From the NCBI GenBank assembly GCA_016934315.1, contig JAFGSY010000014.1, forward strand, positions 1 to 64,000: a stretch of DNA of 64,000 nucleotides, written 5' to 3'. Position 1 is the stretch's first letter, and every line of letters starts with the position of its first letter. The stretch comes from Candidatus Anaeroferrophillus wilburensis. GTDB taxonomy: Bacteria; Desulfobacterota; Anaeroferrophillalia; Anaeroferrophillales; Anaeroferrophillaceae. The notes beneath the pieces are model-generated. The model was not told the DNA's origin, did not search any database, and saw only the letters and a list, made by a program, of their open reading frames with translations. Below are positions 1 to 64,000 of the stretch, piece after piece. A program made the position numbers and the translations under genes.

Positions 1-75
1 ACAAAAAATTTGAACTGACCGATTCGGCAGCGTAAATCACCTTTTGCCCAAGAGGCTCAACTGTAAGGAAGGTCC

Positions 76-993
76 TTGACTTTTACAAATTTATTCCTAG
101 TAGGCTTGGTGTGCTGTTTCACACTCTTCATTGCCTCCCCTTCAAGTGCAACTGAAGCCTATGCAGAAAAGACGGGGATAGAATGTGAAGTGTGCCACCT
201 TGATCCTCTGGGTGGTGGAGTACTCACTGAGTACGGCAAAGGTTATCAGCTTTCTATTTCTCCCGAAACATTACACACCAGGGATAAACAAAGCGCATTA
301 TCAAGAATTATTCGGCTCATATCTTTATATATTCATATAGTTACAGCCTTTATGTGGTTTGGGACCATTCTCTATGTTCATTTAGTTTTGAAACCTGCAT
401 ACGCGTCAAAAGGTCTCCCAAGCGGTGAGGTTAAAGTTGGCCTGGTGTCAATGGCAATTATGGCGGCAACAGGAACCATATTAACATATTTCAAAGTTCC
501 ATCTATGAGCCAAATACTCGAATCATATTTTGGCATTCTGCTTCTCATTAAAATCATTATTTTCTCCATAATGGTTTCATCAGCTCTTTATGTTGTATTT
601 TTCTTAGGGCCGAAATTAAAGAAGAAAAAAACTGCACTCGCTCCATCATCAAGCAATCTCACATTTGAAGAACTGGAAAGTTTTGACGGAGAAGAAGGTC
701 GCCCAGCATATTTTGCGTATATGGGGAAAATATACGATGTGTCTCAAAGTAAACTGTGGAGAAATGGAAATCACATGAAGAGGCATCAGGCAGGTGTTGA
801 CTTAACCAAAATTCTTTCCCAAGCCCCTCATGGTGAAGACAAAATACTCTCAATGCCAGAGGTAGGCACAATTTTAAAAGTTGCAGCAAAACCTAAAGGA
901 GATTTGCACCAAAAAGTCTTCTTTTTTATGGCGTATATGAACCTTGGACTAGTATTTACAATCTCACTTATTTTGGCCCTATGGAGATGGTAA
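76..993 (+). CDS. Heme c / CopD-like / cytochrome b5-domain membrane protein
   Basis: A 305-residue protein starting at TTG, with an AAGGAAGG ribosome-binding site just upstream. It has a signal peptide (about 1-25), one CEVCH heme c motif at 37-41, then three to four membrane helices (about 78-185) resembling CopD/DUF-type four-helix cytochromes. The C-terminal third (about 193-275) has the pattern of a cytochrome b5-like heme/steroid-binding domain (YDVS, HMKRHQAG, APHGED), and a last helix closes the chain. By family knowledge such proteins are membrane redox carriers. The combination of a c-type and a b5-type heme site on one chain is seen in the sequence; the electron partner is unknown. 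The genes downstream are functionally unrelated and separately spaced. Confidence 0.75.
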   Translation: MTFTNLFLVGLVCCFTLFIASPSSATEAYAEKTGIECEVCHLDPLGGGVLTEYGKGYQLSISPETLHTRDKQSALSRIIRLISLYIHIVTAFMWFGTILYVHLVLKPAYASKGLPSGEVKVGLVSMAIMAATGTILTYFKVPSMSQILESYFGILLLIKIIIFSIMVSSALYVVFFLGPKLKKKKTALAPSSSNLTFEELESFDGEEGRPAYFAYMGKIYDVSQSKLWRNGNHMKRHQAGVDLTKILSQAPHGEDKILSMPEVGTILKVAAKPKGDLHQKVFFFMAYMNLGLVFTISLILALWRW

Positions 994-1057
994 TGGATAA
1001 AAATCTGCTAACGCTGGGCAAAGGACAGCACCAAACAAATGTTGAGAAGGATACAAC

Positions 1058-1780
1058 ATGACTGCCCACCTCTCCAGGGAACAGCAACAGTTCAACGTTG
1101 CCATGGATAAGTATGAAAAAATTTATGGCTACCAGTTGACTGGCCATGTCGTCTCTTTTGTGAATACGACCCTTCAGGCTGTGCTTGCCGTGCTTGCGTT
1201 TCAGCAATCGATAGGGCCACTCAAACATGTACTGACCTTTGCGGCAGCCTATGTGCTTGCTGATTTCATCAATGGTCTGGTGCACATGTACATGGATAAC
1301 AACAGTGACTATGAATCGCTGGCTGGTCCCCTGGTTGCGAGTTTCCATCTGCATCACAAGACCCCTCGATATAAGCAGAAACCAGCCGTTGTCGTGTATT
1401 ACCATGAATCCGGCTCCAAGATATGGCTGGCTTTCTTTCTCTCACTTGCGGTTGCAGGCGTCTGGCAGGGCGTAATAAGCGGCGTTGCCGCGTATGGGGC
1501 GCTGTATTTTTCAATCCTGTCATCGATTGCCGAGGTGTCGCATTACTTCTGTCACTCACCTCAGCCCAAGATCGTACGGTTCCTGGGCAAGGCGAGAATT
1601 CTCCTGCCCATCCGACACCACATGCGGCATCACTTTGAAGACAATATAAACTATGCATTTCTCAACGGCATGACTGATCCATTTCTCAATGTCATTTCCA
1701 AGGCCATGTGTCGAGGCTACAAAAATACTACGGATTTGCATTATGCAATGTATACAGGAGTTGGCACGTCGAACAGATAA
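1058..1780 (+). CDS. CarF/TMEM189-type lipid desaturase domain protein
   Basis: A 240-residue membrane protein with a good AGAAGGA ribosome-binding site. Histidine clusters occur in the order expected for the lipid desaturase (Kua/TMEM189/CarF) family: FINGLVHMYMD, FHLHHKTPRY, SHYFCHSP and LLPIRHHMRHHFEDN, followed by an NGMTDPFLN motif. CarF and TMEM189 are plasmanylethanolamine desaturases that introduce the vinyl-ether bond of plasmalogens using a di-iron centre built from these histidines. Family membership is well supported; the exact substrate is inference. An oxygen-dependent desaturase is unexpected next to anaerobic respiratory genes, though bd-like oxidase genes later in the window imply some oxygen exposure. 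Confidence 0.75.
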   Translation: MTAHLSREQQQFNVAMDKYEKIYGYQLTGHVVSFVNTTLQAVLAVLAFQQSIGPLKHVLTFAAAYVLADFINGLVHMYMDNNSDYESLAGPLVASFHLHHKTPRYKQKPAVVVYYHESGSKIWLAFFLSLAVAGVWQGVISGVAAYGALYFSILSSIAEVSHYFCHSPQPKIVRFLGKARILLPIRHHMRHHFEDNINYAFLNGMTDPFLNVISKAMCRGYKNTTDLHYAMYTGVGTSNR

Positions 1781-1924
1781 TCAGAGGGTATGGGAGTATT
1801 GGCGGCAATGCGGCTGACATTACTCCAAGAAGAAAAGAATGGCTTCATTTTTTAAGCTGCCTCACAAGCATATCCAGGCCGACACGGCTGAACCGCATAT
1901 CTGATCCGCACCATTAGCAGAGAA

Positions 1925-2458
1925 ATGATGAACATCCGAATAGCGACGAATCAGGATCGTGACGATATCAGAACGGTTTATTCGTCCGCCTTCCCCAAAG
2001 GCGAGAGTGAGATTGTCGCGAAGCTTGCCATTGATCTACTTTCCGAAAATACGACGCCACAAACGATTTCCCTGATTGCCGAAACGGACAACTCAGTAGT
2101 GGGTCACGTAGCGTTCAGTCCTGTCGGGATTGATAACAATGAGAATTGTCAGGCTTATATTTTGGCGCCGCTGGCAGTGCATCCCGATTACCAGAAACGC
2201 CACATCGGGTCGACGCTAATCGAATACGGCATGCAGCAGTTGTCAGGCATGGGAGTAAATGTCGTCTTTGTTTATGGTGACCCAAAGTATTACGGAAGGT
2301 TCGGCTTTAACGCTGATACTGCACGCAACTACACAGCACCTTACAACCTTCAGTATCCATTTGGCTGGCAAGCCGTCGTTCTCAACGAATGTAATCTAGA
2401 AAAAGCACCTGTAACAATAAGCTGCAGTACCTCTTTGTGTGACCCCACATTATGGTGA
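1925..2458 (+). CDS. GNAT-family N-acetyltransferase (YhbS-like)
   Basis: A 177-residue single-domain acetyltransferase. The N-terminus (IRIATNQDRDDIRTVY) and the acetyl-CoA-binding segment (LAVHPDYQKRHIGSTLIEYG, about 83-102) are typical of GNAT. The VYGDPKYYGRFGF stretch is characteristic of the YhbS subgroup. The start is one of two consecutive ATG codons behind a weak purine-rich site. The substrate cannot be told from sequence. It stands alone; about 145 bp of non-coding DNA separate it from the desaturase gene. Confidence 0.8.
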   Translation: MMNIRIATNQDRDDIRTVYSSAFPKGESEIVAKLAIDLLSENTTPQTISLIAETDNSVVGHVAFSPVGIDNNENCQAYILAPLAVHPDYQKRHIGSTLIEYGMQQLSGMGVNVVFVYGDPKYYGRFGFNADTARNYTAPYNLQYPFGWQAVVLNECNLEKAPVTISCSTSLCDPTLW

Positions 2459-2727
2459 TCGATCTGCTGACAATCGCCGCGACTTGCCATCCGCTTGCGA
2501 CCGATTCACGGCGATTGAGTGCTACAAAAATCTATCCATTGTTTTGAAAGAAAAATAAAGCAACGTCATGAATACGGCCGCGCTGACCACATCTTTCACC
2601 TGTTCCACATCGGAATGATAATGTCCCCTGGCCAGCATATCAACCAGGTATTCGATCAGCCGGTGACGCCATCCCCTCACTTTGCTAAGTTATCAGACGA
2701 ACAAGATATCTTGCCACGTTCTCCCTT
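2459..2727. other. Intergenic region without recognised gene
   Basis: This 269-base stretch lies between the convergent GNAT and YibE/F genes. I see no coding frame with a ribosome-binding site and family character, and no strong terminator hairpin. Confidence 0.4.
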
Positions 2728-3912
2728 TCATTGCGAAGAATACCGCAGCTCTGAAACCTTATCTCGCTGGTCTCCCTTACTACCCTCTTCAGCGCTTAAG
2801 GATAGTTTTCCCTGATAGAGCAACCCGGCAACCAAAGCCGTGAAAGGTGCTACGGTTACAAGTCCGAAGCTGCCCACCAGAATGTTTAGTATTTCGGCGG
2901 CCACAAACGGGGCGTTAAGGATGTTGGCCGCCGGGAGACCCTTGGCCATAAACAGCAGAAACATGGTAATGTGGCTGCCTGAGTAGGCCAGGAGAAGGGT
3001 GGTCGTCATGGTGCCGATAACCGCCCGACCAATTCGCAGGCCGGAACATACATGGGCAAACAACCTGATCTCCATATGGTTGCGTTTAATTTCGTCCATG
3101 CTGGCGGCAATATCCATGGCCAGGTCCATGACCGCTCCGGAAGAAGCGATGAAAATGCTGGCAATAAAGATGTCGGTAAGACGGAGAGAATAATAGCCTG
3201 AATACAACAGGGTTTCGGCAAAGGGACGAATGGCCCCGTGCAGGGCAAACCCCCTTGCGAACCAGACAGCCAGGCCACAGGTGAGCAGAACGCCCAGCAT
3301 GGAGCCCGTAAAGGTGGCAATCCCCCGCCGATTAAGACCACCAACTGAGAAGGTGATGACTGCGGTGAGCAGCGCCACAATGACAAGACCGGTAGGTAAG
3401 GGTGGAAAGCCTCGCAGCAGCAACGGGAAAAAAAGCTTCCACAGCACCATGGCCGCGAAAATGAACGAGAGGACAGCTTTCAAGCCCGTGACCCCGGCAA
3501 CGCCAAGGAGCAGCAAAGCGAAGAGGCCGATAAGAACCATCTGCAGCCGCAGCCGATAGTGGCCACGCGCCATGCCATGGGCCAGTTTGTCCTCCACCAC
3601 ATCGTACTCCACCAGCACGACCTCCCCGGTCTTGTAGAATTCATCGAACTCCATTTTTCCGGTCAACATGTTGACAATGGCAATTTCCTGCCCTTTATAG
3701 GGGCCGTTCAACAAGCGCACGGTGAAAAACTGTTCTTCGGTTTTGACGATGAGGTTCTGCCGCACTTCGCTGTTGTCCACGGCTGTGATCAGACCGCGGG
3801 CGTGAAGTCCGCTCGGCGACTGGGAAATTTTGGCCAGATCCATAAAGGATAATCCAATACAAATACCGGCAATAATCAGTGAAAAGAGCCATTCGCGCCG
3901 TAAGGCAGACAT
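2728..3912 (-). CDS. YibE/F family membrane protein
   Basis: A 394-residue multi-span membrane protein of the YibE/F family, whose function is not established. After one N-terminal helix there is a soluble segment of about 100 residues, then about seven helices. The family-typical stretch GLNRRGIATFTGSMLG and the region SSGAVMDLAMDIAASMDEI are visible, and IGRAVIGTMTTTLLLAYSG is strongly conserved in this family. I chose the ATG at 3912 because AGAGGAGG lies just upstream; an in-frame TTG 21 bases earlier lies ahead of that site. The C-terminus is polar. It lies 82 bases downstream of the alkaline phosphatase gene on the same strand, with a terminator hairpin between them. Confidence 0.8.
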   Translation of the reverse strand: MSALRREWLFSLIIAGICIGLSFMDLAKISQSPSGLHARGLITAVDNSEVRQNLIVKTEEQFFTVRLLNGPYKGQEIAIVNMLTGKMEFDEFYKTGEVVLVEYDVVEDKLAHGMARGHYRLRLQMVLIGLFALLLLGVAGVTGLKAVLSFIFAAMVLWKLFFPLLLRGFPPLPTGLVIVALLTAVITFSVGGLNRRGIATFTGSMLGVLLTCGLAVWFARGFALHGAIRPFAETLLYSGYYSLRLTDIFIASIFIASSGAVMDLAMDIAASMDEIKRNHMEIRLFAHVCSGLRIGRAVIGTMTTTLLLAYSGSHITMFLLFMAKGLPAANILNAPFVAAEILNILVGSFGLVTVAPFTALVAGLLYQGKLSLSAEEGSKGDQRDKVSELRYSSQ

Positions 3913-3931
3913 GGAACCTCCTCTGTTAAGC

Positions 3932-3968
3932 AAAAAAGGAAAACAGCGCCATAGGATAATGGCGCTGT
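3932..3968 (-). terminator. Rho-independent terminator after alkaline phosphatase
   Basis: A perfect 10-bp inverted repeat (ACAGCGCCAT / ATGGCGCTGT) with a 6-base loop, followed on the minus strand by TTTTCCTTTTTT. It lies between the phosphatase stop and the YibE/F start, so the two genes are probably separate transcription units. Confidence 0.75.
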
Positions 3969-3993
3969 TTTATCATAGGAATACTCCGGATTT

Positions 3994-5532
3994 TTACTTC
4001 ACGATCGGCAATGCCGGAAGCCCCATGGCGTTGGCCAGTTTTTTGGCGATGTCAGTATTGTCATAAAAGCCGGCAAACAGCTTGTCCCGCACACCCTGGG
4101 CAAAAATCGGTACCGGCACACCGGTGTGGGAATAAGATGTCCACCCGATGCTTGCTTGCTCGTTGAGGATATGGGTTATGGTTACGATAATCGGATTGTA
4201 ACTGCCGTAAAGAAATTGATTTTCGGCAGCGGTGTTGTCGTTGGCACCGCAGAGGGATTTGTCATAGGCGTCTTCGAGTTTTTCCTTCTGATAATCGTTG
4301 AGCTCGTCCCAGTCCAGGCCGAAAACATCATACATCAGCTGCAGCATTTCAGCATTATTTTGCAGGTTGTCTGGATCGGCCACGTTCGGGCAGGTGCTTG
4401 CCGCCCATGACGCCTTATGGTCCGCCCACTGATTAACCCCAAAGTACTGAAAGCTGTTAACCTGGCCCAGCAGCCGGTCATAGTGAGCCTTATAGGCCGT
4501 GGTCGCGTGTCCGATGGTCATGCCGCCGGTCTCGTGATCGCCGGTGACAACGATCAGGGTCTCATAAGGGTGCTGATTGTAAAACTCCAGAGCAACGCCG
4601 ACAGCATTGTCGAAATCGAGCATGTCACCGATGGTGGCCCTTGCGTCATTGGCGTGACTGGCCCAGTCGATCTTGCCACCTTCCACCATGAGGAAGAACC
4701 CGTTGTTTTGATAGGAGTTACAACTTCTCCTGTGGTTTTGCTTATACTGTTGCTTGGCATAGAGATTAGCAATAGCAACCTCAGTCATCTCGGCAAGCGA
4801 CAGATTGGTGTCGGGGCGGTCGATGTCGTAGGGCATGGCCGCGGAGTCCTGCAGCCAGGGGTTGATGCAGATAACCTTGTCTTGGGGATTATCCTTGAGG
4901 GCCATGATTGAATCACGGTCGTTGAGTACCTCATAGCCGTAGGAACGAAGGTCATCAGCATTTGCCACTTTCAGACCGCCGCCGCCGAAAAATTCGTAAC
5001 CGGATTCAGCAAGCTGGATATCGATATCGCCATAGGAACCGCGACTCGCCACGCTGGCGTAGTAAGCCGCCGGGGTTGCATGGTCCAGGGATACGCTGCT
5101 GATGATGCCGACCTTCTTGCCACTCTCATGAGCAAGCTGTGCAATGCTCTTGTAGCTGGTGGCCTTGGTTTCATCCATGCCGATGACCCCGCTCATGGTC
5201 TTGAGACCGCAGGCAAAGGCTGTGGCCGAAGAGGCCGAGTCGGTCATCAGGGCGTGGGCGTCGTAGGTGGTCTGCATGCCTACCACCGGCATCTTGCTAA
5301 TATTCAGCCGGTTTTCGGGCTGGAGCAGGTCGGTGGCCAAGGTGGCGGAACCGCCGTTGACCGTGGTCAGGTAGGCTTCGGTTGCCTGAATATGCGAATT
5401 TGCCATGCCGTCGCCGAGGAAGAAAAAAACATATTTCAGTTGAGCGGCACCGGCCATTGACGCCGAAAAAAGAAAGGCGCTGACCACTATTGAGGTTATC
5501 AGATTTTTTTTCATTTTACAGTTGAGCTTCAT
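3994..5532 (-). CDS. phoA: Alkaline phosphatase, exported
   Basis: A 512-residue PhoA-superfamily phosphomonoesterase with a signal peptide (ending about residue 29, AGA). Metal and nucleophile motifs are visible: FLGDGM near the N-terminus, TDSASSATA with the phosphorylated serine at about residue 100, VEGGKIDWASH, and VVTGDHETGG. A SYSHTGVPVP segment carries the last zinc-ligand histidine. The product acts in the periplasm to release phosphate from organic esters. Start chosen at the ATG behind GGAGGATGGGAA; an in-frame ATG six codons later is possible. I looked for a Pho box upstream and could not identify a convincing one. Confidence 0.88.
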   Translation of the reverse strand: MKLNCKMKKNLITSIVVSAFLFSASMAGAAQLKYVFFFLGDGMANSHIQATEAYLTTVNGGSATLATDLLQPENRLNISKMPVVGMQTTYDAHALMTDSASSATAFACGLKTMSGVIGMDETKATSYKSIAQLAHESGKKVGIISSVSLDHATPAAYYASVASRGSYGDIDIQLAESGYEFFGGGGLKVANADDLRSYGYEVLNDRDSIMALKDNPQDKVICINPWLQDSAAMPYDIDRPDTNLSLAEMTEVAIANLYAKQQYKQNHRRSCNSYQNNGFFLMVEGGKIDWASHANDARATIGDMLDFDNAVGVALEFYNQHPYETLIVVTGDHETGGMTIGHATTAYKAHYDRLLGQVNSFQYFGVNQWADHKASWAASTCPNVADPDNLQNNAEMLQLMYDVFGLDWDELNDYQKEKLEDAYDKSLCGANDNTAAENQFLYGSYNPIIVTITHILNEQASIGWTSYSHTGVPVPIFAQGVRDKLFAGFYDNTDIAKKLANAMGLPALPIVK

Positions 5533-5994
5533 TTCCCATCCTCCTTTTCAGTGAAACGGTTGTCTCTTTTTCCCAGACTATCCCAGGTAACCGGAAGGTT
5601 TCTTCGACCGAATCCGCGTTGCATTGGAGAGCATCAATACCCCACACGTTTTTGTCACACAGACATTTCGAGCTCATGTACCTTCCTGTTGCCAGCAATC
5701 TACAGGGCAAAATTTAACTTTCGATTATGATCTGATTAAAAACTCGTAATTTTTCCATTCAGTCGACTACAGGATCAGATGAGCCATCCGCGCTGTACAA
5801 CAAAAAATATGTAGTCCAAAAGGTTGGAGATAGTGGGAGGGGATGAAACTTTTGATTTTGACGGGAGTTTAGCCTTTGAGGTTGAACATCTTTATCGAGA
5901 AAAAAACTTTATTCATGAGATGGGAGGTATGAATAAAACGTCAATAAAGCGTTGAAGACCTGCTGTCGGATACCAATCCTGTTTAAAAGCAGGC
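5533..5994. other. Intergenic region upstream of phoA
   Basis: A 462-base gap between the phosphatase start and the end of the porin gene, both on the minus strand. It must hold the phoA promoter. It is more AT-rich than its surroundings, but I see no gene, no clear Pho box and no strong hairpin. Confidence 0.4.
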
Positions 5995-7344
5995 TTAGAA
6001 ACTGACCCGCAGCCCCAGATAGGCATTGGTATTGTCCTGAAACTGGCCGAAAAAGGTGTGTTCGTCGGCACCGAAGAAAAGATTCGCCCCTCCTTCCACC
6101 AGCCAGTAGTCGTTGATTTTATAGCTGATAGTGGGCCGCAGATAGGCATCATTATCGGTGGGAGAATAGTAGGTGAAACAAGAGAGAATAAGGTTCTGGT
6201 TGAGCAGCAGGCGGGTCAGCCGCAGGGTGATGACCGACCGCAGCTCATCGGCCTTTTTCGCCCCGGCCGGCAGGCTTCGACGGTAGTTCTTATAGTCAGC
6301 CATAGCTTCCAGATAGTACTGGATACCGCCGGTGAAATCGCGGCCCAGCTCCCGTTCATAGCCGGCCAGAAAACGCCACTCGCTGTTCCTGATCAGCGGG
6401 TCATCCCCCTGCCGATCATCCCGCGAATCATAATAGCCTGCCTCCAGGTTACCCAGGCCGCCCAGCAACGCACCGCGCATACTGGCCCCGTAGATCCGCA
6501 ACATGGGGTAGATCAGCCGACCGGAGACCGGGTTCAAGCCCTCCGGGGTTTTCCAGTAGCCCTGGTAGCCGTAAAGGGCCAGTTCCACCCCCCTGATGGT
6601 TCGATGGAGGCGGAAAGCCCACTCATCTTCAGCAAAAAATGAGTCGCGGTCCTCGTCAGGGAAGACATAATCCCGCCCGGCAGTGCGGCCGAGCACCGGA
6701 TTCCAGTAGGAAAGCCGCTCGCCGTCAATATAATCTGAACCGTTGAACAGCGGTACGTAGACCAGGTCGACATTCACCAGATCAAAAAACATGCTGACCT
6801 TGACGGCATCCGAAGGCGCTTTCAGATACTCGGCATCACGGCCGATGAAAAAAGATTTCCAATCCTTGGGGAAAAAATCATTGATAAAGAGCAGGTCGCC
6901 GGTGCCCCAGGTGAGCACCTGGCGGCCAAGCTTCACATCCATGAACTCCAGGGGAAACAGGAGCAGCGACAGCTCCCGCAACTCACCCTGGTAATCATCG
7001 GTCACCGTATCAGCCAGCAGATCGCCCTTGGCCTTGATGATCCCCCAGCCAAGATCGGACCCCAGTTCCAGCTGCAGGCGGGCCTCGGCCAGCGAGGTCT
7101 GCTGCTCATAGTCATCATCCGCCAGCCGCCCGCCGCCGCGCAGCTCGAAAAAACCGGCGCTGTCAATGCCGAAATCCGCAAGAGCATCCTTGAAAGCGAT
7201 CATCCCCCCGCTCTCGGCCGCAGAACTCAACGGCATGAAGCTGAGCATGACAAGCAGCACCAGCAGGACGTGAACCGAAAGCGGAGCAGGCCATTTCCTT
7301 TGCAGCCCAAAGCCGGGCGCTGATCGCTGATGGCTGGCGATCAT
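5995..7344 (-). CDS. Outer-membrane beta-barrel protein of an RND export operon
   Basis: A 449-residue protein with a long N-region and a signal peptide ending near residue 42. It then shows alternating beta-strand pattern with many aromatic girdle residues and ends in GLRVSF with a C-terminal phenylalanine, the outer-membrane insertion signal. It resembles the porin-like proteins (DUF1302/alginate-export-like) that commonly accompany an MMPL/RND exporter plus a LolA-like protein. Its start overlaps the stop of the LolA-like gene by four bases (ATGA), so the two are translationally coupled. Role as the outer-membrane component of the exporter is inference from gene order. Confidence 0.75.
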   Translation of the reverse strand: MIASHQRSAPGFGLQRKWPAPLSVHVLLVLLVMLSFMPLSSAAESGGMIAFKDALADFGIDSAGFFELRGGGRLADDDYEQQTSLAEARLQLELGSDLGWGIIKAKGDLLADTVTDDYQGELRELSLLLFPLEFMDVKLGRQVLTWGTGDLLFINDFFPKDWKSFFIGRDAEYLKAPSDAVKVSMFFDLVNVDLVYVPLFNGSDYIDGERLSYWNPVLGRTAGRDYVFPDEDRDSFFAEDEWAFRLHRTIRGVELALYGYQGYWKTPEGLNPVSGRLIYPMLRIYGASMRGALLGGLGNLEAGYYDSRDDRQGDDPLIRNSEWRFLAGYERELGRDFTGGIQYYLEAMADYKNYRRSLPAGAKKADELRSVITLRLTRLLLNQNLILSCFTYYSPTDNDAYLRPTISYKINDYWLVEGGANLFFGADEHTFFGQFQDNTNAYLGLRVSF

Positions 7345-8138
7345 CGCACTTCCCGGGGCGGCCGCCGCAGATAGCGTTCGGTAAAGATTTGTTCTTTGAG
7401 TCCCACATCGTATTTAATTTCGCTGAACTCACTCACGGTCTGACCGCCGCCGGTCAGATCCCGCACCCGCGACTTGACAACGGTCGGATATCCCTGGATG
7501 TCACGCACTTCCAAAGCCTCCACCACCCGGTAGGGCTGGGCTTCCTTGTCGCGATATTCCGCCTTCATGGGCATGAAGGTCTGCCGATCAATCCAGACCA
7601 CGTAGGAGGAAAACTCCACCGTTTCCGGGTCTTTCGGGATATTCTTGAGGACGTAATGCTGTTCCGTAGTCTCCAACAGTTCATGGGTATCTTCGGTGAT
7701 GCTGCGGCCGGAAACATCCTCGTAGAGAAAGTGGGAACCGACAAAACTGGTACGCTTGTCCGAAGCGGCAATCCGCTTTACCAGGTCAAGGGCCGGCAGA
7801 TAGAGCCAGCGGTCATCATCGCGATCAAGATATTTATGCACCAGGTAGACCATTTTACGGACATCGGCAGGCTTGTTGAAATAGACGTAGAATTTCTGTT
7901 CGCCGCCATCCTTGACGTCATAGCGAAGAATAGCAAATTCCCGCTGCCGTTCGCGGCCCTGGGCATCGGTGATCGTCATCTGCACCGTCGCCCGGCCGTC
8001 GGCCCCGGCATAGTAGGCGGCCAGGTTGGCCCGTTCAACAATGTCGGTCACTGACAGTTCTTCGTTTGCCGGCGCCGTGACCCCCAAACTGGCGACCAGC
8101 AGCCAGATGAGCACAATACTGAAGATTCCTCTTTTCAT
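7341..8138 (-). CDS. Outer-membrane lipoprotein-sorting (LolA-like) protein
   Basis: A 265-residue periplasmic protein with a signal peptide ending near residue 24. It has the half-barrel pattern of the outer-membrane lipoprotein-sorting family (PF17131): DVRKMVYLVHKYLDRDD, WLYLPAL, KRIAASDKRTSFVGSHFLYED, and WIDRQTFMPMKAEYRD. These proteins accompany RND exporters and are thought to accept a lipid-like cargo in the periplasm. The ATG at 8138 is preferred because GGAGG lies seven bases upstream; an in-frame GTG six bases earlier overlaps the spacer. It lies 57 bases after the RND gene. Confidence 0.85.
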   Translation of the reverse strand: MKRGIFSIVLIWLLVASLGVTAPANEELSVTDIVERANLAAYYAGADGRATVQMTITDAQGRERQREFAILRYDVKDGGEQKFYVYFNKPADVRKMVYLVHKYLDRDDDRWLYLPALDLVKRIAASDKRTSFVGSHFLYEDVSGRSITEDTHELLETTEQHYVLKNIPKDPETVEFSSYVVWIDRQTFMPMKAEYRDKEAQPYRVVEALEVRDIQGYPTVVKSRVRDLTGGGQTVSEFSEIKYDVGLKEQIFTERYLRRPPREVR

Positions 8139-8195
8139 GATCACACCTCCTTAAGCGCTTCGCACCCGGCATTCACAACCAAACCGGGAGCACAA

Positions 8196-10814
8196 TCAGC
8201 TCAGTTTACGAAACATCACGTTCTGCAGCAGGGTCAGTAACGACGGAATAATGATCATCGTCGCCAAGCCGGAAATCGCCATGATGCTGGCCAGGAACAG
8301 GCCCACGGTTTTATAGGGCATCAGCGGCGCCAGCAGCAGGGGGGTGAAGCCGATGGCAATGACAATGACATTCCGGCTGATGGCCCGGGCCGGTTCTTCA
8401 AACATGGCCCGGGAAGCCGCCTGCCAGCTGCCGGTCTTTTTATAGGCCATCCGCGATCGTTCGAGAAAATGGATGGCGAAATCCACCGCCATTCCCAGGG
8501 TCAGGGACGACAATACTGCCACCGGCATATCATAATCCTTGCCCACCAATCCTATAATTCCATAGATCAGGGCGATGGTCAAGGTCAGCGGCACCATGGC
8601 CACCAGTCCCCAGATCAGCGACCGGAAAAGGAAGACCATCATCACCAGGACGACGACAAAGCTGCCCAGCAGGGAATTGAGCATCCCGGAAACCATCTTG
8701 TCCTGCCAGACCACGTTCAGATAGGTGAGGCCGGCCCACCGGTGCTGCAGCTCGACCGGCGGCGGGTTGGCGGCGAAAAACTCCTCCACCATGGCCACCA
8801 CCTTTTCCATTTCCTGGTTATCCCCCGAGCGCAGCTGCACCCACAGGTTGGCCTTGGCAAAATCAGGGGTGATGAGATGCCATAAATCAGCCGGCTTGTG
8901 GCTGTTCTGAAAGGAAATCAGGCATTGGGCCACCGCCGCCGAACTGTCAGGAACGCGAAACTGCTCTGACTGGCCGGCATACAGCTCCTGGTGCACCTTT
9001 TTCACCACATCAACCACCGAATTGCTTTTGCCCACCGTGCCGCTGGCGGCCAGACGCTCCTGCAGCGCTGCCACATAGCGCAGCACCTCGGGACGCTTGA
9101 AGATTTCATGGCGCTGCTGCTGGTTTTCCACCACGTCCAGCACGATCAGCCAGGCATCATAGGAATCGTCATCAGCCTGGTCCAGCTGCCGTTCACCGGC
9201 ATCTACCAGGGATGTGATCAGGGCATCAGGGTTGGCGGCCTGGGCGGCCAGAACAGCCAGTTGCTCCCTGGCTGTAGCCAGCACTGCCGCGCCATTGCCA
9301 ACCGTTTGCAGACGCTCTGCCAGCGTTTTAGCCAACGTTTCACTCATCCCGGCGACCGTTTCCTGTTGGCTTCCACCCTCAAGTACCAGGTACGCTTCAT
9401 AGGTGCCGCCGAAGTGCTGGTTCAACACCCGGTCGGCAACCCGGATGGGATGTTTTTTAGTAAACCATTTTACCGGGTTGTCATTAATCTGGATTTTGGT
9501 AATCCCGTATCCTGCCACAGCCAGGGCAATCAAGCTTAGAACAAGAATGGTTTTCGCCTGGTGGTAGGTTTTGCCGCTGAGCCAGCGGAGATGACGGGCA
9601 ATCAGGTTGTCATGGGGCACCGCGTCGGGGGAGCTGGGAGCACCAAAGTTTTTCAGGCTTTCCTCGCTCATCAGCATGACGTACGCCGGGACAAAAACAA
9701 TGGTCAGCACCCAGGCCAGCATGATGCCGAAGGCGACAAACAGACCAAAAACGCGCACCGGCGGAATGGGGGTCAGAGCCAGGGAGAGAAATCCGGCTGC
9801 CGAAGTCAGGGAGGTGTAGAGCATCGGCATGAACAGCTGGCTGACAACAAAAACAATGGTTTTTCGCCGGTCTTTGACCTTCTGATATTCATCAAAAAAT
9901 TCCGACAGGATGTGAATGCTGTCCACCACCGCAATGGGCATCAGAAAGATGGGAATCATCGAGCTCATGATATGCAGGGTATGCCCGGTGCCGATGAGCA
10001 ACCCCATGGTGCAGATGACCGATACCATGGCAATAATCATCGGCGCCAGAATCAATTTCAGCTTGCGGAAGAAGAAGAGCAGCAAGAGGAAGATGAGCAG
10101 CATGGCCACCGGAGCCGAAATCGCCATCTGGATGAACATCTCCACCCCGAAGGTATCTTCAGCCACCGGCAGACCGGTGATGTGATACTGCTCGTCGCCG
10201 GCAAAGCCGGCAATCTCTGCCTGCAGCTCCTTCTGCACCCGGTAAGCCAGATCTTTACTGGTAATGGGGATGTAGAGGCACAGGGCCTTGCCGTCCTCGG
10301 AAACCAGGGTACCGTTCAGCAGCGGGTTGGCCCGGGCCAGATCCCGGATATGCAGCGCCTCCTCCCGGCTTTGGGGCGGTTGGGACATCAACCAGGCAAA
10401 ACGCACCTGGCCCAGGCCGCCCTGCTCGATGCTGTCTACGTTGCCCGGGGCAATGAGATCGCTTTTGACCACCCCGATGCGGTGGCCGGGATTTTGGGGA
10501 TCATCCCAGGTCAGCGTCCTGATGAATTCCGTCAGCTCGTGCACCCGGGCCAGGGTCTGCTGATTGAAGACCCCGTCAGGATGGACTTCATTCACCACGC
10601 CAAGAACAACAATATCATAGAGGCTGAACTCCTTTTTCACCTGGTGGTGAAAAACCCGGACGGCCTCATTATCAGCCAGCATATTTTCCGGATCCGTATC
10701 CACCTGAACCCGAACCATCAGGGCTCCCAAAGCAATTGTCACCAGCACCATCAGCCAGACAACCAGCTTCGGGTGTTTCAGCGAAGCGGCAATCATCCTT
10801 TGGCCTAACTTCAT
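8196..10814 (-). CDS. RND-superfamily (MMPL-type) exporter
   Basis: An 872-residue inner-membrane transporter with the two-fold RND architecture: a helix at the N-terminus, a periplasmic domain (about 35-215), five to six helices, then the same again. MMPL/HpnN-like signatures include VDTDPENMLADNE, PIAVVDSIHILSEFFDEY in the first half and LSSLTLGMAVDFAIHFLER in the second. It probably uses the proton motive force to move hydrophobic or lipid-like molecules across the envelope. The start at 10814 has GGAG five to eight bases upstream; an in-frame TTG 24 bases earlier is less likely. It follows an ArsR-type regulator gene and precedes LolA-like and porin genes, forming a four-gene operon. Confidence 0.87.
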   Translation of the reverse strand: MKLGQRMIAASLKHPKLVVWLMVLVTIALGALMVRVQVDTDPENMLADNEAVRVFHHQVKKEFSLYDIVVLGVVNEVHPDGVFNQQTLARVHELTEFIRTLTWDDPQNPGHRIGVVKSDLIAPGNVDSIEQGGLGQVRFAWLMSQPPQSREEALHIRDLARANPLLNGTLVSEDGKALCLYIPITSKDLAYRVQKELQAEIAGFAGDEQYHITGLPVAEDTFGVEMFIQMAISAPVAMLLIFLLLLFFFRKLKLILAPMIIAMVSVICTMGLLIGTGHTLHIMSSMIPIFLMPIAVVDSIHILSEFFDEYQKVKDRRKTIVFVVSQLFMPMLYTSLTSAAGFLSLALTPIPPVRVFGLFVAFGIMLAWVLTIVFVPAYVMLMSEESLKNFGAPSSPDAVPHDNLIARHLRWLSGKTYHQAKTILVLSLIALAVAGYGITKIQINDNPVKWFTKKHPIRVADRVLNQHFGGTYEAYLVLEGGSQQETVAGMSETLAKTLAERLQTVGNGAAVLATAREQLAVLAAQAANPDALITSLVDAGERQLDQADDDSYDAWLIVLDVVENQQQRHEIFKRPEVLRYVAALQERLAASGTVGKSNSVVDVVKKVHQELYAGQSEQFRVPDSSAAVAQCLISFQNSHKPADLWHLITPDFAKANLWVQLRSGDNQEMEKVVAMVEEFFAANPPPVELQHRWAGLTYLNVVWQDKMVSGMLNSLLGSFVVVLVMMVFLFRSLIWGLVAMVPLTLTIALIYGIIGLVGKDYDMPVAVLSSLTLGMAVDFAIHFLERSRMAYKKTGSWQAASRAMFEEPARAISRNVIVIAIGFTPLLLAPLMPYKTVGLFLASIMAISGLATMIIIPSLLTLLQNVMFRKLS

Positions 10815-10880
10815 GGTTTTCTCCTTGGCAAAAATCAAAAGGGTTGGTTAACACCCACAAACAGGCAGTGAAAAATGCCC

Positions 10881-11171
10881 CTAGTCGTTATCAGAACAGA
10901 AAATTTTTTCCAGAGCAGCCATCATCTCCACCACCCGCGGGTCAACAATCCGGTTATAAACAACATTCGCCTCCTTGCGGAAACCAAGAACTCCCTGGTG
11001 GCGCAAGACATTGAGATGCTGGGAGACATTGGCGCCACTGCATGCCATCTCCGCCAGCAGGGCGCCGACGCTGAGCTCCCGGTTTTGCAGGAGACAAAGG
11101 ATCTTCAGCCGCACCGGGTGCGAAATTGCCTTAAAAAGGCCCGACATCCGAAAAATCTGTTCTTCATTCAT
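10881..11171 (-). CDS. ArsR-family transcriptional repressor
   Basis: A 96-residue winged-helix regulator: KAISHPVRLKILCLLQNRELSVGALL, then the recognition helix region SGANVSQHLNVLRHQGVL and the wing FRKEANVVYNRI. The metal-binding CVC pair of ArsR proper is absent (ELSVGALL). Cysteines are present at ILCLL, MACSG and near the C-terminus (FCSDND), a layout that could allow thiol-based sensing as in BigR/SqrR; this is inference. An ATG at 11171 with AAGGTG upstream is preferred over a TTG 15 bases earlier. As first gene of the RND operon it probably represses its own operon from the AT-rich stretch at about 11188-11222. Confidence 0.85.
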   Translation of the reverse strand: MNEEQIFRMSGLFKAISHPVRLKILCLLQNRELSVGALLAEMACSGANVSQHLNVLRHQGVLGFRKEANVVYNRIVDPRVVEMMAALEKIFCSDND

Positions 11172-11630
11172 GCTTGCACCTTGCAAATATTAAAGCATTT
11201 AACTAAATACTTAATTACCTAAGCGCTGTCAAGGGGAAAATTCTCTCCGGTTCGCCCCGGAGGCATTGTGCCAACCCAGGATTGCCAGGACACCATGACA
11301 ACCACACAACCAGCTTTTATGGGGCAACCGCCCTGGTCTCGGCCAGCCGAAAATCGCCGCCGGGAGCTTTTTGCAGACAGGACAAGCCTCTAAAACCTGA
11401 CACCTGTACACTCTATAATCGGCTCTTCACTCTTTTTTCATTGTTCTATCACTTCTTTTTTGCTATTCCTGTGACAGAAACAATGCAGTTCTGTTCTAGC
11501 TTCCGTATCAGTCGTACACGACCATTGCAGAGGTTTTAGCGTCAACAGGCGGTTTTCATGTTTTTTGTTTCATGTTCAACAACATCTTTTACGGATCACC
11601 TCAGGAACAACAACCTGAAAGGAGGAGCTG
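11172..11630. other. Divergent regulatory region, ArsR operon / TRAP operon
   Basis: About 460 bases between divergent genes. The segment 11188-11222 is AT-rich with imperfect symmetry (TTAACT.AAATA.CTTAATTA) and is a plausible operator-promoter for the ArsR operon. TATAAT occurs at 11414-11419 without a good -35. No credible gene was found. Confidence 0.4.
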
Positions 11631-12665
11631 ATGGTAAAACAATTCTTTGCCGCCCTACTGGTGCTGGGAATAATGCTGACGGCGGGACTTCCCTTGACCG
11701 CACCACCAGTCGGAGCCGAAACAATCAAGCTGAACTATGCCAATTTTCCACCAGCGCCAACGTTTCCCTGCGTACAGATGGAACGCTGGGCCAAAGAAGT
11801 GGAAAAAAGGACCAACGGCCAAGTAAAAGTAACCACCTTTCCCGGCGGAACTCTGCTGGGAGCCAAAAACATGCTGGACGGCGTCATTTCCGGTCTGGCT
11901 GATATCGGCTGCTTCTGCCCGCCCTACATCCCCGGCCGTTTCCCGCTGATGGCGGGAATCGACCTCCCCAATGAATTCACCAGTGCCACGGTTGCCAGCG
12001 CCACCCTGTGGGATCTGTATCAGAAATATCAGCCCCAGTCCTTTGCCAAGGTAAAGGTGCTGACCATGTTTACCTGTGCCCCGGCAAACATCATGTCAAA
12101 AGTTGCGGTACAGAAGACCAATGACCTTCAGAAGCTGGAAATCAGGGGTACGGGAATTTCGGCAAAATACCTCAACGCCATGGGCGCCATTCCCGTCGCC
12201 ATGCCCATGTCGAGCGTACCGGAATCACTGCAGAAAGGGGTCGTCAAAGGACTCTTTTCATCGCTGGAAGTGATGAAGGACTTCAAGTTTGCCGAACTCT
12301 GCAAACATGTGACGATTACCAACGGCCCGACAACCTCCTTTGCGGTAGTTATGAATAAAAGCAAATGGGACTCCCTGCCTGCCGACGTTAAAAAAGTTTT
12401 TGACGATCTGGGCAGGGAACAGGCGATCTGGACCGGCCAGTATGAGGATCAGCACGTCGAGGAAGCCATTGCCTGGTCAAAGCAGGAAAAAGGGGTGAGT
12501 GTCTATAGATTCTCAGACGAGGAATCAGCACAGATAAAAGACAGCGTCAAGTTCATGACCGACGATTACCTCAAAGAAGCTGCGGCAGCTGGCCTGCCCG
12601 GCAAAGAGTTTCTCGATGATCTCTTCACCTTGAAGGATAAATACGAAAAAGAATACGGCAAATAA
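11631..12665 (+). CDS. dctP: TRAP transporter substrate-binding protein (DctP)
   Basis: A 344-residue exported solute receptor with a signal peptide ending about residue 30 (VGAE). The DctP family pattern is clear: MERWAKEVEKRTNGQVKVTTFPGGTL, the conserved arginine segment LEIRGTG that pairs with the substrate carboxylate, and NKSKWDSLPADVKKVFDD. It delivers an organic acid, or another anionic carboxylate, to the DctQM membrane complex encoded next. A strong AAAGGAGGAG ribosome-binding site precedes the ATG. The substrate cannot be named. A terminator follows immediately, so this gene is probably expressed above its partners. Confidence 0.9.
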   Translation: MVKQFFAALLVLGIMLTAGLPLTAPPVGAETIKLNYANFPPAPTFPCVQMERWAKEVEKRTNGQVKVTTFPGGTLLGAKNMLDGVISGLADIGCFCPPYIPGRFPLMAGIDLPNEFTSATVASATLWDLYQKYQPQSFAKVKVLTMFTCAPANIMSKVAVQKTNDLQKLEIRGTGISAKYLNAMGAIPVAMPMSSVPESLQKGVVKGLFSSLEVMKDFKFAELCKHVTITNGPTTSFAVVMNKSKWDSLPADVKKVFDDLGREQAIWTGQYEDQHVEEAIAWSKQEKGVSVYRFSDEESAQIKDSVKFMTDDYLKEAAAAGLPGKEFLDDLFTLKDKYEKEYGK

Positions 12666-12681
12666 TTCCCGACGCTACTTT

Positions 12682-12723
12682 AAAAGGAGCAGAATCTCTC
12701 TGTGAGAGATTCTGCTCCTTTTT
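12682..12723 (+). terminator. Intra-operon terminator/attenuator after dctP
   Basis: A perfect 15-bp stem (GGAGCAGAATCTCTC and its complement) with a three-base TGT loop, flanked by AAAA and followed by TTTTT. It lies 17 bases after the dctP stop and 70 bases before dctQ, so read-through is needed for dctQM unless they have their own promoter. Confidence 0.9.
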
Positions 12724-12792
12724 CCCTTCCGGGTATTCAGCCCTAACAGCATCCATCAAACATCACTGCCGTCTCTAAATTGGACCCGATCC

Positions 12793-13299
12793 ATGCTCAC
12801 GTTAAGAAAGCTTGCTGAACGCATTAACCACCTTTACGTCTGGATAAGCGGCGCGACTCTGGTCATGATGATGGCACTTGGTTTTGGCAATGTCATCTCT
12901 CGAGTGCTCTGGCGGCCCATCAGGGGCTCTTTTGAAATCATCGGCTTTCTGGGAGCGGTAACCATTGCTTTATCTCTGGGCTTCACCCAGATCCAAAAAA
13001 ATCATGTTGCCGTGGATATCATTACCCATAAGTACAGTAAAACCTGGCGGAAACTTACCGCCGCCCTCAGTTATATGATCACCGCCCCCTTCTTTCTGGT
13101 GGCGGCCTGGCAGGTAGGTGTCTGGGGAAAGACTATCCTGCAGAGCGGCGAAACCTCGGAAACGTTGCGCATCGCCTATTACCCCTTTATTTTTATTGTT
13201 GCCCTTGGCTTCCTTTTTCTCTCATTGACGCTTTTTCTCGACCTCTTCCAGGTTATCAACACCCTGATGATGGATAGAAGGAAAAAAAATGAGCCCTGA
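12793..13299 (+). CDS. dctQ: TRAP transporter small membrane subunit (DctQ)
   Basis: A 168-residue protein with four predicted membrane helices, the usual size of DctQ. Family features include RVLWRPIRGSFEIIGFLGAVTIALSLGFTQ and HVAVDIIT. It forms the membrane complex with DctM and helps dock the binding protein. It overlaps dctM by 11 bases. Confidence 0.88.
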   Translation: MLTLRKLAERINHLYVWISGATLVMMMALGFGNVISRVLWRPIRGSFEIIGFLGAVTIALSLGFTQIQKNHVAVDIITHKYSKTWRKLTAALSYMITAPFFLVAAWQVGVWGKTILQSGETSETLRIAYYPFIFIVALGFLFLSLTLFLDLFQVINTLMMDRRKKNEP

Positions 13300-14593
13300 A
13301 GTTATCGGTATCCTGGGCATTGTCATCATGCTGGCCACCATGTTCCTTCTGCAGATACCTGTTGGTTTTGCGATGGCCTTGATCGGCTTTTTCGGCGTTG
13401 GCTACATTACCTCCCCCCAGGCGGCGTTAGGCATGCTCGGCACCGAGCTGTGGACAACGCTATCTTCCTATGGACTGACTATTATTCCCCTGTTCATTTT
13501 CATGGGGCTCATCTGTTTCCATTCGGATGTCAACACCAAACTCTACCATACCGCCTATCAATGGCTGGGCGCTACCCGGGGAGGGCTGGCCATGGCCACC
13601 GTGATGGCCTGTGCCGGTTTTGCCGCGATCAGCGGCTCCAACACCGCCACCGCTGCCACGATGACTTCGGTTGCCCTGCCGGAAATGAAACGCTATAATT
13701 ACCACCCGGTTTTGATTTCCGGCTCCATTGCCGCCGGTTCAACGCTGGGTGTCGTTATCCCTCCCAGCATTGTGCTGGTTGTTTTCGGCATCTACACCGG
13801 GCAGTCCATTGCCAAGCTTTTTTTCGGCAGCATCATCCCGGGCATTATACTGGCAATTCTCATGATCATGAGCATTTATGTCCTCTGTCAAAAACACCAG
13901 GAATGGGGTCCGGCCGGACCAAAAACCACGCTGCGGGAAAAACTGGTTTCCTTGAAGGGATCGCTTGAGATAGTTATACTCTTTACCCTGGTCATGGGAG
14001 GCTTGTTCGTTGGCTTTTTCACTCCCAGCGAGGCCGGGGCCGTCGGTTCTTTTTTTGCCCTGCTGATCAGCATCATCCGCGGCACCTTGACCAGAAAAGG
14101 CTTTGTCCAGGCAGTTGAGGATACCCTCAGGATATCCTGCTTCATTGTGATTATCATTGCCGGCGCGGTTATTTTCGGCAGATTTCTGGCCATTACCAGG
14201 CTGCCCTATGCCATCGCTGAATGGGCCATATCACTGCCGGTACCCAGCTTCGTCATTCTCTGGCTGATGATCATCGTTTTTATTGTCGGCGGCGCAATCA
14301 TGGATGCCCTGGGACTTTTGCTGATCACCATTCCCATTTTCTATCCGCTGGCGCTGAAACTCAACTATGACCCCATCTGGTTCGGCGTTATGCTGACCAT
14401 TGTCACCACCATGGGGGCAATTACGCCACCCGTGGGAGTAAACGCCTATATTGTTGCCGGCATGTCTGAAGATCTTTCCCTGGCCACCGTTTTCAAGGGA
14501 GTATCCTATTTTCTTCCCACCTACATCATCTGCATTCTACTGCTGGAGATGTTTCCTCCGCTGGTGTTGTTTTTAGCCGGGGGAGTAAGATGA
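13289..14593 (+). CDS. dctM: TRAP transporter large membrane subunit (DctM)
   Basis: A 434-residue protein with about twelve membrane segments, of normal DctM length. Characteristic motifs: SGSNTATAATMTSVALPEM near residue 115-135, AAGSTLGVVIPPSIVLVVFG, FFTPSEAGAVGSFFALLIS, and TMGAITPPVGVNAYIVAG. It carries the sodium- or proton-coupled transport path. It overlaps dctQ. Its stop is only seven bases from the stop of the convergent BtuF-CbiZ gene, leaving no room for a terminator between them. Confidence 0.9.
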   Translation: MSPEVIGILGIVIMLATMFLLQIPVGFAMALIGFFGVGYITSPQAALGMLGTELWTTLSSYGLTIIPLFIFMGLICFHSDVNTKLYHTAYQWLGATRGGLAMATVMACAGFAAISGSNTATAATMTSVALPEMKRYNYHPVLISGSIAAGSTLGVVIPPSIVLVVFGIYTGQSIAKLFFGSIIPGIILAILMIMSIYVLCQKHQEWGPAGPKTTLREKLVSLKGSLEIVILFTLVMGGLFVGFFTPSEAGAVGSFFALLISIIRGTLTRKGFVQAVEDTLRISCFIVIIIAGAVIFGRFLAITRLPYAIAEWAISLPVPSFVILWLMIIVFIVGGAIMDALGLLLITIPIFYPLALKLNYDPIWFGVMLTIVTTMGAITPPVGVNAYIVAGMSEDLSLATVFKGVSYFLPTYIICILLLEMFPPLVLFLAGGVR

Positions 14594-14600
14594 TGACCGT

Positions 14601-16646
14601 TCAGACATCGCCTGGTGCGCTGGTGCTATCCAGGCAGCCAGCCAGCAGCGACTCCAGGGCCAGCTGCAGCGGTTCAGGAATAGTCTCCCCGACATAATAC
14701 GCCGGCACGGCTGTTACTGGCCGTCCGGCGATTTCGCCGGCCAGCTGCCGGCACCAGTCACGAAATGATCCCAGATCGGCGACCTGCCCCCGCTCCCAGG
14801 CATCACTGACCGCCATGGCAGTCTCCACGAACGCCCTGTATCGCGGTTCAAGCAGCAGTTCTTCCAGTGCGCTTGCCAGCCCTTTTGTTTCCACACCTAC
14901 CTTGAAGCGGCACGCTCTGAGAAAATCATTCACCGAAAGCCCCCGCTCCTGCAGCCGATGAAAAACTGACCGTCCTGCCTGCATCTTGTTTTGCCGGCTG
15001 ACAGCTTCCATGACCCCCTGATAGACCGCCCTGGCAATCAGTTCCCCCATTTTACTGTGGCCGCCGGTTTTATGAAGCACCGATCCACGGCCCTCAACCA
15101 CGATAATATTATCAGTCCCGGTACCGGTGGCCTGCAGCCGGCCGGGGTCTTTACTGCTGCGAATATCAAGATCCTGAAGAGCTGCCGTTTTCCCTTCCGT
15201 GGCGCTGATCATCGCCCGGGTCATGGCCCGGGGACTCAAACGGCGGTTGGTAAGCAACACGATATTGATGGTGCCGGGCTCGTAATAATACCCCTCTTCA
15301 GCACCCTGGCGCATGGCATTGGATCGAACCCCGGCGGTCACCAGGGCATAGACCGTCAGCTCCCGAAACGTTTCCCGTTGAACAGCCAGATTGCGCATAT
15401 CAGCACCGGTAATCAGCAGGCTGGTGTGATCAGGATCACGACCAAGCAACGTGACCGCCCGGCGCTCAAAGGTTTCCGCCCCCAACTGATGCAGCAGCTC
15501 CCAGGCCGGCGGCGGCACAAAGTGATTGCCCACCGTCCTGACCCCGTCACTCATTCCCTCCAGGGTGGACAAAACGGTCATCGGTTCAGCCAGATCAACA
15601 ACCAGCGTCCGGTGGGTAGAATCAGCCAGGGTGGACTCCAGCACCTGTGCCCGGGAAACGTAAGCCAGATCCAGTTCAAGCGACCTGCTGCCGATAACCG
15701 CCTCTGACAGGACCTGCTTGTCAGGATCGCTGAAAAGTTCCGGGTAGATGGAGGATGCCAGCCAGGCAACAAATGCCCCCATGTTAACGGAAGCACGGCA
15801 GGTAAGGTCGCAAGGGAAAAAACGGATATCCCCGGAAACTACCGCTGCGACTTGGTTCCAACCTTCTTCCTGGCGCAGTTTTTCCACCAACAGGCGATCG
15901 CCATCACAACCGTAGAGAAATTGAGGATTAAACCGCTGAAACTCCTGCTGGCCAATCATGACCACCGCTCCATTCCGGCCCCAGGTCGGCGGAATGCCGC
16001 CGGCGGCGGCAATCAGTTCATTTTGAAAGGAATCATCGCCGGGGGACATCGCCACCTCCCGGCCCATCAGCCGCATAACCCGCCGCCGCTCGCCGGCAGG
16101 GACACGTGTCAGCTTCCGGTGCACCAGTGCCAATTCCTGCTTGAGCTGGTCCACCAGCGCCGCCGCCGCATCATCAGCATCCACAAGGCGGCCGATCAGA
16201 CGCATATCATCATAGGCATCGGCGATGGAATCGGTGTGCATCTCCACCACCCGGCACCCTGCTCCAGAAAGCTTTTCTTTTAAAACACGATGCAGGGAGG
16301 AGGTAAAAACCAACTCCGGCTGCAGCTCTTTGACCAGAGAAAGCGACGGGGACGCATACCCGCCGACAATCCGGGGAGCAGCCGCTGCTGATGCCGGCAT
16401 ACGGTCATGGAGGGTGATCCCCACCAACCGCTCCTCGGCCCCCAAAGCAACAAGAATCTCGGTCACCCCGGGGACCAGGGAGACAATCCGCCGGGGGGCT
16501 GCCGGAATGGTAACTCGGCAACCGGCATCATCGGTGACCGTCAGGGGAAACTCTCCTGCCCCCGCCGCAGTGGACAGCAAGACCAGCAGGAATAATACCA
16601 CAACGAGACGCCACCAGGCAGTTTTGCAACACAGATCGGTCGTCAT
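14601..16646 (-). CDS. cbiZ: BtuF-like cobamide-binding protein fused to CbiZ amidohydrolase
   Basis: A 681-residue two-domain protein. After a signal peptide (to about residue 30), residues 35-300 match the periplasmic cobalamin-binding fold: DDAGCRVTIPAAPRRIVSLVPGVTEILVALGAEERLVGIT is BtuF-like. From about residue 350, EPMTVLSTLEGMSDGVRTVGNHFVPPPAW and TAGVRSNAMRQG are adenosylcobinamide amidohydrolase (CbiZ) signatures. CbiZ removes the side chain of cobamides so that the ring can be rebuilt with the preferred lower ligand. The fusion suggests capture and remodelling outside the cytoplasm, an inference because CbiZ is usually cytoplasmic. Start at 16646 has GGAGG eight bases upstream; a TTG 18 bases earlier is rejected. 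It follows btuB on the same strand. Confidence 0.85.
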   Translation of the reverse strand: MTTDLCCKTAWWRLVVVLFLLVLLSTAAGAGEFPLTVTDDAGCRVTIPAAPRRIVSLVPGVTEILVALGAEERLVGITLHDRMPASAAAAPRIVGGYASPSLSLVKELQPELVFTSSLHRVLKEKLSGAGCRVVEMHTDSIADAYDDMRLIGRLVDADDAAAALVDQLKQELALVHRKLTRVPAGERRRVMRLMGREVAMSPGDDSFQNELIAAAGGIPPTWGRNGAVVMIGQQEFQRFNPQFLYGCDGDRLLVEKLRQEEGWNQVAAVVSGDIRFFPCDLTCRASVNMGAFVAWLASSIYPELFSDPDKQVLSEAVIGSRSLELDLAYVSRAQVLESTLADSTHRTLVVDLAEPMTVLSTLEGMSDGVRTVGNHFVPPPAWELLHQLGAETFERRAVTLLGRDPDHTSLLITGADMRNLAVQRETFRELTVYALVTAGVRSNAMRQGAEEGYYYEPGTINIVLLTNRRLSPRAMTRAMISATEGKTAALQDLDIRSSKDPGRLQATGTGTDNIIVVEGRGSVLHKTGGHSKMGELIARAVYQGVMEAVSRQNKMQAGRSVFHRLQERGLSVNDFLRACRFKVGVETKGLASALEELLLEPRYRAFVETAMAVSDAWERGQVADLGSFRDWCRQLAGEIAGRPVTAVPAYYVGETIPEPLQLALESLLAGCLDSTSAPGDV

Positions 16647-16703
16647 CCAACCATCCTCCAGCAAACGGTAACTCGGCTAATTTTCAACAATGCCATCACC
16701 ATC

Positions 16704-16788
16704 GTGGCAGCTATGCCATGAAGGGTGCAGGGAGCAGGAATATTTCAGCTTTCCCCAGCGACCTCACACCCTTCATGAAGCTTGCCAC
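16704..16788 (-). repeat. Inverted repeat between btuB and btuF-cbiZ
   Basis: An 11-bp perfect inverted repeat (CATGAAGGGTG at 16717-16727, CACCCTTCATG at 16767-16777) is extended by GTGGCA / TGCCAC further out. It could form a long hairpin in the btuB to btuF-cbiZ message, such as a processing or attenuation structure. Neither side has a U-run typical of a terminator. Confidence 0.5.
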
Positions 16789-16805
16789 TATACCATTACC
16801 GAACG

Positions 16806-18872
16806 TTAAAAATTAAAACGCACCCCGGCCTTATAACTCCTGCCAGCCATGGGATAACCGTTAATAAAAGAATAATTCCTGTCAAAAAGATTATCGATCG
16901 CGGCCGTCAGTTCAAGCCCTTTGACATAGGAGGAAGGAAGACTGAAATGCTTGCCCACGGTGAAACTGGCCACCGTAAAACCGCCCTTCTCCACCACTGC
17001 CACCGGGTAAACATTCCAATCCTGCATAAAATGGGGGCCATGGTAAACGAGCTGCAATTGGCTGCGAAAGCCATGGTTATCCGCCAGCCGCAGGCCCAAC
17101 CGGCCGCTTTTTTCACTGACATAACGAAGATTTTCGCGGCTTTCCAGATCTTTATATTCATCCAGATACACAAAGGCGGCAAAGGGCTCCACCTGCCATT
17201 GCCAATCAAACCAGGCACCCAAATCCCAGGAGGCCTCCCCTTCGATTCCCCTGATCAGCGCCCCGGTGGTGTTTTTATAGGTACTGATGCTTTCACCAGT
17301 ATCAGGATCGACGTAGGCGTCGTCAATAATTTTATCGTCATAGTCAATATAAAAAACGTTGGCGCTCAGGTACAGACCTTTTTTGGCAAAATCAATACCT
17401 GCTTCATAATTCCAGTTTTTTTCCGGATCGAGACCGCTGTCACCCAGATAATGAACTGAATAGGTCTGCCAGTTGCCATCGCCGTCCTGATACCAGCCGG
17501 TGGAATAAAAATCAGAGGCCATTTGTGATGCGGAGGGGATATGATAGCCTTTGCCGGCGGCTGCCCGCATACGCAGATCATTAGTAAGCCGATAGACAAT
17601 GCCAAAGCGAGGGCACCAGACATCAAGGGTTTCACTTTTGGTCGTCAGGGTATCATATCCCTGGGTGCCAGCGGTTTGCAGATCATAATTGTCATAGCGC
17701 AAGCCGAGAGAAATAAGAATTTTCTCCTGCCAGAGAAAAATTTTATCCTCCACATAAATCCCCAGGTCTTCATATTCACCATTGACATTATAGGGGGTCC
17801 CAGAAGGTATCTGCCGATTGACAACTTCCTGTTCGTCCCAATCTGCTCCCAGGGTCAGCCGCTGATAGCGGCCCTGCCAGCTGCCCTGAAGCTGCAGGCC
17901 ATCGCTGTCAATCTCCCGTTCAGTTCTATAGTAGCCGTAATCCCAGGATGGATAGGTGAAATAGTCATCGGAAGCCACATCATAATAGCGCAGCTTCCAG
18001 GCCAACCCCTTGTCAGGGGCAGCACCATCATAAGAAACGTCAATCGACTCCAGGTTTTTTTCCGAGTACTGGTCAGCAGCGATCCGCTCAAAAGGGCCGG
18101 GATTGCCGATATCCCAATTGTCAACCTTGCTGTAGCTCATCCCCAGGCGATGATGATCCAGAAATGTATATCCCAGGGTTACGTTCAATTCCTGGCTGTC
18201 ATAGGCGGTATTGGCATAATCACCGTCATCAGCGGTTTTATAATCGTCCCGACTTTCGCGGGCGCCGCTGACAAAAAAGTCAAACCCTTTATATTCTCCC
18301 TGCAGTTCAGCGGTCCCGCGCACCAGGCGGTCACTGCCTAGTGTCCCTCCTACTGATCCGCTTGGGGAACCTTTGCCTTTACGGGTAATGATGTTAATTA
18401 CCCCCCCCATGGCCTCCGAGCCATAGACTGCCGAAGCCGAACCTTTGATGATCTCAATCCTTTCCACATTGGTCACCGGAATTTTGGCCATATTGACCGT
18501 TCCGGCCCGCCGGCCATCAACAAGAAAAAGGATATTACTGCTGAATCCTTCGCTCGACATGGGAGAGAGAAATCCTCGAACCTCAACCCGAGAAAGATTG
18601 CCAGGATATTTATGGATATGACCAATTCCCTGCTCCACCAACAGTTCATCAACATAGGCCGCCGATGAGTGGAGAATATCCTCGGCATCGATAATCTCTA
18701 CTTTGCCGGCCACATCCCTGAGTGGTTCCTCCACCCGGCTGGCGGTAACCACGATCTCATCCATTTTCTGCGGCGGCTCAACCCCGTAACCAGGCATCAC
18801 GGCCATGAAAACCAGAACTATGCTTGCCAGAACAACGATTCCTCTTCTCCGATCCAACCAGTTTCCCAACAT
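16806..18872 (-). CDS. btuB: TonB-dependent outer-membrane receptor, BtuB-like
   Basis: A 688-residue receptor with a signal peptide (ending about residue 30), a TonB box (MDEIVVTASR, about 37-46), plug domain (to about 170, with GSASAVYGSEAMGGVINIITRKG) and a 22-strand-type barrel ending in AGVRFNF with C-terminal phenylalanine. Substrate is inferred as a corrinoid because a cobalamin riboswitch lies in the leader and a BtuF-CbiZ gene follows. A good GGAGGAAGAG ribosome-binding site precedes the ATG. Expression should fall when B12 binds the leader and the terminator at 18935-18972 forms. Confidence 0.9.
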   Translation of the reverse strand: MLGNWLDRRRGIVVLASIVLVFMAVMPGYGVEPPQKMDEIVVTASRVEEPLRDVAGKVEIIDAEDILHSSAAYVDELLVEQGIGHIHKYPGNLSRVEVRGFLSPMSSEGFSSNILFLVDGRRAGTVNMAKIPVTNVERIEIIKGSASAVYGSEAMGGVINIITRKGKGSPSGSVGGTLGSDRLVRGTAELQGEYKGFDFFVSGARESRDDYKTADDGDYANTAYDSQELNVTLGYTFLDHHRLGMSYSKVDNWDIGNPGPFERIAADQYSEKNLESIDVSYDGAAPDKGLAWKLRYYDVASDDYFTYPSWDYGYYRTEREIDSDGLQLQGSWQGRYQRLTLGADWDEQEVVNRQIPSGTPYNVNGEYEDLGIYVEDKIFLWQEKILISLGLRYDNYDLQTAGTQGYDTLTTKSETLDVWCPRFGIVYRLTNDLRMRAAAGKGYHIPSASQMASDFYSTGWYQDGDGNWQTYSVHYLGDSGLDPEKNWNYEAGIDFAKKGLYLSANVFYIDYDDKIIDDAYVDPDTGESISTYKNTTGALIRGIEGEASWDLGAWFDWQWQVEPFAAFVYLDEYKDLESRENLRYVSEKSGRLGLRLADNHGFRSQLQLVYHGPHFMQDWNVYPVAVVEKGGFTVASFTVGKHFSLPSSYVKGLELTAAIDNLFDRNYSFINGYPMAGRSYKAGVRFNF

Positions 18873-18934
18873 CTCTTCCTCCTTTTACCTTACCATTTAC
18901 AATGCGTTATTTCTGCACCTGACTGATGCAGGCC

Positions 18935-18972
18935 AAAAAAAATCCCGAAAGCCGCTAAAGCAGCCTTCGGGA
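18935..18972 (-). terminator. Riboswitch expression-platform terminator
   Basis: On the minus strand a 13-bp stem (TCCCGAAGGCTGC with GCGGCTTTCGGGA, two G-U pairs, TTTA loop) is followed by eight T. It sits between the B12 box and the btuB start codon, as expected for transcriptional attenuation. Confidence 0.88.
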
Positions 18973-19046
18973 TTTCCCAGTTTCATCTCGAAGCAGATTC
19001 GGAATACTTGCCATAAGATCCGCTCCACGGGATCTCACTCCGAACC

Positions 19047-19325
19047 AGATTACAAAGCAGGTCTTCTGACTCCCGGCTCAAACCTACTGACCGCGCCTTC
19101 CCACACGGTTGGCGTGCAGTGACATAATTGCGGTGTTCGTTGCCGGTTACAGCGGCGGGCCCGTTGCCGAATTGCACGGCATTCCCTTTTATGGCCGTCC
19201 TATCCACAGGAAGGGATATTCCGGCCGCTCTGCAACCATATTTTTTTGTCTTGTCCATGAGCTGGCTGCCTGCAAGGCAGCCCATCCGAAACAACCAGCT
19301 TCCGTCCGGACTGGGAAGTTACATA
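19047..19325 (-). ncRNA. Cobalamin riboswitch
   Basis: Read on the minus strand the conserved core is present: AAGGGAATGCCGTGCAATTC, GGGCCCGCCGCTGTAACC, GTCACTG, TGGGAAGGCGCGG, and the B12 box AGCCGGGAGTCAGAAGACCT followed by GC (19057-19078 on the plus strand). A long peripheral arm (about 19190-19310) precedes the core. It controls btuB and probably the following btuF-cbiZ gene through the terminator downstream. Boundaries are approximate. Confidence 0.93.
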
Positions 19326-19605
19326 GGGCATCAGATAATAAATGTCAAGGACTACTTGCCGTCATCTGCTGATCCACCAGCAGCCACCGCAGCCTAGGAG
19401 AAAAAAGATATAAAAAGCCCGCATTGGCTTCAATAAAACACTGTTACGCTTATTAAAAGTTAATATATTCAAATACTTCAATTCTACAATAGGCTTTTCT
19501 TCCGCACCAATATGTGCTACCGGAAAACAACTTGATATGCCAGAAGCACTTCTTCTGTTTTGACAAAAAGCCATAGGCCACGGGTAAGGTTGGGATGTTG
19601 CCACC

Positions 19606-20583
19606 ATGAGCCACGCAAGTCTCCGTCACTGTTTGCCAACTATACTCCTTCAGACTTATGCGCTGCTCTTGTGTCTCAGCCCTTTCGTGACCACCGCTGC
19701 GGGAGGGGAGCATACCCCTTCTTATGAGGCACGCTGCCTGCAGGTTATTACCACCGATGACCGCGGCAGCTCCTTATCCTATCCCAGCAGACTTTATTAT
19801 GACCGGCATGAGGATGAAATCTATGCCCTCTGCGAGGGCGGCAGCAAGATCATCATCTACACCTCCGATTTTTTTCCGGTTGCCTCCATTGGCAGTGGAC
19901 GTGGATTTACCCACGCCAAGAGCTGCAGCACTGCCAACAATCAACTCTACCTTTGCATTAGCGATGATACCGGAGGCCATCTGCAGATCCTTGACCGGGC
20001 TTTGCTGCCGTCTGGAAAGATCTTTTTTTCCGGCTTCAAAAACGCTGACGCCTTTCAACCCTTCCGGGCCGAAATCATCGATAACCACATCTATGTGACG
20101 GGAAATGGCGGTGATGGGGTCCTGATTGCCGACCTTGAAGGCCGTTGGCAGCAGGCCATGGTACCACTTACCATGCACTTGGGCATCCGGGAAAAAGCCC
20201 CCATCGAAACCTTTGCCATTGATGCCCCCGGAAACAGAATTTATCTCCTCAGTGAAGAAATGGGCAAAATTTTTGTTTTTTCCCTCTCCGGCAGATTTCT
20301 CTATGACTTCGGTGAAAAGGGCGGCTCATCCGGCAAGCTCTCACGCCCGCGGGGCATTGCCCTCGACCAGCAGCGAAACCTGGTCTACATCGTTGATTAC
20401 ATGCGCCACAGCATCAGTGTCTATAGCGACAAAGGAGACTACCTTTTTGAATTCGGCGGCAAGGGATACAGCAGGGGCTGGCTGGCGCACCCGTCCGATC
20501 TCTGCGTCGACGGCCAGGGCAGGCTGTGGGTAGCCGATACCTTCAACCAGCGGCTACAGGTTTTCAGCATCGTTGAAAAGTGA
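19606..20583 (+). CDS. Exported NHL-repeat beta-propeller protein
   Basis: A 325-residue protein with an N-terminal signal peptide (ending about residue 33, AAGG). NHL-type repeats are clearest in the C-terminal half: LSRPRGIALDQQRNLVYIVDYMRHSISVY and LAHPSDLCVDGQGRLWVADTFNQRLQVF. Such propellers are protein-interaction scaffolds. NHL proteins often sit beside extracellular cytochromes in Geobacter-like genomes, and this one lies upstream of the conduit operon. It ends about 190 bases before the sigma-54 promoter at 20771 and is probably a separate unit. Its precise role is unknown. Confidence 0.75.
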   Translation: MSHASLRHCLPTILLQTYALLLCLSPFVTTAAGGEHTPSYEARCLQVITTDDRGSSLSYPSRLYYDRHEDEIYALCEGGSKIIIYTSDFFPVASIGSGRGFTHAKSCSTANNQLYLCISDDTGGHLQILDRALLPSGKIFFSGFKNADAFQPFRAEIIDNHIYVTGNGGDGVLIADLEGRWQQAMVPLTMHLGIREKAPIETFAIDAPGNRIYLLSEEMGKIFVFSLSGRFLYDFGEKGGSSGKLSRPRGIALDQQRNLVYIVDYMRHSISVYSDKGDYLFEFGGKGYSRGWLAHPSDLCVDGQGRLWVADTFNQRLQVFSIVEK

Positions 20584-20679
20584 ATCACGATTTTTTAAAA
20601 CAGGCTTGATTTGCAGCATACATAACCAATGACCGCGACCGCCTTATGACGCAGAGAACTGCGCCATATCACTCATGGT

Positions 20680-20695
20680 GGGGGTAAACACCCCC
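20680..20695 (+). repeat. Small GGGGGT/ACCCCC hairpin
   Basis: A 6-bp perfect inverted repeat with a four-base loop, lying between the NHL gene and the sigma-54 promoter. There is no T-run, so it is not a typical terminator. Confidence 0.35.
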
Positions 20696-20770
20696 CGGGC
20701 AACAAGGGGCGCACTCAAGCTTGACAGCGTAAACCCCTTGCAAATCAGACAATACGTCTTAGATGCAGAC

Positions 20771-20786
20771 CGGCACAATCATTGCT
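20771..20786 (+). promoter_or_regulatory. Sigma-54 (-24/-12) promoter before 12-heme cytochrome operon
   Basis: CGGCACAATCATTGCT: GG at 20772-20773 and GC at 20784-20785 have the required ten-base separation, and GGCAC plus TTGCT match the consensus elements. The predicted start of transcription is near 20797, about 130 bases before the cytochrome start codon. Confidence 0.7.
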
Positions 20787-20929
20787 GTATTATATGCCGC
20801 TTTCTTTTGATGCTTAGCAATTGGATGACGGATAAAAAGCAGCCAGGGTCCTGGTTGGGCACTAACACTTAGCACCAGCCCCTGATCAACAGCAATTACA
20901 GTATCTATCGGAAAAGGAGAGAACAGAAA

Positions 20930-21718
20930 ATGGGCAAAAAATGGATCAGTATAGTTTTCGCAATGCTCCTGGTGGCAATCCTCGCCACGCCCTCGCTTGC
21001 TGCGTCAAGCGACCTGCTGGCAACGGACTGCATCAAGTGTCATACCAAGGCTGTAGAAGATATTGCCACCAGCGGCGGCCTGCACCAGACGGCGGTCAGC
21101 TGCCTCGACTGCCACGTTGAACACCCGCCAAAGGGAGAGAATGCCATTCCCCAGTGCGCCCAGTGCCACGCACCGGGAGAAAAAGCCCACTACCAGGTGG
21201 CCAACTGCATCACCTGCCACTACCCACACCGCCCCCTCAAGATGGACTTGGACGATGCCGGTGCTGAAGTCAAGCCCGTCTGCCTCACCTGCCACGACAA
21301 TGAAGGCCAGGAAATGGCCAGTTATCCGAGCAAACACGCTGAGCTCAACTGCACCGAATGCCATCCCCAGCATGCCATGTTTCAGGATTGCCTCCAGTGT
21401 CATGAACCTCACAGCAGCGAAATGGCCTACCAAGACTGCCTGAGATGCCACAAACCGCATATGCCGACCGTGGTAAAATACGACCAGGAAATTCCTTCTC
21501 CCTTCTGCGGCAGCTGCCATGAAAACGAACTGGCCACGCTGGCCAGCAATCAAACCAAACATCATGAACTCCTGTGCGTCTACTGTCACAAAAGCCAGCA
21601 CAAGACTGTTCCAGAGTGTGTCACCTGCCACGGTGAACCCCATGGCGCCGGCATGCACAAAAAATTTCCTGACTGCCTGACTTGTCATATTGATGCCCAT
21701 GCATTGACCAGCAAATAA
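20930..21718 (+). CDS. Periplasmic 12-heme cytochrome c
   Basis: A 262-residue exported protein (signal peptide ending LAAS, about residue 25) with twelve CxxCH motifs in about 230 residues, roughly one heme per 19 residues. Numerous additional histidines (for example HPQH, HEPH, HKPH) can serve as distal ligands. No lipobox is seen, so it is probably soluble in the periplasm. Its C-terminal repeat is similar to that of the lipoprotein encoded next, so the two are probably paralogs. With that lipoprotein and the barrel gene it forms a porin-cytochrome type conduit: this member would hand electrons to the outer membrane. GGAGAG lies upstream of the ATG. Confidence 0.87.
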   Translation: MGKKWISIVFAMLLVAILATPSLAASSDLLATDCIKCHTKAVEDIATSGGLHQTAVSCLDCHVEHPPKGENAIPQCAQCHAPGEKAHYQVANCITCHYPHRPLKMDLDDAGAEVKPVCLTCHDNEGQEMASYPSKHAELNCTECHPQHAMFQDCLQCHEPHSSEMAYQDCLRCHKPHMPTVVKYDQEIPSPFCGSCHENELATLASNQTKHHELLCVYCHKSQHKTVPECVTCHGEPHGAGMHKKFPDCLTCHIDAHALTSK

Positions 21719-21731
21719 ACAGGGGGAAGGG

Positions 21732-22634
21732 ATGAAAAAGTCAGTAAACCAAAAAAATCTATGGACACTCATCTGTCTTTTGCTCGTCTTTCTGGGCTGT
21801 GCCACTGTCCAGGAAACCCATGAGGTCGAGGCGGCGGCAAAAAAACAGGCGGCGAACCAAAACTATCCGGCAGAACTGGAAGCCCCGGGCGTCTATCAGC
21901 AGGAGGTCGTCCCGCTGACCACGCTGCAGTGCGCCCAGTGTCACTTCAGTGTTTTTCAGAATATCAAGGATCGCGGTGGCAAGCATCAGCTTAACTGCCG
22001 CGAGTGCCACCAAACCTTCCACTTATGGCGACCAAGCATTGCTTGGCAGGATGTCGTTCCCCACTGCCAGGATTGCCATGGGGAAGCCCATGGCCCCAAT
22101 TTTCCCGACTGCCTGGTCTGTCATGCCGACCCCCATGCGCCGATCGCCAGCCTGGAAAACCTTGATGTGCTGGAAAAAGACTGCGGCAACTGCCATGGCA
22201 AGCAGAAAGCTGATGTCGATACCTACAAAAGTGCCCACACCGACGTTGCCTGCAGTGAGTGCCACCACACCCGGCATGGTTATAAACCCAACTGCGTGGA
22301 ATGCCATGAAACACCCCACACAGCCTATAGCGACAATGCCGGCTGTACGGGCTGCCACCCGGTTCATGCCCCCCGGGAAATCCATTACGCCGAGGACACC
22401 GGCAATCGCGTCTGCGCCGGCTGCCATGAAAAGATCACCACCACCCTTAAAAACAGCCCCAGCAAACACGCAAAACTGCAGTGCGTATTCTGCCATGCTC
22501 AAACCCACGGGGTGATTCCCGAGTGCAGCAAATGTCATGGCACACCCCATTCCGAGGCAATGCTGGGCCGCTTCAAAAACAACTGCAGTGAATGCCACGG
22601 CGAGCCCCATGCCCTGACACTGCCGGGACATTAA
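21732..22634 (+). CDS. 12-heme cytochrome c lipoprotein
   Basis: A 300-residue protein with a signal sequence and a probable lipobox (LVFLGC, cysteine at about 23). It has twelve CxxCH motifs from about residue 68 onward. The stretch between residue 24 and the first heme is a charged linker. The C-terminal repeats (PECSKCHGTPH, NNCSECHGEPH) resemble the preceding cytochrome. It starts 13 bases after the previous stop and is followed 22 bases later by an outer-membrane barrel gene. By analogy with porin-cytochrome complexes it would be held at or in the outer membrane inside the barrel; whether it faces outward is not visible from sequence. Confidence 0.85.
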   Translation: MKKSVNQKNLWTLICLLLVFLGCATVQETHEVEAAAKKQAANQNYPAELEAPGVYQQEVVPLTTLQCAQCHFSVFQNIKDRGGKHQLNCRECHQTFHLWRPSIAWQDVVPHCQDCHGEAHGPNFPDCLVCHADPHAPIASLENLDVLEKDCGNCHGKQKADVDTYKSAHTDVACSECHHTRHGYKPNCVECHETPHTAYSDNAGCTGCHPVHAPREIHYAEDTGNRVCAGCHEKITTTLKNSPSKHAKLQCVFCHAQTHGVIPECSKCHGTPHSEAMLGRFKNNCSECHGEPHALTLPGH

Positions 22635-22656
22635 CAAGGTCACGACACTGGATATT

Positions 22657-24699
22657 GTGCTCACCAGACGCGTAACGCTCGTTTTTGCAGTCTGGATGGC
22701 TCTGGCCCTCGCGGGCCTGGGCCATCCAGGCTTCACCCGTGCTGAGCCCCTATCGGGAAGCGCCAGGTGGAACTATGCTGAAATCGATAACGGCGAACAG
22801 ACCTCCTGGTCTTCAGATCAGTCATACAGCCTCTTTCTGGACAAGGAACTGACGGCAGCCATGAATCTGGACAGCACATTACGTTACAACATCAATCAAT
22901 CAGATGACAGCGCCTCAGACAACACCAGGATCAGTCCAACGGTCAACCTGGATATTCTCAATGACCTTTTCTCTTTGAATCTGGGAGCAACCTGCAGCTG
23001 GCTCGATTATGACCGTCAGCCTTCCTATGAAAGCAAAAGCTGGAATGCCAACTGGTTCAGCAAGTGGGCACCGGAATGGCCACGGCTGCACTTGTTCTAC
23101 AATGAATCGTACCGCAAAGATGACCTGAGCCCCCACACAAGCAACAGCAAGTCGTCCCAGGCAGGGGCCTTGTTCAATTATGCCTGGCGATTCGTCACTT
23201 GCTCCTACAATGTCCGCCGGTCCGAGGATATCAACCGAGCGGGCAATACCTCGACGGTTACCGACTACCATTACGGCACCGTCGAGCTGCGGGAAAACTG
23301 GAATTTCTGGGAAAACAAAATGTCCGTTGGCGTCACTCAGCGAATTACCGCCCACTATACCGAAACTGCCAGGGAAGCGGGTTCGGGCAGTACCTTTTTT
23401 ATCGAAGCAATGGACATGGAAGGGCTGTACGGCCTTGACAGCACTCCTGACGAAGGGACTCTCGCCCCGCTGCCAGCCCTGATCGACAACAACCTGCTGG
23501 CCTCTGCCGGCATCGCCATCGAATCTTCGCTGGACTATCACAACATTGGTGGCCGGGCAAATGACCGGCCGGTAACTCAGATAAGAATCCATTTTGACCG
23601 TGAGCTCTCCCAGATCATTCTCCAGGGACTGGAATGGCAGCTGTTCGCCAGCGAAGATGGCGAAGAATGGCAAACAGTTCCCGGGCTGCCGACGATCACC
23701 TATGAACTGGACAGCCAGACTACCCACAGCGTTGCAATCATCGATCTGCCCGTCAGTCTCAGTGATTATTTCAAGGTTGTTCTAAGGACCAGCAACAACC
23801 TGATTGAAGCCGTCACTATTACCGAGTTGGAAGCCGGCGAAGAAATTGCCGCCGCCAACAAGCTGACCACTGACGCCCAATACCTGAAAAGTGACTCCCA
23901 TTTGTCATTGGCACTGAAGCCAACCGCACAATGGACCCTCCATGGCAGTCTGCGCCATGAGGATTCCTCCTACGATCCCGGTCGAGATCAGAGCGAAACC
24001 AACTTCTCCCTGAGAAGCGACTACGACGCCAGCCGCTACTGGTGGTTGACCCTGGGATTTGATGAAAACCACCAGCAGGACGAAGGGGAGGATAATGAAT
24101 ATGACCGCTCCTATTCAGCGGTAGTTAAATCATCGCCGCTTGACACCCTGGATCTCTCCCTCGGCTTTCGCCGCACAGAACAATACGAGGGCGGCACGCA
24201 CACCTCGTCGTCCAACAATCTGGATGGCTATCTCACCGCCCAGCTCTATCCGGATGTCACCGCCGGGCTCCAAACCTCCTGGGTCAACGATGACGATGTA
24301 TCCGCTTTCCGCTGGCGCTTCAACACCACGGCCCGGCTGACCGACAGAATCTATCTGGACGGCTACTATTACGATGGGGATTCTTCATCGTCGTATGGCA
24401 TGCACGCCAACTTCAGACCATCGGACATCCTCTCATTGACAACCAGAGTGGACCATCAAGAGACCAACAACCAAACAACTTGGAGTACGAACCTGGCCTG
24501 GGTCTGCTCATCCACCATCCTGACCAACGTCTCCTATTCCTTGTCTGAATCAGCTGGCGACAGCAGTCATGCCTTCAACGGTTCCCTCTCGTTTATTCCC
24601 TGTTCCCGGCTGGATTTCAGGATGAACGCCGGCTATCGGACATCCACCGGACATAACAACATTATCAACTGGAACCTGCAATGCAATCTGCGCTACTGA
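22657..24699 (+). CDS. Outer-membrane beta-barrel of a porin-cytochrome conduit
   Basis: A 680-residue protein with a signal peptide (to about residue 29) and a start at GTG with only a weak ribosome-binding site, consistent with coupling to the preceding gene. The N-terminal third and C-terminal third alternate in amphipathic strands and the protein ends NLQCNLRY, a terminal aromatic as in barrel proteins. Between about residues 285 and 400 lies a different segment (VTQIRIHFDREL, WQLFASEDGEEWQTV, LSDYFKVVLRT) that looks like a discoidin-like jelly roll inserted into the barrel. The role as a sheath for the 12-heme cytochromes is inference from order and size, as for MtrB/OmbB types. Confidence 0.8.
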   Translation: MLTRRVTLVFAVWMALALAGLGHPGFTRAEPLSGSARWNYAEIDNGEQTSWSSDQSYSLFLDKELTAAMNLDSTLRYNINQSDDSASDNTRISPTVNLDILNDLFSLNLGATCSWLDYDRQPSYESKSWNANWFSKWAPEWPRLHLFYNESYRKDDLSPHTSNSKSSQAGALFNYAWRFVTCSYNVRRSEDINRAGNTSTVTDYHYGTVELRENWNFWENKMSVGVTQRITAHYTETAREAGSGSTFFIEAMDMEGLYGLDSTPDEGTLAPLPALIDNNLLASAGIAIESSLDYHNIGGRANDRPVTQIRIHFDRELSQIILQGLEWQLFASEDGEEWQTVPGLPTITYELDSQTTHSVAIIDLPVSLSDYFKVVLRTSNNLIEAVTITELEAGEEIAAANKLTTDAQYLKSDSHLSLALKPTAQWTLHGSLRHEDSSYDPGRDQSETNFSLRSDYDASRYWWLTLGFDENHQQDEGEDNEYDRSYSAVVKSSPLDTLDLSLGFRRTEQYEGGTHTSSSNNLDGYLTAQLYPDVTAGLQTSWVNDDDVSAFRWRFNTTARLTDRIYLDGYYYDGDSSSSYGMHANFRPSDILSLTTRVDHQETNNQTTWSTNLAWVCSSTILTNVSYSLSESAGDSSHAFNGSLSFIPCSRLDFRMNAGYRTSTGHNNIINWNLQCNLRY

Positions 24700-24870
24700 T
24701 TTTCACTCTTAGTGCGCTTTTACAAATATTTTTGTGCGATATGGCCCTACTGTATAAATTAAACTTTTCACGAGACTTGCCGATAAAAACAGTAAAAGGA
24801 TGCGGGCGGCAACAGGGATGGCATTTCAAGTAGTTAGAGGCGTTTGGCATGTAATTTGCTCCTCATATGG

Positions 24871-24902
24871 ACCTGTGTCAGGGACGGTTTGTGTCAGTCC
24901 CC
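24871..24902. repeat. TGTGTCAG direct repeat with GGGAC/GTCCC hairpin, possible mobile-element end
   Basis: Two TGTGTCAG copies 15 bases apart enclose GGGACGG and are followed by GTCCC. Sequences of this style are found beside IS200/REP-associated transposases. No transposase is left here, so this is at most a remnant. Confidence 0.35.
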
Positions 24903-24930
24903 CATTTCAGCCCAGAGGAGATAGAAAGCC

Positions 24931-25185
24931 ATGAAGTCAATTGAGTCCGTCAGCCAGATGAAAAAAACCCTGTTGGTCGAACTGTCTAAGCTGCCAGAAT
25001 ACAACGCTTTTGGTTCCCGTAATGACTTTGACCGGAACCGGCTTTGTTCCTGGATTGCTGAACTGTGCCATATTGAAGAATTCGGCAACCCCTGCGACCA
25101 AGACAGCGATGTAGATTTCTGGTTTCGCGATGAGTGCTGGACCCTTTTATGCGACTATAGCAATGATGATGGTGTAGACAGTTAA
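24931..25185 (+). CDS. Small acidic hypothetical protein
   Basis: An 84-residue protein with an AGAGGAGAT ribosome-binding site 9-10 bases upstream of ATG. It contains four cysteines and several tryptophans (LCSWIAELCHIEEFG, FWFRDECWTLLCDY) and ends acidic. I recognise no family. Its codon use and composition differ from the flanking GC-rich cytochrome genes, and it is bracketed by sequences resembling insertion-element ends, so it may be recently acquired cargo. Confidence 0.5.
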   Translation: MKSIESVSQMKKTLLVELSKLPEYNAFGSRNDFDRNRLCSWIAELCHIEEFGNPCDQDSDVDFWFRDECWTLLCDYSNDDGVDS

Positions 25186-25192
25186 TATTCGG

Positions 25193-25210
25193 GGCTTTGT
25201 TGAATAAACG
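25193..25210. mobile_element. Solitary IS5/IS903-like terminal repeat remnant
   Basis: GGCTTTGTTGAATAAACG matches the first 16 bases of the IS903-type terminal inverted repeat as I remember it. No transposase gene or second end is visible nearby, so this appears to be a scar or a solo end, lying immediately upstream of the promoter of the next operon. Confidence 0.45.
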
Positions 25211-25234
25211 CAGCTTGCCTGGCTACTGAACAAC

Positions 25235-25250
25235 TGGTGTAGCTTTTGCA
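25235..25250 (+). promoter_or_regulatory. Candidate sigma-54 promoter before secretion/26-heme operon
   Basis: TGGTGTAGCTTTTGCA has GG at 25236-25237 and GC at 25248-25249 (ten bases between) and a good TTTTGCA -12 element; the -24 element is TGGTGT rather than TGGCAC. Predicted start near 25261, about 64 bases before the lipoprotein ATG. Confidence 0.45.
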
Positions 25251-25324
25251 CACCCGTAAGCAGGCAGGCAGAAAGGTTTCATTCAAGGGCGCCTCGAGTC
25301 ACCCTTTGATTCTGACAGGTGCCC

Positions 25325-25906
25325 ATGATCTCTTTCTTTCTCCGACAGCTGAAGTTCTTCCTTTTTCTCGCCCTCTGCAGCTTGTTTATGGCCGGCTGCG
25401 CCCAGGACATCCGCTCCTTTAAGGATACGAACACCGAGATCAGCCTGGTGCAACGGATTGCTGTCCTGCCTTTCGAAAACCACACAAAAACCCAACTGGT
25501 GGAAAATCGCCTGCGGGATATCGTCACTACCGAAATCCTCAGCAGCGGCCTGTTTGCCGTTGTTGCCGGCGGCGATGTGCAGCGCTTCCTGGACGAGGAA
25601 GTGGGAAAGCAGACCACCATACTGACCAGCAGCATGGCCAAGCGGCTGGGCCGGGAACTGGGGGTCAGCGCCTACCTGGTGGGCGCCGTCGATATGTATG
25701 AAGAAAAACGAAACGGCTCCTACTCCTATCCGGTCGTCGCCATGACCCTGCAACTCATCGAAGTCCAGAGCGGCAACATCATCTGGCAGGCCAGCGGCAG
25801 TGAAAGCGGCTACACCACCGGCTCGCGAATTTTCGGTTTTGCCAGCGATGATTTCAACCGGGTAAGCTTCGCCCTTGCCCAAAAGCTTTTACAAACCATG
25901 TATTAA
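25325..25906 (+). CDS. CsgG/TolB-N-like outer-membrane lipoprotein
   Basis: A 193-residue protein with a signal sequence and lipobox (LFMAGC). The mature part has the CsgG/LpoB/TolB N-domain pattern: RIAVLPFENHTKTQLVENRL, ILSSGLFAVV, GRELGVSAYLVGAVDMYEE, and VAMTLQLIEVQSGNIIW. CsgG forms outer-membrane secretion channels for amyloid subunits, while related LpoB/GNA1162 proteins are assembly partners; which applies is not decided by sequence. An in-frame GTG six bases upstream is an alternative start. It is the first of three genes with this domain and opens the operon that leads to the 26- and 16-heme cytochromes. Confidence 0.75.
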   Translation: MISFFLRQLKFFLFLALCSLFMAGCAQDIRSFKDTNTEISLVQRIAVLPFENHTKTQLVENRLRDIVTTEILSSGLFAVVAGGDVQRFLDEEVGKQTTILTSSMAKRLGRELGVSAYLVGAVDMYEEKRNGSYSYPVVAMTLQLIEVQSGNIIWQASGSESGYTTGSRIFGFASDDFNRVSFALAQKLLQTMY

Positions 25907-25996
25907 CCACTTAGCGTAAAACGTCTTTTTTTGCCGCTAAGTCTGCAACCAGCCCACGGACAAAAGGGTAACGCCAGGAGATCACCTGTCACAGAC

Positions 25997-27550
25997 ATGA
26001 TCAGGAACAATGCCGTCGTTTCTTTCTTTTGCCATCCAGTCTGCCGTTTAGCAACGGTTCTCCGGATAGGTTTGCCGCTTTTCCTCCTTGCGGCGACGAT
26101 CGTATGTTGCCCTGCCGGCAGCACCGCCGGCGTGGCGCTCCTGCCCCTTGCCGATCTCAGCCTGGGAAGCAACAGCATCAACCAGGAGATCACCGTTGAA
26201 CTGCGGGCCAGCTTGGAGGCCCAAGGAATACACATGGTGGAGGCATCTGCCGTACAGCAGTTTCTCGCCGCCAATCGGATCCGCTATTCCGGCTGCCTTG
26301 ATTCACTTGAGGCCCGCTCCCTGGGACATAGCCTGGGTTGCGATCTGGTGCTGGTCGGTTCGATAACTGAAAGGACTGCCGGCGAGAACGCCTCTTTCGG
26401 CCTGCTGCTCCAGGCCATGGACACCGGCACCGGCCAATCCGTCTGGACGGCTGAACAAGCCTCCAGCCTGACCGGCCAAACCAGGTTCATGGGTATCGGC
26501 GAAGCACAATCCCTCGAGGAACTTCAAACTTTGCTGATCACTGACCTGGCAACCGATTTCTGCCATCGGCAGCAGCCGGCTACAACTCGCACGGCAGGGG
26601 GGCATCATCCCTTTCTGATTACCGATCTACGGCTGACTCCGCCCTATGCCGCCGGCGGCGCAGCCATTGAATGCTCCCTTGACCTGCGTTTCCTTGCCGC
26701 CCCCCCTGATCAGGTTGTCCTGCAGGACGGCCAGCAGACCATCACCTTGGAACCTCAGCAGAAAAGCGGCCGCTATGCCGGCAGCTGGCAGACCTCGAGC
26801 GATAATGGCTGTCATCCGATTTCCGTAGCCCTCTCTTGGGCAGATGAACCTTCGACCTTCGTAATGAAAAATCTGGCGTCCTATGAGGTGGCAAACCTGC
26901 CCCCCCGGTTGGAGCTGGAGCTCAAACGCGGCCAGCCGATGGGAGCGGTAACCGTCTTTAATGACAAACTGCTGATCATTCCCCATGTCACCAAGATGCT
27001 GCCCCTGTCGCGCTGGTGCATCGAGGTAAAGAAACCGGACGGCACGGTGCTGGTCCGCGAAATGCAGTCCGGTGCGGTCCCCAAGCTGGTCTGGAACGGT
27101 TGCCGGACAGGCAGCCAGCGGCTGGAGGACGGTCTCTATGATGTGGTCCTCCAGATATGGGATGCCGCCGACCAGAAGGCGGAAGCCAGCAAACGCATCT
27201 CCCTGCAGACAGCCTGTCGACCGTTAACCATTAAAACCACCAGGCGCCAGGACAGAACGATCATCATCTTGGCAGCTGATGACCACCTGCCAAACCAGCA
27301 GATCACCTGGCAGATGCGGCTCACCACCCCCGGCGGCAATGAAGTCCTCAACCAGACCGGCAGCTTCCTGCCGGCTGAATATGTCCTGCCCCCCGCCGCC
27401 GGCAGCGACTTCCTGCTCTGCCAGGTGGAAGCCCGGGACCAGGCCGGTAATCGTTTTGCACTCCGTGACGTCCGCGTCAAAATGCCGGACAGCAGCATGA
27501 CCATGGTCCAGGAAACCAGATCCTCCCATATCTGGCAGGAGGATTTCTGA
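25997..27550 (+). CDS. CsgG/TolB-N-like protein with Ig-like C-terminal domains
   Basis: A 517-residue exported protein (signal anchor about 20-45). Residues 45-190 repeat the CsgG-like pattern: VALLPLADLSLGSNSINQEI, LVLVGSITERT and VWTAEQASSL. The C-terminal two thirds are beta-rich, with a FlgD-Ig-like segment (KLVWNGCRTGSQRLEDGLYD) near residue 355-375. It lies between two CsgG-like lipoproteins, and its stop overlaps the next start by one base (TGATG). The start is uncertain: the ATG used here is 22 codons into a longer frame and its AGGAG lies about 14 bases upstream. A structural or substrate-recruiting role in outer-membrane secretion is inference. Confidence 0.65.
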   Translation: MIRNNAVVSFFCHPVCRLATVLRIGLPLFLLAATIVCCPAGSTAGVALLPLADLSLGSNSINQEITVELRASLEAQGIHMVEASAVQQFLAANRIRYSGCLDSLEARSLGHSLGCDLVLVGSITERTAGENASFGLLLQAMDTGTGQSVWTAEQASSLTGQTRFMGIGEAQSLEELQTLLITDLATDFCHRQQPATTRTAGGHHPFLITDLRLTPPYAAGGAAIECSLDLRFLAAPPDQVVLQDGQQTITLEPQQKSGRYAGSWQTSSDNGCHPISVALSWADEPSTFVMKNLASYEVANLPPRLELELKRGQPMGAVTVFNDKLLIIPHVTKMLPLSRWCIEVKKPDGTVLVREMQSGAVPKLVWNGCRTGSQRLEDGLYDVVLQIWDAADQKAEASKRISLQTACRPLTIKTTRRQDRTIIILAADDHLPNQQITWQMRLTTPGGNEVLNQTGSFLPAEYVLPPAAGSDFLLCQVEARDQAGNRFALRDVRVKMPDSSMTMVQETRSSHIWQEDF

Positions 27551-28161
27551 TGACCCTTGAACAATCAGGCAAAGTCCTTGCCACCATCCTGCTGGCGGCG
27601 CTCCTCGTTGCCAGTTGCGGCTGTGCCGGCAAAGCGCCGCTGACCAAGATCAGCGGCCCCGTTGCTGAACACCGGCCCCTCTGCCGGGTTGCCCTTTTCC
27701 CCTTTATTGATGATCAGCAGGATACCGAGCGGGCGCTGCTGGCCTACCGGATCTTTCACCATGAACTGGTGAGAGCAGAGCTTTTCGAGGTGGAAACAGA
27801 AGGGGATGTGAGAACCTTCTTTATGCGCAATCGGATGATTCCCGGAGCAATCCTTGACAGTTTGATCTATGAAAAATGCGCCAACCAGCTTGGGGTTGAT
27901 GCCATCATTGTCGGCCGGATCACAGACGCGGGTATGGATGGCAATGCCAGCAAAGGCAGGAACCCCTATCTTAATCTCCATGTTGAGATTATTGATGTCA
28001 AGGCAAAACAGCCGCTGGTGGCCAGCTTTCTGCGCCGGGAAGGCTCCGACTACCGCAAGGCGTTGCATTTCGGCATTGTTGATACCATGACCGGGCTGCT
28101 CTCCCGCCTGTCCCGGGAAATCATTGCCGACTGGCAACACAAAGGAGTCCCGGGATGTTGA
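27550..28161 (+). CDS. CsgG-like lipoprotein, third paralog
   Basis: A 203-residue lipoprotein (LLVASCGC, lipobox cysteine near residue 23). The same domain as its neighbours is seen: RVALFPFIDDQQDTERALLAYRI, ELVRAELFEVETEGDVRTFF, QLGVDAIIVGRITD, and LHVEIIDVKAKQPL. It overlaps the preceding gene by one base and the following chaperone gene by seven, showing tight co-translation. As with the two other copies, it probably contributes to an outer-membrane assembly or export machine for the cytochromes in this operon. Confidence 0.7.
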   Translation: MTLEQSGKVLATILLAALLVASCGCAGKAPLTKISGPVAEHRPLCRVALFPFIDDQQDTERALLAYRIFHHELVRAELFEVETEGDVRTFFMRNRMIPGAILDSLIYEKCANQLGVDAIIVGRITDAGMDGNASKGRNPYLNLHVEIIDVKAKQPLVASFLRREGSDYRKALHFGIVDTMTGLLSRLSREIIADWQHKGVPGC

Positions 28162-29792
28162 AAAGACGTTGGTGCAGCCTGCTGTTCCTGCTGTTGGCCT
28201 CACTCTGTCTTGCCGGTTTCTTTTCCCCGGCCGAAAGCATGGCCTTTTCCTTCGGCAGTCCGGACACTTTGGCAATTATCAACGGCACCACGTATACCAC
28301 CCAGGATTACCTTGACTGGTGGCGCGAGTGGCGGGAACCGGGAATGACAGCGGCCGCCGATCCGGATGACTTTATCGATTGGCTGCTGATGGCTGAAGAA
28401 GCCCGCCAGATGCGGCTTTTTGAAAAGCCACGCTACCTCCACAAAATCAATATCTTCCTCAAATCCCGTTCCCTGATGCTGCTGAAGCAGGAGGAGGTCG
28501 ACGGCAGGATCGTCCCGCCCGGCAACGATCGTCTACGGCAAGAGTATGACCAGCGATACCAGCCGATCATCAGCCTTACCCTGGCCAGCCTGCCGGACGC
28601 GACTGCAGCAGCCAAGGTGAAAGAGCTGGGCACTACCGACATGACGATCAGCGAGGCGATCACCGCCGCTGGATTTTCGGGGGTACCCATCAGGAAACAG
28701 TCCCATGTGCGACCCCTGGCCGTTGACGAGTCTTTCAAAGTATTGTTCGCCGACAGCGGCAACCGGCAGCAGCTGTTTCTGCTGCCCCAGGCGGCGGGCT
28801 GCCTGCTGGCCAGGGTCGAAAACATCACTGCCGGCAGTGATGATGATTTTGCCCGGCTCAAAGAAACCATCCGCACGCAACTGATCAAGGACCAGCAGCA
28901 GCAGCTCAACACCGATCTGCTGGCCAGGCTGCGGCATAAATACCAGCCGGTCATCGATCAGGAAAAACTGGCAGCCCTTGAACCAGGCAGTGGACAACCG
29001 GCTGATGTAGTCATTAAAATCGGCAATCTGACAATCACCGGCGATCAAGTGGCGGCATTGCTCACCAAAGAGCAGCGGATGCGGCAAGGGAGAACGGGGA
29101 CCAACACCGTTAACCTGGAGAGTCTGAAACAGCAGGTGGTCAACAATATCCTCGCCCAGACCCTGGTGAGTCTGGAAGCCCTGGAGCACCACTATGAAGA
29201 ACACCCCCCATTCAAGCAAACCTTTGCCTTTTACTGCCGGCACCGGCTGATCAAGGAATTGGAGCAGGAAGTGATCCATCCCCGGGCAACCGTTGCTGAG
29301 GTAATGGTTGCAGACGCCTATGCCAGGAACCGGCACCAGTATCTCCAGCCTCCCCTGGTGGAAGTCGCCTGGGTGCAGACTGCCAACCCCTCGCTCTGTG
29401 AGCTGCTGGACCGACAGCTGGGCAGCGGTAAGGATTTTTTTACCGTCATGACCCCCTATTTCCCAGAAGCAACCAGGAGCCGGACCATACCGGAAACCAA
29501 GCTGCCGGCAGAGATCAGAGAGCTGGTTGCCGGCCTGCAGTCGGGCCAGACAGCCACACACAGTACAGCCGGACAGGAAAAGATCTACGTTAAGCTGCTC
29601 CAGCGCCATGCCCCGGAGCCTCTGCCCCTGGTGGAGGTCGCTGAGGAAATTCGCACACGGCTGCAGGAAGAACGGTTCAAAAGCGAGAAAAAACATCTGG
29701 CTGAACAATTGCGGCAACGGTCAACCATTACCGTCAAGGAAAAAACCTGGAAGAAACTGCGAAAGCAGCTGATGGAGGAACATGTTGATTAG
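28155..29792 (+). CDS. PpiC/SurA-like periplasmic peptidyl-prolyl isomerase
   Basis: A 545-residue protein with a signal peptide (ending about residue 29) and SurA-like organisation: an N-terminal helical chaperone region beginning LAIINGTTYTTQDYLDWW, an internal second copy of that pattern (VVIKIGNLTITGDQVAALL, about 275-295), and a C-terminal parvulin-like part (about 390-500). The family helps fold exported and outer-membrane proteins. It overlaps both neighbours (7 bases before, 11 after), and so is made together with the 26-heme cytochrome. PpiC-type proteins are known companions of large outer-surface cytochromes in Geobacter gene clusters. Confidence 0.78.
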   Translation: MLKRRWCSLLFLLLASLCLAGFFSPAESMAFSFGSPDTLAIINGTTYTTQDYLDWWREWREPGMTAAADPDDFIDWLLMAEEARQMRLFEKPRYLHKINIFLKSRSLMLLKQEEVDGRIVPPGNDRLRQEYDQRYQPIISLTLASLPDATAAAKVKELGTTDMTISEAITAAGFSGVPIRKQSHVRPLAVDESFKVLFADSGNRQQLFLLPQAAGCLLARVENITAGSDDDFARLKETIRTQLIKDQQQQLNTDLLARLRHKYQPVIDQEKLAALEPGSGQPADVVIKIGNLTITGDQVAALLTKEQRMRQGRTGTNTVNLESLKQQVVNNILAQTLVSLEALEHHYEEHPPFKQTFAFYCRHRLIKELEQEVIHPRATVAEVMVADAYARNRHQYLQPPLVEVAWVQTANPSLCELLDRQLGSGKDFFTVMTPYFPEATRSRTIPETKLPAEIRELVAGLQSGQTATHSTAGQEKIYVKLLQRHAPEPLPLVEVAEEIRTRLQEERFKSEKKHLAEQLRQRSTITVKEKTWKKLRKQLMEEHVD

Positions 29793-31752
29793 CAGATGGC
29801 CGTTATTCCTACTCACGGGATTACTGAGCCTCACTATGGTCATCTCCTGCACCGGACCAGAGAGAAAAAAAATGGTGCGCAAAACCTGTGTTGACTGCCA
29901 TGGAGAGATGGCGGCCTCATTCGCCCAGGGAATCATGCACCAGCCGGTCAGGGAGAAAAACTGCAACAGCTGTCACCGCCCCCACGGCCTGGTGGGCGGC
30001 GTCTACCTGCTGGCCCCGCAGCCGGACTTGTGTTTTCGCTGCCACCAGCAGCTGGCAGCGACTCTCAGGCAGCAGAACCACAGCCATCAGCCAGTGGCTG
30101 AAGGTCGTTGCCAGGCCTGCCACGAACCCCACAACGCCGGGGAGGCCGCCCTGCTCCGCCTGCCGGAAGAACAGCTGTGCTACAGCTGCCATGACCGGCA
30201 GCAGTTCAACCGGCCTTTCCGCCACCAGCCCCTCGACGACTGCTGCAACACCTGCCACCAGGCCCACAGCAGCAATACTGCCGCCCTGCTGCCGCAGGAA
30301 CAAAACGACCTTTGTCGACAATGCCACAGTCTGGAAGACCAGAACTTTATCGCCCGTCACGGCGGCTATCCGGTAACCACCGGCTGTCTTGCCTGCCATG
30401 ATATTCACTCAGCAAACAACGTTCACCTGCTGCGCCCGGCCCTGCACCAACCAGTGGCCCGGAAAAGCTGCGGCGACTGCCACGAAAGCGCTGACAGTCC
30501 GGCCCCCTTTGCCACCATAGAACAGGGAAACCAGCTTTGCCGGCAATGTCATGACAGTCAGCGCACTGCCCAAAGCAATCCCCGGGGACACCAACCAGTG
30601 GCCGAAGGAAACTGCCTTGCCTGCCACCGTCCCCACGCCAGCGACCATCAGGGAATGCTTTCCCGGCCCGCTGGCGAGCTGTGTTTCTCCTGCCACCAGT
30701 TCGCCATGGTAGCCGGGGGCAAAAGAAATCTGCCCCAGGGAAAGGGCAGCGTCCACCAGCCGCTGATCGCCGGCGATTGTCTTGCCTGTCACCTGGGACA
30801 TGTCCCGGGGGAGGGCCAGGATAAACTGCTGGCCGGCGATGTTACAACCCTCTGCCAATCCTGCCATGACCAAGGCAGAAAAACGCCGGCGGTTCCCCAT
30901 GCGCCCATGGAAACCGGCAACTGCCTGATGTGCCATCAACCCCACGAAAGCCTTAATCCATCCCTGCTGGTTCAGCAGGAAAGGGATCTTTGTCTCAGCT
31001 GCCACCCCGGCATACTTGACGAACTGCTGAAGCAAAATCTCCACCGTCCCTTTGCCGCCGGCAACTGCAGCGCCTGCCATCAACCCCATGGAAGCGGCAA
31101 CCGGCAGCTGTTGGCAGCTGGCAAAAACGCTCTATGCGGCAACTGCCACCAGCAGACCATGAACAGGGCAGCAAGTCAACATCAGCCCTTCAAGGAGGGC
31201 CGGTGTGATCACTGCCACCTGACTCATGCTGCAGATAAACCGGCCCTGCTGGTCGGCGACGGTCAGGCACTCTGCCTGGGGTGCCACCAGGAACAGACGC
31301 CGGATACCAGCCAGGGAGCAACCGTCCACCAACCGGTGGCCATGCTGAACTGCATCGCCTGCCACAGCGGCCATGGGCTTGATCAGCCGGCCTACCTGCT
31401 GCAGGAACGGCCAAAGCTTTGCCTCACGTGTCATCAGATTGATACTTTCTGGGAGAAGGGCGTCGCCCATCAGCCAGCCGCCGAGGGTCAGTGCGGCCTC
31501 TGTCATGAGCATCACCAGGCCGGACGACCCCAACTGCTGAAAGAGGACCCGGCAGTGCTGTGCGCCGACTGCCACCACATTGATGCGGAAACATTCAGCA
31601 AAAATCACCACGGGATTGCCGCCGGCAGGCAGCACTGCCTTGGCTGTCATGATCCCCATGGATCACCGGCACCCGGACTGTTGCTGCCTTTCGGCCATCA
31701 GCCATTTACCACCGGTGACTGCCGTGCATGTCATACCAAGGATCTGCCATGA
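29782..31752 (+). CDS. 26-heme cytochrome c lipoprotein
   Basis: A 656-residue protein with a lipobox (MVISC, cysteine at about 23) and 26 CxxCH motifs, about one heme per 24 residues. The chain is built from repeats of the doubled-CXXCH type: HQP-hydrophobic, then C..CH.PH, about 20 residues with a leucine pair, then LC..CH. The HQP histidine and the PH histidine are ready distal ligands. No non-heme domain is seen. As a lipoprotein it could be displayed on the cell surface or span the distance between outer membrane and exterior. The gene overlaps both the PpiC-like gene and the 16-heme gene (ATGA), indicating an operon. Confidence 0.87.
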   Translation: MLISRWPLFLLTGLLSLTMVISCTGPERKKMVRKTCVDCHGEMAASFAQGIMHQPVREKNCNSCHRPHGLVGGVYLLAPQPDLCFRCHQQLAATLRQQNHSHQPVAEGRCQACHEPHNAGEAALLRLPEEQLCYSCHDRQQFNRPFRHQPLDDCCNTCHQAHSSNTAALLPQEQNDLCRQCHSLEDQNFIARHGGYPVTTGCLACHDIHSANNVHLLRPALHQPVARKSCGDCHESADSPAPFATIEQGNQLCRQCHDSQRTAQSNPRGHQPVAEGNCLACHRPHASDHQGMLSRPAGELCFSCHQFAMVAGGKRNLPQGKGSVHQPLIAGDCLACHLGHVPGEGQDKLLAGDVTTLCQSCHDQGRKTPAVPHAPMETGNCLMCHQPHESLNPSLLVQQERDLCLSCHPGILDELLKQNLHRPFAAGNCSACHQPHGSGNRQLLAAGKNALCGNCHQQTMNRAASQHQPFKEGRCDHCHLTHAADKPALLVGDGQALCLGCHQEQTPDTSQGATVHQPVAMLNCIACHSGHGLDQPAYLLQERPKLCLTCHQIDTFWEKGVAHQPAAEGQCGLCHEHHQAGRPQLLKEDPAVLCADCHHIDAETFSKNHHGIAAGRQHCLGCHDPHGSPAPGLLLPFGHQPFTTGDCRACHTKDLP

Positions 31753-32936
31753 GATTACGAAGCCTCTTGCTGCTGTTATGCCTTCTCCTGACCGGGCCAT
31801 CTGCAGCCTGGCCTGTCGCTGGCCCGGGAGCCGGCCCCTGCTATGACTGTCACCCACAAGAAACCTTCCAGGGTCGTTTTCAACACCACCCGGTGGCCAA
31901 AGGGGAATGCGGTGCCTGCCACCAGCCACATGTGGCAAAATATCCCGGCCTGCTGGCCCGCCCGGAGAAAGAACTGTGTTTCAGCTGCCACCAGCGATTT
32001 CAGCAGCACATGGAAAGAAAGGGCCACCAACATGCACCGGTGGCCAAAGGGGAATGCGGTGCCTGCCATGCCCCCCACCAGGCCGACAATGACAACCTGC
32101 TGAAAAGCAAGCCGGGGACCGAGTGTGAACAATGTCATACCCTGAACCAGGCAGCCTATGAACATCGCCATCAGCCTTTTGCCGCCGGCAATTGCTACGC
32201 CTGCCACGACCCCCACAGTGCCGATCATGAGCAGCTGCTGAAACAGGGTGAACCCGGGATCTGCCTGAGCTGTCACCAAAGCAGCAAAAAATTGCAGCAG
32301 CAACATCTGGGCCGGGAGCTGAAGGAACTCAAGTGCCTCGGTTGCCACAACCCCCACGGCAGCACCAATGCCGCTCTCCTGCGTTCCACGGCACACCAGC
32401 CATTTGCCCAGCGGCAGTGCGGCCAATGTCATGGGCGTCCGGCTGGGGATGAACTCTGTCTTTCCTGTCATCAAGAGGTCCTGACAACCTTCCTGCAGCC
32501 CCATACCCACTTGCGGGGCGCTGGCGACCATCATCTCTGTCTTGGTTGCCACAATCCCCATGTGGCTGACCAACCGGCCCTGCTCACCAGCAGCACAGGC
32601 AAAAACTGCCGTGCCTGCCACGAGGATAAATTTATCCGGCGGGCTGCGGCACTGCATCTGCATCCGGGCAGGCATGTCTGTACCAACTGCCATACACTTC
32701 ACGGTTCCAGCCGGCCGGATATGCTGAAAGACGAACCCCGGGAGGTCTGCGCCAGCTGTCACCAGCGCCATAAACAGTTTACCCACCCCCTGGGTGAAAA
32801 CGCACTTGACCCCCGCAATCACAAACCCATGGATTGTGTTACCTGCCACGATCCCTGCAACGGCACCATGTATACCTTTAATCTGCGCCGGGACGGCAAA
32901 CGGAGCCTGTGTATCCAATGTCACCAGAAATACTAA
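31749..32936 (+). CDS. 16-heme exported cytochrome c
   Basis: A 395-residue protein with a signal peptide (ending about residue 24) and sixteen CxxCH motifs in the same doubled-CXXCH repeat style as the 26-heme protein (PVAKGECGACHQPH, LLARPEKELCFSCH). No lipobox is present, so it is secreted or periplasmic. The ATG at 31749 overlaps the previous stop as ATGA. A 32-base exact repeat within the gene shows recent duplication of a heme module. Probably forms an electron-transfer pair with the 26-heme lipoprotein. Confidence 0.85.
   Translation: MRLRSLLLLLCLLLTGPSAAWPVAGPGAGPCYDCHPQETFQGRFQHHPVAKGECGACHQPHVAKYPGLLARPEKELCFSCHQRFQQHMERKGHQHAPVAKGECGACHAPHQADNDNLLKSKPGTECEQCHTLNQAAYEHRHQPFAAGNCYACHDPHSADHEQLLKQGEPGICLSCHQSSKKLQQQHLGRELKELKCLGCHNPHGSTNAALLRSTAHQPFAQRQCGQCHGRPAGDELCLSCHQEVLTTFLQPHTHLRGAGDHHLCLGCHNPHVADQPALLTSSTGKNCRACHEDKFIRRAAALHLHPGRHVCTNCHTLHGSSRPDMLKDEPREVCASCHQRHKQFTHPLGENALDPRNHKPMDCVTCHDPCNGTMYTFNLRRDGKRSLCIQCHQKY
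31890..32068 (+). repeat. In-frame 32-bp exact direct repeat inside 16-heme gene
   Basis: The copies at 31890-31921 and 32037-32068 are identical and 147 bases (49 codons) apart. Both encode PVAKGECGACH, one heme-binding unit. Confidence 0.85.
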
Positions 32937-33847
32937 CAAACCACATAGCTCTAACGAGAAAATGTAAGCTGACTATAATCAGCCTGGTATTACTGCTGGT
33001 CGCGGCCTGCTGCGGCACCCCGCTGGCTGCCGGTAGCGGCCCCTGGCAGCCCTTGCAGCTGCTGCAACCATCTCGAGAATCGGGACAGACACCCCGGCCA
33101 CTGAATCTGGCCATCGACCGGGAACGGCAGCGCTACTACCTCATTGATGGTGCCAATGCCATGATTACGGCATTTGACAACGGCGGGACAGAGCTTTCCC
33201 GCTTCAATGCTGACGGCGCTTTCGTTCATCCGGTCGCCATGGTCAGGGACAGCAGCGACAACCTCTGGATCAGTGACCGGGGACTCAACAGCCTCCTCCA
33301 TCTCTCCCTGAAAAACAGGCAGATGGAGCGTTACACCCTCACACGCCCCGGGCAGGCGATGGTCATCCCGGACCGGCTGGCTATCGACCAGCAGAACAAT
33401 ATCTATTGTCTTGATCTGTTCAGCGGCGAAATTTTGAAATACCAGCCTGATCTGTCCCTGGACGCGGTCTTCGCCCTGCCGGCCGGCGGCAGGGGGTTTA
33501 TGGATCTGAAGCTCAAAGGAGATCGTCTGTGGGCCCTTGACGGCACCGCCAAAACCGCAAGCGTTTTTGCCTTGGACGGCACCAGGGAGCAGACCATCAG
33601 CCTGCCGACCAGCCTGCAGTTTGCGATTGCCCTGGAGGTTGATCAGGCCGGTGCCCTCTACCTCCTTGACCGGCATGCCGGTACCATTGTCGTCTGTGAC
33701 CGAAGCGGCCGGCTGCGCTACCGTTTCATGAGCAAAGGCGAGCTGCCCGGCCAGCTGGCCTATGGCGCCCAGCTGCTTTTTGACTGGCAGGGCAATCTGG
33801 TGGTCGCCGATGAAGGCAACGGCCGGATAGAAATTTTTGGAAGATGA
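32918..33847 (+). CDS. NHL-like beta-propeller lipoprotein
   Basis: A protein of about 309 residues whose N-terminus includes a long polar stretch, a hydrophobic segment and a lipobox-like LLVAAC. The mature part shows repeated propeller strands: LNLAIDRERQRYYLIDGANAMITAFD, PVAMVRDSSDNLWISDRGLNSLL, LAIDQQNNIYCLDLFSGEIL and FDWQGNLVVADEGNGRIEIFG. It overlaps the end of the 16-heme gene by about 20 bases. The start is uncertain (ATG at 32918 or GTG at 32909). Like the other propellers in the cluster, it is probably a surface scaffold or cytochrome partner. Confidence 0.72.
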   Translation: MSPEILTNHIALTRKCKLTIISLVLLLVAACCGTPLAAGSGPWQPLQLLQPSRESGQTPRPLNLAIDRERQRYYLIDGANAMITAFDNGGTELSRFNADGAFVHPVAMVRDSSDNLWISDRGLNSLLHLSLKNRQMERYTLTRPGQAMVIPDRLAIDQQNNIYCLDLFSGEILKYQPDLSLDAVFALPAGGRGFMDLKLKGDRLWALDGTAKTASVFALDGTREQTISLPTSLQFAIALEVDQAGALYLLDRHAGTIVVCDRSGRLRYRFMSKGELPGQLAYGAQLLFDWQGNLVVADEGNGRIEIFGR

Positions 33848-33854
33848 TCTGGGT

Positions 33855-34976
33855 ATGCTAAGCAGAAAGCAGATACGCTGTCCCTTTCAAGACCTGCTCT
33901 GTCTGGGCGGGCTGCTATGCATCATGGTCTGGAGCCTGTGCCAGGACAACCGCCTGTGGGCGGCGGTTGCCGGTCCATGCTCCGACTGCCATACAATGCA
34001 CTACAGCCAGGGAGGCGACCTCCTGGCCGCCTGGGGAAGCTCCGGTCCCTACGCCGGCCTGCTCGCCAATGACTGCGTCGGCTGCCACACCGGCACGAAC
34101 AGTAGCGGCGGCAACACCCCATGCGTCACCGCCGCCACGGCGCCGGACTACGGCACCACCGGCACCGAGGGCACCACTTTGGCCGGCGGCAGTTTCTACT
34201 GGGTAACCGGCGATGATACCTGCGGCCATAACGTCAGCGGCATCGCCGGCATCGGCTTCGACCAACTGCCGCCTGGGTTTACCAACGGCCGGGCCGCCGG
34301 TGACAGCACCACCCCAGGAGGAGGCGCCTGGCTTGGTAGCCAGCAGGTCACCTGCGCCGGCACCTATGGCTGCCACGGCAGCCATAACCAGGATAATCAG
34401 ACTGCGGCCATCCGCGGCGGTCACCACAGCACCAAGTCGGGAGCCATTACTCCTGACAATGATGCCACCGATTACCGGATGCTGGTGGGAATCGCCGGCT
34501 ATGAGGATCCCGACTGGGAATTTCTCCCGGATACCAGCAGTCATAACCAGTACAAAGGGGTTCATGATCCCAACAACAGCACCGCCCCCGACACCTCAAC
34601 CATCAGCTATTTCTGTAGTGAATGCCACGGCAGTTTTCATGACGACATCAGCACCGGCATTACCTCTCCCTGGCTGCGGCACCCCACCAACTACGATATG
34701 GGGATTGCCGGTGCCGCCGGTGGGGAATATCGCTATTTTAACAGCGGAACCGGCTCGGCGGTCAGCGCCTACAGCGTCATCGCTCCAGTGGCCAGCAGCG
34801 TCACGACAACACCTTTATCTGTGGTCAGTGCCCATGAGGCAAACAACACAGCCATCGTCACCTGCATTTCCTGCCACCGGGCCCATGGCTCCCAATTTTA
34901 TAAAAGCATGCGCTGGGATTATGCCGGTTCACCGACCGGCGGTTTCTGCTCCCTGTGTCACACATCGAAGGATTAG
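33855..34976 (+). CDS. OmcS-like hexaheme cytochrome, candidate nanowire subunit (copy 1)
   Basis: A 373-residue exported protein with five CxxCH motifs plus one CX5CH (CAGTYGCH) in third position. The order and surroundings follow Geobacter OmcS: C..CHTMH.SQGG at the first heme, CVGCH, the CX5CH, CSECHGSFH followed by LRHP, CISCHRAHGS and a C-terminal CSLCHTSKD. OmcS polymerises into extracellular filaments with a continuous heme chain. The relationship is drawn from remembered sequence and needs alignment. The start at 33855 is preferred; a TTG 18 bases upstream is in frame. The gene follows the propeller gene by seven bases and is followed after one base by another propeller lipoprotein. 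Confidence 0.78.
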   Translation: MLSRKQIRCPFQDLLCLGGLLCIMVWSLCQDNRLWAAVAGPCSDCHTMHYSQGGDLLAAWGSSGPYAGLLANDCVGCHTGTNSSGGNTPCVTAATAPDYGTTGTEGTTLAGGSFYWVTGDDTCGHNVSGIAGIGFDQLPPGFTNGRAAGDSTTPGGGAWLGSQQVTCAGTYGCHGSHNQDNQTAAIRGGHHSTKSGAITPDNDATDYRMLVGIAGYEDPDWEFLPDTSSHNQYKGVHDPNNSTAPDTSTISYFCSECHGSFHDDISTGITSPWLRHPTNYDMGIAGAAGGEYRYFNSGTGSAVSAYSVIAPVASSVTTTPLSVVSAHEANNTAIVTCISCHRAHGSQFYKSMRWDYAGSPTGGFCSLCHTSKD

Positions 34977-34977
34977 G

Positions 34978-36423
34978 ATGACCAATCACCCCGCATATCC
35001 GCAGTACCAGCGCAGTACGCCGGAAAGGCTCCTGATCCTGCTGATCCTCTTGATCCTCTGTTGCGGCTGCAACGGCTACCGGCCGCCGGTGCCGGCAGCA
35101 GACGAAGGGTTTACCGTCGCTCCCGACCAGATGCTCATCTCCCTCTACCTGGCCGCCGTGGGCAAGCCGGCTGCCAGGATAGCCGGAGAGCTTGCGGCCA
35201 TTGAGATCAGTGACGGTCGCCTCTGGCTGCCTCTGACCATGGAACCGGCAACCATCGACAACACCATGGGCCAGGGGCAGCAGCTGCTCGCCCTGGCCGA
35301 CCTGCCGCCGGCAGACTACACCCACCTGCGGTTAACTTTCAGCACAATTACCGTCAACGGCCAACCGTGGTTCGCGGAGACCATGCCAAGGGAACTGGAA
35401 CTACCCCTGGCCGGTTCCCTCCACTGGTCAGCCGGCAGTCATTGCTGCCTGTTCCTCGACTGGCACCAGATTTCCCTGACACCCCCTGACCCTTTCTGGC
35501 ATTCCTTTGCCGGCCGCTGGCAGGCTCTGCCCCTCAGCACCGATCTGGTGACGGTCATCTGTGACCGGCTGAATACCGTTTACCAGATCAGTCCGGACCG
35601 CAACCAGGTGGTCGGGACATTGCGGCTGCCAGGGGAACTCGGTGAATCGGCTTACAATGACCGGCGACAGCGCTGCTATATTCTTGGCATCGACAACCGG
35701 CGGCTCTACGTTATTGACGCCTCCACCAGCCGGCTGGTGGATGGTCTGCCCCTGCCGGCCGCCGTTGCCCCCCGGTTTCTGGTACTCTCGCCCGACGGCC
35801 GTTTTGCCTATGTCAGCGACCCACCGGCCAACCGGATCACCAAACTCAATCTCGAAAGCGGCTTTGTCGAAACCCAGAACGCCAGCATCCTGGGCCCAAG
35901 CCGCCTGCTCTATCGGTCAGGAGCTGACCGCCACGATCTAGTGGTGGCCGTTCCTGACGAACAGGCCGTCTATCTTTTGGATCCTGAAACCCTGGGAATC
36001 AGGCGGATTCTGGCCCTGAACCGCACCCCACGGCAGCTGCTTACCGTTGAGGACCGGCTCTATGTCACCGATGACACCAGCAGCACTGTCGGCGTCTACC
36101 AGTGGCCCGCCGGCACCCTGATTACCCAGATTCAGGTAGGACGGTCGCCTGGAGAGATGGCCGCCAACGCCGGCAGGCTCTATGTCTGCAACGTCGGTGA
36201 CGCCTCAATCTCCCTGATTCTGCCACGGCAAAACAGCGATTTTCGGCGCCTGCCGGCGGGTGCCACCCCGGTCGATTTGGCCATTTCACCTAACTGGCAG
36301 AAGCTCTATATCGCCAACCGTGACCAGAAAAAACTGACCATCAGGGATCTGCACACCGGCACCCTGCTGGCTACGGTACCTCTGGGGGATAAACCCCGGG
36401 AAATAACCTTATGGGAACCATGA
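34978..36423 (+). CDS. YVTN-type beta-propeller lipoprotein
   Basis: A 481-residue protein beginning one base after the OmcS-like stop, with AGGATTAGG before ATG. A signal sequence ends at a lipobox-like CCGC (about residue 28-31). Residues 45-190 form a beta-sandwich-like domain (DUF4382-like in appearance: LADLPPADYTHLRLTF), and the rest is a seven-blade-like propeller with PRFLVLSPDGRFAYVSDPPAN and AISPNWQKLYIANRDQKK blades. The same frame runs open far upstream inside the cytochrome gene, but that part lacks family character and is an overlap artefact. Probably an outer-surface adhesion or scaffold protein for the neighbouring filament cytochrome. Confidence 0.75.
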   Translation: MTNHPAYPQYQRSTPERLLILLILLILCCGCNGYRPPVPAADEGFTVAPDQMLISLYLAAVGKPAARIAGELAAIEISDGRLWLPLTMEPATIDNTMGQGQQLLALADLPPADYTHLRLTFSTITVNGQPWFAETMPRELELPLAGSLHWSAGSHCCLFLDWHQISLTPPDPFWHSFAGRWQALPLSTDLVTVICDRLNTVYQISPDRNQVVGTLRLPGELGESAYNDRRQRCYILGIDNRRLYVIDASTSRLVDGLPLPAAVAPRFLVLSPDGRFAYVSDPPANRITKLNLESGFVETQNASILGPSRLLYRSGADRHDLVVAVPDEQAVYLLDPETLGIRRILALNRTPRQLLTVEDRLYVTDDTSSTVGVYQWPAGTLITQIQVGRSPGEMAANAGRLYVCNVGDASISLILPRQNSDFRRLPAGATPVDLAISPNWQKLYIANRDQKKLTIRDLHTGTLLATVPLGDKPREITLWEP

Positions 36424-36503
36424 TCTGACTTGGATAACCTTACAAACCAGAAAGGAGGGAGGTGGGGCATATAACACATAACAACCTGAAACAATGCCGC
36501 TTT

Positions 36504-36531
36504 TGGTAATCTTCGGGCACATTGGTTACCA
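36504..36531 (+). promoter_or_regulatory. Inverted repeat, possible activator (enhancer) site
   Basis: TGGTAA at 36504-36509 and TTACCA at 36526-36531 are perfect complements separated by 16 bases, about 75-100 bases upstream of the -24 element. This is where sigma-54 activators normally bind. The same site was not found before the other promoters. Confidence 0.4.
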
Positions 36532-36602
36532 GAACAACGGCAACAATGCAAGCTAACCAGTTTATTTTATGGGAGTTTCACATAGAGAACTGATTAATTA
36601 TC

Positions 36603-36619
36603 TTGGCATATTTCTTGCG
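36603..36619 (+). promoter_or_regulatory. Sigma-54 promoter before second OmcS-like gene
   Basis: TTGGCATATTTCTTGCG matches the -24/-12 consensus: GG at 36605-36606, GC at 36617-36618, ten bases between. The predicted start is near 36630, 78 bases before the ATG. Confidence 0.72.
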
Positions 36620-36707
36620 TAACCAAGCATTGTATGCACTATCAGAAAACAATGCTGACAATAAACCTGGAAGCCAGGGAAAACCATATTCTACGTAGGA
36701 GAGAACA

Positions 36708-37787
36708 ATGACTAAAAAACTCGTAGCAACCACCGTGATCTTTTTAATGGCACTGGTGATCGGCCCCTCAAGTGCCTGGTCGGTAGGCGGACAGTGTGCC
36801 GATTGCCATACCATGCACGACAGCCAGGGGGGAGCTGCTGTAGCTGTTGGTGGTCCCCATGACAGGCTGATAAGCGCCACCTACAGCAGCACTAATCCGT
36901 GCCTCGGATGCCATGGTGGCGATGATTACCAAAGTGGCGATGCAACGCCTTATGTTTTAGGAACCAACCTTCTTGAGTCAGACGACCTGGCAGGAGGAAA
37001 TTTTGCCTATCACGCAACTGGTGATGCCTACGTCCACAATGTTCTGGGCTCGTCTGTCGACGATGATGCCACTCTTGCAGCCGTTCCGCCGGGCTATGAC
37101 AGCCTCAACTACCCTGATCCGGATGCATTTGTCAGATATACGGGCGGCACAACTACTCGGCTGCAGTGCGCCGGCACCTACGGCTGCCATGGCAATGCCA
37201 CTAACAGTGACCCGTACGATGCCATTTCCGGCGCCCACCATGGCAATGCCAGTGGCACCCTGACCACCGCAGACACGGTCGGCAACAGCTACCGTTTCCT
37301 TTATGGTGTAATGGGCATTGAGGACAGTGACTGGGAAAATACGGCCGACGACGCTGATCACAACCAGTATCATGGTATTCACCGCACCGATGATGTCTCG
37401 CCCGATTCAGCAACAATCAGCTACTTATGCTGCCAATGCCACGGGGACTTCCATGAAGCAGGGGCATCCGGCGGTTCACCCTGGACCCGCCACCCCACTG
37501 ATTTTGACTTGAGTGAGGCCACCGGAACGGAATATGCCAGCTATAATGCTGACAACTCATACAGTATCATTGCCCCGGTTGCCAGTGACGTAACAACCGA
37601 TGGCGAAGTTGAAGCAGTTGTTCTTGATGAATCGGGAGAATATGATGCCATCGTCACCTGCCTCTCCTGCCATCGCGCCCACGGTTCAGCCTATCCTGAT
37701 CTGCTGCGCTGGGATTATTCTGCCATTGATGCAGGAGGAGGAGATGGTAATGTAGGCTGCTTCATCTGCCATACGACCAAAGACTAA
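36708..37787 (+). CDS. OmcS-like hexaheme cytochrome, candidate nanowire subunit (copy 2)
   Basis: A 359-residue protein with a cleavable signal peptide (ending SAWS, about residue 24), five CxxCH motifs and the same CX5CH (QCAGTYGCHG) as its paralog at 33855. The first heme segment CADCHTMHDSQGG, the CLSCHRAHGS segment and the C-terminal CFICHTTKD match the OmcS order. It is rich in Gly, Ser, Thr, Asp and Tyr with few lysines and arginines, typical of secreted filament cytochromes. It is monocistronic: its own sigma-54 promoter, a GGAGAGAAC ribosome-binding site and a strong terminator downstream. Its composition and regulation suggest high, condition-dependent expression. Confidence 0.82.
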   Translation: MTKKLVATTVIFLMALVIGPSSAWSVGGQCADCHTMHDSQGGAAVAVGGPHDRLISATYSSTNPCLGCHGGDDYQSGDATPYVLGTNLLESDDLAGGNFAYHATGDAYVHNVLGSSVDDDATLAAVPPGYDSLNYPDPDAFVRYTGGTTTRLQCAGTYGCHGNATNSDPYDAISGAHHGNASGTLTTADTVGNSYRFLYGVMGIEDSDWENTADDADHNQYHGIHRTDDVSPDSATISYLCCQCHGDFHEAGASGGSPWTRHPTDFDLSEATGTEYASYNADNSYSIIAPVASDVTTDGEVEAVVLDESGEYDAIVTCLSCHRAHGSAYPDLLRWDYSAIDAGGGDGNVGCFICHTTKD

Positions 37788-37822
37788 CGTTTGCAATAGC
37801 CCACTAACTATTCTTTCCACGA

Positions 37823-37858
37823 CCAAGGGGGCCGGCAGATGCCGGCCCCCTTGGTTAT
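37823..37858. terminator. Strong bidirectional terminator
   Basis: A 14-bp perfect stem (CCAAGGGGGCCGGC) with a four-base loop, between the convergent OmcS-like and response-regulator genes. A short T-rich tail (TTATCCTTTT) follows on the plus strand. Confidence 0.8.
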
Positions 37859-37876
37859 CCTTTTCGCGCTGTGTTC

Positions 37877-39310
37877 CTACAGCAAATCAAATTTTTTCAT
37901 CCGGTAGCGGAGGGTATCCCTGGTAACCTTGAGGAAGCGGGCCGCCTTGGTTTGATTGCCGGCGTGTTTTTTCAGGGCCAGATCAATGATTCTCTTTTCA
38001 ATCTCCTCCAACGAAACGCCATTGGCAGGCAGAGAAATCTGCAGCGCATCGTCACCCTCGGACTGTGGGGGCACATTGGGTGCAAGCGTCGGCCTCTGCG
38101 GGTAGTCCGGCACCGGTGCCGGCTGGGGCGTTCGCGGCTGGGGAATATAGAGATGCTCCGGCCGGAGGATTTTTTCATCTTCAATGATAATCGCCCGCTC
38201 GATGGTGTTGCGCAGCTCCCGGACGTTGCCCGGCCATTCGTAGTTCATCAGCATCTCCGTCGCCCGGGGATCGACAGATTCAATACTCCGGCCGTACGCC
38301 TGGTTGAATATCCCCATGAAATGCTTAATCAGGTGGGGGATATCGGATTTCCGCTGGCGCAAGGGGTGCAGATTGATGGACATCACATTGAGACGGTAAA
38401 ACAGATCAGCCCTGAACCTGCCATCAGCGGCCATGGCCTCCAGATCCTGGTTGGTGGCCGCAATAATCCGGGCGTCAACCTCGATATCCCGCCCGCCCCC
38501 CAGGCGCCGGTACCGCTTGTTTTCAATAACTTTCAGAATCTTTGCCTGCATGGGCAACGGCATATCGCCAATTTCATCAAGGAAGACCGTCCCCCCCTCA
38601 GCCATTTCAAAAACCCCCTTCTGACGTTTACCCGCATCGGTATAAGCCCCCTTTTCATGGCCAAACAGTTCATTCTCCAGCAAAGAATCAGGAATGGCAG
38701 CACAGTTTACCTCGACGAAAGGCATCTCCGAGCGGCCGCTATGGGCATGAATGGCTTTGGCCACCAGCTCCTTGCCGGTGCCGCTCTCCCCCATGATCAA
38801 AACGGTCATATCATTGGTTTGGGCGCAGCGATTAATGATTTTGAAGGTTTCAATCATCACCGGGCTGTTGCCGATCAGCGCCTCCTGGTCGGTCATCTTA
38901 TCGATGGAACGGCGAAAATAGTTCACCTCGTCCTGCAGCAGTTTTTTCTCAAACGCCTGCCGGACAACATGCCGCACCGCTTCCAGGTTGAACGGCTTGC
39001 CAATGTAGTCCTCCGCCCCGTACTGGAATGCCTGAACAGCTGAATTAACATGGGCATAGGCGGTAATCATGATAACAATCAGATCCTCATCCTCTTCCTT
39101 GAACTGCTTGAGCAGGTCCATGCCGCTCATATCGGGAAGCTTGATATCCAGGAGGATCATGTGAGGATTGAATTCATCTTTCTTTACCAAGGCCTCCTTG
39201 CCGGTTGCCGCCGTCTCAACGATATAGCCGGCCTTCAGCAGAGGCTGCGACAACGACCAGCGGATCAGATGTTCATCATCAACAATGAGAATTCTTCTCT
39301 TTTTCGGCAT
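37877..39310 (-). CDS. Sigma-54-dependent response regulator (NtrC family)
   Basis: A 477-residue activator with three domains: a receiver (RILIVDDEH at the N-terminus, LLDIKLPDMSG with the phospho-aspartate at about 54), an AAA+ domain (GESGTGKE Walker A, GTVFLDEIGDM Walker B) and a C-terminal Fis-type helix-turn-helix (NQTKAARFLKVTRDTLRYRM). The sigma-54 contact loop reads GAYTDA instead of GAFTGA, a variant common in related bacteria. The ATG at 39310 follows AGAAGGAT; a longer in-frame extension lacks family similarity. Two histidine kinase genes lie divergently beside it, and sigma-54 promoters occur in the adjoining cytochrome island, so it is the natural candidate regulator of that island. 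Confidence 0.9.
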   Translation of the reverse strand: MPKKRRILIVDDEHLIRWSLSQPLLKAGYIVETAATGKEALVKKDEFNPHMILLDIKLPDMSGMDLLKQFKEEDEDLIVIMITAYAHVNSAVQAFQYGAEDYIGKPFNLEAVRHVVRQAFEKKLLQDEVNYFRRSIDKMTDQEALIGNSPVMIETFKIINRCAQTNDMTVLIMGESGTGKELVAKAIHAHSGRSEMPFVEVNCAAIPDSLLENELFGHEKGAYTDAGKRQKGVFEMAEGGTVFLDEIGDMPLPMQAKILKVIENKRYRRLGGGRDIEVDARIIAATNQDLEAMAADGRFRADLFYRLNVMSINLHPLRQRKSDIPHLIKHFMGIFNQAYGRSIESVDPRATEMLMNYEWPGNVRELRNTIERAIIIEDEKILRPEHLYIPQPRTPQPAPVPDYPQRPTLAPNVPPQSEGDDALQISLPANGVSLEEIEKRIIDLALKKHAGNQTKAARFLKVTRDTLRYRMKKFDLL

Positions 39311-39606
39311 ATCCTTCTCCCGTCTTAGGGCAATCGGCATTAAACCCATCATCCTGGTGCGCCATATCCTCCCGGCTGACGTACCCAGGTGGTCCTTATG
39401 CAAAAAGCATGCAACCCATGGCAGATCATGGAGAAAATCCACAACAACCTGAACGTCTCGACCTACCGGCACTAACCTTTCTGGCAGCCCTAGCCTCATT
39501 GAGTTATATCACACTTTTATAGCGGGAAAACCCCCTTTTGGTGTATTGCCCCAATCTGGCAGGCAGCTAAACCACCTTTTTATGGCATCATGGAGCCTTT
39601 TCCACC

Positions 39607-39622
39607 CGGCATGAAGTTTGCT
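39607..39622 (+). promoter_or_regulatory. Candidate sigma-54 promoter before histidine kinase
   Basis: CGGCATGAAGTTTGCT has GG at 39608-39609 and GC at 39620-39621 with ten bases between, and a good TTTGCT -12 element. It lies about 75 bases before the kinase ATG, in the divergent region between kinase and response regulator. Confidence 0.55.
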
Positions 39623-39684
39623 GTTATCTCAAGGCGCCAGAAACTGCCGCTAAACAAAAAGACAGAAAAATCTCAGGACTGCCA

Positions 39685-41436
39685 ATGTTAGGACTTTACG
39701 GAAACAGCAACCCCATGCCGGCAAAACCTCCCCTTCAGACCCTGGATGAGCTGTCCGCACTCTATAACCATGCCACCCGGATGCCGCTGGCCGGCAGCGA
39801 AGATGCGGTCATCTACCACCTCTACGAGAGGCTGACGGAACTGGTGGGAGATGAACACTTCTCCATCTTTTCCCTGTGTGACCAGGAAGTAAAAGTTTTC
39901 CATAAATTTATGGACAGCTCCCATGAGGGGCCCTTCAACTATAACCAGCCTTTTATCGGCAAACCGGATGGCCTGCTGAAAAAAGTCTTTGATACTGCCA
40001 GACCGCACTGGTTTATCAGAAAGCGGCTCGCCGCCGGTGAAAACGCAGCCAACCGCGAAACATTCAGTGACGACCCGCTACTCGACCGATTTTTCGGCCT
40101 CGAGCCGGATTCACTGTTGATTCTGCCCATCTGCAGTGATCCGGGCCGTTGTCTCGGCTTTGTCGTCTTTCCCGGCTACGCTGGCGAAAGCATCCCTCTT
40201 GAAGAGGGCATTCTACTGCAGGCTGCCTGCCATATCCTGTGTGCCGCCAGAACCATCAGCGAGAGACGCCGCGGACAGCAGAAAGCCCTTCGCCTGGCAA
40301 TGCTGGAAAAAAAGTACAATGTTCTGCAGCAGAAGACTGATTTTTTTAAAAGCGTGTTCAATAATTTCCGCAACGGCATGCTGACTGTCGACAACCACCT
40401 GCAGGTTACCAACGCCAACCAGAAAGCCACTTTTCTGCTCGGCTACCCCCTAAAAAAACTCCTCCGGCGCAAACTGCACCAAATTATCAAAACCAGCGAG
40501 GAAGAGGTCAGACAAATTTTTAAACAGGGCGGAAAATGTGTTGATCCGCACACCGGGATGATGACCGAATTTGAGTTCATCACCCAGGATGGCTCCACCT
40601 TCCCGGTCGAGGCATGCTTTTCAGCCATCCTCGATGCCGATGGAGCAATCACCGGCCTGACCTGCTCATTCCGGGACGTAACGGTGAAAAAAACAATGGA
40701 AAAAGGCCTGGCCCGCATCGATCGCCTGGCATCACTCGGGGTTATCGCTTCCGGCATCGCCCATGAAATCAAAAACCCCCTGGCCGCCATGGCTGGCGTC
40801 CTGCAGAATCTTGCCGATAACGTCAACTGGGAAGGCAAGCAGGGGCGGTTGTTTTCCCAGTTATTGTCCCAGATCGGCCGCATCGATACGGTAATCAACA
40901 GTTTGATGCAGTTTGCCGAACCACAGATTGCCGCGCTGGAACATTTGCAGGCCAATGAGATCATTGCTGGAATTTTGCCGCTGGTGGAAAATCAGCTGGC
41001 CAGGGATGACATCGAACTGGTGACTGACTTTGATCCGGCCAACCCCGCCATTACCGGTGATCTCTATCTGCTGCAGCAGGCCCTGATCAACATTATCATG
41101 AATGCCTGCGAAGCAATGGTGGACCAGGATCAACCTCGAAGGCTGATGATTATGACCTGTGGCCACCGTGAACAGTGTCCGTGCTCGCTGGGCGATTTTT
41201 CCATTAGCCCACCGGCCAACACCATCAACATCATCATTGCCGATACTGGATGCGGGCTCAACCCGACGGAAAGTGAGCATATATTTGATCCTTTCTACAC
41301 CACCAAAGCCACGGGAAACGGATTGGGACTGGCCATTGCGCAGCGGATTATTGAGCAGCACCATGGCATAATTCTGGTTAACAACCACCCCGACGGCGGC
41401 ACCATCTTTACTGTTTCCCTGCCCATCAAGGGATAA
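39685..41436 (+). CDS. Soluble GAF/PAS histidine kinase
   Basis: A 583-residue cytoplasmic sensor kinase without membrane segments. Residues about 25-200 look like a GAF-type sensory domain, 215-330 a PAS domain (FNNFRNGMLTVDNHLQVTNAN), then HisKA (ASGIAHEIKNPLAAM, His near 361) and HATPase (LINIIMNACEAM, IIADTGCGLNP, GNGLGLAIAQRI). Between N- and G1-boxes it carries an unusual CGHREQCPC cysteine cluster. The domain set is of the NtrB type that feeds sigma-54 response regulators, and one such regulator is encoded divergently 374 bases away. The signal sensed is unknown. Confidence 0.87.
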   Translation: MLGLYGNSNPMPAKPPLQTLDELSALYNHATRMPLAGSEDAVIYHLYERLTELVGDEHFSIFSLCDQEVKVFHKFMDSSHEGPFNYNQPFIGKPDGLLKKVFDTARPHWFIRKRLAAGENAANRETFSDDPLLDRFFGLEPDSLLILPICSDPGRCLGFVVFPGYAGESIPLEEGILLQAACHILCAARTISERRRGQQKALRLAMLEKKYNVLQQKTDFFKSVFNNFRNGMLTVDNHLQVTNANQKATFLLGYPLKKLLRRKLHQIIKTSEEEVRQIFKQGGKCVDPHTGMMTEFEFITQDGSTFPVEACFSAILDADGAITGLTCSFRDVTVKKTMEKGLARIDRLASLGVIASGIAHEIKNPLAAMAGVLQNLADNVNWEGKQGRLFSQLLSQIGRIDTVINSLMQFAEPQIAALEHLQANEIIAGILPLVENQLARDDIELVTDFDPANPAITGDLYLLQQALINIIMNACEAMVDQDQPRRLMIMTCGHREQCPCSLGDFSISPPANTINIIIADTGCGLNPTESEHIFDPFYTTKATGNGLGLAIAQRIIEQHHGIILVNNHPDGGTIFTVSLPIKG

Positions 41437-41539
41437 AACCGAATATTTCTCTCAGGATTTACGATTCCTGACCGACAATAAGCATATGTAAGGACAGGAA
41501 AAACCGTCCTTGCCCCCTACAAACCAGGATACAAACCAG

Positions 41540-43681
41540 ATGTCGATCAAGAGTAAAATTTTCATCCTCCTTGCCCTTCTTGGCGTATTGTTTGTCGCCG
41601 TCAACGTTGCCATTCAGTATCAATGCATTCTTCCCGGATTTAAGACCCTGGAACAAAGGGAGAGCGAAAAAAACCTCAACCGGGCCGTCAAGGCGGTGGA
41701 GCGGGACCTGGAACATCTCAGCCTGCTGTGTTACGACTGGTCTGAATGGGATGACACCTATGATTTTGTTGCTGACGGCAACCAGGAATACATCGATTCC
41801 AACCTGGTACTGACCACATTCACCCACAATCGCCTGGCGTTGCTCTACATCATTGACCGATCCGGCAAGGTCATCTGGGGCAAGATTTATGACAAGGAGA
41901 TCGAAGAATTCATCACTCTGCCGGACTTCCCGGAAGATCAGTGGCCTGCCGATCACCCGCTCCTGGGGCACCGGCAGCCGGAAAGCGTCCTCAACGGCTA
42001 CCTGATGACCTCTGGGGGGGCGCTGACCCTTTCTTCCCGCCCCATCCTGCCCAGCATGGGAGACGGCCCCATCCGGGGAACCCTGATCATGGGCCGCTTT
42101 CTCTGCGACAACTGTATCCAGATGATGAGAGAACAAACCCAGGTTGACCTCAACGTCTGGTCATTCAACTGCGACACTCTGCCCCCGAACGTCTGCCTGA
42201 TCAAAGACCAGCTGACTCCCCGGCAACCGGTTCTTTTTCAGGAGAATGATAAAGTGACGTTCGGCTACACCTTCTTCCCTGACATTTTCGGCAGTCCGGC
42301 CATGATCCTCCAGGTTGCCACCCAACGGGACATTTTCAACAAGGGTCTTCAGGTCCTGAAAGCAAACGCCCTGGGAACCAGCATTGCCGCTTTGGCAACC
42401 ATCCTCTTCCTGGCCTTTCTGCTCCATTCCATTATCAGCAAACCCCTGACTGCATTGGAAACCACCTTGCAGTACATCAGCCGCAGCGGTACGTTGCAGC
42501 AGGTTGATGAAAAGCTGCTCACCCACGATGAGATCGGCATGCTGGGGATGGAATTCAATCGGATGATTATCCGGCTGCAAAATGATCTGGAGCGGCGAAA
42601 ACAGGCTGAACAGGCATTGGCAGCCAAGGAAACCCACCTGAACACCCTCCTGTCAACCGCTCCGGACGGCATTGTGACGGTTAACCATAAGGGCATTATT
42701 GAGTCGGCAAACCGGGCCATGGAGCTGATTTCCGGCTATGGGACCACGGAACTGCTTGGCAGACACCTTCTTTTTCTGATTCCAGCCCGTTACCAGGATG
42801 CCGTAAAGCAGGAAGTCAATGTATTCATTGCCGGTTCCGAGACCTCACTCGGCAGACAGGGGATGGAAATAACCGCCATGCGCAAGGATGGTTCCGAACT
42901 ACCGATTCACGTACTGGCCTGCACCATGGACATCGATCAGAAACATAAATATGCCTGTTTTATCCGTGATATATCGGAACTCAAAGAGTTGCACGACAAT
43001 CTGCTGCGCACCAGACATCTGGCCGCCATTGGTGAAATGGGTGCGTCCATTGCCCATGAAATTCGCAACCCCCTGGCCGGTATCAGCGGCGCCGTCCAGG
43101 TGCTGGTGGAAAACGCGCCAGCCGATTCCCCTGACCTGCACGTCCTCAACGAAATTCTCCAAATGGCCAGTCGGATGGAAAGCAGCGTTGACCAGATGCT
43201 GGAATTTGCCAAAGACTGGAATCCGGAAATAACCCGATGCGACCTAGTGGAACTCATTGACACTATCATCAGGGAGGCACGCATCAATAAAGATTTAAAA
43301 AACGCGACCATCTATTTCAAAGGGCCGGAAGCCTCTCCCTCCTGGGTTGATCCGGTGTTATTCAGTCAGGTACTGGTCAACCTGCTCCACAATGCTGCCG
43401 AATCCTTTGATGGCCCCGGAGAGATCAACTGCCTGCTGGAACGCCACGATCGGGAGACCATCATTACGCTCCAGGACAACGGCGCGGGAATGACCCCGGA
43501 AGTACTGGCAAAGGTTTTCAAGCCCTTTTTCACCACCAAAATTAAGGGCACCGGCCTGGGGCTGTCAATCTGCCAGAAAATCATTGAAAAACATGGCGGA
43601 TCCATTACCCTCAGCAGCACTGTAGGGGTCGGCACCAAGGCAGTAATCACCCTTCCGGGAAAAAAACTGCAGATCAGCTGA
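41540..43681 (+). CDS. CHASE4-HAMP-PAS histidine kinase
   Basis: A 713-residue membrane sensor. The first helix (about 8-28) and second helix (about 275-300) frame a periplasmic CHASE4-like domain with the hallmark YDWSEWDDTYDFV. A HAMP linker, PAS domain (about 370-490), HisKA (ASIAHEIRNPLAGISG) and HATPase (LLHNAAESF, DNGAGM, GTGLGLSICQKI) follow. The ATG at 41540 is preferred over a TTG 30 bases earlier. It lies about 100 bases after the soluble kinase gene and may be co-transcribed; both kinases could act on the single NtrC-type regulator nearby, which is inference. Confidence 0.87.
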   Translation: MSIKSKIFILLALLGVLFVAVNVAIQYQCILPGFKTLEQRESEKNLNRAVKAVERDLEHLSLLCYDWSEWDDTYDFVADGNQEYIDSNLVLTTFTHNRLALLYIIDRSGKVIWGKIYDKEIEEFITLPDFPEDQWPADHPLLGHRQPESVLNGYLMTSGGALTLSSRPILPSMGDGPIRGTLIMGRFLCDNCIQMMREQTQVDLNVWSFNCDTLPPNVCLIKDQLTPRQPVLFQENDKVTFGYTFFPDIFGSPAMILQVATQRDIFNKGLQVLKANALGTSIAALATILFLAFLLHSIISKPLTALETTLQYISRSGTLQQVDEKLLTHDEIGMLGMEFNRMIIRLQNDLERRKQAEQALAAKETHLNTLLSTAPDGIVTVNHKGIIESANRAMELISGYGTTELLGRHLLFLIPARYQDAVKQEVNVFIAGSETSLGRQGMEITAMRKDGSELPIHVLACTMDIDQKHKYACFIRDISELKELHDNLLRTRHLAAIGEMGASIAHEIRNPLAGISGAVQVLVENAPADSPDLHVLNEILQMASRMESSVDQMLEFAKDWNPEITRCDLVELIDTIIREARINKDLKNATIYFKGPEASPSWVDPVLFSQVLVNLLHNAAESFDGPGEINCLLERHDRETIITLQDNGAGMTPEVLAKVFKPFFTTKIKGTGLGLSICQKIIEKHGGSITLSSTVGVGTKAVITLPGKKLQIS

Positions 43682-43998
43682 CCCTCCCCCTTCAAGACTG
43701 CTCACCCTGACCACCGGCAGCAAAAGGACAGCAACCAGGCGCCGTTTGCCGGCAAACACCAGCGCGTCAACAGAAGCAACATTATTCTTGCCAAGCAATC
43801 ACCATTGCCACTATAGTGTCAACATCAGGATAAAGCGACTGCTGGCTGCCCTGAAAAGTCAAGACCCGGCTTTCTTTTGATAGATTGCCCATGGTACACT
43901 GTATATTTCATTGACGCTGTGCCCAAAGCGCGGTAACGTTGAGCCGAAAAGCAAACAAACAGCGAACCAACGACTCATAACTCCTGTTGATATGCAGC
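43682..43998. other. Intergenic region before HEAT/Hsp70 module
   Basis: A 317-base gap between kinase and HEAT-protein genes. A possible sigma-70 promoter is TTGCCA (43788-43793) and TATAGT (43812-43817) with an 18-base spacer. No gene is seen. Confidence 0.4.
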
Positions 43999-46044
43999 AT
44001 GCCTGAGCAACCAATCACCATCCCAACAGCTGAAATCATTACCGATCTGCTTATTGACAATTGGGAGTTACGGTGGCAGGTCCTGGATATCTTTCACCAG
44101 ACCAAATCCCGGGTTAAAAATTTTTCCCAAACCTCCCCCTATCACCGGTCGATCGCCAAGCTCTGCCATCAGATCATCAGCAACCTCCAGAGTGAAAACG
44201 ACCAAAACCTGCACACCATCACCCTGGCGGTTTATTTCCTGGGCGGCATGGAGCAGGTTTTCAGGCTGCTGAAAAAGCTTGATCTTGAAGCCCCGCCCCT
44301 GGCTCACGAGGAGTTCAAAACCCTGCAGGCAAAAATCCTCAAGGGCAACCGGGAACATACTATCTATGACTACTTTCTGCTGCTCTTTGGCACCGGAGAT
44401 TTTCCCGACAGCGCCCTGAGCCTGAGCATCAGATTTTTTACCTCCGATGAACTGGTCAGCCTTTTTTGTGCCATCTCTTCGCCTGTCCAACAGGCCCTGG
44501 CGTTCGATCTACTTATGCAGCGCTACCCCGGCACCAACCTGAACCACGTACTGACGGACAACAACCTGGCACTCCTGACCAGCAACCCCAGACTGCTGCC
44601 CCATCTCAAACTTCCCCTGGAACAAGATCTCTTAGCTACAGCAACCGACATGGCCCTGGAGCTCTTCAGACGGCAGCAACACCTTGAAGCGGCGGTGGGT
44701 GCCTGCGTGCAGTTGCAGATTACCAGTGCCATTCCTCAGATCAGCGCCCTGGTGAATGATAAGGAGATGCGTCCCATAGCCTTGGCCGCTCTCGGTCGCC
44801 TGGGATCAGAGGAATATCTTGGCACCCTGGTGGCGGCCGGCCGGTCATTCTTCAGCAGCAAAAAAACGGAAGCAGCCAACCTCCTGGGTGCCTACCAGGG
44901 ACAACAGGCTATAGAGTGCCTCAAAAAGCTCGCAAACTCCCGCAACCGAAAAATCAGGGAATATGCCCTTGCCTCCCTGGAGCAAACCGGACATCCTCAG
45001 GCACTAAGTGCCATGGTCAGCCGGTTCAGCAGTGCCGCCACCAAGGAAAAAAAGCAGATTCTGGCAATCATCGCCCGAACCCGCTGGCCGAACATCCCCG
45101 AATCACAAGGCGAGAGAATTGCCGCCCAGGCTACCGACAGCGCCCTGGCACCGGAGCTATTCCAGGCACTGGAGGCAATAGGGCATGGTGCGCTGCTCCT
45201 GGAAACACTGCAAACGTTTCAACAACCGCTCAAAACCGGGCACCAGAAAACCATGTGTCTCTTTCTCGGCCAGTATGCCGCCAAATCGGCGATCAGAAAA
45301 GCATTGCTGGCCCACTTGTTCCACCCTGACTGGGGATTTTCCTACCACCTGCTCTGCCGGATGCAAAGTCACCTGACCATCAGGGAGTTTCCCGCCCTCT
45401 TTCAGCTGCTCGAACTGCGGGAGTCCCATAAGCCGCTGACCATCAAGGAACGCCTTGAACTCGGTAAAGGCGATGATGAGTTCATCCCGGCCATGTGCCG
45501 CTACCTGAACCAGCACCCCCCGATAGCGGAACAGTTGCTTTTCGCCCTTACCAACCACATTTTGACCCGCAAGCCGCCGCTGAAACAGCATGAACTGACA
45601 ACCATTTTTGCCGGTCAGGAAAAAGGACTGCAGCGGTTGGTTAGTGAATCTCCCTTTGAAATGACTGAAGTTCCACCGGAAAACCTCTATATCCTGCTGC
45701 TCTTCTGCCGCTATCTAGATGAAATTACCGTTGACGGCGCCAGTTGTTTTGCGCTAGTAGTGAACCTTACCAGACGCTACAGTGGATTTTTCAGCCAGCA
45801 TATCTGGTCAATAATTTACGCGATTTTACAGGCGGAACGAACCACTACCGACACCGCCCTCCTGCCTTATCTTGATCAGCTGCTTGAGGTTCTTCGGGGA
45901 CGCGATGGCGTCATCGAACTGCGAACCATGGCCTTGACCATAAAAAAGCGGATATTTTCCATGTCCCGGGATTTGGTTGTTTTTATCGAGTCCTCACGCT
46001 ACCGTGATCTGCAAATCTTCAAGGTAGAGAAAATCCATGGGTAA
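43999..46044 (+). CDS. Large HEAT-repeat-like protein of Hsp70/Ycf46 module
   Basis: A 681-residue, mostly alpha-helical cytoplasmic protein with no signal peptide. Tandem helix pairs are clearest at about 225-345 (IPQISALVNDKEMRPIALAALGRLGSEE, AIECLKKLANSRNRKIREYALASLEQTG), typical of HEAT-like repeats. No enzymatic motif is visible and I do not recognise a named family for the whole chain. The last eight bases overlap the start of the Hsp70-like gene, so the two are translated together. It may be a scaffold or adaptor for the chaperone-like partner. An in-frame TTG 12 bases upstream is an alternative start. Confidence 0.7.
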   Translation: MPEQPITIPTAEIITDLLIDNWELRWQVLDIFHQTKSRVKNFSQTSPYHRSIAKLCHQIISNLQSENDQNLHTITLAVYFLGGMEQVFRLLKKLDLEAPPLAHEEFKTLQAKILKGNREHTIYDYFLLLFGTGDFPDSALSLSIRFFTSDELVSLFCAISSPVQQALAFDLLMQRYPGTNLNHVLTDNNLALLTSNPRLLPHLKLPLEQDLLATATDMALELFRRQQHLEAAVGACVQLQITSAIPQISALVNDKEMRPIALAALGRLGSEEYLGTLVAAGRSFFSSKKTEAANLLGAYQGQQAIECLKKLANSRNRKIREYALASLEQTGHPQALSAMVSRFSSAATKEKKQILAIIARTRWPNIPESQGERIAAQATDSALAPELFQALEAIGHGALLLETLQTFQQPLKTGHQKTMCLFLGQYAAKSAIRKALLAHLFHPDWGFSYHLLCRMQSHLTIREFPALFQLLELRESHKPLTIKERLELGKGDDEFIPAMCRYLNQHPPIAEQLLFALTNHILTRKPPLKQHELTTIFAGQEKGLQRLVSESPFEMTEVPPENLYILLLFCRYLDEITVDGASCFALVVNLTRRYSGFFSQHIWSIIYAILQAERTTTDTALLPYLDQLLEVLRGRDGVIELRTMALTIKKRIFSMSRDLVVFIESSRYRDLQIFKVEKIHG

Positions 46045-47554
46045 ACTGATATCAATCTTTTTCGGCAACGCCTTCATCCTTCCCTACGCCCAGGATGAAG
46101 GGAGCAAGAAGGTTGAGGCCATCCAACTCGATGACATCTCGGTGCCCATTGCCCTGAACAACCAATGGACCAATGAAAAAATCTATCCCATTCCGGCAAT
46201 GATCTGCTTTGACGATGATCGTATCTATTACGGTCATGAGGTCCGCAGCCATAAAAAGTTCTTCTCGCCCAGCACCTTTCTCTACATGAAGCAGTACATG
46301 GCCAAAAACCAGCATCTACCCCGCATCCTCGGCGACCAGGAAATCTCCATCTTCCAAGCTGCGGAAACCCTGATGATCAGCATTATTGACCGGATCAACG
46401 AATTATACGGGGCTGAAAACATCTCCATGTATGTCTTTCCGGTTCCTCCCAAGGCCTACGATATTTTTGCCCATTGGATTGAACAGTTCTGCTTCCGCAC
46501 TGGCCTGGTTAATTTTAAGATTGTCGATGGGGGGGTGTGTGCGCTGCTGGCCTACGGCCTCGGCCATGAGTTGGGAACCAACTTCATGTATCTTCTTTTC
46601 GGCCCCATGAGTCTTGACCTCTACATCCTCAAGGTCGAGGAAACCAACAGTGAACCACGACTGAAAAGTGTTCTGCTGGGGGGGATGAACAAGAACTATG
46701 GCAGCATCGACATCGACAAAACCCTGCAGGAGGAGCTGGCTGACTACCACATAAACCTGCGGCAGACCGGTCAGATTGTCCACCACCTGATTACTCACCC
46801 GGTCTACGAAGAAACCTTCAACGATCGCCCCTTGCGCTACACCCAAACCGAACTCCACACCTTGCTGGACGACAAGGGATACGGCCAGGAGCTGAAAAAT
46901 ATCCTCACAGATCTCATCGACCTTGCCTCGGGCATCGGGGTAACCTATGAAAGCGTCCAGTATGTCCTGTGCGCCGGTTCAAGCATCCAGATTCCCTATT
47001 ACCGCACCATCCTACAGTCATTCTTCGGCAATAAGCTGCTTTTTGACAAAGCCCATAACGCCATCCCGGTGGGAGCTCTGACCTACCTCCAGCGCCAGGA
47101 CGCCGGCAGCACGATCAGAGCCAATTATGCCCTTCGTAGCCGCACTGCCAAAGGTGAAGGATATAAGTTCGATATTATCATTCCCAAAGGCACCCCCTAT
47201 CCCACCCACCAAGGGGTGACGACCGTTATTGCCAACAGTTTTTTTGATGGCCAGCATGAAGTATCCCTGGATATCTTCCGCATGGATATCCCCGAATCCA
47301 CTGATGACCGGGAAATTGTCATGACCGAACATGGCACGCTCCAGGTTGAAGAACACATTCCTGAAGAGCAGAAAGTATTTACCAACGAGGCAAAACCAGA
47401 AATCATTAAAATCGATCCCCCAGGGAAAAGCGGTGAGCGACGGCTGGAGATTACCTTTGATGTCAGCATCAACAGGGATCTTCTGATTACCGTCAAGGAT
47501 TTGCGCCGCAATATGATTACCTGGAAACGCAAGAAATCCATCCGTTTGGAGTAA
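46037..47554 (+). CDS. Divergent Hsp70-like protein
   Basis: A 505-residue protein with actin/Hsp70-like organisation. The N-terminal phosphate loop, normally GIDLGTT, reads ISIFFGNAF. The second half of the ATPase contains YVLCAGSSIQIPYY, equivalent to the LvGGsSriP segment. Residues about 375-505 resemble a DnaK substrate-binding beta-sandwich (FDIIIPKGTPYPT, RRLEITFDVSINRDLLITVKD) with no alpha-helical lid or C-terminal tail. Loss of conserved nucleotide residues suggests an altered or absent ATPase. It lies in a module with a HEAT protein, a Ycf46-type AAA+ ATPase and Ycf35. Confidence 0.75.
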   Translation: MGKLISIFFGNAFILPYAQDEGSKKVEAIQLDDISVPIALNNQWTNEKIYPIPAMICFDDDRIYYGHEVRSHKKFFSPSTFLYMKQYMAKNQHLPRILGDQEISIFQAAETLMISIIDRINELYGAENISMYVFPVPPKAYDIFAHWIEQFCFRTGLVNFKIVDGGVCALLAYGLGHELGTNFMYLLFGPMSLDLYILKVEETNSEPRLKSVLLGGMNKNYGSIDIDKTLQEELADYHINLRQTGQIVHHLITHPVYEETFNDRPLRYTQTELHTLLDDKGYGQELKNILTDLIDLASGIGVTYESVQYVLCAGSSIQIPYYRTILQSFFGNKLLFDKAHNAIPVGALTYLQRQDAGSTIRANYALRSRTAKGEGYKFDIIIPKGTPYPTHQGVTTVIANSFFDGQHEVSLDIFRMDIPESTDDREIVMTEHGTLQVEEHIPEEQKVFTNEAKPEIIKIDPPGKSGERRLEITFDVSINRDLLITVKDLRRNMITWKRKKSIRLE

Positions 47555-47560
47555 TGCACC

Positions 47561-47773
47561 ATGAGCGAAAAACATCATCGGAAGAAAAGCCAGCCCGACC
47601 CTCCGGCAGCTCCTGCCTGTGAAGTGGACACCGTCCACATCAGCATCGGCACGAACGGCGAGATTAATGCCTGGGGCCTGGAGCAGGAATCCGAAGAAAC
47701 CATCCTCAAACGAACCGGCAACCAGAAGCTTGCCGACCGGCTGCTGAATATGTCCTATACACTTTGCGGATAA
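47561..47773 (+). CDS. Small conserved-module hypothetical protein
   Basis: A 70-residue protein beginning with a basic histidine/lysine-rich N-terminus and continuing DTVHISIGTNGEINAWGLEQESEE. The start lies six bases after the Hsp70-like stop with GGAG upstream, and the stop is 13 bases before the AAA+ gene. I do not recognise a family. Its tight spacing inside the operon supports it being real. Confidence 0.65.
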   Translation: MSEKHHRKKSQPDPPAAPACEVDTVHISIGTNGEINAWGLEQESEETILKRTGNQKLADRLLNMSYTLCG

Positions 47774-47786
47774 CGGGGGATAGCTG

Positions 47787-49274
47787 ATGAATTTTCTGGA
47801 ACATTTAAACGTTATCATGCGCAGCAACCATTCGCTGATCAACGTCGTCACTTATGAGGAGAACCGGTTTATCAACATGATGGCTGAGTCACCGCTGTTC
47901 AAGGATAAAAATATCATTCAATGGGATCTTGCCGACGGTTTCAAGGCCATTCAGGGCGATTTGTCACAAATAAAAAAGACTGACCGCCCTGACCCGCTTG
48001 TCTGCCTACGGGAAATTGACAAATCAAAGGTGAGCACCATTTTTATTTTGCGCGACTTTCATCACCACTACCGGGAAAGCATTGTCGTCCGAGCACTGCG
48101 CAATCTTCACTATGAACTGCAGTTTACAAAGAAAGTCATCATCATCCTGACCCCGGCGGCATCGCTGCCCCTCGAACTGCGTGAAGATGTGCTGCAAATG
48201 GAGTTGCCGCTCCCCACCTACGAGGAGATTGAAAAACAGCTTGAATCGATTATTGCCAGCACCTCCCAGCATCGGCCGCCGACCCCCCAATTACGGGAAA
48301 AACTGGTTGAGTCCACCCTGGGGCTGTCACTGGAAAACATCAAAACCCTGTTCGCCCAGATTATTATCACCCATAACGTCATCGATGAGCGGGCTATCGA
48401 GATCGTTCTCCAGGAAAAACGGAATATTATCCAAAAAGGTGAGATTCTGGAATTTTTTCCGGTGCGCGAGAGCCTCAATGATATCGGCGGCCTGGAAAAT
48501 TTGAAAAAGTGGCTGCGCAAACGGAGTAAGGTATTCACCCGTAAAGCCAAGGATTACGGCTTGCCGGCCCCCAAAGGAATTCTGATCATCGGCATCCAGG
48601 GAACAGGTAAAAGTCTGACTGCCAAGGCGACTGCCGGCCTGTGGAAACTTCCCCTGCTGCGCATGGATCTCGGCAAGGTATTCGGCAGCCTGCTGGGGGA
48701 ATCGGAGGGCAACCTGCGTAACGCCATCCGCCTGGCAGAAACCATCTCGCCCTGCATCCTCTGGGTTGATGAATTGGAAAAGGCTTTTGCCGGCTCCAGT
48801 GGCTCAGCCGGAGACAGCGGCACCTCCGCCCGTATCTTGGGGACCTTCCTCACCTGGATGCAGGAAAAGACCAAACCGGTTTTTATTATTGCCACCGGCA
48901 ATGATATTACCTTGCTGCCGCCGGAACTGATGCGCAAAGGCCGCTTTGATGAAATCTTTTTCGTTGACCTGCCATCCACCAGTGAACGTGAAGCAATTTT
49001 CAAGGTTCACCTTGAAAAGGTTCGACCTGTTATCCGTCAGTTCGATTTGGAAGAGCTGGCAGGTGCGACAGATAAGTACAGCGGCGCTGAAATTGAACAG
49101 ATTATTTATGACGCTATGTTCACCGCTTTTGATGACAACCAGCGGGAATTCACCGCCGATGACATTAAAGCCAGCATTCAGGAAATTATTCCCATTTCCC
49201 GGTTTATGAAGGAAAGGATTGAGGGCCTGCGTCAATGGGCGGTTTCCCGGACCCGCAAGGCCAACAGCGAATAA
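47787..49274 (+). CDS. ycf46: Ycf46-type AAA+ ATPase
   Basis: A 495-residue protein: an N-terminal alpha/beta domain (1-200) with the look of an inactive or modified AAA domain, followed by a full AAA+ core with Walker A GIQGTGKS (269-276), Walker B CILWVDE (about 322-328), and the second-region-of-homology arginines in PPELMRKGRFDEIFFVDLP. A C-terminal lid (YSGAEIEQIIYDAMFTAF) is present. Organisation and motifs match the cyanobacterial/plastid Ycf46 family, whose biochemical role is poorly known. GGGGGA lies before ATG. Next genes encode Ycf35 and DUF2997 proteins. Confidence 0.85.
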   Translation: MNFLEHLNVIMRSNHSLINVVTYEENRFINMMAESPLFKDKNIIQWDLADGFKAIQGDLSQIKKTDRPDPLVCLREIDKSKVSTIFILRDFHHHYRESIVVRALRNLHYELQFTKKVIIILTPAASLPLELREDVLQMELPLPTYEEIEKQLESIIASTSQHRPPTPQLREKLVESTLGLSLENIKTLFAQIIITHNVIDERAIEIVLQEKRNIIQKGEILEFFPVRESLNDIGGLENLKKWLRKRSKVFTRKAKDYGLPAPKGILIIGIQGTGKSLTAKATAGLWKLPLLRMDLGKVFGSLLGESEGNLRNAIRLAETISPCILWVDELEKAFAGSSGSAGDSGTSARILGTFLTWMQEKTKPVFIIATGNDITLLPPELMRKGRFDEIFFVDLPSTSEREAIFKVHLEKVRPVIRQFDLEELAGATDKYSGAEIEQIIYDAMFTAFDDNQREFTADDIKASIQEIIPISRFMKERIEGLRQWAVSRTRKANSE

Positions 49275-49336
49275 ACCATAATGGGGAAGAAGCCGCCCCC
49301 CTACGAATGACTGCCAAAGAGCACAAGGAGGTAGCA

Positions 49337-49714
49337 ATGTCTCATTTCACCAAGGTAGAAACAAAAATCACCGAACTGCTTTTTCTCAAGAAAGCCATCG
49401 CTGACATGGATCTCGCTTATCAGGAAGGCGATTTGAAAGCCAAAGGATGGCTGTGGAAAAAAGCCAAAGCCGACCTGCTGATTCCCACGAAAAGCGGCTA
49501 CGATATCGGCTTTAAATTCAACGGTTCTTCCTACGACGTGGTCGCCGACTGGGATTCCATCAACGATGTTTCCCAGGACACCTTTATTAACGAACTGAAT
49601 CAGCGCTATGCCTACAATGTCGTTTCCGATACCATGGCCCAGCAGGGTTTTACCATCGCTGAGGAAAAAACCGAAGACGGCACCATAAAGATGACCATGC
49701 GTAAGGCATCCTGA
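49337..49714 (+). CDS. ycf35: DUF1257 protein (Ycf35-like)
   Basis: A 125-residue protein beginning MSHFTKVETKITELLFLKKA with the DUF1257 hallmarks SGYDIGFKFNGSSYDVVADWD and QRYAYNVV, and a C-terminal TMAQQGFTIAEEKTEDGTIKM. A very strong AAGGAGGTAGCA site fixes the start; the longer open frame upstream is not coding. DUF1257/Ycf35 is conserved in cyanobacteria and plastids and has no established function. Its placement directly after a Ycf46-type ATPase and before DUF2997 is a recurring arrangement as far as I recall, suggesting a complex. Confidence 0.88.
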   Translation: MSHFTKVETKITELLFLKKAIADMDLAYQEGDLKAKGWLWKKAKADLLIPTKSGYDIGFKFNGSSYDVVADWDSINDVSQDTFINELNQRYAYNVVSDTMAQQGFTIAEEKTEDGTIKMTMRKAS

Positions 49715-49752
49715 TAAGAGAAACGATAGACATCCTATGGACGGAGATGATC

Positions 49753-49947
49753 ATGGAAGAGATACAGATTGAAATTGACCAGCATGGCAAGGTCCAGATA
49801 GAGGTTTCCGGGGTTGAGGGAGGAAAGTGCCTTGACTTAACCAAGACCATGGAACAGCTGCTCGGGGGGGAAATCAGTCAGCGTGAATTTACCCGGGAAT
49901 ACTATATTCAGAATCCCCTTACCCAGGAAGAAAAGGTCTCCGGCTAA
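49753..49947 (+). CDS. DUF2997 family protein
   Basis: A 64-residue protein with the DUF2997 pattern: IQIEIDQHGKVQIEVSGVEG, GKCLDLTKTMEQLLGG, and a C-terminal TREYYIQNP. The second of two in-frame ATG codons (49753) is best placed behind GGACGGAG. DUF2997 proteins usually accompany DUF1257 proteins, and here they lie 38 bases apart. Function unknown; probably a small partner of Ycf35. Confidence 0.82.
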   Translation: MEEIQIEIDQHGKVQIEVSGVEGGKCLDLTKTMEQLLGGEISQREFTREYYIQNPLTQEEKVSG

Positions 49948-49964
49948 AAACAACTATATTTTTC

Positions 49965-49992
49965 TTGACATCTGCCGATAATACGGTATATT
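49965..49992 (+). promoter_or_regulatory. Sigma-70 promoter for small membrane protein
   Basis: TTGACA (49965-49970) and TATATT (49987-49992) with a 16-base spacer, about 88 bases upstream of the next start codon. Confidence 0.65.
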
Positions 49993-50079
49993 CTTCTCAT
50001 ATGGTGCGGTAAAGGTTGATGGACGATTGTTCTACCATGCACCAGTATTCACAAAGCGGTGGGAAACCCGGGGGAAATC

Positions 50080-50466
50080 ATGTCATACCAGAATTACATG
50101 TCAGCTTATGCCGGCTACGCAGGTGATAGCAAGCCCTCCGCCATGGAGATCGTTCAGAGCATCAGTTTTTTGACCAAGCTTGGAGCGTTGTGCCTGCTGA
50201 CCGGAAAAATTTTCATGGTAGTTGCCATCGCCGCTGTGTTTATTCCGGCATTGAATGCCTACGCCATCCCCTGCACCATCATCTGGGGAACGCTGGTGTC
50301 AACAACGATTATTCTGTGTTCCGTTGATCACTATACCAAAAAACACAAAGCTGAGCTGGCAGCCGAAACCGACCCTACGATTGCCGCCTTGAATGCTCTC
50401 CAGTACAGCTACACCCCACAAGAACTGGACCACGACAAAACAGACCGTCAGCGGGTTGCTGCTTAA
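50080..50466 (+). CDS. Small two-helix membrane protein (copy 1)
   Basis: A 128-residue protein with CGGGGGAAATC before ATG. Two hydrophobic segments (about 32-58 and 62-88) enclose AVFIPALNAYAIP, followed by CSVDHYTKKHK and a polar tail. It is a clear paralog of the protein at 50769. No known family is recognised. It has its own sigma-70 promoter and terminator, so it is a single-gene unit next to the Ycf46/Ycf35 module. Confidence 0.68.
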   Translation: MSYQNYMSAYAGYAGDSKPSAMEIVQSISFLTKLGALCLLTGKIFMVVAIAAVFIPALNAYAIPCTIIWGTLVSTTIILCSVDHYTKKHKAELAAETDPTIAALNALQYSYTPQELDHDKTDRQRVAA

Positions 50467-50497
50467 AATAACACCGCTCCACCGACAATAACAAAAA

Positions 50498-50526
50498 GGG
50501 AAGCCTTCACCAGGCTTCCCTTTTTT
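50498..50526 (+). terminator. Rho-independent terminator
   Basis: A 9-bp stem (GGGAAGCCT / AGGCTTCCC), five-base loop and six T, directly after the first small membrane protein gene. Confidence 0.9.
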
Positions 50527-50768
50527 ATGTCATTTTTACTTCTAAAACAGATAAAAACTCATAATACAATATAACTCATAGTTAATATTCAATAAAAAAA
50601 AATTTTATAACACAGTTTTCACCTTGACTTTTAAAGTGAATATAGCTTAATTCACATTAAGCGATCCTCAATGAACAATGGGTCATAACTTGTTAAATAC
50701 TTAACAAGTTTAAAAAAAAACAACAAATTATTAGATGCAAGAAAGTGTTTCCATCAAGGGAGGTCGCC
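50527..50768 (+). promoter_or_regulatory. AT-rich regulatory region with perfect 24-bp palindrome
   Basis: This stretch is far more AT-rich than the rest of the window. It contains AACTTGTTAA (50687-50696) and its exact complement TTAACAAGTT (50701-50710) around ATAC. It also has GTGAA / TTCAC separated by ten bases (50636-50655), and TTGACT at 50624-50629 as a possible -35. It probably holds the operator and promoter of the gene at 50769. Confidence 0.5.
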
Positions 50769-51197
50769 ATGAAAGGAATGATGCCCGTAAGGGGGTACGC
50801 CAGGCAGGAAACAAGCAACCACGAAACCGATTTCAAAGATCTCCTTAAAAGCATTTCCCCCCTCACCAAGATCGGCGCAGTCTGCTTCGTCATCGGCAAG
50901 TTGACGGGCGTTCTGGCCATACCGGCAGTTTTCATCCCATCCTTGAATGCCTTTGCCATTCCCCTGATTATCTGCTGGGGTACTTTAATCCTGGCCACTA
51001 TTGTCATCTGTTCGGTGGATCATTTCGTTGTCAAGAAACGACAACTGGGAAGCGAACAGGCAAAAGCCGAGGAGGTGCAGAGCTGGCTTGCCGACCACCC
51101 GGAACTCCGGGAGCAGATTCTGGCTGAGCTGCAGCAGGCAGCCCAGAGCGACACCCCAGAAAACGATAAAGTCATCAGCATGTCTTCCTACCGCTAA
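50769..51197 (+). CDS. Small two-helix membrane protein (copy 2)
   Basis: A 142-residue paralog of the protein at 50080, sharing SISPLTKIGAVCFVIGK, AVFIPSLNAFAIP, CWGTL and ICSVDHF. The C-terminal tail is longer and acidic (WLADHPELREQILAELQQA). AGGGAGG lies eight bases before ATG; a GTG 24 bases earlier is less likely. Function unknown. Separate promoters and an AT-rich palindromic control region suggest that each copy responds to a different signal. Confidence 0.68.
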   Translation: MKGMMPVRGYARQETSNHETDFKDLLKSISPLTKIGAVCFVIGKLTGVLAIPAVFIPSLNAFAIPLIICWGTLILATIVICSVDHFVVKKRQLGSEQAKAEEVQSWLADHPELREQILAELQQAAQSDTPENDKVISMSSYR

Positions 51198-51213
51198 ACC
51201 TTTCACAAACCAT

Positions 51214-51247
51214 AAAAAAGGGCGGCATGATGATGCCGCCCTTTTTT
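51214..51247. terminator. Bidirectional terminator between convergent genes
   Basis: A 9-bp stem GGGCGGCAT / ATGCCGCCC with GATG loop, A-run before and T-run after, so it can act on both strands (small membrane protein gene and flavodoxin gene). Confidence 0.88.
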
Positions 51248-51305
51248 ATGGTTGTCTCATTGCAGCGATGACGCAGCAATAGAACACCGCCATCTCATAA
51301 CTCAA

Positions 51306-51755
51306 TCAGCCAAGCTGGGTTGCCAGCGCCCGGCCATAATCCTGACAAGCTTTGATAATTTCAGGGTCATCAGCCTGCAGTTTAGCCTCCAGGGCATTAA
51401 AGGAACCGAGATTGATAAGGTTCATTTTCAAAACATACTCCATCGTATCAGCAATAACCTTTGGTGCGTCGCCGGAATGGGTATAAGCACCAAAGGCTCC
51501 CGCTGCTTTGCCGGCCAAGCCGGTCTTTTCTGCCAAGAACAGAAAGGTTTTAAAATTCTGGGTCATATCCCGGTGATAGGTGGGACAGCCAAACATATAG
51601 CCATCGTAGCCCTGTAGATCTTCCTCACTTTTTACCGCACTGACTTTTTTCAATTCGACTTCACAGCCACCGATGCGAACCCCTTCTGCAATATAGTTGG
51701 CCATTTTTTCCGTATTGCCCGTCCGACTGAAATACACGATAAGGACCTTTTTCAT
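51306..51755 (-). CDS. Flavodoxin
   Basis: A 149-residue single-domain flavodoxin of normal size. The FMN phosphate loop SRTGNTEKMA (about 10-19), the GCPTYHRDMTQ loop and the GAYTHSGDAP segment around the isoalloxazine ring are visible. It carries electrons at low potential in the cytoplasm; here it follows the selenoperoxiredoxin gene (47 bases apart) and may supply reductant in oxygen or peroxide defence, which is inference. GGAGAGGAG precedes the ATG. Confidence 0.88.
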   Translation of the reverse strand: MKKVLIVYFSRTGNTEKMANYIAEGVRIGGCEVELKKVSAVKSEEDLQGYDGYMFGCPTYHRDMTQNFKTFLFLAEKTGLAGKAAGAFGAYTHSGDAPKVIADTMEYVLKMNLINLGSFNALEAKLQADDPEIIKACQDYGRALATQLG

Positions 51756-51802
51756 TTTTTCTCCTCTCCGTCTGGGATAGCGTCATTGTTGCGACAGCGC
51801 CA

Positions 51803-52519
51803 TTATTCAGGCTTCCACACTTTCCAAACATTGCCCACAAGATCCGGTCCCGGCTTCAGCACCGGCTTGCCGGGCGTCCAGCCTGAGGGGCATACTTCGC
51901 TGCCACCGGTTTTGCGTACATGCTGAAAAGCCTTCACTTGCCTCAGGGTTTCTTCCACACTGCGGCCGACCGGCGGCGTCAGCACTTCCATCGCCTGGAC
52001 AACGCCATCAGGGTCGATGAGAAAGCGACCCCTGACATCGACCCCGGCACCTTCATCGTAGACACCGTAGATTCTTCCCAGATTGCCACCTGCATCAGAA
52101 AGCATGGGAAAGGGCACACCGCCGTCGATCATTTTACCCAGTTCGCCTTCCTGCCACATCTTATGAACAAAAACGCTGTCAACACTGACGGACATAACTT
52201 CAACATCCAGTTCCTTGAATTCCTTATACTGTGCGGCGACCGCCGTCAATTCCGTCGGTCAGACAAACGTATAGTCGCCGGGATAAAAGCAGATGAGGAC
52301 CCATTTGCCAAGATAATCGGCCAGCTTAACCTGACCGAAATCGCCATTCATAAATGCCGGAGCGGTGAAATCAGGGGCTTTCTGGCCAATCTTTACTGCG
52401 GTCATATCCTTCTCCTTCTTGATCTGATCATTAGTTTCGGTTGCTTGCTTTTCTTCCGGCTCCCCCACAACGGTACCGGTTCCTGCGGCGCACCCTATAC
52501 CTTTCTTCTTCTCTGCCAT
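51803..52519 (-). CDS. Selenocysteine-containing peroxiredoxin (UGA read as Sec)
   Basis: Two minus-strand segments that look separate form one AhpC/Prx protein when the TGA at 52259-52261 is read through. The context is DYTFV-TGA-PTELTAV, where peroxiredoxins have the peroxidatic cysteine (FVCPTE), so the stop codon is most likely selenocysteine. A hairpin with GGUC at its tip starts 17 bases after UGA, matching the bacterial SECIS layout. A C-terminal VCPSGWTPGK supplies the resolving cysteine. Two starts are possible: ATG at 52519 (GGAGG nine bases upstream; adds a 38-residue linker-like extension with one cysteine) or ATG at 52405 (excellent AAGGAGAAGGAT), which puts Sec at residue 49, the usual position. 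It reduces peroxides. Confidence 0.87.
52219..52261 (-). promoter_or_regulatory. Candidate SECIS element and UGA selenocysteine codon
   Basis: After the UGA, the minus-strand RNA can fold ACGGC-GGUC-GCCGC with the GGUC tip at 52238-52241. The spacing from UGA to GGUC is 17 bases, close to that of E. coli fdhF. Confidence 0.7.
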
Positions 52520-52605
52520 CGGCAAACCCCTCCTTCCGCCAACTACTGCAATGAACTCAGTTTGGCATCAATGTTCATTGAAAGAACTGGTGAGAAAATT
52601 GCCAG

Positions 52606-52713
52606 CTAAAAAAACGTTCCGTTGCCAAAAGAAATAACCAGGCCTAAGCCAGCAACCACCAGAAACCAGACAACCATCAGGGCCATCACCAGTGAACCAA
52701 ATTTTTCCAACAT
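52606..52713 (-). CDS. 35-residue single-helix membrane peptide, CydX-like
   Basis: A short frame starting at ATG 52713 behind GGAGGGGTAGAA and ending at TAG 52606. The product begins MLEKFGSLVMALMVVWFLVV and continues with a glycine-containing hydrophobic stretch, forming one membrane helix. It begins three bases downstream of the second CydA-like gene, the usual place of CydX/CydS-type small subunits of bd oxidases. Sequence similarity to CydX is not claimed; position, size and topology support the call. Confidence 0.72.
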   Translation of the reverse strand: MLEKFGSLVMALMVVWFLVVAGLGLVISFGNGTFF

Positions 52714-52715
52714 TT

Positions 52716-53831
52716 CTACCCCTCCTCCACTGACAATGTCCCCCGACCAAGCTTGAAAGCAATAATGATCGGGTAGGCGATAACGATCAGACCCATAACA
52801 AAGGTCACCAGAAACAACGCCGTACTGCCCAGGTCAAGGCTGACCGGATACGTATAGATCGAATAGTCATGACGACCAAGATAGTTCATCCGCAGGACTT
52901 CACGGGCGGTGGACATTCCCAGCACCGCCACCAGGGAAACCAATCCCAGGGGGACTGCATAACGATCAGGGTTCTGTTCGGCCATCATCAGGACAACCAG
53001 CACCAGGGTACCCAGAGCGGCACCTACCAGAAATAGAGGATTAAGATAGAAGCTGAACTGCAGCGGCACACTGAACAGCCACCAGAAACCGATAACAACC
53101 TGGACCATGGCGGCAATCTTGGCCAGCCGGGCGCCGGACCTGCCGACCCAATCAAGATATCCCTGATCAATATCGGTGCGCGGCCGGAAATACCAGGCGT
53201 ACAGCATCATATAGATGCCGATATTGATGAAAGCCGGCACCATAAAATGGAGAAAACGGCCATGCTCGAAAGCGTACATCCCGGTACCCAGGGTTTTCAG
53301 GCTGTCATTGACAATGTACCAAGCCTTCCACTGTTCAGGCAGTAGCTGCTGCATGGCAAAAACACTCATGATCCCGCCGGCAAAAACAACCATGATCAGA
53401 GCAGCAATGCCGAAGAAGCCAAATCCAGCCGGGTTTTTCTGCCGTTTCAAATAAAAAACATAGCAGGACAGAAAACCAAGAATAATAATCAGCAGAAAAG
53501 CCATCGCCCACCAGGCTGAAAGGGTATTGGCAACATACCAGAAGGGATCATAGATCACCTGGACGAACAGCAGCGGCGCGACCCCCAGAACAATCGCCAG
53601 AGACAGATTGACGGTGCTCGCCCGGGCCAGTCCTTTTGAAAGCCGCTGGCCGTATTCCCCGCCTTTAAAGTGGTGATACACCGCCATAAAAATACCGCCG
53701 ACCACCAAGTTTACCACCACGATATGCAGGGCAAAGGTTAAAACCATCAGCCCCTGAAACAACCACGGGAAAAAGGGTACGCCCATGGGGTCACGTAAAT
53801 TTATTAATGCACTCTGCAGATCCATTATCAC
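52716..53831 (-). CDS. CydA-like cytochrome bd-type subunit, second copy (CydA')
   Basis: A 371-residue integral membrane protein with about nine helices. The N-terminal segment TFALHIVVVNLVVGG places a histidine where CydA has its heme b595 ligand region, so this protein resembles a CydA half rather than CydB. It lacks the heme c motif and the long quinol loop of its partner. It follows the partner gene by 52 bases on the same strand. Pairs of CydA-like proteins without CydB are known in a branch of the bd oxidase superfamily. Whether this complex reduces oxygen is not settled by sequence. Confidence 0.75.
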   Translation of the reverse strand: MIMDLQSALINLRDPMGVPFFPWLFQGLMVLTFALHIVVVNLVVGGIFMAVYHHFKGGEYGQRLSKGLARASTVNLSLAIVLGVAPLLFVQVIYDPFWYVANTLSAWWAMAFLLIIILGFLSCYVFYLKRQKNPAGFGFFGIAALIMVVFAGGIMSVFAMQQLLPEQWKAWYIVNDSLKTLGTGMYAFEHGRFLHFMVPAFINIGIYMMLYAWYFRPRTDIDQGYLDWVGRSGARLAKIAAMVQVVIGFWWLFSVPLQFSFYLNPLFLVGAALGTLVLVVLMMAEQNPDRYAVPLGLVSLVAVLGMSTAREVLRMNYLGRHDYSIYTYPVSLDLGSTALFLVTFVMGLIVIAYPIIIAFKLGRGTLSVEEG

Positions 53832-53883
53832 AACCTCCGATAATTTCTTTAAAATATCCTTAACACACCGGCCGCTTCTTATC

Positions 53884-55239
53884 CTACTGATCTCCGCTGA
53901 CTACCCACCGGGGATCAACCTCCTCACCCACCAGCGTCGCCATAAAGGCGCTGGCTGCCCGGCGCTCCACATCACTACCGGCAAAGGCCGGCATATAGGG
54001 ATAGTCGCCCAGTGATTCGAGGAAAGAGTAAAGGTCTTCAGCTGCCGTGGTGCCCATGGCGGCAACCAGCTTCGGCAGGGAGCTGCGCCCGTCGACTTCC
54101 ATCGTATGACAGATGACGCACTGCAGCTTGGTGATTGTCTCGCCGGCTTTCAGGTAGTTTTCGGCGGTAATCTGGCGCCAGCCATCGGGAATAAAATAAT
54201 AGTCAGCCAGCATCCCCGTTTCGCTGAACCGGTCAACTTCCGAGGATATACCCTTGGCCTCCAGGTCATGGGCAATCACCTGGTTGCTGTACATGTAGCC
54301 GGGAATCAGGTAGGGACGCCGGCCAATTTCCCGCACACTTTCACCGCCACCAATGCCCACAAAGATCACCAGCGTCATACCGATGGTTACCAGCGGTTTG
54401 GCAATTCCGGTTACTCCCAGCAGCAGGACAGCGAAATAGATCCCGGTAATGGCGGCAACCGCCAGGGAAATGGTAAACATGGTTTTAGCATAGGCAAAGG
54501 CAGCAATGATATCCATCGTCCGTGCCGGCAGCTTGGCATAATACCAGAAACCGAACAGCGCCGCCCCGGCCAATCCGGCCAACCCCCAGATACCGGCGGT
54601 TTTAATGACCGTTTTCTTGGTCTCCTGGTCTTTGAGAAAGCTGGCCACGACGGCAGCATAGGCACCGGCAATGGCAAACATCATCGAAGTGCGGAAAAAC
54701 AGCTGCGGCCAGTAGGTAGGATTAAAGAAACCATCAAAAAAACCGCCCGTTTCAACCCATTTTCCCGGAGTCATCATAAACGCCAGAATGCCGGTGATAA
54801 TCACCATGCTGATCCAGGCGGCCATGGCATAAATCAGGCCGATACGCAGATGGGCCTTCTGGGAAATTTTACCGAAAGTGTAGTAATAGACATAGATGGA
54901 AACAATCTCGATAATAAAAAATACCCATTCGGTCGCCCAGCCCCAGACATAATTATGAATCAGACTGGAAATGGCCCGTGGGCTGATAATCGTGCTGGCA
55001 AACCAGATGCCCACTCCGGTGAGCGAACCGGTAACAAAGCAGAAAACCAGTACCAGCAGGGTAAACTTCTTGATAAATTCCAGCAGCGCCGGCCGGTCTT
55101 CCTTATAGGCTTTGCGTTCCAACAAGTAGGTCATCCAGAACCCACCGGTCGCCAGATGACAGGGGAGAATATGAAAAGTCGCAATCAAGGCGATAATCAT
55201 CCCTCCGCCGATCCCAGGAAATTCAAAAATCGGATACAT
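53884..55239 (-). CDS. CydA-like cytochrome bd-type subunit with C-terminal heme c
   Basis: A 451-residue membrane protein with about eight to nine helices. ATFHILPCHLATGGFWMTYLLE corresponds to the first CydA helix, and GRRPYLIPGYMYSNQV (about 306-321) corresponds to the GRQPW loop of CydA. After the last helix a soluble extension carries one heme c motif CVICH (about 374-378) and continues as a small cytochrome c domain. The fusion of a bd-like core to heme c suggests that electrons come from a cytochrome c rather than, or as well as, quinol. Followed by a second CydA-like gene, a 35-residue peptide, a selenoperoxiredoxin and flavodoxin, it looks like part of an oxygen-detoxifying operon. 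Confidence 0.8.
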   Translation of the reverse strand: MYPIFEFPGIGGGMIIALIATFHILPCHLATGGFWMTYLLERKAYKEDRPALLEFIKKFTLLVLVFCFVTGSLTGVGIWFASTIISPRAISSLIHNYVWGWATEWVFFIIEIVSIYVYYYTFGKISQKAHLRIGLIYAMAAWISMVIITGILAFMMTPGKWVETGGFFDGFFNPTYWPQLFFRTSMMFAIAGAYAAVVASFLKDQETKKTVIKTAGIWGLAGLAGAALFGFWYYAKLPARTMDIIAAFAYAKTMFTISLAVAAITGIYFAVLLLGVTGIAKPLVTIGMTLVIFVGIGGGESVREIGRRPYLIPGYMYSNQVIAHDLEAKGISSEVDRFSETGMLADYYFIPDGWRQITAENYLKAGETITKLQCVICHTMEVDGRSSLPKLVAAMGTTAAEDLYSFLESLGDYPYMPAFAGSDVERRAASAFMATLVGEEVDPRWVVSGDQ

Positions 55240-55287
55240 CGATCATGTCCCCCTTTCTAAAACAAAGATAACCAGAAAAAAGTATAA

Positions 55288-55303
55288 GGCAAGAAAAAAT
55301 CCA
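55288..55303 (-). promoter_or_regulatory. Weak sigma-54-like promoter before bd-like operon
   Basis: On the minus strand TTGGATTTTTTCTTGCC has GG and GC ten bases apart (55302-55301 and 55290-55289), but the -24 element lacks CAC. A TTGACA at 55373-55368 further upstream is an alternative sigma-70 -35 without a good -10. Confidence 0.33.
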
Positions 55304-55426
55304 ACCATCTCCCATGCAAGAGAGACAATGCTGCGACAAACAATAACTAAACTATCAGAATATCTTTTGTCAAGATTTATTTCATGCAAAGACCAACAAA
55401 ATCAACCGCTTACCCAACTGAAACAC

Positions 55427-56113
55427 TCAGGTAAACAGTTTACCGTGGGCAGCCAGCTCTTCCAGGGCCGGGCGATCTGCAATAATAATCCGGGGGCCGT
55501 CGATCTGGAGCAAACCAAGGCTGCTCATTTTGGCAAGAATCCGGGAAAGGGTTTCAGGAATGGTTCCCAGCAGACCTGCCAGCTGACTTTTAGTAATTTC
55601 CAGCTCCAGCTGCTGGGCATTATTGTGACGTTTACTGAGGAATAACAGGTAGGCGGCCAGTCGGCCGGGCACTTCTTTAAGGGACAGGTCGTCAATCATC
55701 TGGGTAAACTGCCGCAGCCTTCGGGAAAGCACCGCCAGCATATTGAGGGCCAGCTGGGGGTGTCGTTCAATAAGGCCGATAAAGGCTTGGCGGGGAAAAA
55801 ACAACACACTGCTTCTTTCTAGGGCAATAGCGTTGGCCGGGAAACTCTGGCCGGCAAACACCGGCACCTCACCGAAAGGCTCACCGGCGCCAAAGATATG
55901 AAGTATCTGCTCTTTGCCATCCAACGATGCTTTATATATCTTGACCCGGCCGCTTTCCACCAGGTAAAACCCATTGCCCTCATCCCCTTCGGCAAAGAGC
56001 AGTTGTCCTTTTGCACAGGAACGCACGGTACAGATGCCGGCCAGTTCATCCAGGTAGTGATCCGGCAGACCGGCAAAGATCGGCGATGAGGCAATGTGCT
56101 TCTTTACAGCCAT
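55427..56113 (-). CDS. Crp/Fnr-family transcriptional regulator
   Basis: A 228-residue regulator with an N-terminal cyclic-nucleotide-binding-type beta roll (GQLLFAEGDEGNGFYLVESGRVKIYKA), a dimer helix and a C-terminal helix-turn-helix (ITKSQLAGLLGTIPETLSRILAKMSSLGLL). The E..SR recognition pattern is FNR/DNR-like. There is no N-terminal four-cysteine cluster of the FNR iron-sulfur type; a single CTVRSC pair near residue 27-32 is the only cysteine motif. It may sense heme/NO or redox state. Downstream, after about 190 bases, lies the bd-like operon it plausibly controls. It begins 30 bases after the response-regulator stop. Confidence 0.87.
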   Translation of the reverse strand: MAVKKHIASSPIFAGLPDHYLDELAGICTVRSCAKGQLLFAEGDEGNGFYLVESGRVKIYKASLDGKEQILHIFGAGEPFGEVPVFAGQSFPANAIALERSSVLFFPRQAFIGLIERHPQLALNMLAVLSRRLRQFTQMIDDLSLKEVPGRLAAYLLFLSKRHNNAQQLELEITKSQLAGLLGTIPETLSRILAKMSSLGLLQIDGPRIIIADRPALEELAAHGKLFT

Positions 56114-56143
56114 AGGGTCTCCAACAACACCAGCTGCAGCATA

Positions 56144-56848
56144 TCAGGCAGCTGGATCATCAAGGCGATAACCGACCCCGGTTACCGTCACAATAAGTTC
56201 GGGATTCTCGGGATTTTGTTCCAACTTCTGTCGTAGATGTTGGATGTGCACATCAATGGTCCGACTCCAGGAATACAACTTTTTCTGCCCCCACAAGGCA
56301 TGCCGCAGATCATCTCGGGAGACCACCTGTCCGGCATGGCTGGTCAGAAAACAGAGCAGGTCAAATTCTTTTCTGGTCAGGGCAATCAGCTGGCCTGCCA
56401 ACCACGCCTGGCGGGAGGACCGGTCAATTGTCAGTTTTCCGCAACGAACACATTCCCGATGGTTATCCTGTGCACGGCTGGCTTCGCGCCGCAGACAGGC
56501 TTTGATCCTGGCTTCCAGCTCCAAAAAAGCAAAGGGCTTCACCAGATAATCATCAGCGCCGCACTCAAAGCCAACCACTTTATCAGCCACCGAATCCCTG
56601 GCCGTCAGCATGATAATCGGCATATCGTAACCAGCAGCCTTAATTTTCCGACACAGCTGCAAGCCGTCAAGATCAGGGAGGTTCAAATCAAGGATGACCA
56701 AATCCGGTGTTTGACGATCCATCTCCACTAAGGTTTCCTGCGCACTCCCAGCCGCTGTTACGGAAAAACCGGCCAGAATCAGGTTGCCCTGCAGCACGGC
56801 AACAATGTCAGGGTCATCATCAATCAGCATGATTGATTGTTTCGTCAT
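56144..56848 (-). CDS. OmpR-family response regulator
   Basis: A 234-residue two-domain regulator: receiver (IMLIDDDPDIVAVL, phospho-aspartate in LVILDLNLPDLDG at about 53, conserved lysine in VKPF) and a C-terminal winged helix (LTRKEFDLLCFLTSHAGQVVSRDDL, SRTIDVHIQHLRQKL). Its start overlaps the kinase stop by four bases (ATGA), so the two form a pair. A longer upstream frame inside the kinase gene is not real. Its likely target is the phased TTTAC repeat array in the divergent promoter region at 58748-58785. Confidence 0.92.
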   Translation of the reverse strand: MTKQSIMLIDDDPDIVAVLQGNLILAGFSVTAAGSAQETLVEMDRQTPDLVILDLNLPDLDGLQLCRKIKAAGYDMPIIMLTARDSVADKVVGFECGADDYLVKPFAFLELEARIKACLRREASRAQDNHRECVRCGKLTIDRSSRQAWLAGQLIALTRKEFDLLCFLTSHAGQVVSRDDLRHALWGQKKLYSWSRTIDVHIQHLRQKLEQNPENPELIVTVTGVGYRLDDPAA

Positions 56849-58515
56849 CCACCACTCCTGGCGCTGCGACTCCCGGTCATCACCCGCCCACCCAGGGGCA
56901 GGACAACCGTAAATCTGGTTTCGCCATCCCCTGAACGGGCCTCCAGGCGACCGCCGTGGGCTTCCACCAGCCCCTTGGCAATCGCCAGACCAAGCCCGGC
57001 GCTCCTTTTCGAGCCACACCGGGGTTGGCTTTTGTAGCGGGCAAAAAGAGTTGGCAGCTCAGCAGCAGGAATGGCCTCTCCCTGGTTGACCACCGCAACC
57101 TCCACCTGCTCACCGGCAACCGTCGTCATTACCAGAGAAACCGTCCCGCCCACCGGGGAGAATTTCACGGCATTATGGAGGAGATTGAGAAACACCTGGT
57201 TTATCCGTCGATAATCAAGAGGAACAATGACCTCCTGCAGTTCATCGCTGGAAAGGGTCACCCCTTTATCCCGGGCTGTTGCCTCAAAGAGCAGCACCAC
57301 TTCCGCCAGCAGTTCCTTGATATTGACCTGCTCAATATCAAGGTCAACTTTTTTCAGCTCTATCCGGGCCAGATCAATGAGATTATTGACCATCAAAATC
57401 AGGTTGCTGATATTTTTATCCAACAGTTGCAGAAAAGCAACATGCTCGCGCTCAGTGACCGTTTTCAAGAGATAATCCACCCCTCCCCTGATGGTGGTCA
57501 GCGGGGTGCGCAACTCGTGCGAAACCGTAGCCAGAAAATCGGTTTTACGTTCATCCTGGATCCGCAACCGACGATTTGCCTTCTCCAGCTCCAGGTTCGC
57601 CTGCCTCAGGGCTGTCGTCGCCCGGACTATTTTCCCCTCCATCGCCGCCCGGCTCTCCCGCACCGTCTCCGTCAGCTGGGAAAAGCTGCGCTCCAGATCA
57701 CCGATTTCATCTTGCCTGGCTGAAACCGGCACCTGATAGTCGACATCAACCTCAAAACGACGAATACGGCGACGCAGCATTTTGAGAGGCCTGACGGCCA
57801 ACAGGTGGTTAATGGAAAAAAGCGCCAGGACAGCTACCATGACAATAACGCCGGCAGCGGCAAAAAAAGAATATTTCAGGGCTACCAGCCGCGCTTCAAC
57901 CTCATGATCAGGAATGATGATGCTGACACACCCCCTGAGGGTGCCCAGTTCATAGCCCCGATACTGGTGGCAGGAAAGACAGGCTGATTCAATATAGAGG
58001 GGTGCTATGAGGCGAAACACCTGCTGGCCATCCAGCTCCTGCCGCACGATATATTCCCTGGCCTTCCGCTGGCGAAAAAGATCGAGGGCCAGACGCTCCG
58101 TACCATCGGGAGCATTATCCGGGTTGATCAGCTGGGTGCTGGTAAGACGGAAGCTGTACAGTCCCATGCGACTGGCATACTCGGACAACTCGCGGGTAAC
58201 CATGGCCGGGTTGCGGAGCAGGTATTCTTTATGGGTTTTGGAATCCGCAATACCCCCCTCCTCAAGGTAGGGGTTTGCCTCCAACCCGGCTTTTTTCTCC
58301 ACATAGACACCACCCATATCCGCCAGCCAGCTGCGGGTCAACAGCACCTGCTGGCAGAGTATCCGGGCCTGCTTATCTACCTGGCTGACAATAAAGTTTT
58401 TTTCCAACTGGTAAAAATAGACAAAGATGCCGGCCATCACCACGGTCAGCAAGCTGGCAATCCCGCAGAAATACTTGAAACTCAACCGGCTAACAAACTT
58501 TTTTAACCGTTGCAA
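56845..58515 (-). CDS. Histidine kinase with periplasmic heme c sensor (DUF3365-like)
   Basis: A 556-residue membrane kinase. Two helices (about 18-38 and 210-235) enclose a periplasmic DUF3365/Tll0287-like domain with one CLSCH heme c site (about 178-182) in the stretch APLYIESACLSCHQYRG. HAMP, coiled coil, HisKA (ATVSHELRTPLTTIRG) and HATPase (LLHNAVKF, SAGLGLAIAKGL) follow. A covalently bound heme in the sensor suggests response to redox state, oxygen or NO. The start appears to be TTG with GAGGT upstream. It is paired with the OmpR-type regulator and transcribed away from the Rieske/cytochrome b operon. Confidence 0.88.
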   Translation of the reverse strand: MQRLKKFVSRLSFKYFCGIASLLTVVMAGIFVYFYQLEKNFIVSQVDKQARILCQQVLLTRSWLADMGGVYVEKKAGLEANPYLEEGGIADSKTHKEYLLRNPAMVTRELSEYASRMGLYSFRLTSTQLINPDNAPDGTERLALDLFRQRKAREYIVRQELDGQQVFRLIAPLYIESACLSCHQYRGYELGTLRGCVSIIIPDHEVEARLVALKYSFFAAAGVIVMVAVLALFSINHLLAVRPLKMLRRRIRRFEVDVDYQVPVSARQDEIGDLERSFSQLTETVRESRAAMEGKIVRATTALRQANLELEKANRRLRIQDERKTDFLATVSHELRTPLTTIRGGVDYLLKTVTEREHVAFLQLLDKNISNLILMVNNLIDLARIELKKVDLDIEQVNIKELLAEVVLLFEATARDKGVTLSSDELQEVIVPLDYRRINQVFLNLLHNAVKFSPVGGTVSLVMTTVAGEQVEVAVVNQGEAIPAAELPTLFARYKSQPRCGSKRSAGLGLAIAKGLVEAHGGRLEARSGDGETRFTVVLPLGGRVMTGSRSARSGG

Positions 58516-58747
58516 GGGTAGACGACCTCATGGAGAAGCGCCTTGCTCCTAGGAACAAAAACAAGGTGGCATCCGCAGGAAAGATGAAAATGAGCATTGA
58601 ACAAAGTACTAACAAATTCCCTCTTCACCGTCAAGCTGCCGGCATCACCATGACAGAAATCAATACCCGCTACGCCGCCATGGAGCCATCATGCTTCCTG
58701 AAAGCAAACCAGCACAAACAGTCCGGAGAGCATGTTCACGGCCAATT

Positions 58748-58802
58748 TTTACCAAAAGTTTACACCCTTTTACCCCCTTTTTACCTCCCGGCCAACTATA
58801 GT
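58748..58802 (+). promoter_or_regulatory. Activator-dependent promoter with four phased TTTAC repeats
   Basis: TTTACC or TTTACA begins at 58748, 58759, 58769 and 58780, a 10-11-base period equal to one helical turn, and a TATAGT -10 follows at 58797-58802. The last two repeats cover the -35 position, which has no good hexamer. This is the layout of an OmpR/PhoB-type activated promoter. Confidence 0.68.
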
Positions 58803-58894
58803 GCCGATAGAGGACCATCAAATACGCTCATGGCAACGTAAGGCAAAGCTGACAGTTGACAACCAAAACCACTAAGATAAAGGAGGTGACATGT

Positions 58895-59356
58895 ATGGTT
58901 GACAAGAAAGACAAGGCCGGTGACGAGCTGAGCCGCCGGGATTTTCTGGCAAACACGGCCATGACTCTCGGATTGGCAGCCAGCCTTGGTACCGGCGTAG
59001 TCTACAGCGTCAAGTACCTGGTGCCGGCAAAAAAGAAGGCCACCTTTATCGATGTACTGATCGGCAATCTGAAAGAGCTGCCGTCCGGAACAGCCAAAGA
59101 GTTCATTGACGGTCAGGGAAAAAAGGCACTGCTGATCAACAACGGCCAGGAAATCAAGGCATTCTCCAAAATCTGCACACACCTTGGCTGTGAGGTTGAC
59201 TGGCATGGGGAAAAAAAGCAATTCTACTGTCCCTGCCACGAAGGGTTTTTCGACGCCAACGGCAACGTGCTCGCCGGGCCACCCCCACGCCCCTTGGACG
59301 AATATAAAGTAACCGTTAAAGGCGAAAACATTTTTGTCGCCCTGAAAGAGGTGTAA
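58895..59356 (+). CDS. Rieske iron-sulfur protein
   Basis: A 153-residue membrane-anchored Rieske protein. A twin-arginine-like signal anchor (SRRDFLANTAM) lies at the N-terminus, and the 2Fe-2S ligands are in CTHLGC and CPCHEG (about residues 99-104 and 118-123) followed by a GPPPRPL proline loop. It is part of a bc/b6f-type quinol oxidising complex with the two cytochrome b pieces encoded next. Its stop overlaps the next start by one base (TAATG). AAAGGAGG lies eight bases before ATG. Confidence 0.92.
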   Translation: MVDKKDKAGDELSRRDFLANTAMTLGLAASLGTGVVYSVKYLVPAKKKATFIDVLIGNLKELPSGTAKEFIDGQGKKALLINNGQEIKAFSKICTHLGCEVDWHGEKKQFYCPCHEGFFDANGNVLAGPPPRPLDEYKVTVKGENIFVALKEV

Positions 59357-60072
59357 TGATGGAAGAAGTGAAAAAAGAAACCGGTTGGATAGACAAGTCC
59401 CTGCCGGTTGACTGGGGAAAGGTCAAGGAGGAAGCCATCGGTGAAATTCTGCCCCAGCACATGAAGCTGTGGTGGTATTGCCTCGGTGGCGTCCCGGCCC
59501 TGATGTTTCTCCTGCTGATGGTCACCGGCATCATGCTGGCCTTCCACTACGTTCCCCACCCGGACAAGGCCTATGAAAGCGTCGCCCACATAACCCATGA
59601 CATTCCCTATGGCTGGTGGATACGATCCCTGCATCGCTGGGGGGCCGAAATCATGGTGGTCACCGTTTCCCTCCATGCCATCCGGGTCTTCGCCACCGGC
59701 GCCTACCGGCACCCCCGGGAAGTCTGCTGGATCAGCGGCACCCTGCTCCTGTTGTTGACCTTTGGCCTCGGGTTCACCGGCTACTCTCTGGTCTACACCC
59801 AGCAGTCCTACTGGGCGATGACCATCGGCACCAGCATTGCCGCCAAAACTCCGGTTATCGGCCCTTTCATTGCCCGCTTCATGCTCGGTGGCGAAGCTAT
59901 CGGCCCCCACACCCTGAACCGTTTTTTTGTCCTCCATGCGGCAATTCTACCAGTGGTGCTGTTCCTGCTGATTATCGTGCATATTATTGTCATCCGTCTG
60001 CACGGGGTGGCGGAACATGTGGTTGGTATGCAGCGTGAAATCGTTCGGGGACTCTCCCGGGGCGATGAATAA
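59356..60072 (+). CDS. Cytochrome b6-like subunit with probable heme ci cysteine
   Basis: A 238-residue four-helix cytochrome b. The heme b histidines lie in RSLHRWGAEIMVVTVSLHAIRVF and VLHAAILPVVLFLLIIVHII. The segment WWYCLGG contains cysteine 42 at the position where cytochrome b6 binds heme ci covalently (YCLGG), so an extra heme is likely. It forms the quinol-oxidising complex with the Rieske protein and the subunit IV-like protein. It oxidises menaquinol at the membrane. Confidence 0.92.
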   Translation: MMEEVKKETGWIDKSLPVDWGKVKEEAIGEILPQHMKLWWYCLGGVPALMFLLLMVTGIMLAFHYVPHPDKAYESVAHITHDIPYGWWIRSLHRWGAEIMVVTVSLHAIRVFATGAYRHPREVCWISGTLLLLLTFGLGFTGYSLVYTQQSYWAMTIGTSIAAKTPVIGPFIARFMLGGEAIGPHTLNRFFVLHAAILPVVLFLLIIVHIIVIRLHGVAEHVVGMQREIVRGLSRGDE

Positions 60073-60097
60073 ATTGAAAAAGGAGGTCACCAAGCCC

Positions 60098-60493
60098 ATG
60101 AATGCACCCCAGACACCTACGAAACCGGAAGGATATAAATTTTTTCCCGATCATGTTTTAACCGAAATCAATATCGGCATCTTCATCCTTTTTCTCTGCA
60201 CGATCCTGGCCATTGTTCTGCCGGCGGAGATGACCGAAAAAGCCAATCCGCTGGTCACACCGGAACACATCAAACCGGAATGGTATTTCTTTCCCATGTA
60301 CAAGTGGATCAAGCTAACCCCGGAAGCAGTGGGAATCTTTTTCCCCATGGTGGTCGTCGGCATCTTCATCTTCTGGCCTTTTATCGACAGCTGGATTGCC
60401 AAAATCACCAACAGCAAAATTCTGCCGGTGATTATCGGCATTATCGGCATGGTTATGGTCACCTCCCTGATGATCATCGAAGCTATACCCTGA
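60098..60493 (+). CDS. Cytochrome b6f subunit IV-like protein
   Basis: A 131-residue, three-helix membrane protein equivalent to the C-terminal part of cytochrome b. PEHIKPEWYFFPMYKWIKLTPE contains the PEWY quinol-site motif. AAGGAGG is 11 bases before the ATG at 60098; an in-frame ATG at 60065 overlapping the previous gene is possible. The split cytochrome b is the b6f-like arrangement found in many anaerobes. Confidence 0.9.
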   Translation: MNAPQTPTKPEGYKFFPDHVLTEINIGIFILFLCTILAIVLPAEMTEKANPLVTPEHIKPEWYFFPMYKWIKLTPEAVGIFFPMVVVGIFIFWPFIDSWIAKITNSKILPVIIGIIGMVMVTSLMIIEAIP

Positions 60494-60545
60494 GACACAC
60501 GAACCGGCAATTGCCGTAACTACCTCTATAAAGGAGAATGAGACC

Positions 60546-62162
60546 ATGGATGTAAAAGCAAAAAAATGGCTGGTCTTTGTCATGTGCATCTTCTTTTTGG
60601 CCGCCCTTTTTCTGGTGGCCCGGCATGAATCAGATCGCTTCGCCAGCAAGATGGGACTGGAAAGCCATAAAGTTCATGTCAGCGATGCCAGCAAGCCCTG
60701 TTTGGAATGTCACAAGCGAAAAGGGGTTGCGCCCAAAATGATCGAACAGTGGGAAGGCAGCATGCACGCCGCCAAGGGCATCGACTGCACCCAGTGCCAT
60801 ACGGCGGAAAAAGACGATTTTGATGCCTTCACCTGTCCGGATTCCAATATCCTGGTGGCAGCATTCCCGACGCCCAAGGACTGCGCCAAGTGCCACAAAG
60901 AGGAAGTCCAGGAGTTCACCGAAAGCAAGCACGCCTTTCCCTTCTGGCTCTACGCCAACGCCGACCGGGCGGTTTTCGAGCCGATCATCGGCACCAAACA
61001 CGGCTGTGAAGAATGCCATCAGATTACCAATCTGTGGCCCGACGGCAGCGTCGGCGAATGCGACGCCTGCCATCCAAAACACAGCTTCAGCCTGGCGGTA
61101 GCCCGGCAGCCTGAAACCTGCGGCGAATGTCACATTGGTCCCGACCATCCCCATATTGAGCTGTATCTAGAATCAAAACATGGCAACATCTTCAAAGCCA
61201 ATCAAGCGAAAATCAACCTTGACTACCACAGCAGCGATGAAAAACCCATCCCCCATGAAGTTCCGGTCTGCACCACCTGCCACATGGATGCGGTTCCCGG
61301 CGTTAAAGCAAGCCACAACGTCAGCGCCCGCCTAGCCTGGGAATCCCAGGCCCCCTGGAGCTTCCGCACCGTCTGGTTCGAGGAGAAACTCGGCGACTGG
61401 CAGGCAAAACGCAAACGGATGGCAGCTGTCTGCCTCAACTGCCATGGCAGAAGCTTTGTCGACCTGTATATGCTCAACGCTGATTTAACCAATTTGCAAT
61501 ACAACGAGATTCGCCGGGCCTTTGTCTACTGGAACAAAAAATACACCGCCAGCGGCATTGTTGATCGCATCCAGCTAGGTGACAAATTCTATTCCAATCC
61601 GGTTATCAACGGCTGGGATGAAAAACCCGAGCATCTCATGTACGATTCCTGGCATCATGAGGGCCGCCGGTTCCGCCATGGCGCCGAAATGATGGGTGCT
61701 GACTATACCAACTGGCACGGTGTCTGGGAACTCCAGCACAACCTGATGGAGATGATCGAATACGGCGCCGAACACGGTGATGAAGAAGCTAAAAAAATTG
61801 CTGACAGCAACAGTCCCACCAAGTTCATGACCTATAAGATCTATGATATCCCCGGCAACGAATGGGGCATCGGTACCGAGAAAAACCGCCTGCCGGTACT
61901 CTATAAAATCATTCCGGATTACTGGGAAAAGGTCAAGGCCAACGTTGAAGCAGCGGTAAAACAGGGGCTGCTTTCCCAGGAGCAGTGGGATATCTGGCTG
62001 GAACGATACAACAATCGCGACCATTACCTGGGCACCCAATATCCTCCTCATCCGATCCACGAAGAATATCTGGAACGCTTCCAGTATGACATGAAAACAA
62101 TGAACGAGCAGGTTATCAAGCTTGATCTGCCTGCGGCAGCCCCGTTCAATGATGTCCAATAA
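60546..62162 (+). CDS. Octaheme cytochrome c of the hydroxylamine oxidoreductase (HAO) family
   Basis: A 538-residue protein with an N-terminal membrane anchor (about 8-26) and eight CxxCH motifs between residue 52 and about 300, then a long helical C-terminal part with YDSWHHEGRRFRHGAEMMGADYTNWHGVWELQHNLMEM. That layout, eight hemes plus the MMG.DY..WHG segment, is typical of octaheme HAO-like cytochromes. Family members oxidise hydroxylamine or, in reductive versions, reduce nitrite or hydroxylamine. Membership is well supported; direction and substrate are not. It lies 52 bases after the bc complex genes, and so probably exchanges electrons with the quinone pool. Confidence 0.85.
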   Translation: MDVKAKKWLVFVMCIFFLAALFLVARHESDRFASKMGLESHKVHVSDASKPCLECHKRKGVAPKMIEQWEGSMHAAKGIDCTQCHTAEKDDFDAFTCPDSNILVAAFPTPKDCAKCHKEEVQEFTESKHAFPFWLYANADRAVFEPIIGTKHGCEECHQITNLWPDGSVGECDACHPKHSFSLAVARQPETCGECHIGPDHPHIELYLESKHGNIFKANQAKINLDYHSSDEKPIPHEVPVCTTCHMDAVPGVKASHNVSARLAWESQAPWSFRTVWFEEKLGDWQAKRKRMAAVCLNCHGRSFVDLYMLNADLTNLQYNEIRRAFVYWNKKYTASGIVDRIQLGDKFYSNPVINGWDEKPEHLMYDSWHHEGRRFRHGAEMMGADYTNWHGVWELQHNLMEMIEYGAEHGDEEAKKIADSNSPTKFMTYKIYDIPGNEWGIGTEKNRLPVLYKIIPDYWEKVKANVEAAVKQGLLSQEQWDIWLERYNNRDHYLGTQYPPHPIHEEYLERFQYDMKTMNEQVIKLDLPAAAPFNDVQ

Positions 62163-62219
62163 CCGTTACCGGCCGGCGGCCCGTTGCCGCCGGCCGGGCA
62201 TCATCCCCTGGAGGTTCTC

Positions 62220-62507
62220 ATGAAAAAATTGCTTTTCATCATGGCACTCGGAACGGCCACGTTGTTTCTGCTGGCATACCCAAAAACCGGCGTTCTGGCT
62301 GCCGACAATCAACATCAGCAGCTCTTCGAGAGCAAATGCAGCAAATGTCATGCACTTGACCGGGTCAAAAATGCCCACCAGACCAAAGCGCAGCTGAGTG
62401 AAACTATCAAGCGGATGGCGAAAAAGCAAGGCGCTGATATTTCAGCAGAAGACCTTGAAGCGCTGGATGAGTATATCCTAACCCTGGACCTTGATACCGG
62501 TTCCTGA
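62220..62507 (+). CDS. Small monoheme cytochrome c
   Basis: A 95-residue exported cytochrome c with a signal peptide (ending LAAD, about residue 28), one CSKCH motif and a C-terminal helix ending in ALDEYILTL. Methionine in the IKRMAKKQG segment is the likely second heme ligand. GGAGGTTCTC precedes ATG. Probably the electron shuttle between the cytochrome b complex, the octaheme cytochrome and the molybdoenzyme. Confidence 0.87.
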   Translation: MKKLLFIMALGTATLFLLAYPKTGVLAADNQHQQLFESKCSKCHALDRVKNAHQTKAQLSETIKRMAKKQGADISAEDLEALDEYILTLDLDTGS

Positions 62508-62518
62508 TATAGCATGGC

Positions 62519-62552
62519 GGCGGGAAGAAGATGGCAGCTGCTTCTTCCCGCC
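62519..62552 (+). terminator. 12-bp perfect hairpin, possible terminator or processing site
   Basis: GGCGGGAAGAAG (62519-62530) pairs perfectly with CTTCTTCCCGCC (62541-62552). It is followed by CTTTGCACCTTTG rather than a clear T-run, so termination would be partial. Confidence 0.5.
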
Positions 62553-62588
62553 TTTGCACCTTTGATTGTCAAACAGGATCGTATACCA

Positions 62589-63134
62589 ATGATGAGAAAA
62601 CCGCTTAACCTGATCATACCCTTTACCCTGGTTGTTGTTTTAACCGTGGCACTCATGCTTCCCGGCATATCCCTGTCTGCAGATGAGCAAACTCTGGCCA
62701 CCATTGACAGCCAGATCATTACCGGCAGCACTTTTGAAGCATACCTCGAGCTTTTCAAAGGCAATCCCCGATACCAACCAGGCACCCGGGAAGCCAAGGA
62801 AAAACTGCTGCAGCACCTGATCAATCGCACCATCCTGTTGCAGTATGCCGAAGAGAACGGTTATGCGGACCTGGAGGAACTCAGCAAACACCAGCACCTG
62901 AGCAGGGAGGAAAAAGAAACCCTCATCCTCCGGCGGCTGCTCACCGACCTGGTTTCAAGCCAGGTTGCCATCTCTCAGACGGATATTGACCGGTACCTGC
63001 AAAACCACCCACAGCTCACCCGCACCCATGCTGAAGAAAATATAGCCGCTGAAAAACAGCAGGAGATTTTTCACCAACTCATGAACAAGCTGAAAAAGAA
63101 GCACACCATTACCATCTACCAGGAAAACCTGTAA
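62589..63134 (+). CDS. Exported SurA N-domain-like chaperone
   Basis: A protein of about 181 residues with a signal peptide (ending LSAD) and a helical SurA N-terminal-like region: LATIDSQIITGSTFEAYLELF, REAKEKLLQHLINRTILLQYAEENGY. There is no parvulin domain. The start is one of two adjacent ATG codons with a weak ribosome-binding site; a longer open frame upstream would run through the hairpin. Probably helps assemble the exported respiratory proteins encoded on either side. Confidence 0.72.
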   Translation: MMRKPLNLIIPFTLVVVLTVALMLPGISLSADEQTLATIDSQIITGSTFEAYLELFKGNPRYQPGTREAKEKLLQHLINRTILLQYAEENGYADLEELSKHQHLSREEKETLILRRLLTDLVSSQVAISQTDIDRYLQNHPQLTRTHAEENIAAEKQQEIFHQLMNKLKKKHTITIYQENL

Positions 63135-63305
63135 TACAAAATTTTTTGGCAATAATCCTTTATCGTAAAAAGTGCTTTCCGGACTGTCTTATAGCAGGCA
63201 CTTGACAATTATACATTATGCAATACGCAAAGAGTCGATGGAAACCCACTGTCGAGCGTACACCTCCTTCACCTCATGACCACTACAAAAAGGGAGGAAC
63301 CCACC

Positions 63306-64000
63306 ATGGCTAGGAAAACCATCACCAGAAGAACGTTTTTAGGCACCATGGCCGCCGGCGCTGCAGCCACCACCCTTCTCCCTTCCCTGGTTGCCTGCAA
63401 CAGCAGGCTGAAAAGAGGAGAATTCGTCGGCAGGCGACTCCACACCGCCGGCGAAGAAGCCTACCGTCAAGCCTTCGTTTTCGATAAAACAGTCAGAACA
63501 AGCTGCGCCGGCAACTGTACCCAAGCCTGTGGCTGGAACGCTTTTGTCAAGGGTGATAAGTATATCGTTGCCAGCGAACCGGCCGGCGATTACGACCGCT
63601 TCGACCCGGTTCTGGGCACCCAGTACAATCCCCGGGGTTGCATGCGGGGAGCCAGCTACCTGAAATATATCAACAGCCCGGTACGCCTGAAACACCCGCT
63701 GATCCGGGTCGGCAGACGGGGTGAAGGAAAATTCCGCCGGGCCACGTGGGACGAGGCCATGAACCTGATCACCACCAGGATGACCAACATCGTCCGCCGG
63801 GATGGCTCCGACGCCATCGCCTTTTTCTGCCCGATCCCCTCGTTCAACTATGTGTCAGCCGGAGCCGGTTACCGGCTCTGCAAACTGATGGGAGCTGCCG
63901 GACCATTAAGTTTCTATGACTGGTATTGTGATTTGCCCCCCGGTGAGCCCATGACCTGGGCTTTCCAGACCGACGAGTGTGAAGAAGCCGACTGGATCAA
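63306..64000 (+). CDS. Type II (NarG-like) molybdopterin oxidoreductase catalytic subunit, 5' part
   Basis: The open frame starting at ATG 63306 runs to the window end (about 231 residues). A twin-arginine signal (TRRTFLGTMAAG) is followed by an iron-sulfur ligand motif CAGNCTQACGW with a later NPRGCMRGASY, and then SPVRLKHPLIRVGRRGEGKF and DWYCDLPPGEPMTWAFQTDE. These segments match the type II DMSO-reductase group (nitrate, selenate, perchlorate reductases and relatives), which bind bis-MGD molybdenum. The first cluster ligand is cysteine. Export by Tat puts the active site in the periplasm. Substrate cannot be decided from the fragment; the adjacent octaheme HAO-like cytochrome is compatible with nitrogen-oxide metabolism. 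Confidence 0.85.
   Translation, partial: MARKTITRRTFLGTMAAGAAATTLLPSLVACNSRLKRGEFVGRRLHTAGEEAYRQAFVFDKTVRTSCAGNCTQACGWNAFVKGDKYIVASEPAGDYDRFDPVLGTQYNPRGCMRGASYLKYINSPVRLKHPLIRVGRRGEGKFRRATWDEAMNLITTRMTNIVRRDGSDAIAFFCPIPSFNYVSAGAGYRLCKLMGAAGPLSFYDWYCDLPPGEPMTWAFQTDECEEADWI

Follow-up and report, generated by a model that had tools for sequence, protein, structure and literature searches.

Ycf35 and Ycf46, proteins conserved across cyanobacteria and the plastids of algae, are poorly understood biochemically. Cyanobacteria have a duf2997-ycf35-fed7 cluster whose Fed7 product binds a DnaJ-like protein in the two-hybrid assay, and loss of Fed7 in Synechocystis leads to sensitivity to oxidative stress, metals, and iron limitation (PMC4284462). 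Also in Synechocystis, iron deficiency and oxidative stress elicit a response of the ycf46 operon (PMC7496141). Type III CoCoNuTs pair a degenerate Hsp70-like protein with HEAT repeats, and one variant has a p97-like AAA protein in which the second domain alone is active; DUF1257 is not mentioned in the paper describing them (PMC11090510). Among NTP-dependent conflict systems, those containing HSP70/GrpE or MoxR-vWA combine chaperone ATPases with repeat scaffolds and sometimes a radical-SAM protein (PMC7159879). In the literature examined, no description was found of the combination reported here, namely Hsp70, AAA, DUF1257, DUF2997, and a scaffold.

The window analyzed, 64,000 nucleotides of the uncultured anaerobe Candidatus Anaeroferrophillus wilburensis, contains six genes arranged head-to-tail on the forward strand (43999-49947), which encode a HEAT protein, a divergent Hsp70, a 70-residue protein, an AAA+ ATPase, DUF1257 (Ycf35), and DUF2997. 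The overlaps or short gaps described by the sequence-only reading are present: the HEAT and Hsp70-like genes overlap by 8 bp, and the successive gaps that follow are 6, 13, 62, and 32 bp. Genes for two paralogous small membrane proteins lie 3' of this run, as that reading also indicated, and all eight reading frames are open on the + strand within the interval it gave. The membrane-protein genes are probably not simply on the same transcript as the six-gene run, because a promoter-like site precedes the first of them and a terminator-like hairpin lies between the two.

Features of the six-gene run and its flanks, in window coordinates
Feature	Position	Strand	Basis
Promoter-like site 5' of operon	43788..43817	+	10/12 consensus match, 18-nt spacer; consensus only, weak
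HEAT-repeat scaffold protein, 681 aa	43999..46044	+	Pfam HEAT_2 2e-9, above curated cut-off
Lidless Hsp70-like protein, 505 aa; nucleotide site degenerate, substrate-binding beta domain retained	46037..47554	+	family profile, motif alignment
70-aa protein, order-specific	47561..47773	+	alignment of 10 orthologues
AAA+ ATPase, 495 aa; inactive N-terminal AAA+ half, active C-terminal AAA	47787..49274	+	Pfam AAA and AAA_lid_3
DUF1257 (Ycf35) protein, 125 aa; ATG start	49337..49714	+	Pfam DUF1257 3e-26
DUF2997 protein, 66 aa	49747..49947	+	Pfam DUF2997 1e-16
Promoter-like site 5' of first membrane-protein gene	49965..49992	+	11/12 consensus match; consensus only
Small hydrophobic (membrane-hairpin) protein 1, 135 aa	50059..50466	+	hydropathy, paralogue alignment; conserved in order
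Terminator-like hairpin	50493..50525	+	14 bp perfect stem with T-tail, between both membrane-protein genes
Small hydrophobic (membrane-hairpin) protein 2, 150 aa, paralogue of protein 1	50745..51197	+	hydropathy, paralogue alignment

The 495-residue ATPase matches Pfam AAA (9e-29) and AAA_lid_3 above the curated cut-off, and its C-terminal AAA domain has the Walker A/B, sensor 1, and arginine-finger motifs of a classical p97-like unfoldase (GIQGTGKS, WVDE, ATGND, and RKGRFD, all conserved). Intact Walker A/B motifs and arginine fingers are confined to this second half. The AF2 model (pLDDT 89.2) matches the D1-D2 tandem of p97/Cdc48 (Foldseek E 6.6e-23), and the N-terminal half is homologous to the C-terminal half (hhalign 90%, E 1.7e-6), indicating two AAA+ domains in tandem of which the first is degenerate. 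The predicted structure is thus close to a p97/Cdc48 D1-D2 tandem, except that its first ring is dead. The pore loop, GSLLGESE, has no aromatic residue of the kind usual in strong unfoldases, a point against the remodelling machine proposed below.

The Hsp70-like protein as a single sequence has no Pfam match; a profile of its family matches DnaK at 6e-27, and this match together with alignment to the genome's own DnaK, a second and canonical protein encoded elsewhere, establishes homology of both the NBD and SBD-beta. The alpha lid and the conserved hydrophobic interdomain linker are absent in all members aligned. The description of this protein as degenerate applies to part of the family: it is a divergent Hsp70 that in the window's clade has IFFGNAF and LLFGPMS at the positions of the catalytic phosphate motifs (DxGTxxS/T and DxGGGT), whereas relatives in Chloroflexota, Pseudanabaena, and the genome G210 retain the motifs. 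Because the nucleotide motifs are degenerate, the protein in the window's clade has probably lost ATPase activity and become a pseudo-ATPase clamp.

Membership of the two small proteins in their families is clear, with scores of 92.1 bits for PF06868 (DUF1257; gathering cut-off 22.2) and 60.6 bits for PF11211 (DUF2997; cut-off 24.1). The DUF1257 model is confident (pLDDT 90.6) and could not be assigned a known fold, with no PDB match at E<=0.001 and no sequence match. DUF2997, in which Gly-x2-Gly-x2-Cys is invariant (alignment, n=20), has no significant relative in the PDB. The 70-residue reading frame is considered a real gene on the strength of its conservation across the ten relatives that were aligned, where the WGL core and the C-terminal LCG do not vary; its derivation as a paralogue of DUF2997 is not supported (hhalign 17%, over 17 columns only). 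The one-hairpin membrane proteins of the window show no homology to the small membrane proteins that follow Hsp70 in the G041 clade (hhalign 1%), the topology alone being similar.

The scaffold varies between lineages. The window HEAT protein is homologous to a HEAT protein of ∼585 residues whose gene adjoins Hsp70 in the G041 clade (hhalign 91%, E 9e-7; also iterated HMM). The proposed pairing of a HEAT scaffold with the motor holds in the order to which the window belongs and in one other clade of Desulfobacterota; elsewhere a WD40 or FGE-domain protein is found instead. HEAT types A and B are related to each other (hhalign 91%) and the WD40 and FGE types have a common domain (97.5%), while a single scaffold family throughout is rejected, as the HEAT group and the WD40/FGE group do not match each other. 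Tails are alike within scaffold groups, and one possibility is that the conserved tail is a ligand of the Hsp70.

Conservation of the module was examined in the window's phylum, where 35 of 394 genomes are DUF1257-positive. In 19 of these, from seven families, the Hsp70-like gene shares a contig with DUF1257 and lies no more than about 5 kb from it; of the others, three have short or broken contigs and the remaining 13 are mostly phage-like loci. Among genomes of the window's order at least 85% complete, 12 carry both an Hsp70-like and a DUF1257 gene and two carry neither. The four genes for Hsp70-like, AAA, DUF1257, and DUF2997 proteins are also linked in three Chloroflexota genomes, and on a cyanobacterial plasmid of Pseudanabaena the order is GrpE-Hsp70-DUF1257-...-DUF2997-AAA. 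The co-occurrence search proposed in the sequence-only reading thus finds these four genes linked in three phyla, and the reading's premise that the HEAT and Hsp70-like genes should lie beside AAA/DUF1257 in some other genome is borne out by the HEAT-containing loci of the second Desulfobacterota clade. In the AAA tree the Hsp70-linked proteins group into a single clade (support 0.96), and tree distances are correlated between Hsp70 and AAA (r=0.92) and between Hsp70 and DUF1257 (0.91), in part reflecting shared organism history. Chance adjacency of unrelated genes is rejected by the recurrence in three phyla and the correlated inheritance. From the related Hsp70-bearing blocks in three bacterial phyla it follows that this is apparently a real, undescribed chaperone-type machine.

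The AAA-DUF1257-DUF2997 genes also occur without Hsp70 in phages and plasmids, often alongside an NrdG-like radical-SAM gene. On the distribution of the genes, the core travelling everywhere is AAA-DUF1257-DUF2997, to which one AAA clade has added the Hsp70/scaffold layer. The claim of a dedicated module of motor, clamp, scaffold, and small adaptors is accordingly upheld by conservation in three phyla, the single AAA clade, and correlated divergence, but elsewhere the core stands by itself. Such a distribution could mean that a phage- or plasmid-derived cassette came to lie beside Hsp70 and HEAT genes without joint function. This explanation is disfavoured and appears very improbable given that the same partners recur in three phyla with one AAA clade, that divergence is correlated, and that gene order is swapped in blocks. 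The partnership itself does not extend to the whole AAA family, because in 58 of the 80 viral AAA relatives examined neither DUF1257 nor DUF2997 could be detected at a distance of up to 6 kb. These viral relatives were sought with the AAA alignment; the DUF1257 alignment had no usable stretch, a viral scan with a single DUF1257 protein gave no match, and tblastn for DUF1257 in phage records found none. The radical-SAM gene recurs in relatives as an additional component, located within the module or next to it; the proteins of five relatives score 88-119 bits against NCBIfam TIGR02491 (cut-off 126) and are thus NrdG-like but below the cut-off. The window module contains no such gene, and the best PF13353 match in the window genome reaches 36 bits as compared with 94-115 for module members.

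Gene order, homologies, motif loss, folds, and co-inheritance are direct observations. The interpretation placed on them here, held with moderate confidence, is that the operon encodes an ATP-driven protein-remodelling machine of an AAA+ motor, a recruiting scaffold, and an Hsp70 clamp, whose physical assembly we infer. The motor would be a p97/Cdc48-like hexamer whose first ring is catalytically dead and whose working second ring exerts pull on clients or unfolds them, presumably by threading. DUF1257 and DUF2997, because they accompany the AAA family in chromosomes, plasmids, and phages, are putative partners of the motor, perhaps as adaptor or gating subunits. Clients would be recruited by the HEAT protein, or elsewhere by the WD40 or FGE-domain protein, and the lidless Hsp70 would grip an exposed client segment or the scaffold tail. 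In the window's lineage it may act as a nucleotide-independent clamp, which would constitute a natural case of a passive clamp for an AAA motor in a lineage with a lost Hsp70 ATP site; its counterpart in relatives probably cycles as an Hsp70 and in one case comes with a dedicated GrpE. Tethering of the assembly may fall to the small membrane proteins. The best guess for the clients, hinted at by neighbouring genes, is oxygen- or metal-sensitive redox proteins.

The main rival to a remodelling machine is an anti-phage or conflict system in which a product of the invader would be sensed by HEAT, WD40, or FGE scaffolds, leaving the AAA/Hsp70 pair to amplify the signal or dismantle a target; CoCoNuT and MoxR-vWA systems have been proposed to act in this way. 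The mobile distribution on plasmids and phages, the variable scaffold architecture resembling that of published NTP-dependent conflict systems (PMC7159879), the HEC-02 defence pair within the Pseudanabaena module, and the RloB gene adjoining the Geminocystis module are consistent with defence, as are the Hsp70-like, HEAT, and p97-like components of type III CoCoNuTs noted above. In the window's order, however, the module is single-copy and conserved in 18 of 22 genomes with neighbours constant within a family, unlike a defence island, and ycf35 and ycf46 are retained in plastids. The operon lacks a nuclease, protease, toxin, or other effector. PADLOC matches consist of the IetA AAA domain, a HEAT model, and two weak Csx21 matches to the HEAT protein, and no partner protease is present; no system-specific protein beyond the shared AAA domain was found. 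On the gene content of the operon, membership in CoCoNuT/McrBC type IV restriction is rejected, as no gene in it has a Pfam match for the McrB-like GTPase or McrC (DUF2357); a genome-wide search with PF09823 (DUF2357) gave no match in the window genome, and none in control genomes either. Defence is on balance judged unlikely.

A more specific form of the remodelling machine would be a maturation or repair factor for redox metalloproteins such as multihaem cytochromes, tungsten/molybdenum enzymes, and Fe-S proteins. Multihaem cytochrome genes adjoin the module in six genomes of the window's order, and an aldehyde:ferredoxin oxidoreductase gene adjoins it in three Chloroflexota genomes and in G210, although G210 carries 20 such genes, so that one near the module is weak evidence, and none of the seven in the window genome is beside the module. 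These neighbours and MoeA, the radical-SAM partner of relatives, the cyanobacterial Fed7 cluster with the sensitivities caused by Fed7 loss (PMC4284462), and the response of the ycf46 operon to iron deficiency and oxidative stress (PMC7496141) point toward such a role. Nevertheless, the redox neighbours differ between lineages and some represent vertically inherited synteny, phage and plasmid copies are without such enzymes, and the window genome has no copy of the radical-SAM gene; this specific function is considered quite unlikely. A broader proposal, offered only tentatively, is that a half-dead p97-like AAA ring with DUF1257/DUF2997 cofactors, a lidless Hsp70, an exchangeable scaffold, and in many lineages an NrdG-like radical-SAM enzyme might mature or repair redox metalloproteins, and that Ycf35/Ycf46 of cyanobacteria and plastids might be its remnant core.

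The proposed remodelling machine may be compared with known systems component by component. With p97/Cdc48 (VCP, VAT) the AAA protein has in common the D1-D2 tandem fold and, in the second domain, the classical AAA motifs and lid; it differs in being smaller, lacking an N-domain, having a dead first domain without Walker A and a non-aromatic pore loop, and being bacterial and encoded together with DUF1257/DUF2997. The Hsp70-like protein is homologous to DnaK/HscA in NBD and SBD-beta but has no alpha lid or VLLL-type linker, and its window clade lacks both phosphate and adenosine motifs. McrB/McrC-type proteins and coiled-coil proteins are the defining components of CoCoNuTs (PMC11090510), and the operon encodes neither kind; NTP-dependent conflict systems rely on a GTPase or on MoxR with vWA (PMC7159879), and neither was found in the present case. 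The phage and plasmid cassettes encode AAA proteins of the same family, matching along the entire length, and the same two small proteins; no Hsp70 or scaffold is seen in them, and an NrdG-like radical-SAM gene, absent from the window module, is often present. In cyanobacteria, where the AAA proteins compared here are exclusively plasmid-encoded, ycf46 is in a separate operon, slr0373-slr0374-slr0376 (PMC7496141), and the published DUF2997-ycf35-fed7 cluster lists no Hsp70 and has no reported scaffold. The DUF1257 and DUF2997 families are nevertheless common to both, and binding of a DnaJ-like protein by Fed7 provides a chaperone link there as well (PMC4284462). The occurrence of a Ycf35-family operon in organisms without photosynthesis agrees with the earlier argument against a purely photosynthetic role, and the association of the Ycf35 family and a putatively Ycf46-type AAA protein with Hsp70 and a scaffold in such hosts argues for a chaperone-type remodelling role, which these compact bacterial and phage systems make accessible to testing.

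Eight plus-strand genes of the window, whose source contig spans 161 kb of a 2.7 Mb genome that is 98% complete, match exactly the set described in the sequence-only reading: genes for HEAT, Hsp70-like, 70-residue (S70), AAA, DUF1257 (Ycf35), and DUF2997 proteins, then two membrane proteins. Pfam matches exceed curated cut-offs for HEAT_2, AAA plus AAA_lid_3, DUF1257, and DUF2997. The six genes from HEAT to DUF2997 look like one operon because the successive intergenic distances are −8, 6, 13, ∼62, and 32 bp; the membrane-protein genes may form a separate unit, given a promoter-like site upstream of them and a strong terminator-like hairpin between the two. Homologues of the flavodoxin-to-cytochrome genes adjoining the module also adjoin it in genome G004 (L079), indicating family-level synteny.

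Genes and loci of the module and its neighbours (L numbers, loci in relatives or viral contigs)
Feature	Sequence	Coordinates	Remark
Eight-gene set	window	43999-51197	plus strand
70-residue protein	window	47561-47773	
Flavodoxin, peroxiredoxin, two membrane cytochrome subunits (minus strand)	window	51306-55239	as the genes read; adjoin module
Several multihaem cytochromes	window	20930-37787	CxxCH motifs 12, 12, 26, 16, others besides
NrdG-like radical-SAM gene (Fer4_12)	L057	6239-6853	
NrdG-like radical-SAM gene (Fer4_12)	L103	12184-12750	
NrdG-like radical-SAM gene (Fer4_12)	L120	8783-9352	
NrdG-like radical-SAM gene (Fer4_12)	L121	8703-9275	
NrdG-like radical-SAM gene (Fer4_12)	L129	8293-8874	
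NrdG-like radical-SAM gene (Fer4_12)	L063	5113-5721	
Aldehyde:ferredoxin oxidoreductase	L103	6021-8183	adjoins Hsp70-type module
Aldehyde:ferredoxin oxidoreductase	L120	15852-18020	adjoins Hsp70-type module
Aldehyde:ferredoxin oxidoreductase	L121	13239-15404	adjoins Hsp70-type module
Aldehyde:ferredoxin oxidoreductase genes, MoeA	L057	6914-13210	adjoin Hsp70-type module
465-aa protein, 12-haem cytochrome, 128-aa protein, 7-haem MtrC-like 1207-aa protein	L075, L076, L077, L081, L083, L084		downstream of module, family f2; MtrC-like not seen in L083 (contig ends)
HEC-02A/B pair	L107	6430-8003	Pseudanabaena plasmid
DUF1257	L109	6001-6408	Treponema succinifaciens plasmid pTRESU01

The module is real and conserved. 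The sequence-only reading had proposed one system of the HEAT and Hsp70-like genes with AAA and DUF1257, and a search for co-occurrence supports this. DUF1257 is present in 35 of 394 genomes sampled from the window's phylum, and reading of the neighbourhoods places an Hsp70-like gene within ∼5 kb on the same contig in 19 of the 35, from seven families; one more has such a gene but its contig is broken, in two the contig is too short to judge, and the other 13 loci, mostly amid small phage-type genes, lack it. Within the window's order, 18 of 22 genomes encode the Hsp70-like protein, as does one distant genome elsewhere in the phylum; of the order's genomes that are at least 85% complete, 12 have both it and DUF1257 and two have neither. 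Gene order is HEAT-Hsp70-S70-AAA-DUF1257-DUF2997 in the order and AAA-DUF1257-DUF2997-HEAT-Hsp70 in a second Desulfobacterota clade (G041), two conserved blocks having exchanged position and the HEAT proteins being homologous. A third arrangement in the phylum (L057) comprises a canonical Hsp70, DUF2997, AAA, DUF1257, an FGE-domain scaffold, and radical SAM.

Beyond the phylum, AAA, Hsp70, DUF1257, DUF2997, the radical-SAM gene, and a WD40 scaffold are clustered in an Anaerolineaceae genome (L103) and two relatives; in the phylum of these genomes DUF1257 is found in 5 of 400 genomes, three of which also have the Hsp70. On a Pseudanabaena galeata plasmid the gene order is GrpE-Hsp70-DUF1257-(two genes)-DUF2997-AAA-WD40 scaffold, and the two intervening genes match a candidate defence pair, HEC-02A/B. 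Phage-like loci hold AAA-DUF1257-DUF2997 without Hsp70, as do plasmids from Planktothrix, Paenibacillus, and Bacillus licheniformis; on a Rhodococcus plasmid, AAA and DUF2997 flank a gene assigned to DUF1257 by iterated HMM. The AAA family is very frequent on viral contigs, with at least 508 relatives there, and among the best 80 of these loci DUF1257 and/or DUF2997 lies within 6 kb in 22 and the radical-SAM gene is present in 10. These viral relatives (L133-L212) include contigs above 300 kb, most without detectable DUF1257 or DUF2997 nearby. An ATPase-RloB pair lies upstream of DUF1257 on a Geminocystis plasmid (L108), and on pTRESU01 the DUF1257 gene lies within a contractile-tail gene cluster, with genes for AAA and a 4Fe-4S protein at other sites of the plasmid (L131).

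A midpoint-rooted tree built from 58 AAA proteins groups all Hsp70-linked members into a single clade (support 0.962), which also holds three without a visible Hsp70 (L058, on a cut contig, L108, and L122). Tree distances correlate for Hsp70-AAA (r = 0.915), Hsp70-DUF1257 (0.914), and AAA-DUF1257 (0.905; permutation p ≤ 0.001), shared organism history being part of these correlations. From the single clade and correlated distances, the module is best read as one evolving unit. Scaffolds differ across the clade, one half having HEAT and the other WD40 or FGE domains; the latter two types have a homologous domain in common (97.5%).

The second half of the AAA protein is conserved throughout in Walker A (GIQGTGKS), Walker B (ILWVDE), ATGND, and RKGRFD; the first half lacks Walker A and aligns with the second by profile (hhalign 90%, E 1.7e-6). 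Its AlphaFold2 model (pLDDT 89) aligns over full length with p97/Cdc48 D1-D2, substrate-engaged forms included (E 6.6e-23), and its pore loop, GSLLGESE, does not have the aromatic residue seen in strong unfoldases. On its own, the Hsp70-like protein matches no Pfam family and gives a weak HscA match (2e-5); its family profile matches DnaK at 6e-27. With the window genome's own DnaK as reference, Hsp70s of Chloroflexota, Pseudanabaena, and genome G210 retain DFGTSNT, DFGGGT, and GG-containing adenosine motifs, and those of the G041 clade retain DLGNYNT and DFG. The corresponding sequences in the window's clade are IFFGN or IFFNN, L/HFG or QSG, and AGSS or GLSL; with catalytic aspartates and adenosine motif lost, its protein is a predicted pseudo-ATPase. 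The substrate-binding beta domain is retained in all members, none of which has the alpha lid or the hydrophobic linker. DUF1257, modeled confidently (pLDDT 90.6), has no significant match in the PDB, and GxxGxxC is invariant in DUF2997. Found only in the order, the 70-residue protein has invariant residues that extend to a C-terminal LCG; invariance of this extreme C-terminus suggests that the terminus itself is used for binding or modification.

The recurring radical-SAM protein reaches 88–119 bits with the NrdG model, just below its cut-off of 126, and is thus classed as NrdG-like but distinct. Linkage of its gene to AAA-DUF1257-DUF2997 recurs on chromosomes, plasmids, and viral contigs alike; a module-type copy was not found in the window genome. 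Three Chloroflexota genomes have aldehyde:ferredoxin oxidoreductase genes beside the module, and so does G210, where MoeA accompanies them. This evidence is uneven, since genome G405 has only the module-adjoining copy and G210 has 20. In six genomes of family f2, within the window's order, a 12-haem cytochrome follows the module, joined in five by a 7-haem MtrC-like protein; with the 465-aa and 128-aa proteins, this conserved set is possibly an extracellular electron-transfer conduit. In cyanobacteria a duf2997-ycf35-fed7 cluster is conserved, loss of Fed7 causes sensitivity to oxidative stress, metal stress, and iron limitation, and two-hybrid assays show binding of Fed7 to a DnaJ-like protein (PMC4284462); the ycf46-containing operon is responsive to iron deficiency and to oxidative stress (PMC7496141). 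Neighbour and cyanobacterial hints agree with redox clients, none of which is proven.

On balance, the module probably remodels proteins, driven by the AAA motor and aided by a scaffold and by the Hsp70 as a clamp; anti-phage defence is the main rival explanation. In the literature covered, which included little from behind subscription or from preprints beyond PMC, DUF1257 and DUF2997 together with Hsp70 were not found described. Closest among published designs are HSP70-containing conflict systems (PMC7159879) and type III CoCoNuTs, which combine a degenerate Hsp70-like protein, HEAT, and a p97-like AAA in which one domain is active (PMC11090510); the window module lacks defining parts of both.
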